Shown here piece after piece: positions 1 through 64,000 of a stretch of 64,000 nt of DNA. Both the position numbers and the translations under genes were made by a program. The notes beneath the pieces are model-generated. The model was given only the letters and a program-made list of their open reading frames with translations, did no database searches and had not been told where the DNA came from. Position 1 is the stretch's first letter. Every line of letters starts with the position of its first letter. Source of the DNA: Caulochytrium protostelioides (Eukaryota; Chytridiomycota; Caulochytriomycetes; Caulochytriales; Caulochytriaceae); assembly GCA_003615045.1 (NCBI GenBank), contig ML014114.1, positions 62,001-126,000 on the forward strand, read 5' to 3'.

Positions 1-772
1 GAACGCTCGCCCGGGAGGCGCGAGCGATCGGCACCTTCGTCGGGTCCCAGGGTTTCACCTTGGTCAGGATCTCATCCGCCTCGGCATGCACTTTTATCGT
101 CCGGATCTCGTCGACCAGGACCGTGCGGAAACGCTGGGCGCACGCCTGGTACGCGCGAGCGGTTGGAACCAAGATCTCGCCCTTGCTGCCCGGGGCAAAC
201 TTGGAGGCCCCATAGGCAACCACCACTTCAGCGACGACGGGCGCCATCTCCCTGGCCGCCTCCTTGGCGACGCGGTTCATGAACTTGGCAAACACGCGCT
301 GCTTGTCTCCGTATAGCCCCAGGCGCTGGCGCGCCTAGCGCTGCTTCAGGAACTCGGCCCACAGCGGCTCGGACGTGGCGAGCCACACCTCCAGGAAGTG
401 GTGATGCGCGAGCGCTGTGCCCTTGGAGCTCACCCCGGACAGCCGCAGCAGCGGCTCTTTCAAATGGCGCTGCCAAGTCTCTGACTGCTTTTGGGCGGCT
501 TTCATGCCGGCTTCCACATAGTATTGCCCTCGACTCAACTTCCAGCTGACGACCTGGCTTTTGGGCCACACCATGGCCAGATAGAAGATGTTGGTGCGGC
601 CCGGGTCGTTCCCGATGATACCGTAGTCATCCAGGCTCTTTGCCAAGGGTTTCTCGGTCTGATCAGCACTGTCTCCCGGGGGGTGTTCGCTAGGCTGGGA
701 GCCGTCAACGTGGCCGTGTCGGACGTCATGTTCCGGTGGCGCGGCCCCGCCCCGCTGTCGGCAGTGCTGGGC
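1..772 (-). pseudogene. Fanzor/TnpB-like RNA-guided nuclease relic (partial)
   Basis: One minus-strand reading frame can be followed from about 772 to the left edge, broken by an in-frame TAG at 335-337; a TGA at 773-775 closes it upstream. The frame contains GIIGNDPGRTNIF, which resembles the first RuvC motif (Asp in DPGR) of Fanzor/TnpB nucleases. It is followed by a helical segment beginning LSRGQYYVEAG. After the stop come LYGDKQRVFAKFMNRV, VVVAYGASKFAPGSKG and FRTVLVDEIRTIKV, which match the order of the C-terminal half of Fanzor proteins. Where a zinc-ribbon cysteine pair is expected there is HAEADEIL, so the finger looks eroded. The final RuvC Asp would lie beyond the window. Fanzors are eukaryotic homologues of transposon-encoded TnpB. 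Family assignment is by remembered motif pattern only; another DDE/RuvC transposon protein is possible. The internal stop and lost cysteines argue that it is dead. Confidence 0.5.
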
Positions 773-1105
773 TCAAACGATCATGCTCAGGGTACACATT
801 AGGCTGCCGTGTGAGACGCAAACCTTCTCGCCTCGATCGGCTTATTACAAGAATGCCCGGCACAGCCCGTATGAAATCCGGTATTGTCCGCCCCATCCAC
901 GTGTTGACCCCTTGCTTCCTGTGACGACGACACTGACCGCTCGATCCCTCTCACGTCACGTTTCTCCGGCCCTCGTCATTGCCTCGCCCCGAACACCACC
1001 TGAACCGGTTCAGTCTCGACCTTTCGCGTCATTCTCCGTTTCCGATCGCCGCTGCTCCTTGGACTGGGATTCCTCGCGGTCCTCCTCCCCCTCACGCTAT
1101 TCAAG

Positions 1106-2220
1106 ATGCCTTCTCGCGAGTTCGCCACGTTTGCCGCCGGCTGCTTCTGGGTCAGTTGTTCTTTTCCTGACGCATTCAACGGAGCGATACTCTTTAATCG
1201 CGGTGGACGGATACTGAGAAAGATAATGAGAGCTCCATCATCATGACAAACCAATTCCAAGATGTGATGAGAGAGACCATGAGCATTCGTCGTACACGGG
1301 GTCGTGTATGCCAAAATGGAGCCGTGTCGGGGCTGGTGGTCTCTCACGCAATAGGGATACAGGACGCCTGGCAGACCCATACTGATCTGGGCGATGCATA
1401 GACTGACCAAGACTCTAATATGTTATTTATTGTTGTTTAATGGCACACCCGGTTTGTCCAACAGGGCGTCGAAAAGCTCTTCGCCCGGGAGTTCGGCCCG
1501 AAGGGGGCCACGACGGCCGTCGGCTACATGGGCGGCACTTCGACATCGCCCACGTACCAAGCCGTCTGCTCGGGCGCGACCGGTCATGCCGAGGCGCTGC
1601 AGCTGCAGTATGATCCGAGCAAGATCGAGTATGCCTCGCTCGTCGACTTCTTTTACCGCATACACGACCCGCGCCAGCGCAACCGCCAGGGCAATGATGT
1701 CGGCACGCAGTATCGCAGCGTGATCTTTACTCATACACCGGAGCAAGAGCGAATCGCCCGCGAGGTCACCGACAAGGCGCGTCAGCATTGGAAAAGCATC
1801 GCTACTGAAATTGGTAAGGAACTGTTACATCGATATACGGGACCTGACACGGAGCCAAGATCCGTCGGTTGAGAGTTTCACGGCGTCGTCTGATACCTAT
1901 GGATTGTGATTTGGACCGGCCGATAGGCATGGGATGAACACTTGCTATTCATGCTTCCCCATAATCACTCATGGTTGACGATTGTCGGATCCTCTGCATG
2001 CTGCTAGTCTCGTTGACCTGAACTCACTTTTTTTGAACTTTTGAGACCCATCCATCGTTTCTTTTGCATTCTGATGATATGATTGATCATGGCGGCAGTT
2101 CCGGCGTCCACGTGGTACCCGGCCGAGGACTATCACCAATCCTATCTGGACAAGACCCCCAACGGGTATGAGTGTCCCATGCATCGCGTTCGTCAATGGA
2201 TGGAGATTGAAGGCCTGTAG
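1106..2220 (+). CDS. msrA: Peptide-methionine (S)-S-oxide reductase MsrA (3 exons)
   Basis: Repairs oxidised methionine by reducing the S-sulfoxide in proteins or free methionine, using thioredoxin. I rebuilt three exons: 1106-1150, 1465-1813 and 2099-2220, joined by GT...AG introns of 314 and 285 nt. They total 516 nt, or 171 residues, close to the usual MsrA length. Exon 1 gives the catalytic signature GCFW (nucleophilic Cys), and splicing restores GCFW-GVE. Exon 2 carries the conserved VGYMGG and CSGATGHAEA segments, followed by FFYRIHDP. Exon 3 gives WYPAEDYHQSYL and GYECPMH near the C-terminus. The start is the ATG just before the family core, so no targeting peptide is seen and the enzyme is probably cytosolic. 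The gene stands alone on the plus strand, downstream of the Fanzor-like relic. Confidence 0.93.
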
Positions 2221-3354
2221 ACCATGTATCAGCATGCCTGAAACTGAACCGCGCTTTTCCAGGCAGACAGGTGGCTCGCTAGGTCCTAGGTTTCCATCTT
2301 GCCCAATCGTATCACACGATCAGGGTCAATGAAAGTACGCGAAGATAAGGGCCGGGAATACATGAGTGTTGCCACCATACGACCACGATCTTCTGATGAT
2401 GCGTCATCTGTTCTCGTTGTGTCGTGTGGGTGGCATGTCTGCATCTGCAAATGAAAATTAAACAATGTAATTATTGTATACCACCTGGTGTCGGTGCGCC
2501 GGAAATCGCCGTTCTCGGTCGACCAAGTCCGTCACGGCTTTGTTGAGAGTGACCAAGCTACGAGTGAGAATCAATGAATCGATGACGTTCTGCCACCGAT
2601 CAGCTGACCTAGTCATGGCCGAAGTTTCTGCACTCTTGTTTTCGTATCGGGTCGGCTCTGAGTCATGTAGGGGCCGCAACTATGCGACCCGCCTTATGGG
2701 GTCCGTTACCATTCTTGCCGCACCTTGTCAGAGTGAGTCAAATGACCCCACTCAGGTATGCGAGGATTGGCTGTACGAGCAGGTCAGTTCACCATCATGA
2801 GACAGCACGAGGCGTCATGTCACGGTACATCATCATGCGCTATCCCTTGGCATCCGCGCTTCAGTCGCCGTCGATGAGCCGTCTTCCGGCGTACGGAGCG
2901 CGTTGACTAAGACATCTGTGATCGTAGATGTCATTCTGCGAGACAATCAGTGGTACGCTCCAGACGCCAGGTTTCGAATGTCTTGCCGTCGTGGCGGCTT
3001 GACTCAGCCGGGTAACCCCGTCATGCCAGTACGGTGAAGCCGTGGCAAACGACCTGAGCCGGCGGACCAGGATGCCGGAGAACTCGGGTGAAGGCAGCAG
3101 CGTGTCCATCGTGCTCCCGCACGGGTCTGCCTCGATTTTCAGCTTCATCGTTGGACCTATGACTCGAGACCAAGAGTAGACATGGACCGAGCTAGCAGCA
3201 GCGTCTCACCGTCAAACGCTGCGAGCCTCGCTTGCCATGACCCATCCGATCCGATCTTGGCGCCGTGAGGATCACAAAAACAACATCGTGTATGAAACGG
3301 AATAAACGAGAGCATAAAATAAGGAAAAGGAAAAAAGGGGGGAATCGCCGACAT
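2221..3354. other. Intergenic, with an unassigned minus-strand ORF
   Basis: This 1.1 kb between convergent msrA and the giant glycosyltransferase is visibly less GC-rich than the genes. A minus-strand ATG ORF at 2861-3148 (95 residues) and an open stretch just upstream of it at 3157-3354 look like eroded coding sequence, but I recognise no family. No promoter or RNA gene is evident. Confidence 0.4.
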
Positions 3355-6300
3355 CTAATCCGTGGCCGAGACGGGCTTGCGACGGATGTCCCAGATGGAG
3401 TTGACGGCCTGGTACTCTTTGGTCATGTGGGCTCCGATCCAGAGCATTTGCTCGTGCTCACGAAGGTATCGGGTGCCCGAGAACTTCTTGAGCACGTGGG
3501 CGCGGAGCGCCAGGCCGAGCTTGCGGCGCTCGAGGCGCTTGGCCATGATGCGCTCCGAGATGTCGGCAAAGCGGCGCGCGCTGATCCAGTCCACGAGCTT
3601 GTCGGCGTTCGGGTCTGGGTCGCGGCCGTTGGCGACGTCCTCGAGGCCGTCAAATAGGCCGAGTACGGCGAGCTGGCCGAGCGCGAGCTCGTAGGGCGAG
3701 CCGGGGGAGACGTTGCGGCCGTAGAGGTGGTTGCCCGGACCCTGGATGATTTCACGGGACCCGCCGGCCTCGGTACACACGATGGGCTGGCCCGAGAGAC
3801 CGGCCTCGCCAAGCGCCAGCGGCAGACCCTCCGAGATGGAGGAGTTGAGCACGAGCCACGCGGAGTTGAGGACGTACTTGGAGTCGCCGAAGCCGCGGAT
3901 CTTGACGTTGTCCTGGAGACCCAGCGTCGTGATGAGGGTCTGGCACTCGTAGGTGTACCAGGGCAGCTTGTCGGTGGAGCCGTAGATGTCAAGGAAGTAA
4001 CGCTTGATGCCGAACTGGTTCACGATCACGTCGGCGGCCAGCACAGCGTTCTTGATGTCCTTGAAGGTGACGATGTGGCTCAGCATGACGGCGGTCGGGT
4101 CGGGCAGTTCGGCCGTGAAGTCGGGCTCGAAGTCGGTCATGTCCGAGATACCGTTGGTCATCGGGTCGATGCGGCGCAGCGTCTGGTTGCGGTGGTCGAT
4201 GGTCCCATTGTTCGAGCCGCGGATGACTTCCCACTCGGGGTTCGAGATGGACGTGCACGGCAGAATGACGTCGGCGTTGTAGAGGGACAGTGACGCGATG
4301 AGACGGACCATCATGATCATCATGTTGTGCAGCGACGGGCGGTACTTGGACTCGGCGCCCGACCAGTGGCCGAGATATTCACGCCACAGAATGCCGTGGT
4401 CCCAGACGTGGAGGGCAACGCCCTTCTTGAGCTTCAGCACGAGACCCACGATCGAGCCGGTGGCGTGGTGTGAGGCCTGAACGACGTCGGGCGGGTCGTC
4501 GGGCAGAGTGACGGCCAGGCAGCACATGCAACGGCGCATGTAATCCATCGTGTTGAGGAGCGACGTGACGGTTGCGGCCTCGAGGTCGAGCAGGTTGTCG
4601 GGCATGCGGTCCATCCACATCTCCATCCACGCGAGGCGGACGCGCGGGTGGTTCCAGATGGCGTTGTAATCGTAGATCTGGAAGAAGTCGTAGTAGTCGA
4701 CGAACACGCGGCTGGCGGCCTCGAGATCGGTGGCACGCAGGTCGCGGATGTGGCAGTAGTGGATGAGGCGGCGCAGGATATCGATCATGTTCGTGACGGC
4801 GCGGTCGTCAGAGCGGGTCTCCTTGTCCTCCATCTCCAGGTCGGTCTTGGCGCCCATCAGGCCGTGGCACGCGTCGAGCCAGTCATAGCCCCAGAGCGGG
4901 AGCATGCAGACCGTGTTGACGTTGTACTCGATCTGGAACTGCGACAGAATCAGCTCCATGTCGTGCGCGTTCTCGGCGAGAATGTTCCACCGGATGGACG
5001 CGAGGTTGTCGACCATGTCTTTCACGCAGTTGTGCACCACGACACCGGCCGCGACAAACGACACATGCGCCAGGTCGACCGACAAATCCCAGACTGGCCG
5101 CGGGCCGACCGGCTTGGCGAAGAGCACGCGCAGGCGGTACGTCGCCATCGCGTCCAGACGGGAGTCGCGGACGCCGTAGACGACCTCGTAGGGCGAGGCT
5201 GCGTCGAGCTCCGACGCGTCCTCGGCGGCCATGCCGCGCTCGTCCTGCTGGAACGAGGACAGCATTCCCGTGGTGGCGATCCACTCCTTGGCCGAGGGCA
5301 CGAAGCGCGCAAGGTCGGCGCGGCGCAAGTCGGCAGCCGCGCCGTCGACGACGCGGAGGAGGCCGGGGGCAACCAGCGTCGGGCCGATCTCGTCGCACAC
5401 GCGAGTCCAAGCCGCGCTGACAGGCACCTGCGCGGCAGTGAGGGCCTCGACGCGGTCGACCATGCCGGCGTACTGCGTAGCGGCGGTCTCGCACATGCGG
5501 TGCCAGCTGGCCGCAACAGCCAAGCGCTGCTGCTTGTCGACCGCGAAGCCGAAGCCGATCGCCGATTCGAACGTGTGCGTGTCAGTTTCCGCGATCACCA
5601 GAACGACCGTCATCGTCTCGGACGCAGACGGCGACGCAGCGGCTGGCGACGGCGCCTCGGTGTGGGCCGCAAGGTGGAAACGCTCACGGAGCACGTCGCA
5701 CATGCGGTTCGTGCTGGACACCAGGGCGTTGGCGTTCTTAGACGGGAGCGACGCGGTGAAGGTGACTCCGGTGAGGCCGCCGGTAGGCGTGAGCGCGGGG
5801 GCGTGGCCGCCGCGGCCAAAGAGACCGGCAAAGAACTCGGCCTGGACGGCGCGCGGGCAGTCAGCGGCCATGAGGCGCGCCGGGAGGCCAGACGCGTCGA
5901 TCTGCTGCGCCAGCGCCGGGGGCAAGGCGAGCTGCAGGCGGCCGCGCGGCAGCGGCGTCGTGGCCTTGACGGAGACGCCGGCCAGGAGCTCGATCGCCGC
6001 CTGGATGTCGTGGGCATCGAGCACGTGGCCGACGGTGACCATGGCCGCCGTCGACGCATCCGCTAGCGTATAACCGGCGAGGCGGGCAAAGGTCAGCGTG
6101 GCCTTGATGTTCGTGGGCGAGTCGACCGTGTAGGTGTGGTCGCCCGCCGCGAGGGTCCACGCGGCTTCGGCGGCCTCGATGGTGCGGAGGGGAGCGATCG
6201 GCGCGCACTGGACGGTCTGGCCGATCATGTCCTTCGCCTCGACCCAGGTGCCATCGCCGCGAAGCAGACGGTGGTCAGGGGTGCACACGAGCGTGCGGCC

Positions 6301-9300
6301 GTCCGAGAAGGTGAGCTCCACGCACGCGCGGACGCCCTGGTCCAGGCGGTGGGAGACGAGACTCGGGACGAGCCCGTTCTTGGCGGCGTCGAAGGCTTGG
6401 ACACGGTCGCCTACGGCCACGGTTTCGATCGCGGCGGCGTCGCCGCGGCCGACGGCGACCGGTGTGCCGGCAGCGATACAGTTCGACACACCGCCCGAGG
6501 ACGAGGGCCACGTGCCGGTGTCCAGACCGAGAACGTGAAGCTTCTCGGGCGTGATGGGGAAGGTGATCTGCGGGCGCAGCGAGGTCACGTACGAGTCGCC
6601 GCCCATGCCCATCATATACAGGTCGGCGAGCTTGAACGCCACATGCGACTTGGACGAGATGTCGTCATCGATGTAGATCGCCGCGGCGATCTGGTCCTCG
6701 TGCTTCTCCAGGTGACGGATGGCCGCCTTGATGCGGCCGGCGTCGCGATGACGCCAGTACGGCCGCAGCAAGGGCTCCTGGCGCAGGAGGTGCTCGTCGA
6801 GCATGCGCGCGTAGACGCCGTCAACCTGGTCCGTGGAGAACCAGACCTTCCACAGGGCTGTGCGGGCCTTACGCGTCGAGAACTTGAAGGGGCGATGGTA
6901 CGGGATCGCGATATCGCGGCGCTCGTAGTACAGCAGGTTTTCGAGCTGGAAGAAGAGACGCGTCGGGCGGCCGAGGATGCGGTAGGAGTCCTTGGCAATG
7001 ACGGTCGGGGTCTCGACCTCAACGCCGTGGTGCATCGTGCGCAAGACCGGGTGGCGCTTCAGCGCATAGTCCCAGGTGGTCTCGAAGACGCCCTCGCGCG
7101 CGGTCATGACAACGCGCTGGATCATGCTCGTCGGGATGATGCGGCGCTTCTGCGTCGTGTACCAGAAAGTGGAAATGACCACGTGGTCCGAAACGTAGCG
7201 GATCTCGAGCAGCTCCTGGTGGTGGACGGGCTCCTGGTAGAGGAACTCGACATGGAACGTGATACCGCGGCGGCGCGAGAGACCGCGGGTGACGTGGCCG
7301 TGGTGCGGGTCGTAGAAGTAGACGTCCTGGAAGAAGCCGTCGGTGGAGACGACGTCCTTACGCTCGGGAATCGCGTGGCTGCGCTCGGCGTAGTGGAAGA
7401 CAATGTTCTCCTTGACTTCGAGGTTCTTCCAGACCTGCTGGCGCAGCAGGATCTGGTCGGTCGAGTACTCGGAGATGAGGGTCAGCAGCTTGCGCGAGAA
7501 GGGCTTCTTGGTGATGATGCCCTTGTAGTGGTGGAACACGAGGGGCACCGCGGACTCGAGGATCGCCGTCTCCGGGGCCAGCGGGTTGTGCAGCTGGATG
7601 TGGTGGTCGGTGACGACGCGGCGAATCGCGCGCGAGGAGGTGTTCTTGAGCACGTGCAGCATGGGACGGTTGACCCACAGCATGTTCTCGACGAGCGACA
7701 GGAACAGCGTGCGGTAGAGGCGCGCCAGCGTCGTGGTGACGAGCACGATCGGGTAGTGGATCAGCGGCGAGCGGTGGCGATGGGCCAGCTCGATCTCGCG
7801 CGGGATGTAGACGTCCGACGAGATGAGCGAGTACCAGAAGCGGCCCGTCTGGTTAAGCCAGTACGCGAGGCGGCGCAGGAACGACGGCCGGCGCTCCGAG
7901 AGGTCGGCGACCCAGGACCACTCCGAGTCGAGGAATGTCGGCTTGACATAGGGCACGCCATGCGCGAGGCGAGAGCGCGTCTCGGCATCGACCATCAGCG
8001 CAATGCGCGAAGTCAGCTCCGACGTGGCCGAGAGCTGCTCGACCGAGCGCGTCGGGTGCAGGTCCGCCAGGCTCGTCACGACGTCGCGCGTCAGCTCTGC
8101 GCGGCCCTGCATGCGCTCCACGAGATACGTGCGCAGCGCGGGCGTCAGCTGTTCCCAGCACAGGTCGACCGGGATGTTGAGCGCGAGGTGCTTGACGACC
8201 TGCTGGCGCGTGTTGAACACGAGCGAGGTCAGCTCACGCGAGCTGAGGCGGTAGATCTGCGCGGCCATGCGGGCCGGCAGCACACGTCGCGGGTCGTGCG
8301 GACCGTCGAGCAGCAGCTCGGCCGCGCAGGCTTCGTGGTGTGCGTACCCAAAGAGCAGCTCAAAGGCCTCGTGCACCAGGGCCTCCGCGATGCGGCGCAC
8401 CGACGTCGGGTCGCGTGCAATCTGCTCCGTGATGGACTGGCCCGTCTGGATAGTCAGATGGATGCCGACGTACAGGGCGAGGCCGCCTTGGCCGTTAAGG
8501 ATGGGCAGCGCAGCGTAGCCGCGGCCTTCGCCCAGCACGAGCGCCAGGTCGGGCACGACATAAACACGGATGTGGTCCTCGCACCAGCGCTGGACCAGGG
8601 TCGTCATGTGGGTGGCAGCGTCCGGGAATGCGAGCGCGAGTTCCGAGCCGGCGGGCGCGCCGGCCTGCTGGAGCAATGCCGCGATCGGGCGGCCCGCCTC
8701 GCCCTCGGGCGCGATCAGCACCGCCTTGCGGCGGAGTTTGCCACGGATCAGGCGATCACGGTCGTCCGCGGGCAGAGCGGGACCCACGCCGATGCAGTGC
8801 TGGCCGGTCGTCAGGTTGGGGCGGTCTAGCAAGTCGTGATCCTCGCGGTAGTTCCAGATGACGCCGCGCCAGGCGATGATGGCGGCAATCCACATGCCGA
8901 CACAGGCCGAGACCTGCTCCAGTAGGTACTTGGAGTTGGGCATCATGTTGCGGAGCGGGATGCCCATGGCGAAGCCGACAACGACGCCGACGAACATGGC
9001 CGTCACGGCCGCCGAGGAGGTGTTGCTGATGAAGATCTTGGAGTAGACGGCCCACAGCAGGCCCGTGTAGCCGAAGGTCATGATGAAGAAGATGATGACC
9101 GTCTGCATCTGCGTCGCGGTGACCCAGAGGAACAACGCGCACAAAACCCAGATCCAGGCGCAGACGCCCGCGAAGAGGCCCAGATTGCTGAAGTACATCT
9201 GGCGCTGGAAGGCCATGCGCTTGATGAGCGTCGGGCGGAGCTCCTCACGGTTGTGCAGGAGCGCCTCGGGCAGATTGTTGATCTCGCGCCAGATGCCACG

Positions 9301-12300
9301 GGCAATGATCTCCATAGCGACGTTGGCGAAGAGGAAGTATAGCAGAGCGGCACCGGCGCCGAACCCGCCCTGGGGCGAGTTGACGGCAATGAGCGAGAGC
9401 AGGTCGCCGCCGGTGAAGAGGACCACCCAGCGGTCGAGCAGGAGCAGGAAGAAGTAGAGGAAGCCGAAGCCCATCTCGTTCTTGGACCACGCCCACATGA
9501 GACGCGTGCGGTTGAGCTTCGAGGCCTTGTTGAGCTTCTGCATGTCCTGGATGGCGAGCTTGACGTTCAGGTTCCACTCGAGGCCGTACGGGCGCGACAC
9601 GTCGTAGTCGAGGTGGATCGAGTGCCAGTTGAGCAGGTACTGCGTGACGCCAAACGCATCGGCGAGCTTCTGGACGAAGGGATCGCGGCGGGAGGGCGCG
9701 AGCAAGCGGACAGACGTACCAGGCAGCGGGATGCCCTTGAACCAGCGGAACCAGCGGGCGCGCTCGGCATCGACCTCCTTCACGAGGCGTCGGCGAGCAA
9801 TCTCGTCGAGCCAGTTGTTCTTCTTGTTCATCAGCTGGTCTTCCGTGAAGGCACCGTACTTGGTCTGGTACCAGTCGCCGATCGCCTTTTCGTTCGTCTG
9901 GACGACCTTGTGCAGCCAGCCCGAGAAGAAGGTCAGCACGAGGCGGGTCTTGTAGAGCCAGAGAAGCGCATACAAGCCCCAGAAGATGGCGTGGGTCATG
10001 AGCTGGTAGTTGCCCAGCGGGACAACGAACGAGAAGATCCAGTAGACAATGGCGACGGGCAGGATCTGGTAGACGGCGGTGCGGCCCGATGTGACCGAGA
10101 TGCCGTCGTTGTAAATGGACGCGAGCGTGCCAAGGCAGAGCAGGTAGATCGGGTAGACGATCAGGTACAAGAAGAAGATCAGGCCCTTGTAGTACGAGTT
10201 CGAGAACATGACGATGAAGCCGCCGATCAGCGCGACAAAAATCGAGGTGATGAGGCCCGCCGAGAGCTGCTGGAGCATCATGACAGCCATCGAGGGGAAC
10301 TGGTACAAGTACAGGTAGTAGGAGCCTGCGGTCGAGATGGACGGGCTCATGCCGCCCGCAATGAGCAGCGAGATGAGCAGGCCCATCGAGACGTACTGCT
10401 GCTCGACACGGGTCATGCTCGTGTTGACAAAGATGCCGTGGCCAGTGATCATGAGGAGCAGCAGATCGAGCACGGAGGGGATGGCGAACACGAAGGCCGC
10501 CGAGATGTCGCGGCCGACCTTGCGCGAGTGGGACTTGCGCGGCGCCATGTCGCCGGAGTGCAGGAGCGGCAGGTACGTGAACATGAACTTGCGCGGGTGA
10601 TAGCCCTCGAGCGGCGGCGGGTTGGCCTGCAGGTAGTCGAAGCGCTCGTCGTACATGACCTGGCCGATCTTGTCGATGGCGACGTCAAAGAACTCAGTGC
10701 AGCGGGAGCCCAGGATGTAGAGCTCGGACATGAGCGCCTGCTGATCGGGCTCGCGGGCCGGGAGGGGGTTGAAGTCGCACGTGACAAAGAAAACTTCCTC
10801 ATAGGCCTGGCGCTTGCACGCAGCAAAAAACATGCACGCGAGCAGATCCGTCGAGGCCTCGACGCGCGTGCTCGTCGCGTAGATTTGGGCAAACAGCGCC
10901 ACGATCTGGCGCATGTAATCGGCGTTGTTGAAGAACCCGTGGCGCACGACCCACTGGACCTCTTCCCACAGCTCGACGAGGCTGTCGAGGCGGAAGGAGA
11001 GCGACTTGACGGACACGTCCGCGAACGGCGAGCCCGACATGGAGGTCAGATCCGACATGCTGCCTTCCACGGAGTAGCTCGAGTCGCGGGCGGTGCCGTC
11101 GTCGCCGAAGCCGGTGCCGAACGAGCCCGCCATCCCGAGCGGGCCGCGGCCGACGCGCGAGGCCTGCGAGGACAGCGCGGAGGCATCGAGCTCGCTCGCC
11201 GATTCCGATTCGAGGGTCTCCTGGTCGGTCGTCGTCGCGGCCGTGAGGTGGCTGAGGTGGCCGCCGGGCCCGCTCGAGCCGGCGCCGCGGACGGGCGGGC
11301 GGACGAGCTTCGCCATGCGCGAGGAGAGGTCGCGAGAGACGACGCGCTTGTACCACGCGCAACGCTCGCGGAGGTACTCGCGGGGGCTGACGCGGTTGGC
11401 CAGCAGGTCGACGGCGTGGCGGGCGACGAGGTGGTCGATCTCGACGGCGTCGAGCAGACGGCGGCGGGTCTCCTTCCAGACGGCGGTGTCGAGGCTGTCG
11501 CGCTGCGCGTGGGTCGCGTGCACGAGCAGCAGCTGCTCCGAGACGGTCGACTGCTCGATCTGCAGGCGGATGTGCGAGGGCAGGCCCTCGGTATCGTGGG
11601 GCAGGAGGTCGGGCGGCGACGGGATCCACGACTCGATGACCGCGCAGGAGCGCGCCGGGTAGCCGTGGGCCGAGAGCCAGGCATTGAGCAGGGCTTCGGC
11701 GGGGCGCGGGTGCTTCTGCGAGAGGTACACGTGGAGCGTGGGCGGGCGATGGACGGCGTCCGCGGGGGCGGCGCTGTCCATCTCGTACACGGACCAGAAG
11801 TGGACGTCCTCGACCTTGAACCCGGTGTCGAGGCCCTGCCAGAGCTCGAGGGCGAACGAGAGCGCCTGGCCGTCGGCGCCGACCAGAACAGGCGGCTCGA
11901 CAGGAGCGCCCTTCTCGTCGAGCGCGACGCTCGCGACGTAGGCCTTGAGGGCCTCGAGCAAGCGCGTCAGGTGCCACGCGACCACGCGGCGGTCGGGGTA
12001 GCCGTAGTCATCGTAGATGGGCATAGTGGCCTCGCCGTCGACGCGCGAGGAGCGCGAGAGCGTGTTGATGTGGGCCTGCAGCCCGTCGGCGGTCTCGGCC
12101 TCGTGGGGCGAAACAACGTAACGGAACTGCTCAAGGAGCTTGATGGCCGCGTCGCGCTTCTCGGGCGCGAGGGCGAGCAGGTACGCGCGCGTGCGCAGGT
12201 CGCGCTGGACGGTGACGACCTTGTCGAAGTGCTCGCGCGTCGCGGGGCGCATGAACTCGGGCTGGCCAGGGACGTTGATGTGGCCAGGGGCGGTCGCACT

Positions 12301-13764
12301 GCCCTGGGCGCCGAAGTACGCGTAGTCGCCAAAGGCCTGGACGGTCTCGATGTCGCCGGCATCGGGCATGGCGACGTCGATGGGGACGCGCTCGATCAGG
12401 GCATCGATCTTGCGGAAGTACGGACGCCACAGCCGCGGGTCGAGGGCCGGGTGGGCGGAGGTGTAGTGGCCCGGGTCCGTCGAGACGGTGCCCGGCGGGC
12501 GGCGGGGCACCAGGGCGCCGTTGGCCGTCGCCGTCGGGAGGGTCGACCACTCCGTCATGACCTCGACGCGGTGCTGGACCCACGCCTTGCGGATCGCCTG
12601 GTACTCGATGGCGCCCATGAACTCGAGCGCGCTCGTGGCACGGGTCAGCGGGCGGTTGTACTTGGGCACCGACAGGCCCTCGGCGACAGTGAACCACGGG
12701 ACGGCCTTGTAGAACTGGGTGAACTTGAGCAAGCGGTTGATCTGGGCGGGCGAGACGGTCGCCTGGGACGAGACGGCCTCGCAGATCAGCACCGCAAAGT
12801 CCTCGCGCGTGCTCTGCTGCTCGGTGTATGCCTTGATGATGCGGTACACGTGCGGGACCATCTGGAAGTAGTCGCGGCGAGAGCCGTCCAGGCCAATCGT
12901 CACGTTGACCATGAGCACGCCGTGCAGGGCGTTCATGTCGGGCAGGTGCTGCGACGAGAACGTCGGCGGCTGCAGCTCGACAAAGACGAGCACGCCGCAC
13001 GCGCGCAGGAACGCCGCGACCTCGGTGAAGATCGGCGCGTGCGGAAGCGTCTCGAGGCCGTGGAACAGAATGCCGTCGAAGAGGTCGCCGTGGCCCTGCG
13101 CGCCGCGGATCAGCGGCACGGCGACGGCGACGACCTGGCGCACGAAGGCGATGGTCTGGGACGTGTTGATGCGCGGCGTGGGCGCGTCGGGGCCCACGGG
13201 GCCGCCGCGGACGTGCTTAGGGAAGCAGGCTTCGACTATCGGCGTCAGGTCGACGCGCGCCAGCACGAACTTGGAGGTGATGTGCTGGCGCAGCGGCCCA
13301 AGGACACCGCGGCGCGACGGGTCCAGCACGAGCAGCTGGTAGCTCGTCAGGATCCGCATCGCATCGGCGCCGAGCGGGCTGCCGAAGTCACCCAGGTAGA
13401 TGCCGAAGTTGTTGAGCGCCGCAAGCGGAACATTGCGATTGATGGGCAGACGGCGGGCGATCTGCTGCGGCGTGCCGAGGGCCGCGCGGACCTCCGAAAA
13501 GTTGACGCGCAGCGGACGCTTGCGCACGGGCCGCGTGCGGATCGCGTTCCACAGCAGCAGCAGCGTGCCCACGAGCAGAAGCACCGCCGCGACCAGAGCC
13601 AGCACGATGATGTAGCCCTTCTTTTGGTAGATGCCCATCCCGCGCTGCGCGAGTTTCCACGCGACAGCGTTCGTCGGCTCCTGCGCACGCACCGAGTCTG
13701 CGAGCAGCCAGGCGGCGGCGACGGCGGCCGCAGGCCGGCGGCCGGGCCGCGTGTGCAGCGCCAT
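3355..13764 (-). CDS. Giant PelF-like GT4 membrane glycosyltransferase interrupted by an intein
   Basis: A single uninterrupted frame of 3469 codons (2985 residues after intein removal). I chose the ATG at 13764 because it has an excellent context (gccaccATGG) and opens a signal peptide (about residues 1-27, cut near SVRA-QE); upstream in-frame codons lack an ATG. A transmembrane helix at 51-74 is followed by basic residues, which places the next ~1000 residues in the cytosol. Membrane-spanning clusters follow at about 1090-1280 and 1430-1640, like a polysaccharide export or synthase core. The C-terminal ~600 residues are a GT-B fold GT4 domain: SSSGGVS is the glycine-rich nucleotide-sugar loop, and ISEGLPLALGEAG is the EX7E motif, followed by GQPIVCTEAGG. 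This matches bacterial PelF and resembles the fungal GT4 enzyme (Gtb3) of galactosaminogalactan synthesis; substrate is inferred. The intein lies right after the SSGGVSN loop. The 1000-residue N-terminal domain is not recognised. Confidence 0.85.
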   Translation of the reverse strand: MALHTRPGRRPAAAVAAAWLLADSVRAQEPTNAVAWKLAQRGMGIYQKKGYIIVLALVAAVLLLVGTLLLLWNAIRTRPVRKRPLRVNFSEVRAALGTPQQIARRLPINRNVPLAALNNFGIYLGDFGSPLGADAMRILTSYQLLVLDPSRRGVLGPLRQHITSKFVLARVDLTPIVEACFPKHVRGGPVGPDAPTPRINTSQTIAFVRQVVAVAVPLIRGAQGHGDLFDGILFHGLETLPHAPIFTEVAAFLRACGVLVFVELQPPTFSSQHLPDMNALHGVLMVNVTIGLDGSRRDYFQMVPHVYRIIKAYTEQQSTREDFAVLICEAVSSQATVSPAQINRLLKFTQFYKAVPWFTVAEGLSVPKYNRPLTRATSALEFMGAIEYQAIRKAWVQHRVEVMTEWSTLPTATANGALVPRRPPGTVSTDPGHYTSAHPALDPRLWRPYFRKIDALIERVPIDVAMPDAGDIETVQAFGDYAYFGAQGSATAPGHINVPGQPEFMRPATREHFDKVVTVQRDLRTRAYLLALAPEKRDAAIKLLEQFRYVVSPHEAETADGLQAHINTLSRSSRVDGEATMPIYDDYGYPDRRVVAWHLTRLLEALKAYVASVALDEKGAPVEPPVLVGADGQALSFALELWQGLDTGFKVEDVHFWSVYEMDSAAPADAVHRPPTLHVYLSQKHPRPAEALLNAWLSAHGYPARSCAVIESWIPSPPDLLPHDTEGLPSHIRLQIEQSTVSEQLLLVHATHAQRDSLDTAVWKETRRRLLDAVEIDHLVARHAVDLLANRVSPREYLRERCAWYKRVVSRDLSSRMAKLVRPPVRGAGSSGPGGHLSHLTAATTTDQETLESESASELDASALSSQASRVGRGPLGMAGSFGTGFGDDGTARDSSYSVEGSMSDLTSMSGSPFADVSVKSLSFRLDSLVELWEEVQWVVRHGFFNNADYMRQIVALFAQIYATSTRVEASTDLLACMFFAACKRQAYEEVFFVTCDFNPLPAREPDQQALMSELYILGSRCTEFFDVAIDKIGQVMYDERFDYLQANPPPLEGYHPRKFMFTYLPLLHSGDMAPRKSHSRKVGRDISAAFVFAIPSVLDLLLLMITGHGIFVNTSMTRVEQQYVSMGLLISLLIAGGMSPSISTAGSYYLYLYQFPSMAVMMLQQLSAGLITSIFVALIGGFIVMFSNSYYKGLIFFLYLIVYPIYLLCLGTLASIYNDGISVTSGRTAVYQILPVAIVYWIFSFVVPLGNYQLMTHAIFWGLYALLWLYKTRLVLTFFSGWLHKVVQTNEKAIGDWYQTKYGAFTEDQLMNKKNNWLDEIARRRLVKEVDAERARWFRWFKGIPLPGTSVRLLAPSRRDPFVQKLADAFGVTQYLLNWHSIHLDYDVSRPYGLEWNLNVKLAIQDMQKLNKASKLNRTRLMWAWSKNEMGFGFLYFFLLLLDRWVVLFTGGDLLSLIAVNSPQGGFGAGAALLYFLFANVAMEIIARGIWREINNLPEALLHNREELRPTLIKRMAFQRQMYFSNLGLFAGVCAWIWVLCALFLWVTATQMQTVIIFFIMTFGYTGLLWAVYSKIFISNTSSAAVTAMFVGVVVGFAMGIPLRNMMPNSKYLLEQVSACVGMWIAAIIAWRGVIWNYREDHDLLDRPNLTTGQHCIGVGPALPADDRDRLIRGKLRRKAVLIAPEGEAGRPIAALLQQAGAPAGSELALAFPDAATHMTTLVQRWCEDHIRVYVVPDLALVLGEGRGYAALPILNGQGGLALYVGIHLTIQTGQSITEQIARDPTSVRRIAEALVHEAFELLFGYAHHEACAAELLLDGPHDPRRVLPARMAAQIYRLSSRELTSLVFNTRQQVVKHLALNIPVDLCWEQLTPALRTYLVERMQGRAELTRDVVTSLADLHPTRSVEQLSATSELTSRIALMVDAETRSRLAHGVPYVKPTFLDSEWSWVADLSERRPSFLRRLAYWLNQTGRFWYSLISSDVYIPREIELAHRHRSPLIHYPIVLVTTTLARLYRTLFLSLVENMLWVNRPMLHVLKNTSSRAIRRVVTDHHIQLHNPLAPETAILESAVPLVFHHYKGIITKKPFSRKLLTLISEYSTDQILLRQQVWKNLEVKENIVFHYAERSHAIPERKDVVSTDGFFQDVYFYDPHHGHVTRGLSRRRGITFHVEFLYQEPVHHQELLEIRYVSDHVVISTFWYTTQKRRIIPTSMIQRVVMTAREGVFETTWDYALKRHPVLRTMHHGVEVETPTVIAKDSYRILGRPTRLFFQLENLLYYERRDIAIPYHRPFKFSTRKARTALWKVWFSTDQVDGVYARMLDEHLLRQEPLLRPYWRHRDAGRIKAAIRHLEKHEDQIAAAIYIDDDISSKSHVAFKLADLYMMGMGGDSYVTSLRPQITFPITPEKLHVLGLDTGTWPSSSGGVSNCIAAGTPVAVGRGDAAAIETVAVGDRVQAFDAAKNGLVPSLVSHRLDQGVRACVELTFSDGRTLVCTPDHRLLRGDGTWVEAKDMIGQTVQCAPIAPLRTIEAAEAAWTLAAGDHTYTVDSPTNIKATLTFARLAGYTLADASTAAMVTVGHVLDAHDIQAAIELLAGVSVKATTPLPRGRLQLALPPALAQQIDASGLPARLMAADCPRAVQAEFFAGLFGRGGHAPALTPTGGLTGVTFTASLPSKNANALVSSTNRMCDVLRERFHLAAHTEAPSPAAASPSASETMTVVLVIAETDTHTFESAIGFGFAVDKQQRLAVAASWHRMCETAATQYAGMVDRVEALTAAQVPVSAAWTRVCDEIGPTLVAPGLLRVVDGAAADLRRADLARFVPSAKEWIATTGMLSSFQQDERGMAAEDASELDAASPYEVVYGVRDSRLDAMATYRLRVLFAKPVGPRPVWDLSVDLAHVSFVAAGVVVHNCVKDMVDNLASIRWNILAENAHDMELILSQFQIEYNVNTVCMLPLWGYDWLDACHGLMGAKTDLEMEDKETRSDDRAVTNMIDILRRLIHYCHIRDLRATDLEAASRVFVDYYDFFQIYDYNAIWNHPRVRLAWMEMWMDRMPDNLLDLEAATVTSLLNTMDYMRRCMCCLAVTLPDDPPDVVQASHHATGSIVGLVLKLKKGVALHVWDHGILWREYLGHWSGAESKYRPSLHNMMIMMVRLIASLSLYNADVILPCTSISNPEWEVIRGSNNGTIDHRNQTLRRIDPMTNGISDMTDFEPDFTAELPDPTAVMLSHIVTFKDIKNAVLAADVIVNQFGIKRYFLDIYGSTDKLPWYTYECQTLITTLGLQDNVKIRGFGDSKYVLNSAWLVLNSSISEGLPLALGEAGLSGQPIVCTEAGGSREIIQGPGNHLYGRNVSPGSPYELALGQLAVLGLFDGLEDVANGRDPDPNADKLVDWISARRFADISERIMAKRLERRKLGLALRAHVLKKFSGTRYLREHEQMLWIGAHMTKEYQAVNSIWDIRRKPVSATD
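5029..6480 (-). other. Intein (protein intron) with decayed LAGLIDADG endonuclease, in frame in the GT4 domain
   Basis: Residues 2429-2912 of the precursor, 484 residues. The first residue is Cys in CIAAGTPV (block A), preceded by extein GGVSN. Block B is CTPDH, with Thr67 and His70 of the intein. Block F is VWDLSVDLAHVSF, with Asp465 and His472. Block G ends VVVHN with penultimate His483 and Asn484, followed by Cys as the +1 extein residue. All residues needed for class 1 splicing are present, so activity is likely. The middle (about 130-430) has the size of a LAGLIDADG homing endonuclease. ARLAGYTLAD keeps the Asp of the first motif, but FFAGLFGRGG has Gly at both positions where the second motif usually carries Asp. 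Removal rejoins GGVSN-CVKDMVDNL, a normal GT4 loop. Base composition matches the host gene, suggesting long residence. Confidence 0.93.
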
Positions 13765-14996
13765 GGTGGCGGGCGAGAGCGTGAGCCGTCGCGTCGTGAG
13801 GTGTCGACACGGCGCAAGGAAGCTGCGGGAAGACGCGGCAACAGCGAATCCAGCGAATCGGAGGCCTAGCGAGAAAGAAACGACAAGGCAGACGATCACG
13901 AGGTCACGTCGTCGGGACAACCAACGACCCGGGGAGAAGCGAATGCACAATCAATGAGTCGAACGAGGATGGTGGCGCGAGACCGAAGCGAGCGAAGCAC
14001 CCACCCAAGGAACGACCAGGAGCCTCACGTCAAGGATTTCAAAGGAGCCAGCACTGATTGGCAGTTGGACCTATACCCCAACGGGAGAACGGGCGACCAC
14101 GAGATCAGCCCCGGCCGCGTGAGGGGATGAGACGTTCAAAAACCAGGACGCCACAAGCGTTTGGGGGGGGACACAGGCGGCGGGGGGCGTATCCGACGAT
14201 CGATGGAGTGGGTGGGAAGCGCCGGGCGGAGCGGATGATGGCGAGCGACCCGTCAGACCTGGAGGAACGGACGAGTCAAACTGACGACGACGACGACGAC
14301 GACGACACGCACCACACACGGCGGCGGCGGTCGCATGCAACGAGAAAGGGAGAAAGAGGGGAGAGCGGAGGGTGAGGGGGAAACCAAGAAAGGAGAGAAG
14401 AGGCGGTGCCGATGGGCGACAGTATACCACGGACAGCAACGGCAAGCGAGGGCCGCGGATGACCGACAGGTCCTCTAATCACCGCGCACAGACGTCACGC
14501 AACCACCGAGTCTCCACGGTGTCTGTGGACGGGGAGCGGGAGGAAGGGAAGGGCGGCCAGCATTGGCCCAGGAACGGGAAGCAGCGGGGCAACGCCATGC
14601 AGGAGTCGTCCTGCGCGCGACGGGGAGGGGCCATGCATCCATCCATCAACACGCTTGATACCGTGTTTGTACCTCGCACGCGCGTGCTTCGGCACATGGG
14701 CCGGGACCGTGCACGACATGACTCGAGTGGGACCGTCGCGACGGCGGGTCGGTCGAACGGACGCGGCCGCCCGCGTTCCCCGCTCGACCGCTTTCTTGCG
14801 CCGCGGTGCCGCGACAACGTGGACCGCGGCGACGCGGCGGGCGGGCGGGCATCGCCGAGCGCGGTCGTCTCCACCCAGACGCGACCGAGGGCTATCGAGC
14901 GCCTGCCGTGCTGTGCTGTCCCCGCGCGAGGCCTCCGCGCCGCATGCCAGCGCGGCGCCGAGATGGGCCGCCACGGGACGGCGCACGGCCGTGTGC

Positions 14997-15027
<31 letters not shown>

Positions 15028-15484
15028 ACGAGGCCAGCATGCGCCATCCTCCCCGTGCCTCGCCCTGCGAACGCAGCTGCCTCCCTCCCTCTCTCTCCTT
15101 CTCGCGCTCCCTGAGGCTGCTCCCCATCACCACCACGGCCGAAGCCATCGCCGCCGACGCCGCTGCTGTCGAGTCGGCCAGCCAGCCCGTTCCCCCGTGG
15201 CATCTCGGCCACCTCGCCCTCGCCCTCGCCCTCGCCCTCGCACTCGCATCCGCATCCGCATCCGCATCCGTATCCGCATCCGCATCCGCATCCACATCGC
15301 CGTCGGCCAGCACCGTGTTTCAAGACCGACCGACTCCTCGGCGCGACGCGCCTCTCGGCCAGCGCTTCCACCGCGCTGAACCACCGCCGTGGGCGTGCTG
15401 GGCCGCCCCGCTTCGGCCCCCTCTCTCCTTGCCTGCTTGGCTGAGCGCGCACGCGTCGACTGCCGCCGCCGCGCCCCACCGCAG
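13765..15484. other. Long GC-rich upstream region of the giant gene; no gene defined
   Basis: Contains the promoter and 5' UTR of the minus-strand glycosyltransferase, several GAC and GCC runs (near 14284 and 15000) and a hexamer array at 15213-15296. Long open frames here on both strands are low-complexity Arg/Ala/Pro products of GC bias. An upstream exon of the plus-strand gene ending at 15580 should lie here, but I could not place it. Confidence 0.4.
15213..15296. repeat. Hexamer tandem array (CTCGCC grading into TCCGCA)
   Basis: Fourteen contiguous six-base units: four CTCGCC, two CTCGCA, then TCCGCA units with single-base variants (TCCGTA, TCCACA). The gradient shows expansion followed by point mutation. 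If translated on the plus strand it gives Leu-Ala then Ala-Ser dipeptides, but no gene is established here. Confidence 0.85.
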
Positions 15485-15580
15485 GACTACTCCCAGGTTG
15501 GCCAGACGCTGACCCATGTCGTCTATACCAAGAGCCTCTGGGGGACGCCTCCGTCCAACCGGGGGGCCGCGGCCCGGTGA
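15485..15580 (+). CDS. Probable terminal exon of an unrecognised gene (partial)
   Basis: A stretch following a good acceptor (ccaccgcag) reads GACTAC... for 31 codons to a TGA. It has almost exclusively G or C at third positions and a balanced, protein-like composition (DYSQVGQTLTHVVYTKSLWG, then a short Arg/Ala tail). An AATAAA lies 83 bases after the stop (15663-15668), consistent with a 3' end. The upstream exon is not resolved because the preceding region is low-complexity. I do not recognise the family; a small mitochondrial or membrane protein is a guess. Start coordinate is the inferred acceptor. Confidence 0.4.
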   Translation, partial: DYSQVGQTLTHVVYTKSLWGTPPSNRGAAAR

Positions 15581-18484
15581 GAGCGCTCGCCATGGCGCGG
15601 CGTCAAGCAACCGGTCCGCTTCCGACGCCAAACAACACAGCGACGCCAAGCAAAACGGCGAAAATAAAAAAAGATTTTTCAGATTCGCCTTAGCAGGAGC
15701 CAGGCAGCGGTCCGACACGACGCCGCCCAGTCGAGGCGATGCCGTGCCATGCCCGCCACCGTTGTGCACCGCAAAGCGATGTCGAGTTCAGGGAATCGCG
15801 CGTTTTCGTAGGCTATCGTACGGCTGGCCGACCCCTTGCGTTTTTCGCACCAGGACGTGACGGCGCGCCTCTTCGGGGTGGGGTCACCGACATGGCCTTG
15901 AAATTTGATGGACGACGATGTCCCCGCTGCGCCTGGCGATTTCTCAGGCGTCAAATCTGGTTGGCTCGCCCTTTTGGCTCCTGCTGAACGCAGCCAACGC
16001 CAGCGCAGCATTCCGTCAACGACAGGGTCTTGGCCGTCAACCCCGTCAGCCCGGTCAACGAGGGCGGCGCTGGGATCCAGCGGTCAAGGCGGCCTAGGGG
16101 CCACCGCGTCTGGAGCGGTATCGCCGAGACAGCGAATGCCCGCCGCGCCACCCACGTAGCCGAACGCGTGTCCTGCTTGCCGCAGGCACGCGTGTCCTCC
16201 GCACGCTGCTGGAAGTGCTGCCTGCCAATGACTCGTTGAAAAAAATGGACTCCCTGCCACCGGGCGACAGCACGAAAAGAGAAAAAAGGATGAACCCTGG
16301 CGAAGCCGACGCCTGTCATACGGCCACCGCGACAGCCGGCCTCACGTCACCCCCGCGCGGGGCCGTGTTGCGGGTCCTGAAGCCGCGCCGTGGCCACGGC
16401 CCTGTCCATGGCTCGCCCATCGGCGGTGACGGACCGCCGTCCGAACCGCCGTCCGGAGAAAGAGATGGCAGCAGCCGCGTCCGCGGAGAACGCCGCGCCC
16501 GGCCCGCGCTGCGCCACGTCTCCCACCGAATCCGCTCCTGCCTCCCGAGAACCCCCTTGAACACCGGCGACGAAGAGGTCGAAGCGTGCCAGCCCCGCCG
16601 CTTCGGGCGAGTTGACTGCCACACCGCCCTCATCGGCTCGCCTCCACCTCCCTGCCAACTGCCGAAGGCGCGTTGCATTCGCCTTCGGGGGCCTGGATGG
16701 ATCCTGCGCCTTGCATGCAGGCACCGTCGGGCTGTGCCGCGGGGATGGCCGAAGCCCTCTGCGTGAGATGGGGGGCGCGTGATGGCCAGGAGCGGAGTTA
16801 CGGAGGGAGAACCCGCGTCAGGCTGATCCGGCTGATATGGACGAGTCGATGATGCTCGCGAAGACCAAGCGCCTTGCTGCGCGGCATGATAGGGGCGCGG
16901 GCGCACGCGCGGTGCAGGCCTTTTTCTGGCCAAAAAAAAAAAAACCATGTTTTTGTGTTCCAGCATGAGCACCCCATCTCCCGCTGGTGTAGCTCGAACC
17001 AGGGATGTGTATACTCGTGCTTTTTATCGCGGTCGCCTTCTCATGAACCGGCATGGCCATCCGCAGGGTCGTTTGAGTTAGACTGGTGGATTCTGGACCG
17101 TCACACGAAGGACGGTTAAAAAAGTTGGATAAAAAGACCCTTTTCATGTCAGGCGGCCTGCAGGACCGTGCGCCAGATGGAGACCAAGACGCTACCGCTC
17201 GCTCATGGGCTTTTCGAAGCTGTGTTGCGAGCGCACGAAGGCCTGCACGCCTGCCATGGCGTAGTCATACCTTCACTCCACCCTAGTGCGGCCATCCGAA
17301 GACGTGCGGTGCGGTACGTTCCTTGAGTAGGTGTGGGGGTTGAGTGACCGCCGGAGCCTGCAATGCTGTCTTCCTCGTCGTCCCTGACTGATACTCTCGC
17401 TGTCCTGGACCAGACCGGATCGGACGTTGCTTGGAGTCAGGGATGACATGGCTGAGACGCGTTCGTTGACTCGGTACCACTCTTGCACATCGAGCGCGAA
17501 GGCTTGCCACCTTTTTGATGGTCATAAAAATCTCCGACGTACCATGGCAAGCTATCGTTATCATGACAGAAAGGTCGATCGCGGCTGGGGGGCCTCCTCT
17601 TAATTGTCACCATAACACCTCTGCCATGGATCTGACTCGCGGGGAGGGGGCGATCGGAAAACCGAAACAACACAAGGCAAAACAAGCCCGACATAAAAGA
17701 AAGGATTTTAAACGCCGTCCGGTTTTTGATAGTCCAAGTCGCCCAAGCGAAGAATCGCGGCTGCATCCGCCTTGGCGGCCACGTCGCCGTCTCAAACAAC
17801 GTCGAAAACGACAGAGAGAATCGGATCGTCGCGAAGCGTGGCCCCTCTGACGATAGAATGTGGATCGTGTGGATCAGACGTCATAGTCGAATGACGATCA
17901 GCAATGGATTGCAAAGATCCATCTGGGCCCCAAAATAAACTGGTCTTGCGTTAGAATTTATTGATGCTAAAGAGGCCTCTGCCAAAGGGTCTCTGAGGTG
18001 TAAAGCTCTTTGTCAAAGGATACTAGCGACGCTAAATAGAACGGATGATGTCTCCTTGAGGATGTCATAGATGATTTGCCTAAGACTTTCGTTACGATGA
18101 TCGACACCCCTGGGGGCAGGAGGTTGGAGAGAGTCCTGGCGCCCGACGTGGCTGAGGCAATCAGGCTTGTCAAGTGAACCTCCGAGAGTCTGACAATGCC
18201 GGTACGGACGCGGGCTCGTGTGTTCTAGAGAGAAAGGTGGGTCACGCCAAGCAAGCCAAGCATCGGGCGTGTTACGCCATCTGCGGCCAGCAGTGCAGCA
18301 GCAGTGCCGTGTGGTACATCGCCGTTTCTCGAATGAGCCTTCTCTCCCGACTATTTGTGAGTCAAAGCAACGGATCCGATGGGACCCTCGGGGGATATCG
18401 ATGTTCGTCCCGCGAGCGAGTCGCATTAAATTAATATCGTATACACAAAGGAGACCACACTGCGACGGCAGGCGAGCGGTCCAG
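15581..18484. other. Intergenic, 2.9 kb, nothing assigned
   Basis: After the AATAAA at 15663 I see no frame with convincing coding character on either strand. The part from about 17.0 to 18.45 kb is noticeably less GC-rich and may hold old mobile DNA, but I could not identify any. A run of 12 A's lies near 16935. No tRNA fold was found; GGTTCGA-like words near 17000 do not pair as a T-arm. Confidence 0.4.
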
Positions 18485-20035
18485 CTAGGATACGGCGACA
18501 GCGCCGTTGGGTGGCGGGGCGGCGATCGGCGAAGCAGGCAGCGGCACATCGACCCACATGGCATCGTTGCCCGCATCGTCGTCATCGTCATCACCGCCCG
18601 ACGCGCCGCTCATCAGCGAGGCCGCGTCGAAGGTCGGAATCGCCGCCGTCGAACCGCCCTCGGCCGCCGACTTGGCCTGCGCCACCAGTTGCTGGTAGTA
18701 CCCCGCGAGCGCCTCACCGCCGTCCTCGTCGTCCTCGTCGTCCTCGTCGTCCTCGTCGCCGCGTGACGGGCCGTCCTCGTCGCCGTTACCGCTGCCGCCG
18801 CCCGAGCCTTTGCCCGTGGCGCGCACCACGGCACGGACGGCGCGGTTGGTCGGCAGCATGAGCGCCGCGGCGACGGCCGCGGCGTCCAGCGCCGCGCGCG
18901 ACTTGGCCTGCTCGATGTCCTGCGGGCCGTCGCTGTCGCTGTCCGGCGGGTCGCCGCGGGTCCCGCGGCCGAACTTGCCGCCGCGCTTCGCGCCGCCCGT
19001 GCCGGCGGCGCTGCTGCTGCGGGTCTGGCTGGACCACGGGGCGCTGTTGGTCGCGCCCGCGCCGCCGGCGCTGTTCTGCGCGTGCTTGCGCATGCCGGGC
19101 ACGAGCATCATGAGCTCGCGGGTGAGGCCCTGCCAGCGCGCGCGCTTGCGGCGGTTGCGCCAGCCGCCCTGGCCGACGCCGTCGGCGAGCTCGACGACGA
19201 TGCGGCGCTCGCGCTCGCCGCCCGCGGGTCGCCCGCCGCGGCCGAGCCCGCCCTGCTCGTGCGCATAGCCGAGCTGGCGGCGGTTGGTGCCGATCACCGT
19301 CGACGCGGCCGCCAGACCGCCCTGGCCGGGGATGTATTCGGGCACCGAGAGGCGGTCGACTTCCTTGAGCAGCGCGAGCAAGGTCGCGGTTTCAGACATG
19401 AAGCGGGTGTAGCGGGCGCTCTGGCTCGCGGTGGCGGCGCCGCCCCCGGTGACGATGGTCGTGCTGGGGGGTGGGAGGCCGGTCGCGCCCTCAGCGTCGG
19501 CCGCGGCAGGGTGCCCCGTGGGCGGGACGAGGTTGCCGTCGGCGTCGGCCTCCACGAGCAGGGTGCCGCAGACATCGCAGTGGGGCATCATGTCGTCGGG
19601 CTGGATGACGGCGAGCATGTCCAGCGGATTGAACATCTTGCCGCAGAGCGTGCAGCCATAGGGTCGAGCGACTTCGGCGGCGGCGACTTCAGACTCAAGG
19701 GCCCGGGTCATTTTGTGCATCCGGAACTTGAGGACGTCGACGAACCGCTTGTAGTCGATGTACCAGTAGGGCCGCTGGCGGTGCTTGCGGTCGGGGCGGT
19801 CCGGATGGGCTTCGAGCCGCATCTCGAGACGGATCAAGCCATCCTCGCACAGCTGGTTACACGTCTTGCTCAGGTCCTTGGGGGTCGTGCGGAAGACGTC
19901 GGTCAGGTAGTCTTCGGGGACCGCGATATGCCGTGTCAGGATTTCGAGAATGATCTTGGCCCGGCCGCTGTAGTATCCGCGGGCCACCAGATGCACCAGG
20001 GTTTTCACCTGGTGCGGCACCACCATGGACGCCAT
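18485..20035 (-). CDS. TFA1: Transcription initiation factor IIE subunit alpha
   Basis: 516 residues, intronless, starting at the first ATG (MASMVVPHQ). TFIIE joins the RNA polymerase II preinitiation complex in the nucleus and recruits and stimulates TFIIH. The N-terminal ~110 residues form the extended winged helix typical of TFIIE-alpha, with VPEDYLTDVFRTTPKDLSK and a strand ending RPYWYIDYKRFVDVLKFRM. A zinc ribbon follows at about 125-155 (CTLCGKMF...CDVCG). The rest is low-complexity, with a DEDDEDDED acidic tract and a final acidic stretch before MWVDVPLP; in other species acidic C-termini of this subunit contact the TFIIH p62/Tfb1 PH domain. The length is normal for fungi. No partner gene (TFIIE-beta) is nearby. 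Confidence 0.93.
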   Translation of the reverse strand: MASMVVPHQVKTLVHLVARGYYSGRAKIILEILTRHIAVPEDYLTDVFRTTPKDLSKTCNQLCEDGLIRLEMRLEAHPDRPDRKHRQRPYWYIDYKRFVDVLKFRMHKMTRALESEVAAAEVARPYGCTLCGKMFNPLDMLAVIQPDDMMPHCDVCGTLLVEADADGNLVPPTGHPAAADAEGATGLPPPSTTIVTGGGAATASQSARYTRFMSETATLLALLKEVDRLSVPEYIPGQGGLAAASTVIGTNRRQLGYAHEQGGLGRGGRPAGGERERRIVVELADGVGQGGWRNRRKRARWQGLTRELMMLVPGMRKHAQNSAGGAGATNSAPWSSQTRSSSAAGTGGAKRGGKFGRGTRGDPPDSDSDGPQDIEQAKSRAALDAAAVAAALMLPTNRAVRAVVRATGKGSGGGSGNGDEDGPSRGDEDDEDDEDDEDGGEALAGYYQQLVAQAKSAAEGGSTAAIPTFDAASLMSGASGGDDDDDDAGNDAMWVDVPLPASPIAAPPPNGAVAVS

Positions 20036-21476
20036 GGCGGGAGCGGGTGCTCGACCAACGATCCTAGCAGCGGCAGCGTCGCCCCAATGATCCTGGCAGC
20101 AGTCGCGCTGGCGCGGTACGGCACGGGGGGGATCGCTTCGACGCGCGTCGCGATGGCGGGGCCACGGGAGGCCGTCCAGGCTCGCGCCGCGGCGCCGATG
20201 GAGCGGCCCGGCAGGACGAGGCGATGCGGGACGGCCCGCTCTGGCACCCGCACCCGCGCCTCGTCAGGAAGGGAAATCGGAGAAGGACCACCGACCTCCG
20301 ACCGGCCCGTACGCCAGACGCGCCGGACACGTGGCGAGGCGCGGTTCGTTCGCGCGGCGTGGCGCCGGAGGTTCGATGCCGTGAGCCGGTCACGCGCGAG
20401 GACGGCAGGCGGCGGCGGGCAGCGGCGGGCAGCGGCGGGCGTTCCGGGATCCGGCCTGGCGGGCCGTTGGCGCGCGTATAAGAGACGTCGCGTCCGGTCC
20501 TGAATCGGAGTGGTCGCTCGCTTGGATGCGGAGACCAGCGATGGCGGGTCATCAGCGGCGGCGAGGCGTTGGGGCTGCCGGCGTCCGGTGCGCTGGCTCA
20601 GTCGCTTCGCGAGGAGACGCGGCATGGTCCGGGAGCGCGGGACCAGGTGAAGGCGCGGCGGCGCGCCGCGTCGACAGCGGCGGGCGCCGCCCGAACGCCA
20701 CGGAGTGGGAGGGAGCAGGCGCCGCCACCATCGCCGCGCCGGTGTGCCGTGGCGAAGGGCGCCGCCGCGGCCACACCCACGCCACATGCCCCATCGCCCG
20801 GGTGCCGTGGCTCGCGCGCTGCAGCGTTGTCGCAGCGCCGATGGCACCCGGTTGGCCGATCCCCCCCGTGCAAGGACACCGGCAAGGTGATGGCATCGTG
20901 GTATCTGTCGTAGCTGTGGCTCATCATCGATGAGAGCGTCCATGCCAGAGTCCTAGCCGCCCCCCCATACCGACCCATCGAGCGACGACTACGCCCCACC
21001 CGACGCGTGCACGACCCCCTCCAAAGAAGAGCGCGTCGAAGCTTCAGCTTCTTCAGAGAGGGCCCAGGAAGAAGCGGAAGGCCGAGGGAGAGACCGATGC
21101 ATGCCTCATGGTAGTCGTCCGTAACCATTTTCTGTCAGAACGCTGATGAGGAACATTAAGGTTAATTAGCAACTGAATAAACGGGGGAGAGAATGAAAGA
21201 AGGACCGCGCCCGCTGATTAACCAGGGGGGCAGCTAGAATACAGAATGAACAAGGATGAAGGAAGCATCAGGGTCTCCATCGGCGTCGCTGTCCGAGCCA
21301 CTGAGCAGGAAAGACAGACCCGGTCAACGCGAGAAAGCTTTGGCTTGTCGCGATCGTCGTCGACCGGGCCGCCTGGATCAGCGGTGTGGAGGACCCGCCA
21401 CCGGGAGGATGACGGCACGATAGGGGGGGTTGGAATCAGAAAGCGTTCGACGCTGAGGACGAGACGGCGAGCTTCT
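20036..21476. other. Intergenic, 1.4 kb
   Basis: Upstream of TFIIE-alpha and downstream of the small GPI-protein gene. A plus-strand TATAAGA at 20477-20483 stands out in otherwise GC-rich sequence, but the ORF that follows (ATG 20526) is a low-complexity frame I do not accept. Nothing else is supported. Confidence 0.35.
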
Positions 21477-21986
21477 TTAGAAGAAGGTGAGCAGGGCCGA
21501 GCCGAGGGACAGGGCGAGCAGGGCCGGGCCGGCGGCGAGGGCCACGAGGTTAGGCGTGGAGACGCCGGGCATTCCGGCGCTGTTCTGGTTGTTCTGGTTG
21601 TTGTTGCCGCCCCCGGAGCCCGTGTTCTGGTTGATGGTGGTGGTGGACTGGGTGTCGGAGTTGGTGTTGGTCATGCTGTCCGAGTTGTTGTTGCTGTCCG
21701 TGCTGGTGGCGCTGGCGCTGGTGGCGCTGAGGGAGGAGAGGGCCGAGGTGAGCACGTTCTGGAGGGACGTGTCGGTCTGGACCTGAGACAGCAGGGAGGC
21801 GGTGCCGCCGGCCGAGTTGACGAGGGAGGCGAGGGACGAGGAGAAGGCCGGGTTGTTGCGGGCGGCGTCGGTGATCTGGACCAGCAGCTCCGGCGAGAGC
21901 GTGAACTGCGGAGCCGGGGCCGGGTCGGCGGCGACCAGCGCGGCCGATGCGGCGGCGAGGGCCAGGACGGAGGCGGCGAACTTCAT
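21477..21986 (-). CDS. Small secreted, probably GPI-anchored Ser/Thr/Asn-rich protein
   Basis: 169 residues from an ATG in a good context (gccaccATGa). Residues 1-20 are a classic signal peptide (MKFAASVLALAAASAALVAA, cut before DPAP). Residues ~28-80 form a helical, moderately conserved-looking block (FTLSPELLVQITDAARNN...). Residues 80-145 are a Ser/Thr then Asn/Gln-rich stalk (NNNQNNQNSAG), a likely O-glycosylated spacer. The last ~24 residues are hydrophobic and end in LLTFF, as in a GPI attachment signal; NSAG just before is a plausible omega site. This architecture is typical of fungal cell-wall or plasma-membrane surface proteins; no enzymatic domain is visible. A TATA box lies 274 bases upstream and a hexamer array sits in the 5' UTR. 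Confidence 0.75.
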   Translation of the reverse strand: MKFAASVLALAAASAALVAADPAPAPQFTLSPELLVQITDAARNNPAFSSSLASLVNSAGGTASLLSQVQTDTSLQNVLTSALSSLSATSASATSTDSNNNSDSMTNTNSDTQSTTTINQNTGSGGGNNNQNNQNSAGMPGVSTPNLVALAAGPALLALSLGSALLTFF

Positions 21987-22014
21987 GGTGGCGGGTGTTT
22001 TTCGAAGAGAAGGG

Positions 22015-22056
22015 CACGAGCACGAGTACGAGCACGAGCACGAGTACGAGCACGAG
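22015..22056. repeat. Hexamer array in the 5' UTR of the GPI-protein gene
   Basis: Seven contiguous six-base units, five CACGAG and two TACGAG, in the order C,C,T,C,C,T,C. The array lies 29 bases upstream of the ATG, so it is transcribed as CTCGTG/CTCGTA units in the leader. A second, irregular purine-rich repeat built on GAGAGCACAG follows at about 22108-22165. Confidence 0.9.
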
Positions 22057-22259
22057 GCGACGATCGTTGATACGAGAGATGGAGCGGAGCGCGTTGGCCG
22101 AGGCGGAAAAGAGAGCAGAGCACAGGAGAGCACAGTAGAGCACAGGAGAGCACAGCAGAGCAGAGGCACGGGGTGGGTGGGGAGCGACACGACCCAGCCT
22201 CCATCAGACGACCCGATCCCCTCTCATTCCCCGTCCTTCGCCTCGGTGACGGCGCCCGG

Positions 22260-22267
22260 TATTTATA
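22260..22267 (-). promoter_or_regulatory. TATA box of the small GPI-protein gene
   Basis: Reads TATAAATA on the minus strand, in GC-rich surroundings, 274 bases upstream of the ATG at 21986. Such an AT word is rare in this window's intergenic DNA, and it is oriented correctly for this gene. Confidence 0.55.
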
Positions 22268-24569
22268 CCCGACGACGGGAGCGACCCGTCCCCACGATCG
22301 GTGTCTCGGCCGGCGCGTCTCGCCGGGGCGACTCGCGGGCGGACGCGTTGGCCGGCGTCAGGGGTCGGGCGACGTACGTCATCCCGCGGCGGACGCAGTA
22401 GAGTCGGGAGGGAGGCCGTGTGGACGGGTCGGGGCCGAGGCTGACGTCGCCGGCGGCCACGGCGCGGCCCGCACGTCATCGGCGCCCACACAGACACGGC
22501 GCCCGAGCGGGCACACGCCGCACGACTGGACACGGACGCCGAAGCCCCTGCGCCGCGTCAGCGCGGCCGTGGGCCGTGCGCCCGGCCGCCGCGGGCGCCG
22601 CCGATCCGGACCCCCCCCCCCCGATCATCCGGCCGTCTCGCGTGTGGGGCGTCGCCGAACCCCCCCAGCACGCCATCGCTCAGCCACGCGTGGGCTTTTT
22701 TTCGAGGTCGCGGTCCGGGCTGCCGCTCGCCCTCGGCCACCGAGGAGGCGCTCTATCGGGGGAGGCGGGAAAGCCGACGGGAAAGCCGACGCATGCATTG
22801 ACAGTATACTCGGCGCCGCAGGTCGTTGTCGTGGCACCCCCGCCGGGGGTCCTAAAAGACGCCACGCGTGGCCCTGTGGAGGCGTCTCCACGTCGTTGTC
22901 GGACGGCGAGCGCCACCGAGGCCGCCTCCGCGGGATGGGCAGCCCGGACGAGAGAGAACGGCGTCCTCGCAGGTCGTGACCCGCGGGGACGCCACGTCGA
23001 GACCCGACCGAAAGAGACCTGCAAACGCGGAAAGGTGCAAAGCACACGACGCGACGACGGATGGGCCGTCGCGCGGGGTTCGCCCATTTTCCCTCGTCCA
23101 TCCCCCGATCGCCCCTCGACCCGTCGGGGGGCCACGAGAAGGCCATCTCCATACCAGCGGCGGCGGCGGCGGCGCCTTCACGGCATGGCGGGAGGCCGCG
23201 TCATGCGGCGGGCGCTGGGCGAGCCCCGCACGCGTGCCACCCGGTGGCCGGCCCGCCGCCGGCACTCGCGACGTCCACCCCGGCGACTCCAGGCGTCGGT
23301 ATCCTGGGCGCAGGAGCCACACCGGGCCGCGCGAGCTGCTTCACCGAGGCGGCTCGCCCTTCCCAGCAGTCGCCCGTCATTTCCTGGATACAACGCCGCG
23401 GATACAACGCCCATCTCCCCGGATCCACAGGGACAACGGTCGACCGATGCGCCCACTGCCAGCGGACCCGGGAAAGAAAAAACAAAACAAAAGGGACCAT
23501 CGCGGCACCGGGCCACGCGCGGGCAGGTCCATCCCCCGGTAGGCAGCTCCAGGCACCGAGGCACGCAGGCTCCACCGATGCACGGCCCCCGCGGGCGGCG
23601 GAGCGCGGGCTGGCCGTGAAGCCGTGGGGCAAACGTTCCACAAGCCGCGTGCCAGGTCGCCCTGCATGAGAGGGGGCCCATCGAACCCAACGACGAAGCG
23701 ATGAGCGACGGCCCACGGGGTTTCGCTTGACGCGACCTCATCGCATCGTCGCATCATCGCATCGTTGGGACGCAGAGCGTCCCTGGATGGCCGTCCTGAG
23801 GCCTTCCAGACCCTCACAGGATGGACGGCGGCTCGCTGAACCAGGGGTCCGGACGGGGACACGCCATGGTCGTTCCCAGGGTCATGCCAGCCGACCGAAG
23901 AGACGCCAGTGAGCCCCACATCAGCGGATCGTCGGCCAAGCGAGCCTGGGGGCTCGTCAAGTCCGAGTGGACTCGCCGATGGGCATCGCACATCGTGCCA
24001 TGGCTTCCAGCACCTCCTCCAGCAAGTGACCGTGTCATCGAGTGTTGTATCGAGTCAAGTATATCGAAGGGAGAGATACGAGAGAATGTCCAGCATTCAA
24101 GTGGGCCCAGGGGAGATAGCGTGTAACAAGCGGAGTGAGGAAGAAGCATGAGGTCTAACAGAGGGGGCAAAGGGAGGCACAAGGACGCAGCGGTCGCATC
24201 GAGCAGAGTCCGCCAACAGCCAGGAAAATCCATGACTGGCATCAGGCCACAGGAACAGGCGATGGAAGCACGCCAAGAGAAGGAGAAGGGACAGGGGACA
24301 AGAGAGGGGGGTGTGGGCACACCTCTATGGCAACGGCCTGGCTCAACAAGACCATCGAGCCGATCCGCCCATAGCCATGCGTATCAAGACGGAAAAAAGG
24401 ACTGAGGGAAAGGAAGGAGAAGGGGTCAGGCTCCGGTCCTGCCAAACCAAGCAAAGGCCGGGTCGAAGGCAGCGACGCGGGGCATCGTGCGGGCTCGGGG
24501 AGACGGACCCTACCAAGATCCAAGCCCTCCGCACGCGCGAAGCGTGGCTCCCCAGCCACCCAGCGCTGT
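22268..24569. other. Intergenic, 2.3 kb, nothing assigned
   Basis: Very GC-rich DNA with long overlapping open frames on both strands (up to 399 codons). They lack Met-initiated, balanced protein sequence and are rich in Arg, Pro and Ala. I see no recognisable gene, RNA or repeat family. Confidence 0.4.
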
Positions 24570-25769
24570 TTACAGGAATGCCACACAAAGGCCCGCGACG
24601 GTGGTGAGGGCGGCGACCGCCCGGTTGGCGGTACCGCGGGTCGCGCCGGAGGCCGTGAAGTTCGGCGACAGGCTGCCGACCGCCGGCGTCGCCTCGACCG
24701 GGCCATCGGTGCTCGCCGCGTTCGTCGTGTCGTCGGTGGCCGCGCTCGTCGTGTCGTCGGTGGCCGCGCTCGTCGTGCCGTGGCTGGTGGCGGCCACCAA
24801 GGCCGTGACATCGGTGCCGTGCGTCGAGGCCGACGCCGCCGACGACGCCGTGGTCGTGGCGACGGTGGCGGCGGCGGCGACCGCCGACGGGGTCGAGCCG
24901 ACGGTCGCGGCGCCGTCGGTGATCGCGGCGGCGGCAGCGGCGGTCGTCGCCGGGGCCTGCGCGTCCGCCGTCGCCGCGGCCGGCTGGGAGGCGGCGGAGG
25001 TCGGCGCGACGGTCGTCGCGGCGGCCGGCTCCGTGGTCGTGGCCGCCGACGCCCCCGTGGAAGCCGGGGCGGCGGGCGCCGCGGGCGCCGACGAGGTGGT
25101 GGCCGCGGCGGGGGCCTCGGTCGTCACCACGGCGGGCGGCGGGACGGCGGCCGACGTGGAGGTGGCCGCAGGCGCGGTGGAGGAGGTGGCGGCGGGCGTG
25201 GCGGCGGCCGGGGCGCTGCTGCCGCCGTGGGCGAGCGAGCCGTCCGAGTAGCGGAGGTTGCCGATGCCAGCAGCGGAGCCGAGCATGGACATGGGCAGGC
25301 TGTTGCGGAGGCCGAGGGTGCACTCCAGGTCGGAGCCGCGGCAGACGTCGAAGCAGTTCGAGACATCGACCTGCTCCCAGTTGCAGGTCTGCGGGTCGGC
25401 GGGGTTGGCGTTCGGGAAGATCGCTTCGAAAGAGCTCTTGGCGATGTCGAGGCCCTCGGCGCCCTTCTGGTCGATGGCCAGGATGTAGCGGGTCGGCGAC
25501 GAAGCATCGGTCGCGCTGCGGACGGCCCAGCACGAGTTACAGGTCGCCGCCTGGATGGAGTTCATGGCCATGACGCGGGACAGGTCCATGGACGAGTAGC
25601 GGTAGCCGCACCAGCCGGGGCTGTTGTCGTAGGCCGTCGGGCCGAACGTGGCCATGTCGCCCTCATAGTTGTGATAGGTGCAAAGACCCACGAAAGCATC
25701 CACATGGGGCAGCGCAGCGGCCAGCCAGACGGCCGCGGCGACTGCCAGGGTCGACGTGTAAGAAGGCAT
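24570..25769 (-). CDS. Secreted barwin/expansin-like (double-psi beta-barrel) protein with Ala/Thr stalk and GPI signal
   Basis: 399 residues from MPSYTSTLAV; residues 1-25 are a signal peptide cut near HVDA-FV. Residues ~26-170 look like a double-psi beta-barrel domain of the RlpA/expansin/barwin type: GDMATFGPTAYD, WCGYRYSS, VMAMNSIQAATCNSCWAV, then YILAIDQKGAEGLDIA and a Cys-rich end (CNWEQVDVSNCFDVC). Eight or more cysteines suggest disulfides. Residues ~190-370 are an Ala/Thr/Ser-rich stalk with short near-perfect repeats (TTSAATDD twice). The C-terminus (RAVAALTTVAGLCVAFL) fits GPI attachment. Such fungal proteins act at the cell wall, binding or loosening polysaccharide; catalysis is not shown. 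A TATATAAT box lies 336 bases upstream. Confidence 0.75.
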   Translation of the reverse strand: MPSYTSTLAVAAAVWLAAALPHVDAFVGLCTYHNYEGDMATFGPTAYDNSPGWCGYRYSSMDLSRVMAMNSIQAATCNSCWAVRSATDASSPTRYILAIDQKGAEGLDIAKSSFEAIFPNANPADPQTCNWEQVDVSNCFDVCRGSDLECTLGLRNSLPMSMLGSAAGIGNLRYSDGSLAHGGSSAPAAATPAATSSTAPAATSTSAAVPPPAVVTTEAPAAATTSSAPAAPAAPASTGASAATTTEPAAATTVAPTSAASQPAAATADAQAPATTAAAAAAITDGAATVGSTPSAVAAAATVATTTASSAASASTHGTDVTALVAATSHGTTSAATDDTTSAATDDTTNAASTDGPVEATPAVGSLSPNFTASGATRGTANRAVAALTTVAGLCVAFL

Positions 25770-26104
25770 GGTGGAGAAAGAGAGATGAGGATGGATGGAT
25801 GGATGGATGGAGTCACGTTTCACCAGTGTATCAATGCACGTGGAGTCGGCGTGGGGTACGCGTACAAAAAGGGGGCCGGAGGAAGAAATGTTCCGAGAGC
25901 GGACGTCGCCAGAACAATTGGAATGATCTATGTCAAGGGGGTGGAGTCGCTGGGTCACCAAAAAAATTCCGAGAAGACGCGAGATTGCGGGTGTGAGAGC
26001 GGCAGGGTTGTCTATGTGGCGTGTGACTCGGTGACACAGGGCCCTCGACAATCCCTTTCTGTGGCCGCGCGGACTGGGATGCCGGTACACACGGCACCCG
26101 GGGC

Positions 26105-26112
26105 ATTATATA
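26105..26112 (-). promoter_or_regulatory. TATA-like box of the barwin/expansin-like gene
   Basis: Reads TATATAAT on the minus strand, 336 bases upstream of the ATG at 25769. The distance is long, so a 5' UTR intron or long leader would be needed; plausible only. Confidence 0.4.
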
Positions 26113-27267
26113 CCATCGGGCCGTGTGCCCACGTCCACTCGTCGACTTGGCGCGCTGTGGCACCATTTGCGGGCCTCGCCGGGACACTATCCTGTGCGAC
26201 CATCCAGCCAGCCAGCGATTCGTCGCGACCCCGTCCTCGGCATGATGCGGCGACAGGCGCCCATCTCCGACCCAAGGCGACGCTGGCCAGCGGACGTGAC
26301 CGGCCTTAGGCGTGCCGAGTGACGCGCCGATGCCGTGACGGTTGTGCGACCGGCGCCTGCAGGCGCCGCACCGGGATTTCCGCCGGCCTGCGGCGGAAGG
26401 CGCCGGAGTGCGTGCCGGTGCTTGCACGACTTCATCGGACTTCATGGCGCTCGGCTCCGCGCAGCGGCCGGCCCTACGCCGCGCTTGCCCGTAAATGCAC
26501 GGGACGACGCCCGCCAGCAGGGCGGAGCGGGCGGACTCTCTTTAAGGGGAAGGGCTGGCGCTAGCGGTGGCCCCGCGGGGCCCCGCGGAGCGGTGGCGAC
26601 GGGCGGAACCTGCGCCCCGTCGACCGACGTTCTGTGCCACCTCCGTATCCAATCCATCGCTTCATTCGTCGGCGCCCCCGTCGTCCTTCAAGCCGGTCCT
26701 GAGGCCTCCGCCTGGGCTTGCTCGGCTTGCTTGCCTTGTCTTCCTGGCCCGTCTTGCGTGACTGGCTGGGCTGGTATCGGCCATCGGCCTGGTCACCTTC
26801 AACCAGACTCGGGGCGGAGTGGAACGTTGAAAGCCAAAGGAGAAGGAGGGCGCGCGGCGGCCGAAATGACGAGTCGTTGGGTGGACGCTTGGCTGGGCAC
26901 TACTACGCCTTCCATCGGCCATCGGCCGCCTGCCGCCTCTCGACTCCGTTGCCGGCACCGTCGCGCGTTCCCGTTGGCCCGTGCCAACCAGGCGGCGTGA
27001 GGGGCCATGGCGCTGGCCGAAGCCAGCACGGTCCAGGCCGGATAGTGGAGGGGAAGCAAAAGAAGGGGGTGGCGTGCCAGACCCGATGGCCGGAAGCCCA
27101 AGCAGGTGAGCTCGCTCGAGACATTCCATGAACGTTCGTGTAACTTTGCGTCGTGGAAGGACGAGGCGGCAGAGTCGGCTTTTCAGGAACGCCTGCTTAA
27201 CCCCGATAGACAGGCGAGCGGGAATTCATGAGCACTGCATCCATCGGAGCCCACGACCCACGTACTC
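26113..27267. other. Intergenic, 1.15 kb, nothing assigned
   Basis: GC-rich DNA upstream of the barwin/expansin-like gene. No convincing coding frame, RNA gene or repeat was found on either strand. Confidence 0.4.
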
Positions 27268-27759
27268 ATGCATGTCATCAATTTCTTGAGCGAGAGAGGT
27301 GCTGGGGCTTCTTGGTCATTCGGCCATAATAATCCATCCGTTTCAATCATTCAATTTTTCGGATCAGATTCATCAAAGCGGACTGACAGCCTGACACTGC
27401 GGTCGGATGCGGCGCGGGCTGCGGAAGCCATGAAACAAGCTCGGATGTAGCAAGAGCAGACTTCGGCACATCATGCGGATGAGCTCGCACTCCTTGGGCA
27501 GCAGTTGGCCGTTGCTCGCACGCACCACGCTTCCGCACCTCGGGATCAGCGGATCGCCAGCCTAGCGATGCAGGTTGAAGAAACACGTATCTGAGGCGAG
27601 GAACCGGCAGTCCATCTAGCTAAGCGTGTGGATACGCAGCGGCGGATGCGCGAATCCTATGTATGGCGGATTTTCAATAAGAACCACGAGCTGCAGCGCT
27701 ACCAAAGAGAGGTCGCGACGCTGGTTCAGGACATGACGTCAATTAATGCTAATTTGTAA
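27268..27759 (+). pseudogene. Decayed coiled-coil coding fragment with two in-frame stops
   Basis: A single plus-strand frame runs from 27268 to a TAA at 27757-27759, broken only by TAG at 27448-27450 and TGA at 27592-27594. From about 27370 the encoded protein is strongly coiled-coil in character (RSDAARAAEAMKQARM; ELALLGQQLAVARTHH; KNHELQRYQREVATLVQDM). Persistence of one frame and composition across both stops suggests a former protein, perhaps from a mobile element. The surrounding DNA is less GC-rich than the genes. I do not recognise the family. Confidence 0.4.
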
Positions 27760-28097
27760 TGGTCCTGAGTCAGCCTCTGACGGGTCCGTAATCCCCGTGG
27801 TGCAGATGTAAGCAGCCCGAAGTCAGTTGCTGCTCAACATCCAATGGACTTGCCGACCACATCCCGCAACTTGCCCTGCCCTGCCCCGCAACGCGGCACA
27901 GCGCAGCAGTCCCTAAGGGCCGCGCAGTCATCGATGTTTAGGCTCGGCGTTCAGGTCACAATTCACTAACTGGCTGTTGAAATCACGAGCCTTGGATTGC
28001 AGGCCCTCTTGCGTAGAAAAGGTTTGCAACGGAAGTGTGAGGACGACGCCCGACGCGACAACGCGCTCTGGAGGATATCATGTATTAAGAGGATATA

Positions 28098-28328
28098 GTG
28101 TATACCAATCCTTATTGGGAACCATTGGGCATCGCATGGCATAAGCATCATCAGCTGGAGCTAAGATTGTTTTCCGACCAGAAACAGTATCCGTTCTACG
28201 CGACGACCAAGGCGCAGCACAAGTCGCACATGATTACTGTCAACGCGTGGGCCGCGCGTTTGACCGACGATAAGGATGCAGGTCTTGCTGATTTCAGTAT
28301 CTCGTCACTCAATCCCAGGTCGATCTGA
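28098..28328 (+). pseudogene. Decayed coding fragment, unknown family
   Basis: A 76-codon open frame without ATG encodes a balanced, protein-like sequence (NPYWEPLGIAWHKHHQLELR, then FYATTKAQHKSH). It lacks the Arg/Pro/Ala bias of shadow frames. It lies in the same lower-GC island as the coiled-coil relic 340 bases upstream, so both may come from one dead element. No family is recognised. Confidence 0.3.
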
Positions 28329-28655
28329 TGAAGACGATGAAGCCGAAGATTGGTGTGCGCATTGGGCCAATACACGGACGACTGCGTTAAACTCAATATA
28401 ATCTCTATATTATATATGTGCCTCTCGGGCAACTCCGGCGCCAGGGGATCGTGGTGCGAGGTTTGCTGTGGTGTGATGCCACCAACGGCAAGTTTGCGAA
28501 CCATCTCAATGTCGAACACTCGACGCTGTCTGGCCTTATCCGTCAGACCAATAGCGTTGTGCCGCATCTCCGGGCAAGCCCCCTGCAGCTCGGGGTCGGT
28601 GGGCGTGTTGGGTCAAGAAGGGTAGGCCTGTACGTTCTTTAAGATGTATATACGA

Positions 28656-31211
28656 TTATGCCAATGTCCGCGACAGCGCCGACGACAGGGCCGCACTGTT
28701 GGGAAGAACGGTCGGGACCGCGGGGGGTGAGGCGCCGTGCACCAGGCAGATCGGAACCGCCGTCAGCATATGATACAACGGCCGCGGGCTCGCCATCCCG
28801 GGGTTCTTAAGTCCCGGGGCCAGGCCCCCCTTCCCCACGGCGATGGGCCAGCACGGCGATCTGGAGGATGCCGACGCGGCGTCGCCGCTACTAAATCCCG
28901 AGTCGACGCGCGGGAGCGAAGCGCGCGCAGCGGCGGCGGCTTGGGCGCTCGTGCGGGCCGAGGGCGCCACGCCTTCGGCGCCCGCCGCGGACGCGGCCAG
29001 GGGCGGCGGCGATGGGCTCGCATAGCGCGAGAGCGCGGCGTCACGGCCGAGGGCGTAGGCGAGCTTGGGCGGCGGGTCCTCTGACGCGCCGTCGGCGGCC
29101 GGCGGCCTCGCCGCTGTCGACGCCGCCGTCGACGGCGGGAGCAGCGCCGGTGTCGCGGCGCCGGTGCTAGCGCCCGTGCCGATGGTTCGGGGCGTGTGGG
29201 CCGTCTCGTCGTCGCCGTCGAGCGACCTCTCGGAGCCGTCGCGATCCGAGTAGACCGTCGAGCCGAGAAACATGGACGAGGCGAGGGAGACGCAGGACAG
29301 CGAGGCGAGCTGGGCGGCGAGGGCCGTGGCCGTGACCGGGGCGGCGGCCTCGAAACAGAGCGGCGAGGCGGAGGCGGAGGCCGCCGGAGTGCACGCCGAC
29401 GCTGGCCGCGACGCCGTCGTGCAGCTGCACGCGTCGTCGCTCCCCTCGTCGTGGTCCGGTTCGGCCGCGTGGCGGTCCAAGCAGCAGGACGGCGCGGCGT
29501 CGAAAAGGGCTGAGGCGGGCCGATGTGCCATCGCCGCCTCGTCCAGCGTGTCCTGCTGCGCATGCCACTGCGCAAAGGCGCTCCGCAGCAGATCGCGGGT
29601 CGGCGTGTCCGCCCCGGCGTCGACACGCACGCCGTGGGCGCCGAGGTCCAGCTCGCCGTCCATCGCCACGGCTTCGTCGCTCGTTGCTGCCTTCGCATCC
29701 GCATCCGCGGATGCGACCGGCAAGGAGCATAGGCGAGGGCGCGGGGGCAGGATCACCGGCAACGGCATCGCGAGCTGCGGTGCCGGCGCTGGATCGGCGG
29801 CCGCGAAAGCGCCGCGCGGACACGAGCAGACCGGCTCGTCGCGCCGCGCTTGGCGCAGCACGAGCTGCCGCAGATGCTGCGAGGGCTGCCCCATCGTGGC
29901 GCAGTGGACGGTCCACCGCCAGACGTCGGCACACATGGCGTGCAGGTCGAGCATGTCGTCGCCGCGCCACCAGCGCGGGAGCCAGGTGCGGGCGCGACGG
30001 TTGTCAGCGACGACGAGGCCGACGTCGCCGACGCGGCGCGGGCGCTTGCAGATGGGCAGGCGGAAGGGCGGGGCCGACGAAGGCGACGGCGCGGCGTCGT
30101 GGCCGGCGAGGCGCTGCTCGGCCTGCCAGGCCTGCACGACCGACTCGAAGGCTCGGACGACCTCGAGGACCGAGGCGCCGCGGCCGAGGCCGAGGTTGAA
30201 GGTTTGGACGACGCTGCCGGTGGCAGGCGCGGCGCGACCCGCGGCGAGAGCGGTGCTGGCGTCGATGGCCGGATCGGTGGACGTGGCCGTCGGCGCCATG
30301 AGCGCGTCGTAGGCGTCGACATGGCCGCGCGCGAGGTCCATGACGTGGATAAAGTCGCGGACGGCGGTCCCGTCGGGCGTTGAGTAGTCGGTGCCAAAGA
30401 CGGGCAGCACGGGCGGGTCTGCCGCGGACGCGTCACGCGCGGCGAGGAGCCCCAAGTGCCGCGCGGCCACGTTGGCGACGATGGGCATCAGGTTCGTGGC
30501 CTGGTTGACGGGGTCCTCGCCGATGAGGCCCGAAGGGTGGGCGCCGACGGGGTTGAAGTACCGGAGGAGGGCGACCCGCCACGGCGCGGCGGCGGCGGCG
30601 TCGCGCAAGAGCTCTTCGCAGGCAAGCTTAGTCCATGCATACGGGTTGGTTGGGTAGAACGGGTCGGTCTCGCGCTTGGCGGCGTAGGCGGCCTGGATGA
30701 CGGCGGGTGGCGCGTGCGGGAAGTCGGGCGCGGCCGCGCCATACACGACGGCCGAGGAGGAGAACACGATGGTGCGGCACCCCTCGTCGTTCATGACGCG
30801 GATGAGGGTCGCGGTGGCCACGACGTTGTCGCGCCAGTAGGCGGCTTCTTGGCGGACAGACTCAGCGACGCTCTTGCGGCCAGCGAAGTGGAAGACGCCG
30901 GTGATGGGGCCATAGCGGCGGAAGAGGTCGCGGAGTAGCGGCTCGTCGCCGACATCGCCGACGACGAGGGGAATCGGGATGCCGGCGGCCTGCTCGATGC
31001 GGTACAGCGACGCGGGCGACGCGTTGGCGAGCGTGTCGAGCACGACGAGGCGGGTATAGCCGGCGTCCAGCAGGACCTGGACGGTGTGGCTGCCGATGTA
31101 GCCGCAGCCGCCGGTGATCAGCAGCGTGCCCTCCGTCGACCGCGGCGGCGCCGATCTGGACACGGGCGGCGACAGCGACGGCAGTGAGGGGGATGGTGGC
31201 GCCCCGAGCAT
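28656..31211 (-). CDS. UDP-glucose 4-epimerase with a long disordered C-terminal extension
   Basis: 851 residues from the ATG at 31211; the frame is open further upstream but without ATG. Residues ~30-430 are a complete GALE-type extended short-chain dehydrogenase: TGGCGYIGSHT (NAD-binding loop), FSSSAVVYG, catalytic NPYAWTK (YxxxK), LLRYFNPVGAHPSG and RDFIHVMDLARGH, ending at HAMCADVWRW as normal epimerases do. It interconverts UDP-glucose and UDP-galactose, possibly the GlcNAc/GalNAc pair, in the cytosol. Unlike yeast Gal10 there is no mutarotase domain. Instead ~420 residues of Ala/Ser/Pro-rich low-complexity sequence follow, with scattered Cys pairs. A ~25-residue low-complexity insert also interrupts the core before NLGLGRG. 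Its nearness to the PelF-like glycosyltransferase suggests a role in exopolysaccharide precursor supply. Confidence 0.92.
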   Translation of the reverse strand: MLGAPPSPSLPSLSPPVSRSAPPRSTEGTLLITGGCGYIGSHTVQVLLDAGYTRLVVLDTLANASPASLYRIEQAAGIPIPLVVGDVGDEPLLRDLFRRYGPITGVFHFAGRKSVAESVRQEAAYWRDNVVATATLIRVMNDEGCRTIVFSSSAVVYGAAAPDFPHAPPAVIQAAYAAKRETDPFYPTNPYAWTKLACEELLRDAAAAAPWRVALLRYFNPVGAHPSGLIGEDPVNQATNLMPIVANVAARHLGLLAARDASAADPPVLPVFGTDYSTPDGTAVRDFIHVMDLARGHVDAYDALMAPTATSTDPAIDASTALAAGRAAPATGSVVQTFNLGLGRGASVLEVVRAFESVVQAWQAEQRLAGHDAAPSPSSAPPFRLPICKRPRRVGDVGLVVADNRRARTWLPRWWRGDDMLDLHAMCADVWRWTVHCATMGQPSQHLRQLVLRQARRDEPVCSCPRGAFAAADPAPAPQLAMPLPVILPPRPRLCSLPVASADADAKAATSDEAVAMDGELDLGAHGVRVDAGADTPTRDLLRSAFAQWHAQQDTLDEAAMAHRPASALFDAAPSCCLDRHAAEPDHDEGSDDACSCTTASRPASACTPAASASASPLCFEAAAPVTATALAAQLASLSCVSLASSMFLGSTVYSDRDGSERSLDGDDETAHTPRTIGTGASTGAATPALLPPSTAASTAARPPAADGASEDPPPKLAYALGRDAALSRYASPSPPPLAASAAGAEGVAPSARTSAQAAAAARASLPRVDSGFSSGDAASASSRSPCWPIAVGKGGLAPGLKNPGMASPRPLYHMLTAVPICLVHGASPPAVPTVLPNSAALSSALSRTLA

Positions 31212-34028
31212 GATGGGCGTTTCGAGGCGGAAGATGCGAACCGAACCGAACGGTCTGACCCGTCGTGCAAAAAAAAGAGGGGCCTCGGTGGCGACAGCCC
31301 AGCAAGACGGCGTATGGACGGCGCGCCCGTCGCCGAGTCGTGAAGCAGCCGCCTTACGCACGCGGGACGCGCATGGGCGTCTTGATCAGCAGCGGGGCGG
31401 CACCGAGCAGATCCAGCACGTGGTGATGGGCGACCGTGCCCGAGGCGTCCACTGCCCTGGTCGCTGATGCTGACGACGCTGCGCCCCGGCGTCGTCAGCA
31501 ACGACGGCCTTGCGTGATCCAGGCTGCGCCCAGGCGCTGATGCGATGCCGGCGGCGGCGGACACCCGTGTGGGGCCGAGCAAGCAACCGTAACAGCACTA
31601 GGACGAGCGACGGCCACAGCGGCACCGCTGTGGGGGGATGTGGTGATGCCAGCGCCGCGACGCCACGGCCGGCGCGATCGGCACGTCGGCGGCGTGTTGC
31701 GGTCCGTACGGCGTACGGCGGTGCAGGGGTGGTGCCGTCGGCGGCGGCGGATATGGGCGGCGGCGGGAGGATCGGGCTTGGGGAGATGGAAAGCCGACGA
31801 TGGGTCAGGGCGGCTGCGGCCGGCGCCGCCGAGCCGGACTGGGCACGAAAAGGGGCCAAGAGGCGACGCGGTCCCCAAACAAGGCGGTCCGCTATGTCGC
31901 GAAGCACGATGAAGGCGGCCGAGGACGGGGCGTCCCAGAAGGTTGATGAGGGTGATGACGATGGTACGGGCGGTGGTACGGGCGGTGGTACTGGCGATGC
32001 CAATGGCGATGCCGATGCCACTGCCAACGACGACAATGACGCGAATGAGATCGGTGGAGGACAAGGTCGCGACCCGCGAAGAGAAGGGGGGCCGGCGCGT
32101 CGAAACAGCGAGCGAGTCGATGACGGCGATGATGACGACGACGTCTTGGACCCGATACTTCGCTGAAGCGGACGTCGCCGCTGGGACCAATCGAACGGAC
32201 ACGCGGGACGGAACGGTGGTGGGATGCCAAGACGGATGTGGCGCGGACGTGCGGCGGTTGTCGCGGACGGATGGCGTCACTGCCGCGACTCCGTCACGTC
32301 AGACGAGGACACGGCCCGAGACCGAGCGTCCCCTGGGCCGATGCGGAAGCCCGATGCGCCAGGACGAGCGGCGGCGGAGTATGGAGGACGGGCAGACGGC
32401 GCGAGGCGCTTTGTCCTGGCTCACCGAAAACGCCTCCCAGCGTGTTGCCGGAATCCGGGCGACCGGCAACTCAGACCGGAAAACGCTGTCGGCGCCACAG
32501 AAACGACCGGGCCTGGGCCCTCGGCCTTGACGAGAAACGGCGATGGGCGCCGCAACTCCGCTCGTCCGTCAAGGCGCACGATGCAGGGCCGATGCAGGAG
32601 CCGATGCAGGAGCCGATGGGACGTCGATGCCACGCGATGGTCGACCGCCCTCGGTGAAGATGCGACCGCCGGTGTTGGGAATGCGGCCTGTCGAGCGAGC
32701 GGCTGGTGGGGGGTCTCGATGGCGAGCCGCCGGATACGCGTGATCCGCCACCTCGTCGAGTTCAATCGAGGTCTCGCGTCGGCCGACGCAGGGCACGCAC
32801 CGCACCGCCACCGCGACGACGTGACCCGGAAGGTCTGATCGAGAGGCTTCAATCAGGAAGGACCCGCCCAGCGCCGCCGAATCGCAGCACCGACCCGAGG
32901 GTGGTCCACGGACGCTCGACAGCCGAATCGGCGAATTCGCTGCGGCGGCGACGGCCTTGGCTGGGCCGCGCCTCGGTGGGGATCATCCTTCGCCGGCGTC
33001 TCGGCTCCGCGCCGCTCCTGCACCGGCATGGGCCTCGCCCCGGCCGGCCGCCCCTCCACCTCTCGATCCTCCCGCCGCGCTGCCAGCACCCGAAAGGCCG
33101 GATACCACCGATACCGTCCGTGCCCATAGTGATGGGCCGCTCGGGCCGCCGCCTCGGCACCCAACGCGCCGGGCCGGGGCCAGCACGCCGCGCGGCCGTG
33201 TCCACCCTCCCCTTCGCCGTCGCCTATGCCGCGCCGCGCGTGCTCGCATCCGAAGCCGCCGCCGCGGTGGCATGCGAGCCACCGGTCGCGCGCTGCGCTG
33301 CGCACCGCGCAGCGATAGGAGAGCGCGGTCGAATCGTCATCGGTCCCGCCGGGGTTCACGCGGGCCTCGCCTCGCCTCGCCATTTTCCATTTTTTTTTCC
33401 CTATCGGGCCGCCCGAGCGCAGGCCAGACGCGTCAGAATTCGCATGAGCGGAAATTCGCATGAGCGTGCCTGCGGAGGCGGCCGAGGGCCTCTGGCGTGG
33501 GTCCGTGTGCGCGGCTAAGCGATGCCACGTCAGATGACCTAGAAATCACCACGGCCAAGCGGAAGCGCGTCCGGTGGTCGCGGCCCCGCGCGTACCCTGT
33601 CGGCTCGGCTTGGCTGATGGATACATCCGCATCCCCGCTGTGATGGCGCGCTGGCCGGAAGCGCGCCATCCCAGCGCCAGAAGACGATGAGACGGCAACA
33701 TGGCCGGGTCGCGGTGAAAGCGGGGTGGTTCAAAGCATGCCGACGCGCCATCCCTCCTTGATGGAGAGCTTCATGAAAGCCATTCATGAAAGACGTGTTC
33801 TCTCTCTACCCGTATGTGTTTGAAACTAATGTGGTGACATGGGCCGACCTCAGTCGACATGGTATGGAGCTTAAAGACAACGCTTGCTGAAACGCTTGCT
33901 GAAAGGATGGCACGTGACGCGGTCTCCGAGCCCGCGGAGGGCCAACCGCAGGCAGGTGGTTCGCAACCACGTCCCTCGTGACGGCCCCATGGGCACCCGA
34001 CGGCGTCAGACGACCAGGAATCGCCCAT
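31212..34028. other. Intergenic, 2.8 kb
   Basis: Upstream region of the epimerase. It includes a 12-base repeat built on GGTACGGGCGGT around 31962-31990 and Asp-rich or Arg-rich open frames, including a 218-codon plus-strand frame with no ATG at its start. None of these is convincing. The last 500 bases (33.5-34.0 kb) are less GC-rich and hold no recognisable gene. Confidence 0.4.
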
Positions 34029-35933
34029 TCAATCGTAGTCGGGCGCGGCATGCGGGTAGCCGGTCTCCTCCTCCGCATGCGGCATCGGGCCGGCCGCAGC
34101 CGGCATGCCCTGCGGCGAGCCCGGAATGTAGTCCGTCGCCTCAGCGCCCTCCGGCCCGCCGGCCAACCCGCCGCCCGGAGCCCCGCCCGGCGCGCCGAGC
34201 TCTGCGTGCGGCAGGCGGTATGCTGCCGCCGCCGCCGCCGCCGACAGCGGCGCGTAGCCCATCGGCGGCGGCGGCGGCAAACCGTCCGGTCCGCCTGGCG
34301 GTCGGGGCCCGGCGCCGTACGGCGGCAGCAGGGTCCATCCCGCGTAGTGGCCGTGGTTGTCGCCGCCAAAGAGCTCGACGTCGATCGACCCCGCGTGCCA
34401 CGGGCCGCGGATGTCGCCGTAGGAGGGCTCGAGCCGCTCGTCGAGCGCGTAGACGGGCGCCTCCGGGACGTCGGACGCGTTGTACGGCGGCGTGAGGTAG
34501 CCGACGGGCCGGAGCCCCCGGCTCTCGGGAAACCGGTCGTCGAGCGTCTGCAGCGGGGGCGGCAGCGTCTCGGGCCGTGGCGGGCCCATGAAGGCGAGGG
34601 AGCCGCGGGCCCCGAGCCCGCCGAGCACCTCGTCAAGCGTGATAGTGATGTCGCCGTCGGCCTCGATGATCGGCTCGTCCCAGGGCATGTCGCGCTGTTC
34701 GTCGCGGGCCTTCCAGTTGTCGCGTATCCGGTCCTGGTTCTCAAGCAGACAGTCGCGGCTGATGGATTCGATCATGGACTTCATCACGTTGGTGTAGGTG
34801 GAGATGTGGTTGCTCGTATCCTTGTCTTCGCGGACACGCATGGGCCGCCAGCGCCGGTCCGGATCGGGCTCCTTCAGGTCGTACCAGCACTCGAGGATGG
34901 TGCCCGTCTTGAGCTTCTCGGCGGACCACGTGGATTGATCCTCGGGCCGCAGGGTGAGGACGGAGATGAAGATCTTCTTCCGCGCCATTTGGGTCACATA
35001 CAGCTCAAAGATATGTTCGTCGGGGTTCTCGGAGAGCGGGCGGACCTCAAAGTCGACCGAGTTCTCTTCGACGGGCTTCCACTTGAGCATTGCTTCGTTG
35101 GTGCCGGTCGTGTACGGCGCGCTGGCGCGCGTAAAGATGAGCCCATCCATCTTCATGGAGAGGTTGGACGGATGCTCAAAGGCGTCCTTGATGTGGTACG
35201 GCGTGAAGAGCTTCTTGCCGGTGATCTGGAACGGCTGGCGCTCACGCCACTTGCGCTGCTCGTCCGGGGGCAGCTTGTCGAGATGACGGTTATGCGGCAC
35301 GAGCACGTACTCCCGCATGGCGCCGTTGCGCTTGTCGAAGTTCTTTTGACGGTAGTCGCGCGCGTTGAAAAACATGAGGTCGAACAGCATCAACACGCGG
35401 TGCTTCTCGCCGGTCCGGCGGTGGTACTCGTACATGAACTCGCCGTCCATGACGGTATCGTACGAGAAGCGCCGCGGGCCCTGCGGCACGGGCTGCGAGG
35501 GCAGCCGCTTATGCTGATCGTAGTACGGGTCGTCCGGATGGAACGGCGACGTCTTGATGTCCCGCATCAGCGGCACTGGGACGCGCCAGACGCTGTTCTT
35601 GCGGTCGATAAAGTAGAGTTTGGGCTTGCCTTCGACGGGGTCGAGCGTCGCGAAGACGAGCACGCGGACGCCGTCGACCTTCAGGCCGACATAGTAGTTC
35701 TCGCGCAGCAAGTTCGTCATGTGCTGCCGCATGAACGAGACGGGCTGCGCGCCAGGAAAGCGCGACGCGCGCGACCGCCCGGCGTGCGGGTCGAACAGCT
35801 TCGCCAGCCGCTCCAGGATCTTGTCCTTTGTCGGGCCCGTGATCACGTCGCCGGGGATCGGCGGCACGCCGAGCGTGTCCAGGACCTTATGCGTCTCCGC
35901 CATGGCCGCGCTCTCGTGATGCATCTGCGCCAT
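34029..35933 (-). CDS. CEG1: mRNA-capping enzyme, guanylyltransferase subunit
   Basis: 634 residues from the first sensible ATG (MAQMHH); a second good start lies ten codons later (MAETHK). It transfers GMP from GTP to the 5' diphosphate end of nascent pre-mRNA in the nucleus. The nucleotidyltransferase motifs appear in order: YYVGLKVDGVRVLVF (motif I, KxDG, with Lys as the GMP acceptor), VMDGEF (III), LFDLMFFN (IIIa), MDGLIFTRA (IV) and AMLKWKP (V), then an OB-fold region with TILECWYDL. No triphosphatase domain is attached, as in fungi and unlike animals. The C-terminal ~150 residues are Pro/Gly/Ala-rich and poorly ordered. KVDG in place of the commoner KTDG/KSDG is a small variation. It is divergent from mutY across 1.3 kb. 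Confidence 0.95.
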   Translation of the reverse strand: MAQMHHESAAMAETHKVLDTLGVPPIPGDVITGPTKDKILERLAKLFDPHAGRSRASRFPGAQPVSFMRQHMTNLLRENYYVGLKVDGVRVLVFATLDPVEGKPKLYFIDRKNSVWRVPVPLMRDIKTSPFHPDDPYYDQHKRLPSQPVPQGPRRFSYDTVMDGEFMYEYHRRTGEKHRVLMLFDLMFFNARDYRQKNFDKRNGAMREYVLVPHNRHLDKLPPDEQRKWRERQPFQITGKKLFTPYHIKDAFEHPSNLSMKMDGLIFTRASAPYTTGTNEAMLKWKPVEENSVDFEVRPLSENPDEHIFELYVTQMARKKIFISVLTLRPEDQSTWSAEKLKTGTILECWYDLKEPDPDRRWRPMRVREDKDTSNHISTYTNVMKSMIESISRDCLLENQDRIRDNWKARDEQRDMPWDEPIIEADGDITITLDEVLGGLGARGSLAFMGPPRPETLPPPLQTLDDRFPESRGLRPVGYLTPPYNASDVPEAPVYALDERLEPSYGDIRGPWHAGSIDVELFGGDNHGHYAGWTLLPPYGAGPRPPGGPDGLPPPPPMGYAPLSAAAAAAAYRLPHAELGAPGGAPGGGLAGGPEGAEATDYIPGSPQGMPAAAGPMPHAEEETGYPHAAPDYD

Positions 35934-37229
35934 GCCGACGCTCAGCGCGGCCGCACGATGCCGGGCGTGAGGCGAGCACCAGAGCCGCGGGCGATGGGTG
36001 ACGCGGGCCTGGCGTGGCGCGAGACCAAGGCCTCCGTCGATCGCTGCCTGACGCGGGTGCGGTCCGCGAGGGTGATCCGCAGGTGCGCCCAATCTGCCAA
36101 TCTGCCAGCTGGATCCAGCGAGAGAGCGCGCGGGAGGCGGCACGGGACGGCGGCAACGAAGTGACGAGCCGAAGGTGCTGCCCGCCGAGCTCGCGGGATG
36201 AAGATCGAATGGGAGCGGATGGATCGGTAGCAGGATCCGTATCCCCGTCCCGTCTCGCCGTCTCGCCGGAGCACGGGCCAGGTACCAGGGGGTGGGACGC
36301 TTGGCGACGCGGAAGCGGGGTGATCGTCTTGCACGGGGGCGTCTAGCGCGCAGCTGAGGGCACGGGAGAGTGCTGGGCCGTCCGTCATGGGCCCTCGCCG
36401 GCCCCGCGACTGCGCACGCACGCACCCCGGTCAGGCGACCTTCCGCCGCCCGACGATAAGAAGCTTTCGCAGCCTCCTGGCGGCGGGATCTTCCCGCGGC
36501 TCTTGCGTCGAGCTGAGCCGCGCTTTGGGATGATGCGCGGCGCGGACGGGCCATGCGGATGGGCGGCTGGCTCGCTCCCGCAGCGGCGCTCAGTGCAACG
36601 CGCCGGCGGGTCGGCCGTCGGCCGTCGGCGCAGCCCGACGCGGGCGAGACGAGGCGAGGCGAGACGAGGCGTGGCGAGGCGAGGTGTGGCGTGGCCACCC
36701 AAGCGGGGTTTGAGCCTCAAGCATCGGCAGCGGACCCTGTTGCGGCGCTGCGCGGCCGACCGCGGGCGAGCCTTCCGGGCCTTCTGCGGCCCAGCGCGAG
36801 GACCGTTTCGGGATCGTCCGCGCGACGCGGGGGTTTGTCTGGCCACGACACGTGGCGCTGCGGAAAACGCGGTATCACGCCGTGGCTGTGGCGAGAAGCA
36901 GCGGCACAACCGCTAGCCTGGCTCGAGCCTGGCCCATGGCTCACATGCCGTGGTCGGAGTTTTCCGCGTCGCGTGGGCATCCGTGGGCGGGTCCGTTGCT
37001 GGTCACCGTTCGGACAGAGGGAGCGGTCGGAGTTTCGGATGTCCGGAGCAAGGCGTGCCATGCCGGCATGCGTGATCTCCCCCTGACGCTCCGCCTTTCA
37101 TCGCCTTCAAGAGACCTCACACGTGACGCCGTGACGGACGTTGGCCCCATCGCTAATCCGACCGGCGAGGCGAGCCCAGAGCGAGCGACAGCCGAGGGTC
37201 AAAACCGTCCTCTCCTCCCGACGGCCAGG
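35934..37229. other. Divergent intergenic region between capping enzyme and MutY
   Basis: 1.3 kb holding both promoters. A short GAGGCGA/GAGACGA repeat occurs at about 36647-36690. Frames extending both genes upstream exist but are Arg-rich and lack family similarity, so I exclude them. No TATA box was noticed. Confidence 0.4.
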
Positions 37230-39217
37230 ATGGCGGCGGCCGAATGCAAGGCCGAATGCAAGCCAGGCAAGCCAGGCAAGCGGCCTCTCGCCCAGCGAAT
37301 TGACGAGGCTGCGGCCCGCGTCGTGGCGGCCGGTGGCGCGCATGCCACCACCTACCACACCCTCCGTCCCGACGACGCCGACGATGCGGCGCTGATCGCT
37401 TACCTGCAGCAGTCGCTGCTCGCGTGGTACGACGGGCAGGCGGACGCCCACGCCATGCCGTGGCGGCAGCCGTGGGACGCCGCGCTGGGCCCCGCCGCCC
37501 GCAACCAGCGCGCCTACGAGGTCTGGGTCGCCGAGACGATGCTGCAGCAGACCCAAGTCGCGACCGTGCGCGACTACTACACGCGCTGGATGGCGCGCTG
37601 GCCGACGCTGCGCGACCTCGCGCAAGCGGACCTCGAGGCCGTCCTGCAGGCGTGGGCGCGCCTCGGGTATGCGTCGCGCGGCAAGCGGCTGCTGGAGGCC
37701 GCCCAGAAGGTCGACCGCGAGATGGACGGCGTGCTGCCGCGCGACCCGGCGACGCTGCAGCGCGCGCTGCCGGGCGTCGGCGCGTACACCGCGGGCGCCA
37801 TCGCCTCGATCGCTTTCAACGCGCCGGCGCCGCTCGTCGACGGCAATGTCATCCGCGTGCTCAGCCGCGTCCGCGCCGTCGCCGCCGACCCCCGCACCAC
37901 GGCGGCGACGCGGCTGTGGTGGGCGCTCGCCGAGGCGCTGCTGCCGGCGGCGCGGCCCGGCGACTGGAACCAGGCCGTCATGGATCTCGGGCGCACCGTG
38001 TGCACGCCGCGGCAGCCGCGCTGCGGCGCGTGCCCGATCCGCGACGGCTGCCGCGCGGCCAGCCAGTACCGCGCGGCCAAAGCGCAGGCCTCGCACGCCT
38101 TCTTTCGGCCGCGGCGGCCGCCACGGACGCCGCAGACGGCCGCGGAATCGGCGGGCACCGACGCGTGCCCATGCATGGAGACGCCGCTTGTTCCCGCGGC
38201 GACGGCCCCCGCAACGCTCGCGACGGCGACCGTCACGGTGGCGTCCACATCGAAACGAACAAAGACGGCCACGTCGTCCACGACCATGATCCAGAAGACC
38301 GTCTCGACCACGGCATCGCTTGCAGGCGACTCGGTCCGTGATATCGAAGACTGGCACCCGCAGCACCTGCCGCGCAAGCTGCCGAAACCACCGATCCGCG
38401 AAGAGGTGCGCGATGTAGCCGTCGTGGCGTGGCGGCCGTCGGCCCAGGCGGTCTGCGCGACGGACGCCGTGAAAGCGGAAGCTGGCGCTGAAGCTGAAGC
38501 CGCCGCCACCTCGATCCGAGTCAAGGCCGAAGCGGGGCCACAGCCAGAAACGACGACGAGCACGGCGCCAGCAGGGGTCCCCGATCCGGCGGACGATGGG
38601 GTGCGCTACCTGCTGGCGAAGCGCGTGGGATCGGGGTTGCTGGCCAACCTGTGGGACTTCCCGAACGCGCCGTACGACGCCGACACGGGCTCGGCGTCGC
38701 TGCACGCGATGCTCGCGGCCTTCCTGGGCGCCGCGCCTTCCGGGAAGGCGCACATCGGCGTGGCCACGCCGGCGACGGTGCACGATGTGCTCGGGCCCGT
38801 GGTGCTGCGGGGCAGCGCCAAGCACGTTTTCACGCATCTGAAGCGGACGCTGGTGGTCCACGCGGCCTCGCTCATCGCGCCGCCCGACTCTGTCCTGGAC
38901 GCGGAGGACGCGACCGCCACGCTCACGTATGCCGGCGAAACGTATAGGCTCGGCTGGTTCCGCCCGGCGCAGTTCCTTGTGCGCGACTTTGCGGCACCCG
39001 CGACGCTCGAGAAAGCCTGGAAGCTGGTGATCACGCCGCAGCTGCACACGCTGGCGGGTCTCCCGCACGCGGGCGGCGCCGCCGTGGCCACCGCGGCGGC
39101 GGCATCTCCCACCATTCGAGGGCGCCGTGCGCCGGTCGCCGGCACGCGCCGCCGGCCGCTCAAGCGCCGCGCCGCCTCGCCTACTTCATCCGAGTCATCG
39201 GCCTCCGCCGCGCTCTC

Positions 39218-39253
<36 letters not shown>

Positions 39254-39401
39254 TATTCACTCGAGCGACGAACTCGATGATGGCACAGCGCTGCTTGTCC
39301 CTCCGGATGACGACAACGAGGCCCCCGGCTCGCCAGCAACCACCTCCGCCGCTGTCATGCCCGTCCGACGGTCCACACGCCGCGCGTGTCGCCCCAGCTA
39401 G
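37230..39401 (+). CDS. Adenine DNA glycosylase MutY (MUTYH)
   Basis: 723 residues from the ATG at 37230 (context ccaggATGG); upstream in-frame ATGs are far from the conserved core. It removes adenine mispaired with 8-oxoguanine during base excision repair. Catalytic Glu sits in WVAETMLQQTQV. The helix-hairpin-helix is ALPGVGAYTAGAIASIAF, followed by catalytic Asp in VDGNVIRVLSR. A [4Fe-4S] cluster follows, spaced C-x6-C-x2-C-x5-C (CTPRQPRCGACPIRDGC). A C-terminal NUDIX-like domain recognising 8-oxoG begins near VRYLLAKRV (about residue 457). Unusual points are a ~160-residue low-complexity linker between the two domains and a tail with a run of 12 Asp from a (GAC)n tract. It converges with the RING gene, whose stop is 89 bases away. 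Confidence 0.95.
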
Positions 39402-39490
39402 TATACATCAACGGATGTTCAATGAGCGATCATATCGGCCAGAACCATGAGGAATCGGAGAAAAAGGGAAGCAACGAGGCCTCGGAGCGA

Positions 39491-41446
39491 CTAGGCCTTG
39501 TCCGCTTCAGCCGTCAAGGCATCGCGCACGCAGAGAGGACAGGTGCGGTGCCCCTGCGCGCCGAGCAGCCATTCGTCGATGCAGGCCTGGTGGAACCCGT
39601 GGCGGCAGACGAGCTGGCGGACGGCGTCGCCGTCCTCGTAGTCGGTGAAACAGATGGCGCACGTGCGCGCGTTGCCGATGAGGCGCGGGAAAGCGTCGCT
39701 GCCGCTGCCGCTTGCGTTGCCGCTGCCGCTGCCGGGGCCCCACCGCGCCTCGTCGTCCGTCGTGCTCCAGGCCGACCGCCCGTCCTCGCTCGGGTAGTGC
39801 CGCGACCAGCCGGACGCGCTGGACGCTCCGTCCCGCGGCGACCGCGGCGACGCGTCGCACGTGGGCAGGATCCGCCGCGCGGTCAAGGGGCAGGCGATCC
39901 CGTCGGCGTATGAGAACGACGACGACGGCGTCAGCCGGCCAGGCGTGGCGGGCGTGGGCCCGCCGCGGGCGCTGCGGTCGCCGCCGACGGGGGACCGCGC
40001 GGTGCCCATCCAATCGAGGGCGTGGAGGGGGGCTGGGATCGGCGCGGCGGTGGCGGCGGCGGCGGCGGCGGCGGCGGGCCCGGGGCCCGGGCCGGCCCCC
40101 AGGTCAATCGGGTCGAGGAGGCTGGTGGCCGTCGGGGTCGCCTGGGGCGAGGCGGCGGGCGAGGCGGCGGGCGAGGCGGCGGGCGACGAGGGCTCGGTGC
40201 CGCTGCTGCCGCCGCCGCCGAAGGCGTGCGTAATGAGCGGATAGCTGGTGGTGCGGCCGACGACGGAGGCCTGAACGAGCTTGGCGCTGATGTCGATGCT
40301 GCGCGCCATGAGGCGCTGGGAGGAGTCGGAGATGCGGCGGGGCGTCTGCGGACGGCTGGGCGTCGGCGGCGGGGCGTGCAGCGGCAGGATCGCCGGCTCG
40401 GCGTCTTTGGACCCGCGGGCACGGCGGGATCGCCGGGGCTTGGGCTTCCGGTACGCGAAGACGCGGAGCTGGTCGAGCTCCGCCTGGGTCAGGCCTGCGG
40501 GACGGGCACCGCGGGCCCCTCCAGCGGCGGCGGCGGCGGCGCCGGCCGCCGGGCCGCCGGCCGCGTCGATGTGGCGCATGAAGAGCAGCATCGAGAGCGC
40601 AAGCACGATCGCGGGCAGGACAAAGATGAGGTAGAAGGTGACGACGAAGGCGACGGCGACCCAGTAGACGCCCGGGCTCGTGGCGCGGCAGGTGGTGCTG
40701 CGGAAGACCCAGATCTGGCCGACGAGACATACCGTGATCTGATAGACGGCGAGGACGGAGTGAATGCCCTTGAGGAGGGCCATGAGCCGCGGGACCAGCC
40801 GCTCGGGTTGCGTCCACAGGTAGCGCTCGAGGGGCATCTGGATGAGCAAGCAGAAGACGGACATGACCATGTCGCCGAGCAGAAACCAGCGGATGGGCTG
40901 ATCGCAGGGCCGGTTCTGCTCCAGCCCGAGCACGGTGCCCGCCGCGACGATCTGCGCAATGAGCAGCAGCGAGTGGAAGATGTACGACGGCAGCGAGTGC
41001 GTCGGGGACGGCGGCGGGACGGCGGCGGCCTGCAGCACGGTGCTGGCGCGCCGCCGCGTGACCGTCCCCGCGCGGTGAATCGAGTGGTGCAGCCGCCGCG
41101 GCAGCGACGCCAGCGATCGCGAGGACGACGATGCGGTCGGCGTCGGCGGCGTTTCCTCACCGGCTGCGAGCGTCGCCTCGCTCGTGGCGGCCGAGCCGAC
41201 CGCGGAGGGGCTGGTCCGTGCCGGCGCCGCGGCGGGTGGCGCGAGATCGGCGCCCTCGGCGGCGAGCACCGGCGGCCGGGTCGGCGGCGTCGCGGCGGCG
41301 CCGTGGCTCAGCGCGTCGCCGTCGATCGCGGCGATGTGGGGCAGCGCCGCGGTCGCCGTCGGCGACGGTATCAAGATCGTGGTCGCGGGACGGCGGGCCG
41401 AGGCGTCCTCCACGGAGAAGTGGGCGGGCGCGGTGAGCGAAGCCAT
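39491..41446 (-). CDS. Membrane RING-H2 finger protein (putative E3 ubiquitin ligase)
   Basis: 651 residues from the ATG at 41446. The order is: a disordered, Ala/Pro-rich N-terminus (1-145); about four hydrophobic segments near 152-171, 184-203, 226-247 and 263-293; a basic stretch ([16 protein letters not shown]); a long low-complexity region; and a C-terminal RING-H2 ([12 protein letters not shown]...[15 protein letters not shown]...CPLC). All eight zinc ligands are present. RING-H2 domains recruit E2 enzymes, so this is probably a membrane-anchored E3 ligase of an endomembrane or the plasma membrane. Substrates are unknown. The layout resembles plant and fungal multi-spanning RING-H2 proteins rather than a named yeast ligase. 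Confidence 0.8.
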
Positions 41447-42525
41447 CTTAGCAGACCGTCACGCCGTCGCGACGGGAAAAGGCGGGCGCAGCGGAGGCGC
41501 GGCATCCACGATCTCCACGGTACCAGTATACTTGCGGTGAGACGGCAGCAGGCACGGCTTGCGGTGGCGGTGGCGGTGGCGGTGAAGACAGCGGCAACCA
41601 TGGCGGCACCCGTGCTGTTGGGTGCGGCGGCTGCTTCCGTCGGCTGACAGCGCGCCTTGCCTTGCCGACGGACGGGTCAGGGTCCTGGCAGATCTCCTTA
41701 TGCGATCGAGAGACGCGCTCAGCGCGAGGGGTGCAAGTAGACATGCGCTGCGAACCCGACGTCACCGCCACCGGTATCGTTAGCGGCACGCGCGCGTCAT
41801 ACCCGTGACCGCATCGCTTGTGTGACGGCGGCCCCGCGGCGCATGGTGACACCGGGCGGGGCGGCTGCTCCGCACGGGGTCACCTTTGTTGTGGCGTCAT
41901 GCAGTTCGCTGATGGCGACGGGCTCCCCCTTCGGCCCCCCTGTCGACTCGTGACGCCGACGATGCGCACGTACGGCATTTGTTCCTAACGAGACGCGATA
42001 AGCCATGGACAACGAGGTTGTCTTCCCGCGTGTGTCTGCTCAAGGATGCTCGAGTAGGCTCGAGTAGGCTCGAGTAAGCTCGAGTCGGATCAATGGTGAT
42101 GTCCAGCAGAGAGCGCTGGTTGCGACATGGTTCAGCATGTCCTCGCAGCATCGTCGCGGGTTCACAGATTTCTCGCTTACTTTGTCTCGGTCTTCGTTCC
42201 ATGGCGCCTCCGCAGCGCAAGCGATCGAACACCCCGCGCGCCACGAGGAGTGCGCCTGCGGCGAGCGGCGAATGCGGCGGCCGCAGAGTCCAAGCCGTCT
42301 AGCGGAAGGCGGCAGGCCCTGCCAAGCCCGCCAGCGGCCCACGCGAGTATCAAATGGAAGGGCTGGAAGGGGCACATGGCTCATTCGGCCGTCTTTGTCA
42401 GGGGTCTTCAGCGTTCATGGCCAGAACGTGGAACGCAGGCAATCCTGGCATCGTGCTACGCCGTCGGCCCAGCATCCGAGCGCACGTCCTCGTCACCCCT
42501 CTCGATCCATCCACGTGGTCGGCCC

Positions 42526-42556
<31 letters not shown>

Positions 42557-42605
42557 GACGGCGATCCGTCCTCCCCGCCTCCCGCCCACGTCCCCGTGGG
42601 ACCGT
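41447..42605. other. Divergent intergenic region between RING gene and WD40 gene
   Basis: Promoter space for both genes. It contains a 10-base tandem repeat (42048-42087) and otherwise unremarkable DNA; the part near 41.9-42.1 kb is less GC-rich. The WD40 frame is open back to an ATG at 42354, but the extra 84 residues look non-conserved. Confidence 0.4.
42048..42087. repeat. Ten-base tandem repeat, unit CGAGTAGGCT
   Basis: About four copies in direct tandem with one A variant in the third. Each junction forms an AGCTCGAGT or GGCTCGAGT word around a CTCGAG palindrome. It lies in the region divergent between the RING and WD40 genes. Confidence 0.85.
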
Positions 42606-44003
42606 ATGATGTCGGTGCCATCGACGGCCGCCGCGCCGGTGCCGCCGCCGACGCCGCTGTTCACGCTGCGTGGCACGCAGGCGAGCGTCACGTGTCTGGC
42701 GTTTCTATCGCCGCCGCCGCCGCCAGCGACACCGGCGCCCGCGTCGCCCGCGTCGCCACCGTCGCCACCGCCGCCACCGACGCGCTGGCTCGCGGCCGGG
42801 GACGCCCGCGGCCGGGTGCAGGTGTGGGACGTGCAGACGTGCCGCGTCGTGCAGTCGTGGCCGGCGCACGAGCAGGCGGTGCTTGCGCTCATCGCGCTCC
42901 CCGGCGGCGCGTTCGCCTCCCAAGGCCGCGACCACGCGATCCACCGCTGGGCGCTGGCCGACGGCCGGCGGCGCTACGACGAGCAGCCCGTCGAGTCCCT
43001 GCTGACGAGCAGCTTGACCTTCTGCCGGATGGCTGCGGCGGTGGTCCCCCCATCCCGACCGCCACGTGGGCCGCCACGTGCCGGGGGTCGCCACGTGGCC
43101 GAGCACGTGTACCTCGCGTACCCCAACGTGCAGGAGGAGAACCGGGTCGATGTCGCGGACTGGGGCCGTCGGCGCCGCGTCGTGCGCACCCGCGTCGGGC
43201 CCGACCCCGAGGCATCGATGGCGGCTGCGGCGGCCGCCGCGACCGGTCGGTCGGAGCGTCGCGAGGGCGCGCTGCTCTCCATGGCGCTCATCGTCTCGCC
43301 CTTGACCGCGTCGGCGGAAACGGCGCCGCCGGTCGGTCATGACCATGAGGCGGCGCCGCCGCCGACGGACGCGCGCCTGCTGCTGCTGTGCGGATATGAG
43401 TCCGGCGCCGTCGCCGGCTGGCGCGTCAGCGACGGCACGTGCGTCTTCCGCCACGTGCTCGGCCCCGATCCCATCACGGCGCTGCTCCCGCGGCCGGCGC
43501 CGCCCCCGACCTCGCCGCCGTCGCTGAAGCTGGAGATCGGCACGGCGAGCGATCTGCTGTACCACGTGGCGCTCGTCGATGTGGCTACCAGCGACGGCGA
43601 ACCGCCCGCGCTCGTGGGCCCGATGCGGGTCGCCCACGTGCGTGCATCCGAGCGCTGGGGCGCGCCTGGCACGGCGCAGCTGGCGTCGCGGCCGCCCGGC
43701 CGCCTGCTGGTCGCCGCCGGATGGGACGGCCGGCTGCGGCTGTGGAAGACGGCGCGCTATCAGCTCTTGGGCGTCCTGCCGGGCCATACGGCGCATGTCA
43801 ACGACGTCGTGTTTTGGTCGGATCCGTCGTTCCCTACCGATAGCGCGGTCGACGGCGCCGTCGCGGCTACGACAGCGACGTTGCCGGGGACGACGCCAGT
43901 CCGCAGCCGCATCCCATGGGACTCGTCGCTGATGGCCAGTGCGTCGCAAGACATGACGATCCGGCTCTGGTCGATCTATCCCACCACGACGGCACCCCGC
44001 TGA
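42606..44003 (+). CDS. WD40 protein, probably ASTRA-associated protein 1 (Asa1/GNB1L-like)
   Basis: 465 residues from MMSVPSTAAAP; an upstream ATG at 42354 would add 84 unconserved residues. The WD repeats are divergent: FTLRGTQASVTCLAFL, then WLAAGDARGRVQVWDVQTCRVVQSWPAHEQAVLAL with GRDHAIHRWAL, a middle repeat (LLLCGYESGAVAGWRVSDGT), and the last two near AAGWDGRLRLWK and MASASQDMTIRLWSIYP. The first-repeat pattern (GD-x-x-GxVxxWD, then AH and GRD-x-x-I-x-x-W) is that of Asa1/GNB1L, a partner of the Tel2-Tti1-Tti2 complex that stabilises PIK-related kinases. Loops are lengthened by Pro/Ala-rich inserts. Another seven-bladed WD40 protein is possible. Confidence 0.7.
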   Translation: MMSVPSTAAAPVPPPTPLFTLRGTQASVTCLAFLSPPPPPATPAPASPASPPSPPPPPTRWLAAGDARGRVQVWDVQTCRVVQSWPAHEQAVLALIALPGGAFASQGRDHAIHRWALADGRRRYDEQPVESLLTSSLTFCRMAAAVVPPSRPPRGPPRAGGRHVAEHVYLAYPNVQEENRVDVADWGRRRRVVRTRVGPDPEASMAAAAAAATGRSERREGALLSMALIVSPLTASAETAPPVGHDHEAAPPPTDARLLLLCGYESGAVAGWRVSDGTCVFRHVLGPDPITALLPRPAPPPTSPPSLKLEIGTASDLLYHVALVDVATSDGEPPALVGPMRVAHVRASERWGAPGTAQLASRPPGRLLVAAGWDGRLRLWKTARYQLLGVLPGHTAHVNDVVFWSDPSFPTDSAVDGAVAATTATLPGTTPVRSRIPWDSSLMASASQDMTIRLWSIYPTTTAPR

Positions 44004-45196
44004 GCATCACTTTCTAATTCGTATTTATACGCCCCCGACGGCGAGAACGATCGAGATCCATCCGATGGAAGGACCATCCAACGGTCTTGGGAATCCACCT
44101 GGCCAGGCGGGACCGCGCACGGGTGGTTTGGGACACCGGTTGATCTACCGCTCGCCCCGGTGTGTTGCGGCCGCCGGGGCGCGCCCCCTGCTGACCCCGG
44201 CCGGGGCCCGTGTCCTCCTTCGCTCGTGGGCCGACGCCGGAGTCGGAGTTTCAAGCACGATCGACCTCCGCGGCGAGCCGCCGCCCCGTCGAGGCCGACA
44301 CGCGTCGCGGCAAACACCGCCGTCGTCGCCGCCGTCGTCGTCGCCGCCGCCGCCGCCGATTGCGGCCGACGACCCCGCGGACCCTCCCCGTCGGGGCCCG
44401 CCGCCGATCATCACGCGACGGCGCGACGGCCGCGGGAGCGGGAATCAGAGCCAGAGTCGGAGTCGGAACGGCGGCGTCGAAACGGTCGACGCCCGTCCAG
44501 ACTCAGACCGCTGGCGGGCGGCCCAAGGCTGCCCGTGGCTACCTGCGCGCGGCCACGGCACGCCCACGGCGCGCCCACGGCGCACCCACCGCGAGTCGGA
44601 CCAGGGTCGGACGACATGCGGGAACGGGCGTGGCCGTCGCGCACCGGCCGACACGCCGGTCGCCGTCGCCGCAGGGCGCGGCGCCGAGCGAATCGACTCG
44701 GCCGCGCGCCCGAGGCTCGTGCGTGTGCTGGGACGGATCGTCGAGACGCGTCGACGGCCGCCGGGCGGCCGCGCGGGTATCCCGCCCTCCAAGAAGATGG
44801 GGGTGAACGTGGTCGGCTCAGGAGGGACGGATCAGGAGCGATGATCCCCAACGCGGCAGGAATCGTCCTTGCATACAGGAAGCTTCTGGTCCGGCGTCGC
44901 GAGCAAAGACAGCCTCGAGAGGATTCGATCGATGCCGATCCGTGCCAGCGGACCAGCTCATGGTCGTCGGTGCTCCGTTCCGCGCATCCCCCCCAGTTTC
45001 GTAAGGATCTTCAGGACCGACGGCTGTATATAGATTCATACGTGCCCCCTCATTGTCGCGCGCGATCGCGACGTTTCCGCTGACCCGATCAGTGTTCATC
45101 CTGCCCACGATCGCCATTTCCGAAAGAGCCATACGGGGGGAACGCGCGTGTCCATCCGCCACCCGTCTCCCCCTGCGCTCGACGTAGACCGCCGCC
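44004..45196. other. Intergenic, 1.2 kb, upstream of the formin
   Basis: The 3' flank of the WD40 gene holds TATTTATA near 44022. The remainder is GC-rich with no accepted gene, ending in the formin promoter. Confidence 0.4.
45027..45033 (+). promoter_or_regulatory. TATA-like box upstream of the formin
   Basis: TATATAG lies 170 bases upstream of the formin ATG, in GC-rich sequence and correct orientation. Position is plausible for a fungal promoter. Confidence 0.4.
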
Positions 45197-48100
45197 ATGC
45201 GGCACAGCCGCTTCGGAACGAGCGCCGCGGGCGGCCGTGGCAGCGCCGGCGGCGACAGCCCTTCCCGGCTCACCCCGCTCGCGTCCACCACCAGTATGGC
45301 CAGCACCGCCAGCAGCCTGGCCACGCCTCACGCCGCCGCCACCCAGAGCCCCGGTTCACAGAACCGGCTGCGGCGCAAGAGCGTCGGCCACTACATGCTG
45401 GCCGGCGCGCCGTCGGGCCCCGCGTCGCCGACGCGGCTCGCGGGTGACCACGGCAGCCTACCGCTGCCGCCGTCGCCGTCGCCCTCGTCCGTGGCGTCGG
45501 GGCTCGCGGCCTCACCGGACCGGCATAGCGGCGTGCACACGCACCTGCCGGCGCCGCCGCCCGCGCGGCACGGCCGGTCGGCCACGGCGGTGCCGGCGCC
45601 CGCCGCGGGCGGCAGCGAGTTCTGGGACCGCCCGGACTACCGCGATTTCATGGTCGCCTACCAGGCCTACCGCGTGCGCGATCCGCACGAGCGCCACGAC
45701 CCAGTCACGATCCACCAGCTAATGGAGCTGGCGATCAAGACGGCGTACTTTGGTACGTCTGACATCGACAAGTATGCGGGCATGAGTCTGGAGAGCCGGA
45801 TCAAGTTCATTGATCAGGTCTATGACGGCATCCAGAAGGACAAGCATGCGACGACTGGCAGCGCGTCGTCCCGCCATGGCCCGGGGACGGCGCCCTCGCT
45901 GGAGCAACACCCGCAGCATATCATCAACTTGGTGCATATGGTTGCTGATTTCCTAGAGAAGCGCAGCCGGACGAACATCATCAAAGCGTATGCCATTTTC
46001 ACGAACCCGTTCCGCACGAAGGCAAGTGGTTCCGAAGTCATCGACGATACTCGCAAAGCCCTGGGCGTGCTGGGCGAGCTGCTTGTGCAGTGCCGCAACC
46101 AGCCCATTACGTGGGTCGAGAACTTTGTCGAGTGCCACGGCGAGAACGCCGTGCTGTATGTAATGTCGATTCTGCTCGACCGGCGCGGCGATGCCAAGCC
46201 CGTCGAGTTCGACTTTGAGTCGCGCGCGATGCAGATCCTCTATACGGTGCACAAGGTTGTGCCCATCCTGCCACGCATTCTTAGCGACCCGGCGGCGACG
46301 GCCATCGTCATGCAGTACCTGATCTCGCCGTACGTGCCGGTGCGCACGATCGCGGCTCACATGCTGCTGGACATGCTGACGGCCTCGCCCGAGACGCACG
46401 AGGCGGTCATGCGCGGGTTCGCCGTCCTGAAGGACTGCTACCGCGAAACCGTCGTCTTCCAGACGTTCATGAACCTCATCCATGAGCAGGCCGGCATGCG
46501 CGGCGTGTTCGGAAGCAACGTCCGCGGCCGCGACCCGTACGACAACACCGCCAGCGAGCGCGTGGACTACTTTGTCACGACGGCGCAGCTCATCGTGCAT
46601 CTCGCCTCGACGCCGACAGCCGCGACGCCGCGCTGCGACCTGCGGCGCAAGCTTGCGGCCGCCGGGTGGGACAACATCATGCGCATCTACCGCCGGTGGG
46701 CGCCGTCAGACTACCCCGAGCTCTTCAGGGTGATGAATGATTATACCGCGGGCGCCGAAGCGGACGACAAGCAGTTGATTCAGGACGCGACCGAGAACCT
46801 GGATTGGTCGAACCCCGCCGAGTGCTTCAGCGTGGTGATGAAGCGCGTCGAGTCGGTGCCGGGCGCCGTGAAGCACATGCAGAACCTCTTCCAGCATCTC
46901 ATGTTCGGCATCACCGTCGCCGAAGGCAAAGACGTGGCGCCCATGATCCAGTTTGCAGATATGCTGGTGCACAACATTTTGAATCGCGAGCTGCACCCGG
47001 ACATGTCGGCCGATGAGTCGTATGCGTGGACCCTTCAATCCGTAGTGGACCGCATCCACGAAGCGACGCAGGAGGCGACCAAGGCGCACAGCCGACTGAT
47101 CCATACTGACGTCGACAAGGTCTCGGATGCCGCGCTCGCCGAAGCGCTGCGCCGCGGGAACCGCTTCGAGGCCGAGATCCAGGTGCTCCAGCGTAACCTG
47201 GTGGAGCAAAAGAAACAGCTCGACCATGAGAAGGCGCAGCACGAAATCACCCGGAACGGCAGCGTTTCGGCGTCGACGGCGACCGCCGTGCTCGAACAGA
47301 ACAAGGCGCTCATCGACAAACTCGAGCAGCTCCGCGCGCAGGCGCTCGGGGCCACCAAGCGCATGCGCGACATCTACCTCGCCGCGGGTGTCCATGCCGG
47401 CGACTTCCAGTACGAGCAACTCATGCAGCTGCCGATCCCGCCGATGCTCGCGGACGAAGCGGCCGTCGCGTCCTTCCAGTCCTCAATCGCCGCCGTCGGC
47501 ATCGCGCCCGCCGCCGACGCTGACAGCGCTTCCGCCCATGCGGACGCCGCGTCGTCCTCGGCGGCGTCGTCCTCAGCGGCAGAAGCCCGGAGCGCTGCGA
47601 CCGCCAAGATGAACGCGGATCCCGCCGCCGTCAAGGCAGCGGCACGGACGGAGAGCGCCGCCTCGCTCTCGGACGACGAGACGTCGTCGTCGACGGCGCC
47701 CGCCGCGCCGCCGGCAGTCGTGGTGGCGGCCGCGCCGCCGCCCGGTCCGCCCATGATGGCTGGCGGTCCGCCGCCGCCGCCGCCACCGCCGCCGCCGCCG
47801 CCCAATGGATCCATGGCGGCCGCGCCGGCCTACCCCTACTTCCAGACGTTCAAGCCGAAGGCGGTCGTGCGCAAGATCCAATGGCAGAAGTTGCACAACT
47901 CGGACATCAAGGACTCAGCGTGGGTCGCCATCGCGAAAGCGAATGCCAAGAAGGAGAAGGCCGGGGTGCTGGCCGAGAGCGGCGAGAAGATCGAGACGAT
48001 TGATCCGGACCGCATTGAGCAGCTGCCCCCGATTGCCGTGCCGGATCTGGAATCCGCGGGCCCAACCCATGTGGAGTGTTACCTGGCGCAGAAGGGCGAA

Positions 48101-50395
48101 CTGAAAGAGCTCGAGGACGCGTTTAAGGCGAGCACGGTCGAAGTCAAGTCGCGCAACATGCTGGCGACCGAGACGACGTTCGTAGACTCGAACACGGCCC
48201 AGCGTGTCATGATCTGCTTGGCCCGGCTGAAGCAGTACTCGATGGAGGATCTGGAGGACGCGCTGTGGCGACTGGACGTGAATGTCTTCAAGCCCGAGAT
48301 CATTGAGCAGATGTATAAGCACCTGCCCGAGGAAGAAGTGATCCTGAACATGGAGGACCACTACGCCTCGCCGGACATGGCCTCGCTGCCCCCGGTGCGC
48401 AAGGCCGAAGCCTTCTTCTGGCGTATCGCACACGTGCGGAACTACCAGGAGCGATTCGCGATTATGCGTTTCATGGCGACGTTCCAGTCGCGTTTCGAGG
48501 ACTGCGAGACGGAACTTCGCATCGTGAACCAGACCTTCCACAACGTGCTGGACAGCAAGAAGCTGATTGCGGTGCTGCGTTTGATCCTGCTGATGGGCAA
48601 CTTCCTTAACTCCGACAGCATTGCGGGCAAAGCGCTCGGCTTCTCGCTGACGTCGCTGAAGCTGCTGGATGGCACCAAGATGACGCGTGAGTCGACCAAG
48701 TCGGCCATGCATGCGTTGGCGACCCTGATTGCCCGCCGCTTCCCCGATCTCGAGACGCTGAGCGCCGATTTTGCCGAGTTGGATGAGGCGCGCAACATCA
48801 ACTTCCACGCGCTGAGCTCCAACATCAAGGAGCTCGTGACGGGCATGTACCAGCTGCGCGTCGCGCTGGCCCGCGCGAAGGCGACTGCCGACCCACGGGA
48901 CATGAGCGTGCCCGTGATTACCAAGTTCCTCGAAGAAACGGAGCTCGGCTGGGATACTCTGATTGCGAACTACGATCTGTGCTTTGAGCTGATTCAGAAC
49001 GTGTATGCCCAGTTCGCCACGAAGTATAACTTGCCGATCCCCGACCGCGTCAAGCGCGCCACGTATGCCGCGCCCAAGGCTCCGCCGGGCGCGGTGAAGG
49101 TGGACAGTCGTCTCGGCAGCACGAACAAGACGACGGCGCCGCCGCCGGTGCGCGTGTCGCAGTTCCGCCCGATTCCCGACTACGAGCTCGACATCGACAC
49201 CGCCATCGCGACCTCGCCCGACCTCGACACAGGGCTGCTGGGCTCGCCGAACGGGCTGACGCCAACGCAGTTCCTCGACCATCTGCACGACTTTTTCAAG
49301 TCTTACGCGCGCGCCTTCCGGGACAACGTGGACGCGGCGATCGCGCAGGCGCGCGAGTCTCGCCGTCTCCAGGCCGCGCAGGACCTCGCCGAGGCCAAGA
49401 TGAAGCGCCAGCCGTCCGTCATGACCCTCAAGTACCTCAGTGACGACACGACGTCCCTCGGCGAAGCGACGCCGCCCATGGCCGGCGCGAAGCTCTCGCC
49501 GCGGCCCTCCAGCGTCCTGAGCGCCGTCGACCTGCCCGCGGCGAGTTTCGAAGCCGACGCCAGCTCGTCCAGCTCGAACTCGGAAGCCACCCCGCGACCC
49601 ATGGTGACGCTGCGCTCGACGCCCCAGCCCGGAACCGCCGCCGCCGCCGCCGCCGCCAGACCACCCACGGGCGCGCCGTCGACGCTCAAAGTCGCGTCGC
49701 CGCGGCCGCTCGTTGGCCGCGCCAATCTCGGCGCCCGCGAAGCCGCATCACCCAAGCCTGCGGTCCGTACCGACATCGCGACCACGGCGCCGCCGCCGAC
49801 CAAGACGACCTCCCTAACGTCAGTGGCGCCGGCGGTGACCGTCTCATCGCCGCCTTCACCTAGTGTGTCCGTCAGTATGCCGTCGCTGCACGCGGCCTCG
49901 CTCCCGCCGGCGTCCTCAAGAAAGCCGGCGACGGCCTCAGCCCCGGCGCAGCCGTCGTTGTCGTTGTCGTCGGCGTCGGCGTCGGCGGCGTCCGCTCCTC
50001 TCCCGTCGACGCTCAGCATGTCGCTGCCCGACACGAGTAGCAGTATCCTCAGCGATAGCCTCCTCTCCTCGATTACCGACGACTTCTCCAGCGATATCCT
50101 CAAAGGATTCGGCATTGCCGGGCTGGAGGGCCTTGGGTCGGCGTCGTCGATGCCCTCCTTGGCGTCGGCGAACGCATCGGCGCCCGCCTCGCAGCTCGGA
50201 TCGCGGTCCTACCTCAACGGCTTCGCCGGCGAGGGCAGTGCCTCGAGTTTGTTCGACGGCACGATCCGACTGCCGGGCCTCGGCGTCGACAGCCAGGCGA
50301 ACTCTCACTTGACGGCTTCAGGCACCGCGGACAAGATGGCGTCGTCCACTCCACGGGGCCTTGAGACGGATCGATTCCTTCGTCAGTTCTCTTAA
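45197..50395 (+). CDS. Formin (diaphanous-related type)
   Basis: 1732 residues, intronless, start in gccgccATG. Formins nucleate and processively elongate unbranched actin filaments for polarised growth and cytokinesis. Order: a disordered N-terminus; a GBD/FH3 armadillo region, about 141-520, with FWDRPDYRDFMVAYQ and TWVENFVECHGENAVLYVMS; a coiled-coil segment (650-720); FH1 at about 835-872 with a run of 12 prolines that would bind profilin; and FH2 from about 878, with VRKIQWQKL, ATETTFVD and NFLNSDS. The end of FH2 (FLDHLHDFFKSYARAF, near 1359) is separated from the rest by a ~90-residue Pro/Ala-rich insert. The C-terminal ~330 residues are Ser/Ala/Pro-rich; no canonical DAD with its basic cluster is obvious, so autoinhibition is uncertain. 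It converges on the transporter gene 184 bases away. Confidence 0.95.
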   Translation: MRHSRFGTSAAGGRGSAGGDSPSRLTPLASTTSMASTASSLATPHAAATQSPGSQNRLRRKSVGHYMLAGAPSGPASPTRLAGDHGSLPLPPSPSPSSVASGLAASPDRHSGVHTHLPAPPPARHGRSATAVPAPAAGGSEFWDRPDYRDFMVAYQAYRVRDPHERHDPVTIHQLMELAIKTAYFGTSDIDKYAGMSLESRIKFIDQVYDGIQKDKHATTGSASSRHGPGTAPSLEQHPQHIINLVHMVADFLEKRSRTNIIKAYAIFTNPFRTKASGSEVIDDTRKALGVLGELLVQCRNQPITWVENFVECHGENAVLYVMSILLDRRGDAKPVEFDFESRAMQILYTVHKVVPILPRILSDPAATAIVMQYLISPYVPVRTIAAHMLLDMLTASPETHEAVMRGFAVLKDCYRETVVFQTFMNLIHEQAGMRGVFGSNVRGRDPYDNTASERVDYFVTTAQLIVHLASTPTAATPRCDLRRKLAAAGWDNIMRIYRRWAPSDYPELFRVMNDYTAGAEADDKQLIQDATENLDWSNPAECFSVVMKRVESVPGAVKHMQNLFQHLMFGITVAEGKDVAPMIQFADMLVHNILNRELHPDMSADESYAWTLQSVVDRIHEATQEATKAHSRLIHTDVDKVSDAALAEALRRGNRFEAEIQVLQRNLVEQKKQLDHEKAQHEITRNGSVSASTATAVLEQNKALIDKLEQLRAQALGATKRMRDIYLAAGVHAGDFQYEQLMQLPIPPMLADEAAVASFQSSIAAVGIAPAADADSASAHADAASSSAASSSAAEARSAATAKMNADPAAVKAAARTESAASLSDDETSSSTAPAAPPAVVVAAAPPPGPPMMAGGPPPPPPPPPPPPNGSMAAAPAYPYFQTFKPKAVVRKIQWQKLHNSDIKDSAWVAIAKANAKKEKAGVLAESGEKIETIDPDRIEQLPPIAVPDLESAGPTHVECYLAQKGELKELEDAFKASTVEVKSRNMLATETTFVDSNTAQRVMICLARLKQYSMEDLEDALWRLDVNVFKPEIIEQMYKHLPEEEVILNMEDHYASPDMASLPPVRKAEAFFWRIAHVRNYQERFAIMRFMATFQSRFEDCETELRIVNQTFHNVLDSKKLIAVLRLILLMGNFLNSDSIAGKALGFSLTSLKLLDGTKMTRESTKSAMHALATLIARRFPDLETLSADFAELDEARNINFHALSSNIKELVTGMYQLRVALARAKATADPRDMSVPVITKFLEETELGWDTLIANYDLCFELIQNVYAQFATKYNLPIPDRVKRATYAAPKAPPGAVKVDSRLGSTNKTTAPPPVRVSQFRPIPDYELDIDTAIATSPDLDTGLLGSPNGLTPTQFLDHLHDFFKSYARAFRDNVDAAIAQARESRRLQAAQDLAEAKMKRQPSVMTLKYLSDDTTSLGEATPPMAGAKLSPRPSSVLSAVDLPAASFEADASSSSSNSEATPRPMVTLRSTPQPGTAAAAAAARPPTGAPSTLKVASPRPLVGRANLGAREAASPKPAVRTDIATTAPPPTKTTSLTSVAPAVTVSSPPSPSVSVSMPSLHAASLPPASSRKPATASAPAQPSLSLSSASASAASAPLPSTLSMSLPDTSSSILSDSLLSSITDDFSSDILKGFGIAGLEGLGSASSMPSLASANASAPASQLGSRSYLNGFAGEGSASSLFDGTIRLPGLGVDSQANSHLTASGTADKMASSTPRGLETDRFLRQFS

Positions 50396-50579
50396 TTTTA
50401 ATTGACCCCTTGACACCCGATGTGACATCATGCCTTGGCATCGGCTCGTCTCCACGTTCCCGACGTACGCATCCGAGCCTTCTTCGGTGTTTCCTTGGAC
50501 CGTGGCCATGGCAAACATGGCGATTATGCACGATATAATACAGAGTATGGATGGCCAGGCAAATCGCATCGCGGTCGAC

Positions 50580-53500
50580 CTACTGGGGCTGCCCGCGCGC
50601 GTCATGCGAGCGAACAACCCGCCACAGATCCCGCGCTTGCGTGACGGTGTCCTGGTTAAGCTCATAGTTCAGTTGCTCCACGGTCGCGGCCGACAGGGGC
50701 ACGCGCGCGGGCTGCGCCATCTCGGTCGCCGGCGCGCGGTGGCCCGGGGGGGCGCCCGCAGCGGCAGTGGGGGAGTTCTGGGAAGCGCCCGCGGCGGCGG
50801 CGATCACGGCAGCGGCAGCGCCCATCGAGCGGCGTGAGGCGCTGGGCGGCGCGCCACCTTCGCTGGGGTCCCAGGAGAAGGCGCCCGGGGTGGCCGAGTC
50901 GGTGGAGTCAACGAGTTCCGCGATGGCGTCGTCGGTCTCGTCGTCCATGGGTTCGCGCAGCCAGTCGGTGTTGCGGCGGCGGCCAAAGAGAGCCATCACG
51001 TCGTCCTGCATCGAGTCGATGAGCCGGATCAGCAGCGCGGTGCAGTGGTGGTGGGCGAACAGGTAGCAGACTTGGACGGGCGGCCGGGACGCGGCAGGCG
51101 TCATGTCCGCCAACGCGTCCAGCTGCCGCGAGAGGTGCTCGAAGGCCTGGCGGATGGGCGGCACGACGGAGGGTAGCGAGACGCGGAAGGCGAGGCAGGA
51201 CGAGTATATTACCAACAGCGAGATGGCGTCGGCGACAACTTGGCGGCGCGCGCGCTCTTCGCCGTTCATGAGGCGCCGGAGCTCGGGCGAGATGGCCGTT
51301 GAGACGGCGTCGTGGCCGATCGTGACGAGGTCCAGCAGCGATTCGATCTTGCCCAGCAAGCCGGCGTAGTGCCGCTTGCTCCACGGGCCATCGAATGTCG
51401 GCTCGCGCGCACAGTGGATGAGGAGACCGCGCAGCTGGCTGATTGAGCGCTGGCACATCTGGTGGTACGCGAGCAGCTGCAGCGTTTTGGTCAAGAGGCG
51501 CGCCTGTTGGTTGTTGGTCTTGACCGCGTCCAGGGCGGTATCCACCGAACGGAACGGAATCACGCTGGAGGCACTCGAGGCCGAGAGCGAGGGGCGCGGC
51601 GGCGCCGCTAGCCCAGCATGCGGGTAGCGCGGCCTGCCGCTCGTAGCGGCGCCCTGGTCAGCATCGGATTTGTTGTTGTCGTCGTCAGAACCCGTCATGA
51701 TGATATGGACACTCGGGTTCGAACTCATCGTTTGGCCCGCGGGGCGGGCCGCGTGTGAAGGCAGCAGCGCCGGCGCGCTGAGGGCGGCACTGGCGGCCGT
51801 GACGGTGTGCGGAGACGGCGGCCGGTTCATGGGCATCGAGCGCGTGATTCTTGGGATCGGCGACGGGGGGGCGGCTGTTTTGGAAGGGGGTGCCGCTGAA
51901 GCGGACGGGCGGTGGTTCAGCCGGTGCTGGTGCCGGTAGTGGTGGTGCCGGTCAACCGATGCGGTATGGTTGTGGTGGTCGAGCAGGATCGCCGTTTCCA
52001 TTGCATAGAGCTCGCTCGCTTCGAGCAGCACGCGCGCCGTGCCGAGTCGCACGCTTTTCTTGGCCCATGTAGGGAAGATGAACCACGTGGCCAGCAGGCC
52101 GATGCCGGCGCCGGTTATGATGGTGAGGGTCCGGACGAGGGCGACGTGCCAGACGTAGTCGTCCGGGCTCAGGCCAACAAAGGCGGGGATCACAATGATC
52201 TGATACGTGAGTAACATCAGCACGCCACTGTAGGAAGCCTTGGGCACAAACAGCACGAGATAGAGCGCAATGAGCTGCAGCGGAATTGAAAGAAACACGA
52301 GAGTGTAGGGGCTGCTCGGATGGATGTACCAACAGAAGCACGCCCAGAGCGCGCCAAAGATCGTGCCGGCCGTGCGCAACGTGACGACCTGGACGCTGTC
52401 GCCGGCGGCGGGGTTCATGACAGCAGTGATGGTAAAAACGACCCAGAGGCCGCGCTGGTGCACAAAGTACGCAGTGCTGAAGTCCAGGAAGGCAAAGATC
52501 GAGGCGAGGCCGATCACCATCGCATACCGCACCGCATAACGGTCGTCGGGAATGAGGAGCACGCGGAGCCACTGCGACCACAGCGAGGTGAAGTGGTAGG
52601 CAACGCCCTTCTGGGTCTTAAGGATGTGGGTATGCCCCAGGTTGCGGGGATTGAGCAGCCACCGGCGGAAGTAGTGCAGGGATGGGATCCAGAGCTGCTG
52701 GCGCCTCGGACGGGTCTGGGCGAGACGGCGGATATGCACGGCGCAGACGCGAAGCCGGCTCGCCGTTTCACGGCTGTTGAAGACGAACATGGCCGCCGTC
52801 CCGAGTTCCGAGGACCATGCGGACCACGCCCGGGATGCATGGGCTGGGGAGCTCAGCGCGCTAGAGAACCACGGCATCTCGCGGTTGACCGTCGCATCGA
52901 AGGCGCGCAGGGCTGTATCGAACGTGGCCAGCAGCCGGTCTGCGTGCTCGGTACACTGCGCGGAAGAGGCCGGCGTGGGCGTCGACGGGAAAGCGGCTTT
53001 CACGTCATACTTAAGGATGGCCTCCCGCAGATAGGGGTACGGCTTAAGCTCGTGGTCGTCCCAGCTCGGCAGGCAGCCATAGAGCAGCTGGAACATGTGC
53101 GCGATGAGCTGGGACGATGCCGACGAGATGGGCCGCGTTGCAGCCTCGATCGAACGAAACACGGTCTCGGACACGATATCGCCGCCGGGAATGGCGTGTG
53201 CGGCCCCTTCGGCAGAGACCGGACTCTCGCGAAGCCGAGCAAGGATCGCGATGCGTTCCTTGTGAGCCGACATAAGGCCCGTCAGCGTAACCGAGCACGC
53301 CAGCAGCGCCTTAACGGTGAGCTTCGCGTCGCGGGCACAGAGCCAGCCGTACGAGACTTCGATTTGCGCGAGGCGGCGGAGGTCTTGCAGGTTGAGAAAA
53401 GCGACACGCGTCATACTGACCTGGTCCACGAGCTGTGCATGCAGCATCTGCAGTATAGCTGGGTCCTTGGCTTCCAGCAAAGCATCAGAGATGTCCAAGC

Positions 53501-54611
53501 AGCGAATCAAGGCGTTAAACGAGGCCAGAAAGGAGCCTTTCAGCGCGTCGTTGGCCGTGTCGGGCCAGAGCAGCAGATTGAACGGCAAGGCCAGGACGGG
53601 CGTAACAAAGCACACGATGGTGAAACTGATGAATGGTTGGGGAATAAACACCTGCGTCGTCGGGTTGAGAAAGAGAGCGACCGTCAGCACAAGATGGAAA
53701 TTGATCACGAGGGGGCGGACGGCCGGGTAGCGCGAGCGGAGTTTCGCCAGCAAGAAGGACGGGTAGACGATGAGGAACAGGCCGAGCAGCACGCGCCCGG
53801 CTTGGCCGTGATCGGCATGAGCGCGGTTGTACGCGGCGAGGCTGGCCATCGCGATAGCCGAGACGGCACAGCCAAAGAACCCGCCGGCCATCTGCAAGAA
53901 CGTGAGCTGGATCTGACTGCCGAGGCGGCGCCCCGGATGCGACAGTGACGAGAGCGCGGTGGAAAAGTAGAACAGACTCATCCACGGCGTTTTGTAGATC
54001 TGCGGGATCATGGCGATACCGAGCCCGACATTGGTATACAGCAGCGTCTTGACAAAGCGCCGCCGGCTGACTTGCTGACCGAACGTGGCGCGCACGTGGG
54101 CCACAATCACAACGAAGGGTGTCAGCAGCCAGAGCAGGACGCGCAGCGGCCACACGGACCGGGCGCGGCGCACGGTCGCGGTGCTCAAGTAGGACTCGCG
54201 GCGCTCGGACTCCCTGATCCGTGTGGGCACCGTCATCGGGATGCTTTCGTCCTGCTGCGTATCCACGGCCGCTGCGGTGCTCGGCGTCGCAACCGGCAGC
54301 GGGAAGGATGACTCGGAGAGCGACGAGGAGGATAAGGATGAGGACGAGATGGACGAAGGCGAGGACTCGGCGGTCGATAGCGCCGGTGGGGCCGCGTCAG
54401 GCGGGTTTTCCGGGTCAAAGACGGGCGTCGAGCGACGCGAGGACACCATCGTGATGGCGGGGACCGGATGGTCCATGATGGCTCCGGCGCGTCTGGAAGC
54501 TGTGGCGGACGAACGCTCGGCTCGGGAGGGAGCCTCAGGGCTCGGCGTGTCGAGCACGTGGTCGTCACCGGGCCGATGCGGCGGAACGGTCGCCTGGCGG
54601 CCCGTCATCAT
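50580..54611 (-). CDS. Bre4-like membrane transporter (FUSC/ArAE family)
   Basis: 1343 residues from tandem ATGs (MMTG). A disordered, Ser-rich N-terminus (1-145) precedes a first membrane bundle at about 150-350 (RRFVKTLLYTNVGLGIAMIP and following). A helical soluble region with LWPDTANDALKGSFLASFNA is next. A second bundle at about 689-854 begins DDRYAVRYAMVIGLASIFAF and includes a FUSC-type VFTITAVMNPAAGDSVQVV. The soluble C-terminal part starts with ARVLLEASELYAMETAILL. This two-bundle layout is that of the fungal brefeldin-A-sensitivity protein Bre4 and aromatic-acid exporter (ArAE_2) families, inferred to export toxic organic anions at the plasma or vacuolar membrane. A His/Asn-rich loop follows the second bundle. 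The substrate is unknown. Confidence 0.85.
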   Translation of the reverse strand: MMTGRQATVPPHRPGDDHVLDTPSPEAPSRAERSSATASRRAGAIMDHPVPAITMVSSRRSTPVFDPENPPDAAPPALSTAESSPSSISSSSLSSSSLSESSFPLPVATPSTAAAVDTQQDESIPMTVPTRIRESERRESYLSTATVRRARSVWPLRVLLWLLTPFVVIVAHVRATFGQQVSRRRFVKTLLYTNVGLGIAMIPQIYKTPWMSLFYFSTALSSLSHPGRRLGSQIQLTFLQMAGGFFGCAVSAIAMASLAAYNRAHADHGQAGRVLLGLFLIVYPSFLLAKLRSRYPAVRPLVINFHLVLTVALFLNPTTQVFIPQPFISFTIVCFVTPVLALPFNLLLWPDTANDALKGSFLASFNALIRCLDISDALLEAKDPAILQMLHAQLVDQVSMTRVAFLNLQDLRRLAQIEVSYGWLCARDAKLTVKALLACSVTLTGLMSAHKERIAILARLRESPVSAEGAAHAIPGGDIVSETVFRSIEAATRPISSASSQLIAHMFQLLYGCLPSWDDHELKPYPYLREAILKYDVKAAFPSTPTPASSAQCTEHADRLLATFDTALRAFDATVNREMPWFSSALSSPAHASRAWSAWSSELGTAAMFVFNSRETASRLRVCAVHIRRLAQTRPRRQQLWIPSLHYFRRWLLNPRNLGHTHILKTQKGVAYHFTSLWSQWLRVLLIPDDRYAVRYAMVIGLASIFAFLDFSTAYFVHQRGLWVVFTITAVMNPAAGDSVQVVTLRTAGTIFGALWACFCWYIHPSSPYTLVFLSIPLQLIALYLVLFVPKASYSGVLMLLTYQIIVIPAFVGLSPDDYVWHVALVRTLTIITGAGIGLLATWFIFPTWAKKSVRLGTARVLLEASELYAMETAILLDHHNHTASVDRHHHYRHQHRLNHRPSASAAPPSKTAAPPSPIPRITRSMPMNRPPSPHTVTAASAALSAPALLPSHAARPAGQTMSSNPSVHIIMTGSDDDNNKSDADQGAATSGRPRYPHAGLAAPPRPSLSASSASSVIPFRSVDTALDAVKTNNQQARLLTKTLQLLAYHQMCQRSISQLRGLLIHCAREPTFDGPWSKRHYAGLLGKIESLLDLVTIGHDAVSTAISPELRRLMNGEERARRQVVADAISLLVIYSSCLAFRVSLPSVVPPIRQAFEHLSRQLDALADMTPAASRPPVQVCYLFAHHHCTALLIRLIDSMQDDVMALFGRRRNTDWLREPMDDETDDAIAELVDSTDSATPGAFSWDPSEGGAPPSASRRSMGAAAAVIAAAAGASQNSPTAAAGAPPGHRAPATEMAQPARVPLSAATVEQLNYELNQDTVTQARDLWRVVRSHDARGQPQ

Positions 54612-56043
54612 ACGAGCCGCCGCGGGTGGGCCGGGCCGAGTTTTGCAGTCACGCGCAATGCCGATCCGATGCGCTTTAGCGTGCGTTCCACATCGTTTTG
54701 GGACGCGCTGATCAGGATCGTCGGCGATGTCGGACGATCACAACGCCGAGGCCGACGCCGTTTGCGGATGCCAATGCTGATGCTGGTCGGGATCTCGATG
54801 TTGATGCCGTCCACGGAGCAGATGCCCTCCCGCGCGTACCTTCCTCGCCACGGTAAGTTCGGCGCATCTCGGTGGATGCGGCGTGGCCGGCGGCGATACC
54901 TCCGCCTTCGACCGTGAACAACGCCACTGCCGTGAGCGTCGCAAGAAACCGCTGAAAGCGGGATGGTGTCACAGCGGCAGAGGGACGATGCGGTTGATCC
55001 GATGCCGATGGCGGTTCGACGCAGTGCTGCCCTACGGGCCGGTCAAATGGGCGGGCGGGCCGTCGTAATCCCCGACGATGGACCGGAAGTCACCGGGGCG
55101 GTAGGCAAAACCACCGGCTCGGAAGCAACCGGGGCGGGGCCGTGCAAAACAGCTGATGTCATGGGCGTCTCGGCTAGAATAGCCGGTCTGGGACAGGTCG
55201 AGAACCGAGCGGGGGTTAGAATGAGCGTGACGAGCTGATCGATGCAGGGAACGGAGGGCGTGTGCTGATGATACCTTCGATTGAAACCTTCCTTGGCGAC
55301 GTCGTGGTTCGGTCGGGTTACAGAGTTGCCCCCTTCCGACTCCGACCGGCGCTGCCTGCGCAGACTTTGACGCCGACAGGTGCGCTGACGGTTGCCCAGA
55401 CGTCTGCGGAGGCGTGCACGTGCCCTCTGGCGCCCGCCAGACCTGCCTTCGCGACGTCGCCCAAGGCAGCACGCGGTGACCGACAGCAAGCCTTTCGAAA
55501 GAAAAGAAAAAACAGGGTTGCTTGGCAGGACCATTGGGCGTGAGGATGCCTTTTCTTGTGCTTTTTCTACAAGCATGGATCGCTTCGGCGCCGTGATTCC
55601 TGGACCACTCATGGAGCACTGCCCCGCAACCCGCGCGCTTACAGCGCATGGAAACCAACGGAAATGCGCCGAGCACGTCGCCGATGCCCAAGGAAGGCTG
55701 AATGTCATGGTCGTTCATGTGACGCGTATGGCGTGCGCCATACCTGGTCTGATCGGGGGTGAGTGGTTGTTACATGACTCTACACGCGCTCAGCGCCATT
55801 CATGTCAGTCAAGCCTTTGATCCGGGGAAGGCAGGCGTCGGCCGTCTGGATGAAGACCGAAGCGCTGGAGAAAAGTTTCGGGGCGAAAGCAAACACGAGA
55901 CTCGGCGATTATCCCGCGTTTCTTTGTCCGTCACCGTCCATACCAAATTAAAGGATACCAGCATACCAAAAAGAAATTGATAAAAAAGAGATAGAGACAA
56001 AACGAAAGGGAGAGCGCTGAGCAAGGATAGGACAGACGCACCC
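54612..56043. other. Intergenic, 1.4 kb, nothing assigned
   Basis: Lies between two minus-strand genes, upstream of the transporter and downstream of Sec61 alpha. Open frames on the minus strand (for example 55032-55718) are Cys/Arg/Ser mixtures without recognisable domains. No RNA gene or repeat was seen. Confidence 0.4.
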
Positions 56044-57465
56044 TTAGAAGCGGAGACCACCCTGCTCCTGCTGCTCCTTGACAAAGATCTCGAAGTACTG
56101 GTAGATGATCGTGACGGCGAGGAGGATGCCGGTGCCGGAGCCAATGGCGCCCATGATGTCGGCGGTGACAGAGAGGACGCCGATGCAGAGACCGCCGAGG
56201 GCGGCGGCGGTCGGGATGATGCGCTTCAGCTCGCGGTACAGCGAGTCTTCGCGGTGGCCGCGCATCACCATGTTCTGATCCTTGAGCTGCTTCGCGACGT
56301 CGCGCGGCGACGAGCCCGAGACGTCGATCCAGGTCTTGCTGAGGAACGCGCACGCGCTCAGCATGAACGTGACGTAGATGACGAAGTGGATGGGGTCGGC
56401 CATCGCCTCGGCGAGGGTGTGCGGCGGCGAGACGTAGTAGGCGAATCCGCTGGACGGAAAGTCCTGCGGCGCACCCTCGAGGTTCTTCCAGACGCCGAGC
56501 AGACGCACGAACAGGTTGTCCGGGAAGCGCTTGTAGAGCAGCTGCGAGATGAAGAAGATGTTGGAAACAAGGGCCGACTGCAGCATGATGGGCATGTTGG
56601 AGGTGTAGAACAGCTTGACCGGGTAGGTGCCCTGCTGGCCACGGACCTTCTGCGACTTGACGGGGATCTCGACGCGGAAGCCCTGCAGGTAGATGACGGC
56701 GGCAAAAACAAGAATTGTGGCGAGCAGGTTCATGATGTTGGGCAGGTTCTGGCGGTAGAACGCTTCCTTAAGGGCCCGGAACTTGTCGTGGCGGGTAAAC
56801 ATGAGGTGGAAGAAGGCCACAATCGCGCCTTCGAACTCGGTGCCGCGGCCAGTGTTGAACGTCGTCGGGCTGAAGGCCTTCCAGATCACCGTCTCACAGA
56901 TGTTGGTCGCGATAAAGAGCGAAATGCCCGAGCCCAGGCCATAGCCCTTTTGGAGCAGCTCGTCAAGCAGCATCGTGATCAGCGCGGCGATGCAGAGCTG
57001 GAGCACGAGGATCAGCGCAATTCCCGCGCCGATGTCCTTCGGCGCACCGTACACACCGCCCCAGACCGAGACGACGGCCTGGCCAATGGCGATAATCATG
57101 GCAAACAGTTTCTGTGCACCGGCAAACAGGGCGCGGTCCTCCTTGACCGAGTAGTCGACTTCGATGATCTGAGCGCCCGCGAGCAGCTGCATGATCATCC
57201 CCGACGTGGCGATCGGCGTGACACCGAGTTCCATGAGCGTGCCGCGGTTGGACGCCATGATCACACGCATCCAGTACAGCGGGTCAGACGACTCCGAGGA
57301 CATGATGCCGTACAGAGGGATCTGGGAGCAGACGAGGAAAATGAACAGCGTGATCGCAGTCCACATCACCTTCTCGCGGAACTGCACCTTGCGGTCCGGC
57401 GATGCCACCTCGGGCATCACCGAGATGAACGGACGCAGCACGTCCAAGAAACGCACTACACCCAT
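56044..57465 (-). CDS. SEC61: Protein translocon channel subunit Sec61 alpha
   Basis: 473 residues, matching the ten-helix SecY/Sec61 alpha length exactly. It forms the protein-conducting channel of the endoplasmic reticulum with the beta and gamma subunits. Hallmarks are [15 protein letters not shown] (helix 1 and plug region), [15 protein letters not shown], the [18 protein letters not shown] loop and helix, [30 protein letters not shown] (ribosome-binding loop 6 region), and loop 8 with MRGHREDS, ending [11 protein letters not shown]. The start [13 protein letters not shown] is one residue longer than in most relatives. A tiny first exon ending before RFLDV cannot be excluded, since a TAG|TGCG acceptor-like site lies there. 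Intronless otherwise. Confidence 0.97.
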
Positions 57466-59273
57466 ACCACGCGTGCGGACAAACAGTCGATCAACACGAT
57501 CGACATCGTAAAAGTGAACTCCGAGAAGCGGTGAGTGATCAGATCCAGGATACGCAATGGAATGCGAAGGTATCCTGCACGTGCTCGGCGGTCAACGCCG
57601 TCCCATAGACCACACAGCTGAGCAGCGGCCGTCGAGTCGACGCGTTTGCTTCATGAGCGCGGCATTGTCGCGAGCGCGACGGCAGGACGGCGTCGCTGTC
57701 GTGGCAGCCCACGGGCGTGACGCGTCGTCACGGCGGACTCTGCGGGGAGCGTTGCTCTGGATTGGCTGAAGCGCGACTTACGCGACATGGTGGAAGTATC
57801 AGGATGCGGAAAACGGGAGAAAAATTATCGAGGCGCCAAATGGGTCAACAGACCCAAAGCACACGAAGGGAAATCAGAGAGGTCGCGACGACCGACGGAA
57901 CGCACGCGCAGGGAGGCAGAGACCGCTGCGAGACGCGACGCGAGCTGGGAACGGGACAGCGAGGAAATGCGCCAGCAGCATGGCAGAGGCAGCGGGATCC
58001 TCACGGCGGCACAGCGACGCGTTGGGTATCAGCGCTTCATCGGCAGCAGCCTCTCGTGCAAACCAGCAAGGCGCCGACGCGGAGTCAACAGCAAAAACCC
58101 GCGCGTGCTGCTGTTTCAGTCTCGCGAGACGACGCCGCGTGCCTGACGCGTGTGCGGATGTCTCTGACCCTCGTCTCGCCAGGATGGGCAGCGGCTGGCG
58201 GCGAGGAGGCCGGCCGCGTGTGACGGCGGCTAGCGGCGACCAGGTCCACGGCGGCGGCGGGCGGGGGAGGGATCAGACGCACGTCCGTGCGCTTCCTGCG
58301 CGCGTGCACGCGCCGCGAGTGAGGCAAAGGCAAAGGCAAAGGCGAGGTCGCGGGCCGAGGGCGCGGCCTCGCTTGGCCAGGCTTGGCATGCGGCGGCCGC
58401 GCCGGGGCCCGACCGCCAGCCCATGGGGCCCATGGGGCCCATGGCCGCCACGGCGGTTGTAAGGCCGCTAAAGGCGGCCACAACGTGTCGGCGATCGGCG
58501 GCGCGACGCTGTATGGCTGATGCGTGGTCGTGCTTGTATGCCGGCGCCGTCTTTGGACCCTCGCCTCTCGGCTGAGGGAACATCGCTCGCGCCAGCCCAC
58601 GCTAGCACGCTAACGTGCGTCGAGGTGCACCAGCAACGGCACGACCAGGTGCTGCAGGAGATCATCAAGACCCTCATGTACGAGATGACGGGCATGATCG
58701 TCCGGATGCTTTCAACCACTTTCACGCAAGGGACGTCTGCGATGGCTGGGTCCCGTGGGTCCGTAGGATCTTCAAACGCGCTCCCATAAGCATTTCATGA
58801 ATAGAGCGGGTCACGAGATACGCCGAAATATGCACCGATGACTATACATTCATCAACCACAAGATATCCTCTACTCGCAAAGTTCAAGCCGAGACAGCAA
58901 AACACTGGTGTCAAAAAGTGCAAAATATATTATAACGGGGGGAAATGAAGAAAAACGGGGACGGCGCAATAAATAGCAGATCGTGAAAGGAAACAGAAAG
59001 CGAGATCAACGAAAAAAACAAACGTGCTAGATCTTCATCGCAAGATGCTGCGAGAAAACATAGCAGTCTGGCGACCATGAACCTTGATGTTGCAAACAGA
59101 GCCTCCATACCCGCCGGGCTATTGTGACATGCCAGTGACGGCGGGCTTAAACAACCCTTTCGGCGCCAACACATCACGTCAGCCAAACAAGTATCAATGC
59201 GACTCCGTGATACCATGGAGATGCCATCGTATCGCGCGTACAAGGCCATCGTGCCGTTCTAGAAGAAAACACT
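57466..59273. other. Intergenic, 1.8 kb, with a coding-like fragment
   Basis: The region between Sec61 alpha and the DBP2 3' end carries an AGGCAA hexamer repeat near 58322 and three copies of CCCATGGGG at about 58420-58445. A short coding-like stretch at 58624-58789 is described separately. The last 400 bases are AT-rich, as expected for a 3' flank. Confidence 0.4.
58624..58789 (+). other. Coding-like fragment, unassigned
   Basis: A plus-strand stretch encodes an amphipathic helix-like sequence (HQQRHDQVLQEIIKTLMYEM) with strong G/C third positions for about 24 codons, then loses the bias and stops at 58787-58789. It may be a short exon or a relic. No family is recognised and no start or partner exon was found. 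Confidence 0.25.
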
Positions 59274-62781
<3,508 letters not shown>

Positions 62782-63869
62782 AGTGTGAGCGAAGAGGGAG
62801 AGGGAGAGGGGTTCGGGAGAGCAAAGGAATCTGTATAGGTGCTGAGATACACGGTGTGTAGCTCAAGAGCAGGATGTCGTGATGTCGAGATCAGAGAATA
62901 GTTGTCGCTGTCCTCATGCCATCTGCTACGTTACTATATACTATCCGTTGCATAGAAGCGAATCGCTATGGGACATGTGAGCACGAACATGTAAGGTTGG
63001 GACGGCATCCCAGCGTGACGCGACGTAGATGGGGATGGGCTGTTATGTACCCCGCCGTGCAGCTTGCGACCGCGGCACGCCGGGCTCGGACGGAGTTTCG
63101 GACGGAGGCGACGGCGTCCGAAGCGCCCCGAAATGTCCGCTCGCGGCTTGGCCACACGGATGACGGCCGGCACGGCGAAGGACTTGCTGGCCCCTGTGCC
63201 TGCTGGCCGCTGTGCCTGCTGGCGGCGGGTCAACGGCGGGTCAATAGCAAAAATAAATGAAAGGCCAGCCCCCGCGGAGCGATACGCTCCCGCGAGTGGC
63301 GAGGGGACCACCGCCACGTCAGCGGCGGTCATTCCCGGCGGGATCGCGGCCGCCATTGCGCCGGGGCTGCGGCGACGGCATCTGCGACAGCTCTTTCGCC
63401 ACGGGTGGCGCATACCGAATCATGACGTGACGGGCCAAGGATAGCGATCACGCGGAGAGGATCCGAGCTTCTTGAGACTCTGCATTCGTGCTGACCGAGC
63501 CGGATCTCCATCGTCGATGGCAATGGCGCCTCCTGAGAGACGCCAAGAATCTGTCGGTACCTGGTGAAGCCGTGTACGGCGATGCAACAAGCAGGGGGCT
63601 GTCCGCTTTCCGCGACCTCGATGCGGCCATCGGGACATTAAAAGCAATAAAAAAAACCAATAGGTCTTGCCCATCCTTCTGAGGTCTCACGGGGTGCATG
63701 CGTCAACATGATGAACACATCCCCCCCGTCCTTCAGCAATCAAATGAGCGTGTCATTTCTTCTATCACAAATCTCGCTTCATACCTCCGCGAGAAACCTT
63801 CAATGTCGATACAACGAAATGTAAATGGGTCATGGATGGATTACAATGATCATATAATAGGAGATCTTT
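62782..63869. other. Intergenic, 1.1 kb, DBP2 promoter side
   Basis: Contains the DBP2 upstream region and the 3' flank of the minus-strand gene at the right edge. A pair of 11-base CTGCTGGCCGC-like repeats occurs near 63200. No gene was accepted. Confidence 0.35.
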
Positions 63870-64000
63870 TCAAGCGCGGAGAATGTACATGACAAAGTCC
63901 ATCTCGCTGACCGAGCCTTCGGTGCGGGCAAGGACGGTGGCCTCGTCGGCGGCGGGCGCGTCGGCCAGGGCGACGACGGGCAGGGTCTGCTTGACGGTGC
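63870..64000 (-). CDS. C-terminal end of an unrecognised protein (partial)
   Basis: The last 43 codons of a minus-strand gene entering from the right edge, ending with TGA at 63870-63872. Third positions are nearly all G or C, and the DNA becomes AT-rich right after the stop, so a real 3' end is likely. The visible peptide is TVKQTLPVVALADAPAADEA, then VLARTEG and a final SEMDFVMYILRA. I do not recognise the family from this fragment. Confidence 0.6.
   Translation of the reverse strand, partial: TVKQTLPVVALADAPAADEATVLARTEGSVSEMDFVMYILRA

Follow-up and report, generated by a model that had tools for sequence, protein, structure and literature searches.

Inteins leave their host proteins in steps: an N-S acyl shift at Cys1 is followed by transfer to Cys+1, Asn cyclisation, release and ligation. 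Their commonest eukaryotic nuclear hosts are Prp8, VMA1, RNA polymerase subunits, ThrRS, GLT, CHS and eIF5B (Green et al., 2018, PMC5784728). Three is the largest number of inteins named among the fungal examples in section 5 of that survey (PMC5784728), and the parasitic fungus Salmacisia buchloeana is also reported to have three in its genome (PMC10849329). Aspergillus Gtb3 (AFUA_3G07860), also called Gt4c (PMC8224951), is described as a putative galactosaminogalactan polymerase and exporter (PMC4817252), and its gene belongs to a five-gene cluster (for PelF and Gtb3: PMC4817252, PMC8224951, PMC9030451, PMC8647848).

We analyzed a 64,000-nucleotide window of the Caulochytrium protostelioides genome (contig ML014114.1, positions 62,001 to 126,000). 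Taken together, the sequence comparisons and a structure model indicate that it almost certainly contains a large fungal nuclear intein, with a competent-looking splicing domain and a LAGLIDADG domain minus one catalytic acid, in the gene for a PelF-like GT4 glycosyltransferase. An earlier note on this DNA knew of no intein in such an enzyme. That claim stands to the extent that PelF-like GT4 enzymes, like IleRS and TrpRS, are absent from Table 1 of the survey, which covers only the commonest hosts, and that its main text never uses the word 'glycosyltransferase' (PMC5784728). Open-licence papers that mention both fungal inteins and glycosyltransferases, judged by title and the opening of the abstract, likewise report no host of this kind.

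Results

The host is a giant PelF-like glycosyltransferase

The host open reading frame occupies positions 3355..13950 and comprises 3,531 codons; like all features given by coordinates below, it lies on the minus strand. Its first Met, residue 63 at 13764, was taken as the start. A Pfam scan found Glycos_transf_1 in the frame (E 5.1e-10), a simple scan found hydrophobic segments, and the protein minus its intein, which contains membrane segments, is about 3,000 residues long. The match to NF038011, the NCBIfam model for PelF, has an E value of 1.3e-16 and a score of 60.8 bits; since this is below the equivalog cut-off of 100, we call the host PelF-like rather than PelF. The C-extein carries the C-lobe E-x7-E motif SEGLPLALGEAG at 3799..3834, which we take to be the GT4 catalytic motif and which was placed by alignment with homologues and PelF. 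The surrounding (I/V)SE(G/A)xP...E pattern can be aligned between the host, its homologues and bacterial PelF. A family alignment thus recovers the traits of a PelF-like GT4 enzyme, namely the GGVS loop, the DUF3492 N-lobe and the GT4 C-lobe with E-x7-E. The Pfam scan did not detect DUF3492, the N-lobe of PelF-like enzymes, in the intein-interrupted host; among four intein-free homologues scanned, it was found in three and Glycos_transf_1 in all four, and in one of them DUF3492 begins 13 residues ahead of the GGVS loop.

Inside the window, about 15 kb from the host gene, there is a gene for a GalE-type epimerase, and a GH114 fragment sits at the end of another contig of the same genome. Both are compatible with a galactosamine-polymer pathway and with nothing beyond that. 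A profile search for Spherulin4 (PF12138) returned no match, but its control likewise matched nothing anywhere.

The insertion site is conserved and empty in homologues

The N-extein ends in GGVSN (6481..6495), a GT4 N-lobe loop placed by alignment of eight of the 48 homologues described below with four bacterial PelF proteins, and the C-extein begins with Cys+1 (5026..5028), so that TWPSSSGGVSN precedes the insert and CVKDMVDNL follows it. With the C-terminal host region as query, 2,172 candidates were scored, restricted to lengths of about 1,940 to 6,180 residues. The best 50 proteins comprise 48 homologous glycosyltransferases, 40 from named fungi and eight without an organism name, and two proteins (P0051 and P0052) that match the query through inteins. 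Among these listed proteins the top host matches are Chytridiomycota, with Chytridiales sp. JEL 0842 at 56%. All 48 homologues examined, which span the same range of lengths, are gap-free across the intein site, and in every one a Cys comes directly after GGVSN, GGVSA or GGVGS; the check covered the intein site of these proteins. The four proteins annotated as bacterial PelF also align to the host, with EGTYPHSHGGVS-type loops. As judged from these alignments, the loop that the intein splits is conserved across the aligned PelF-like proteins, in agreement with the earlier note, which had the intein interrupting the GGVS loop of such an enzyme. In the host's own genome no empty-site paralogue was found at E<=0.001, and the C-extein matches itself alone.

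The same comparison bears on whether the segment could be an accessory domain native to the enzyme. Its continuous frame agrees with that idea, but two antisense open frames, 530 and 920 codons long, cover or adjoin the same stretch and for that reason we did not use the open frame as evidence. When homologues with and without the insert were sought, as the earlier note had proposed, the segment was missing from 48 of 48 examined, gap-free across the site, and we rejected a native domain as having practically no chance of being correct.

An mRNA intron, which the earlier note had itself raised as a threat to its reading, fares no better. The length of the segment is a multiple of three and compatible with an intron; however, when precise removal of 5029-6480 by a GT-AG intron, the class that the test covered, was tried on the sequence, it proved impossible. 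None of the six equivalent cut positions that would give the exact product is GT-AG, and the two stop-free in-frame GT-AG choices that a script kept within 45 bases both lose the conserved Cys, one deleting GVSNCVK and the other leaving Y in place of CVKD. With intein homology and a predicted intein fold also against it, we regard an intron as extraordinarily improbable.

The insert has the anatomy of a complete class 1 intein

The intein is a stop-free segment of 484 residues and 1,452 bases at 5029..6480 (residues 2491-2974 of the frame); the earlier note had these coordinates right and had omitted the strand. Block A, CIAAGTPVAVGRG (6442..6480), was read from the translation and starts with the nucleophile Cys1, which is invariant in alignment A1 (four rows) and alignment A2 (17 rows). 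Block B, GRTLVCTPDHRLL (6262..6300), contains TPDH, in keeping with the class 1 pattern TxxH. Blocks F and G, VWDLSVDLAHVSFVAAGVVVHN (5029..5094), end in His-Asn, and the C-terminus VVHN followed by Cys is again that of class 1. Blocks B, F and G were placed in a 38-intein alignment, according to which all splicing residues are retained. This alignment combines four inteins of the same genome (GT, IleRS, TrpRS and RPB2) with 34 from 32 of 43 relatives; the 11 relatives omitted (P0069, P0077, P0081, P0083-P0089 and P0093) mostly had one end unlocated or only a short match, and eight of the 38 aligned inteins have no endonuclease region.

The predicted structure shows a HINT fold in the splicing domain, and that part of the model is confident. 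Curated intein models from Pfam and NCBIfam stayed below cut-off on the insert (PF14890, 22.9 versus 35.8 bits). Nevertheless, intein homologues in the same genome and elsewhere, together with the predicted fold, led us to reject a chance motif match. They also bear out the earlier note's description of a complete 484-residue intein with Cys1, TPDH and HN/Cys+1, and we consider the intein complete and, on sequence and model, probably splicing-competent. In codon use and base composition the insert matches its host (GC3 0.884 versus 0.912; codon correlation 0.988, where host windows average 0.980), as would be expected of a long-resident translated sequence.

The homing-endonuclease domain has lost a catalytic acid

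In the 38-intein alignment, LAGLIDADG motif 1, LTFARLAGYTLADASTAAM (6040..6096), retains its acid D, and motif 2, QAEFFAGLFGRGGHAPAL (5791..5844), has G at the acid position. A hand count of this column gave Asp in 23 of the 30 long inteins and Gly in the GT4 intein (GRGGH). An active LAGLIDADG enzyme has a catalytic acid on both helices, and here the second is gone, which suggests that the intein has probably lost the ability to home. The IleRS intein shows the same D-to-G loss in its second endonuclease motif (GGGGH), and the TrpRS intein retains both acids.

Such degeneration might mean that decay, begun in the endonuclease domain, has gone further and left a non-splicing intein, with the gene inactive or a split enzyme made. 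However, the splicing residues are all retained, the splicing-domain part of the structure model is confident, and the rest of the host frame is open with its GT4 motifs intact; we therefore consider a decayed intein very unlikely and retain the reading of a probably splicing-competent one, even though an intein that splices slowly or poorly could show identical sequence features.

The genome carries at least 13 inteins

From junctions read across loci we counted at least 13 inteins, spread over 10 genes of this genome; the count is a lower bound because the search was mechanical. Besides the GT4 intein (484 residues), they include inteins in IleRS (537), TrpRS (491), ThrRS (450), RPC1 (419) and RPB2 (538), two in RPB1 (445 and 416) and three in Prp8 (163, 428 and 401); VMA1 and eIF5B also bear inteins. 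The hosts of seven intein frames are backed by Pfam, and VMA1, eIF5B and the identity of the class I synthetase as IleRS were assigned by reading only. The IleRS and TrpRS frames pass the PF14890 cut-off (39.4 and 49.1 bits), and the ThrRS and RPB2 frames gave no intein family at E<=1e-5 in the Pfam scan. The ThrRS intein, which scores 20.5 bits under a cut-off of 24.5, was called because its C-terminal part is 42-44% identical to the RPB1 and Prp8 inteins and ThrRS sequence is intact on either side.

The RPB1 and RPC1 inteins that share the junction TAVK|TAETGY are identical at 1,138 of 1,239 bases (91.8%), a similarity that recent transfer from one paralogous site to the other would best explain. 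The IleRS intein lies about 60 kb from the GT4 intein, and at the DNA level the two share a single 75-base stretch at 73% and a 12-base match.

Relatives elsewhere have diverse hosts

Outside this genome, P0053-P0067, P0090 and P0091 are 27-33% identical to the GT4 intein over 67-100% of the query, and further, weaker relatives were found; most relatives end in HN|C. The closest reside in RNA polymerase, aconitase, dynein, COPG, XRN, NOG, topoisomerase II, DHHC proteins, a class I tRNA synthetase with a different insertion site, and others. These hosts were inferred from junction residues and from Pfam accession numbers, with the meanings that we take them to have, and the contigs are mostly metagenomic. 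In a tree of 30 long inteins, six of 27 inner branches are well supported, the bootstrap is unsettled, the GT branch is long, and the four inteins of this genome do not group.

A scan of sequenced-genome contigs confirmed none of 23 candidates for a bacterial or archaeal origin; this test is weak, because the relative search itself lists two aconitase inteins attributed to bacteria by their sources. A separate scan of viral contigs gave 29 loci, one of them with an RPB2-like frame read as carrying several inteins.

Discussion

We propose that the whole GT4 precursor would be translated, intein included. An N-S acyl shift at Cys1 would then be followed by movement of the N-extein from Cys1 to Cys+1, and cyclisation of Asn484 would free the intein and join GGVSN to CVKDM, so that the ligated loop could fold into an active GT4 site. 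The intein may have entered by homing or ectopic transfer at a time when the endonuclease still worked, and would persist now because it splices.

A sharper version of this reading is that splicing is conditional on redox state, temperature or stress and thereby gates polysaccharide synthesis. By structural reasoning the precursor should be inactive, since its conserved GT4 loop is split before ligation; Cys1 and Cys+1 are redox-capable residues, and two M. smegmatis DnaB inteins have been reported to splice in a stress-responsive manner (PMC6195587). Against this, conditionality has no sign in the sequence, and at least 12 more inteins lie elsewhere in the genome in unrelated housekeeping genes, among them those for tRNA synthetases, RNA polymerases, Prp8, VMA1 and eIF5B. 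The presence of the GT4 intein thus needs no function, and ordinary mobile-element spread is sufficient to explain it. We therefore think gating unlikely. The fuller proposal of an intein-permissive fungus, with inteins still moving between genes and a PelF-like synthase activated only by conditional splicing, seems to us decidedly unlikely; if true, the intein would control surface-polymer synthesis.

On the reading that we prefer, a probably splicing-competent intein, the nuclear hosts gain a PelF-like GT4 enzyme with the insertion at its catalytic loop. The intein load of the genome is as surprising as this single host. The 13 or more inteins of this one fungal genome, compared with three, and the relatives found in many hosts outside the list point to an underestimate of nuclear inteins and to a tolerance of repeated invasion in some lineages. 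Recent transfer between paralogous sites in one genome can be studied directly in the near-identical pair of RPB1 and RPC1. These hosts are largest polymerase subunits, whereas the inteins described by Goodwin in 2006 are in second-largest ones (PMC1635734).

Compared with its neighbors, the GT4 intein is 34% identical to the IleRS intein over the full length and 33% identical to the TrpRS intein over residues 1-166, each in another host and site. The Mtu RecA intein (PI-MtuI, 3ifj) is 29% identical over the aligned part, and its host is a bacterial RecA. Like known fungal nuclear inteins, the GT4 intein sits in a nuclear gene, in a conserved loop, ahead of a Cys, Ser or Thr (PMC5784728), and it differs from them in having a PelF-like GT4 enzyme as host. 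The enzyme class is not wholly new, as chitin synthase is a prior polysaccharide-synthase host (PMC5784728). The host itself aligns with bacterial PelF in the GGVS loop and C-lobe motif, but differs in having membrane segments, a length of roughly 3,000 residues and a score below the PelF cut-off; like Gtb3, to which we liken it by description, it is a putative transmembrane glycosyltransferase.

Inteins elsewhere in the C. protostelioides genome

A second intein lies about 2.9 kb past the end of the window, on the same contig and strand as the intein of the PelF-like glycosyltransferase. This 537-residue element (locus L013:2853-4463, genome coordinates G000:C4:128852-130462, minus strand) interrupts isoleucyl-tRNA synthetase (IleRS) at the site GWD/CHGLPVE and shares 34% identity with the window's intein. 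One intein of the RNA polymerase gene RPB1 (L011:2358-3605, minus strand) is nearly identical to the intein of RPC1 (L015:4118-5374, plus strand), matching it at 1138 of 1239 bases, and the two share an insertion site, TAVK/TAETGY; in both, the first residue is Ser and the last is Asp rather than Asn. A second RPB1 intein (L011:4629-5963) ends in Gln. The Prp8 gene contains three inteins, in three segments of L027:4359-8213 (minus strand), one of which is a mini-intein of 163 residues. With those of VMA1 (L072), eIF5B (L073), ThrRS (L012), TrpRS (L023) and RPB2 (L014) added, the genome total reaches at least 13 inteins in 10 genes.

Neighboring genes in the window

About 15 kb from the glycosyltransferase gene is a gene for a GalE-type UDP-glucose 4-epimerase (28659-31385, minus strand; TIGR01179 above cut-off), which possibly supplies its precursor. 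An intron-bearing gene at about 1100-2220 (plus strand) probably encodes a peptide methionine sulfoxide reductase, judging by eye from its FAAGCFW-type start. Pfam identified ordinary neighbors: an mRNA capping enzyme (34032-36716, minus), a HhH-GPD/NUDIX (MutY-like) protein (36714-39398, plus), a formin (45188-50392, plus) and a FUSC-type membrane protein (50583-54737, minus).

Related inteins in other proteins

Read by eye, an RPB2-like frame on a viral-collection contig (L035:1-5898, plus strand) is interrupted by several inteins, one of them similar to the window's intein and retaining the LAGLIDADG acids. Among the database proteins, P0068, P0070, P0072, P0073, P0075, P0076, P0078, P0079, P0080 and P0092 form a set with similar inteins, of which seven measure 161-180 residues. 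Their hosts are eukaryote-like and unrelated, and we take them from Pfam numbers to include DHHC, PP2C, XRN and kinase proteins, among others. Perhaps this group comes from one or a few intein-rich protist genomes. The aconitase inteins (P0055-P0056, P0059, P0061-P0065 and P0067) are inserted immediately 5′ of a conserved Cys codon (GYGCTT/CIGNSG), and two of these records are bacterial according to their source naming (Ktedonobacterales and Myxococcales).
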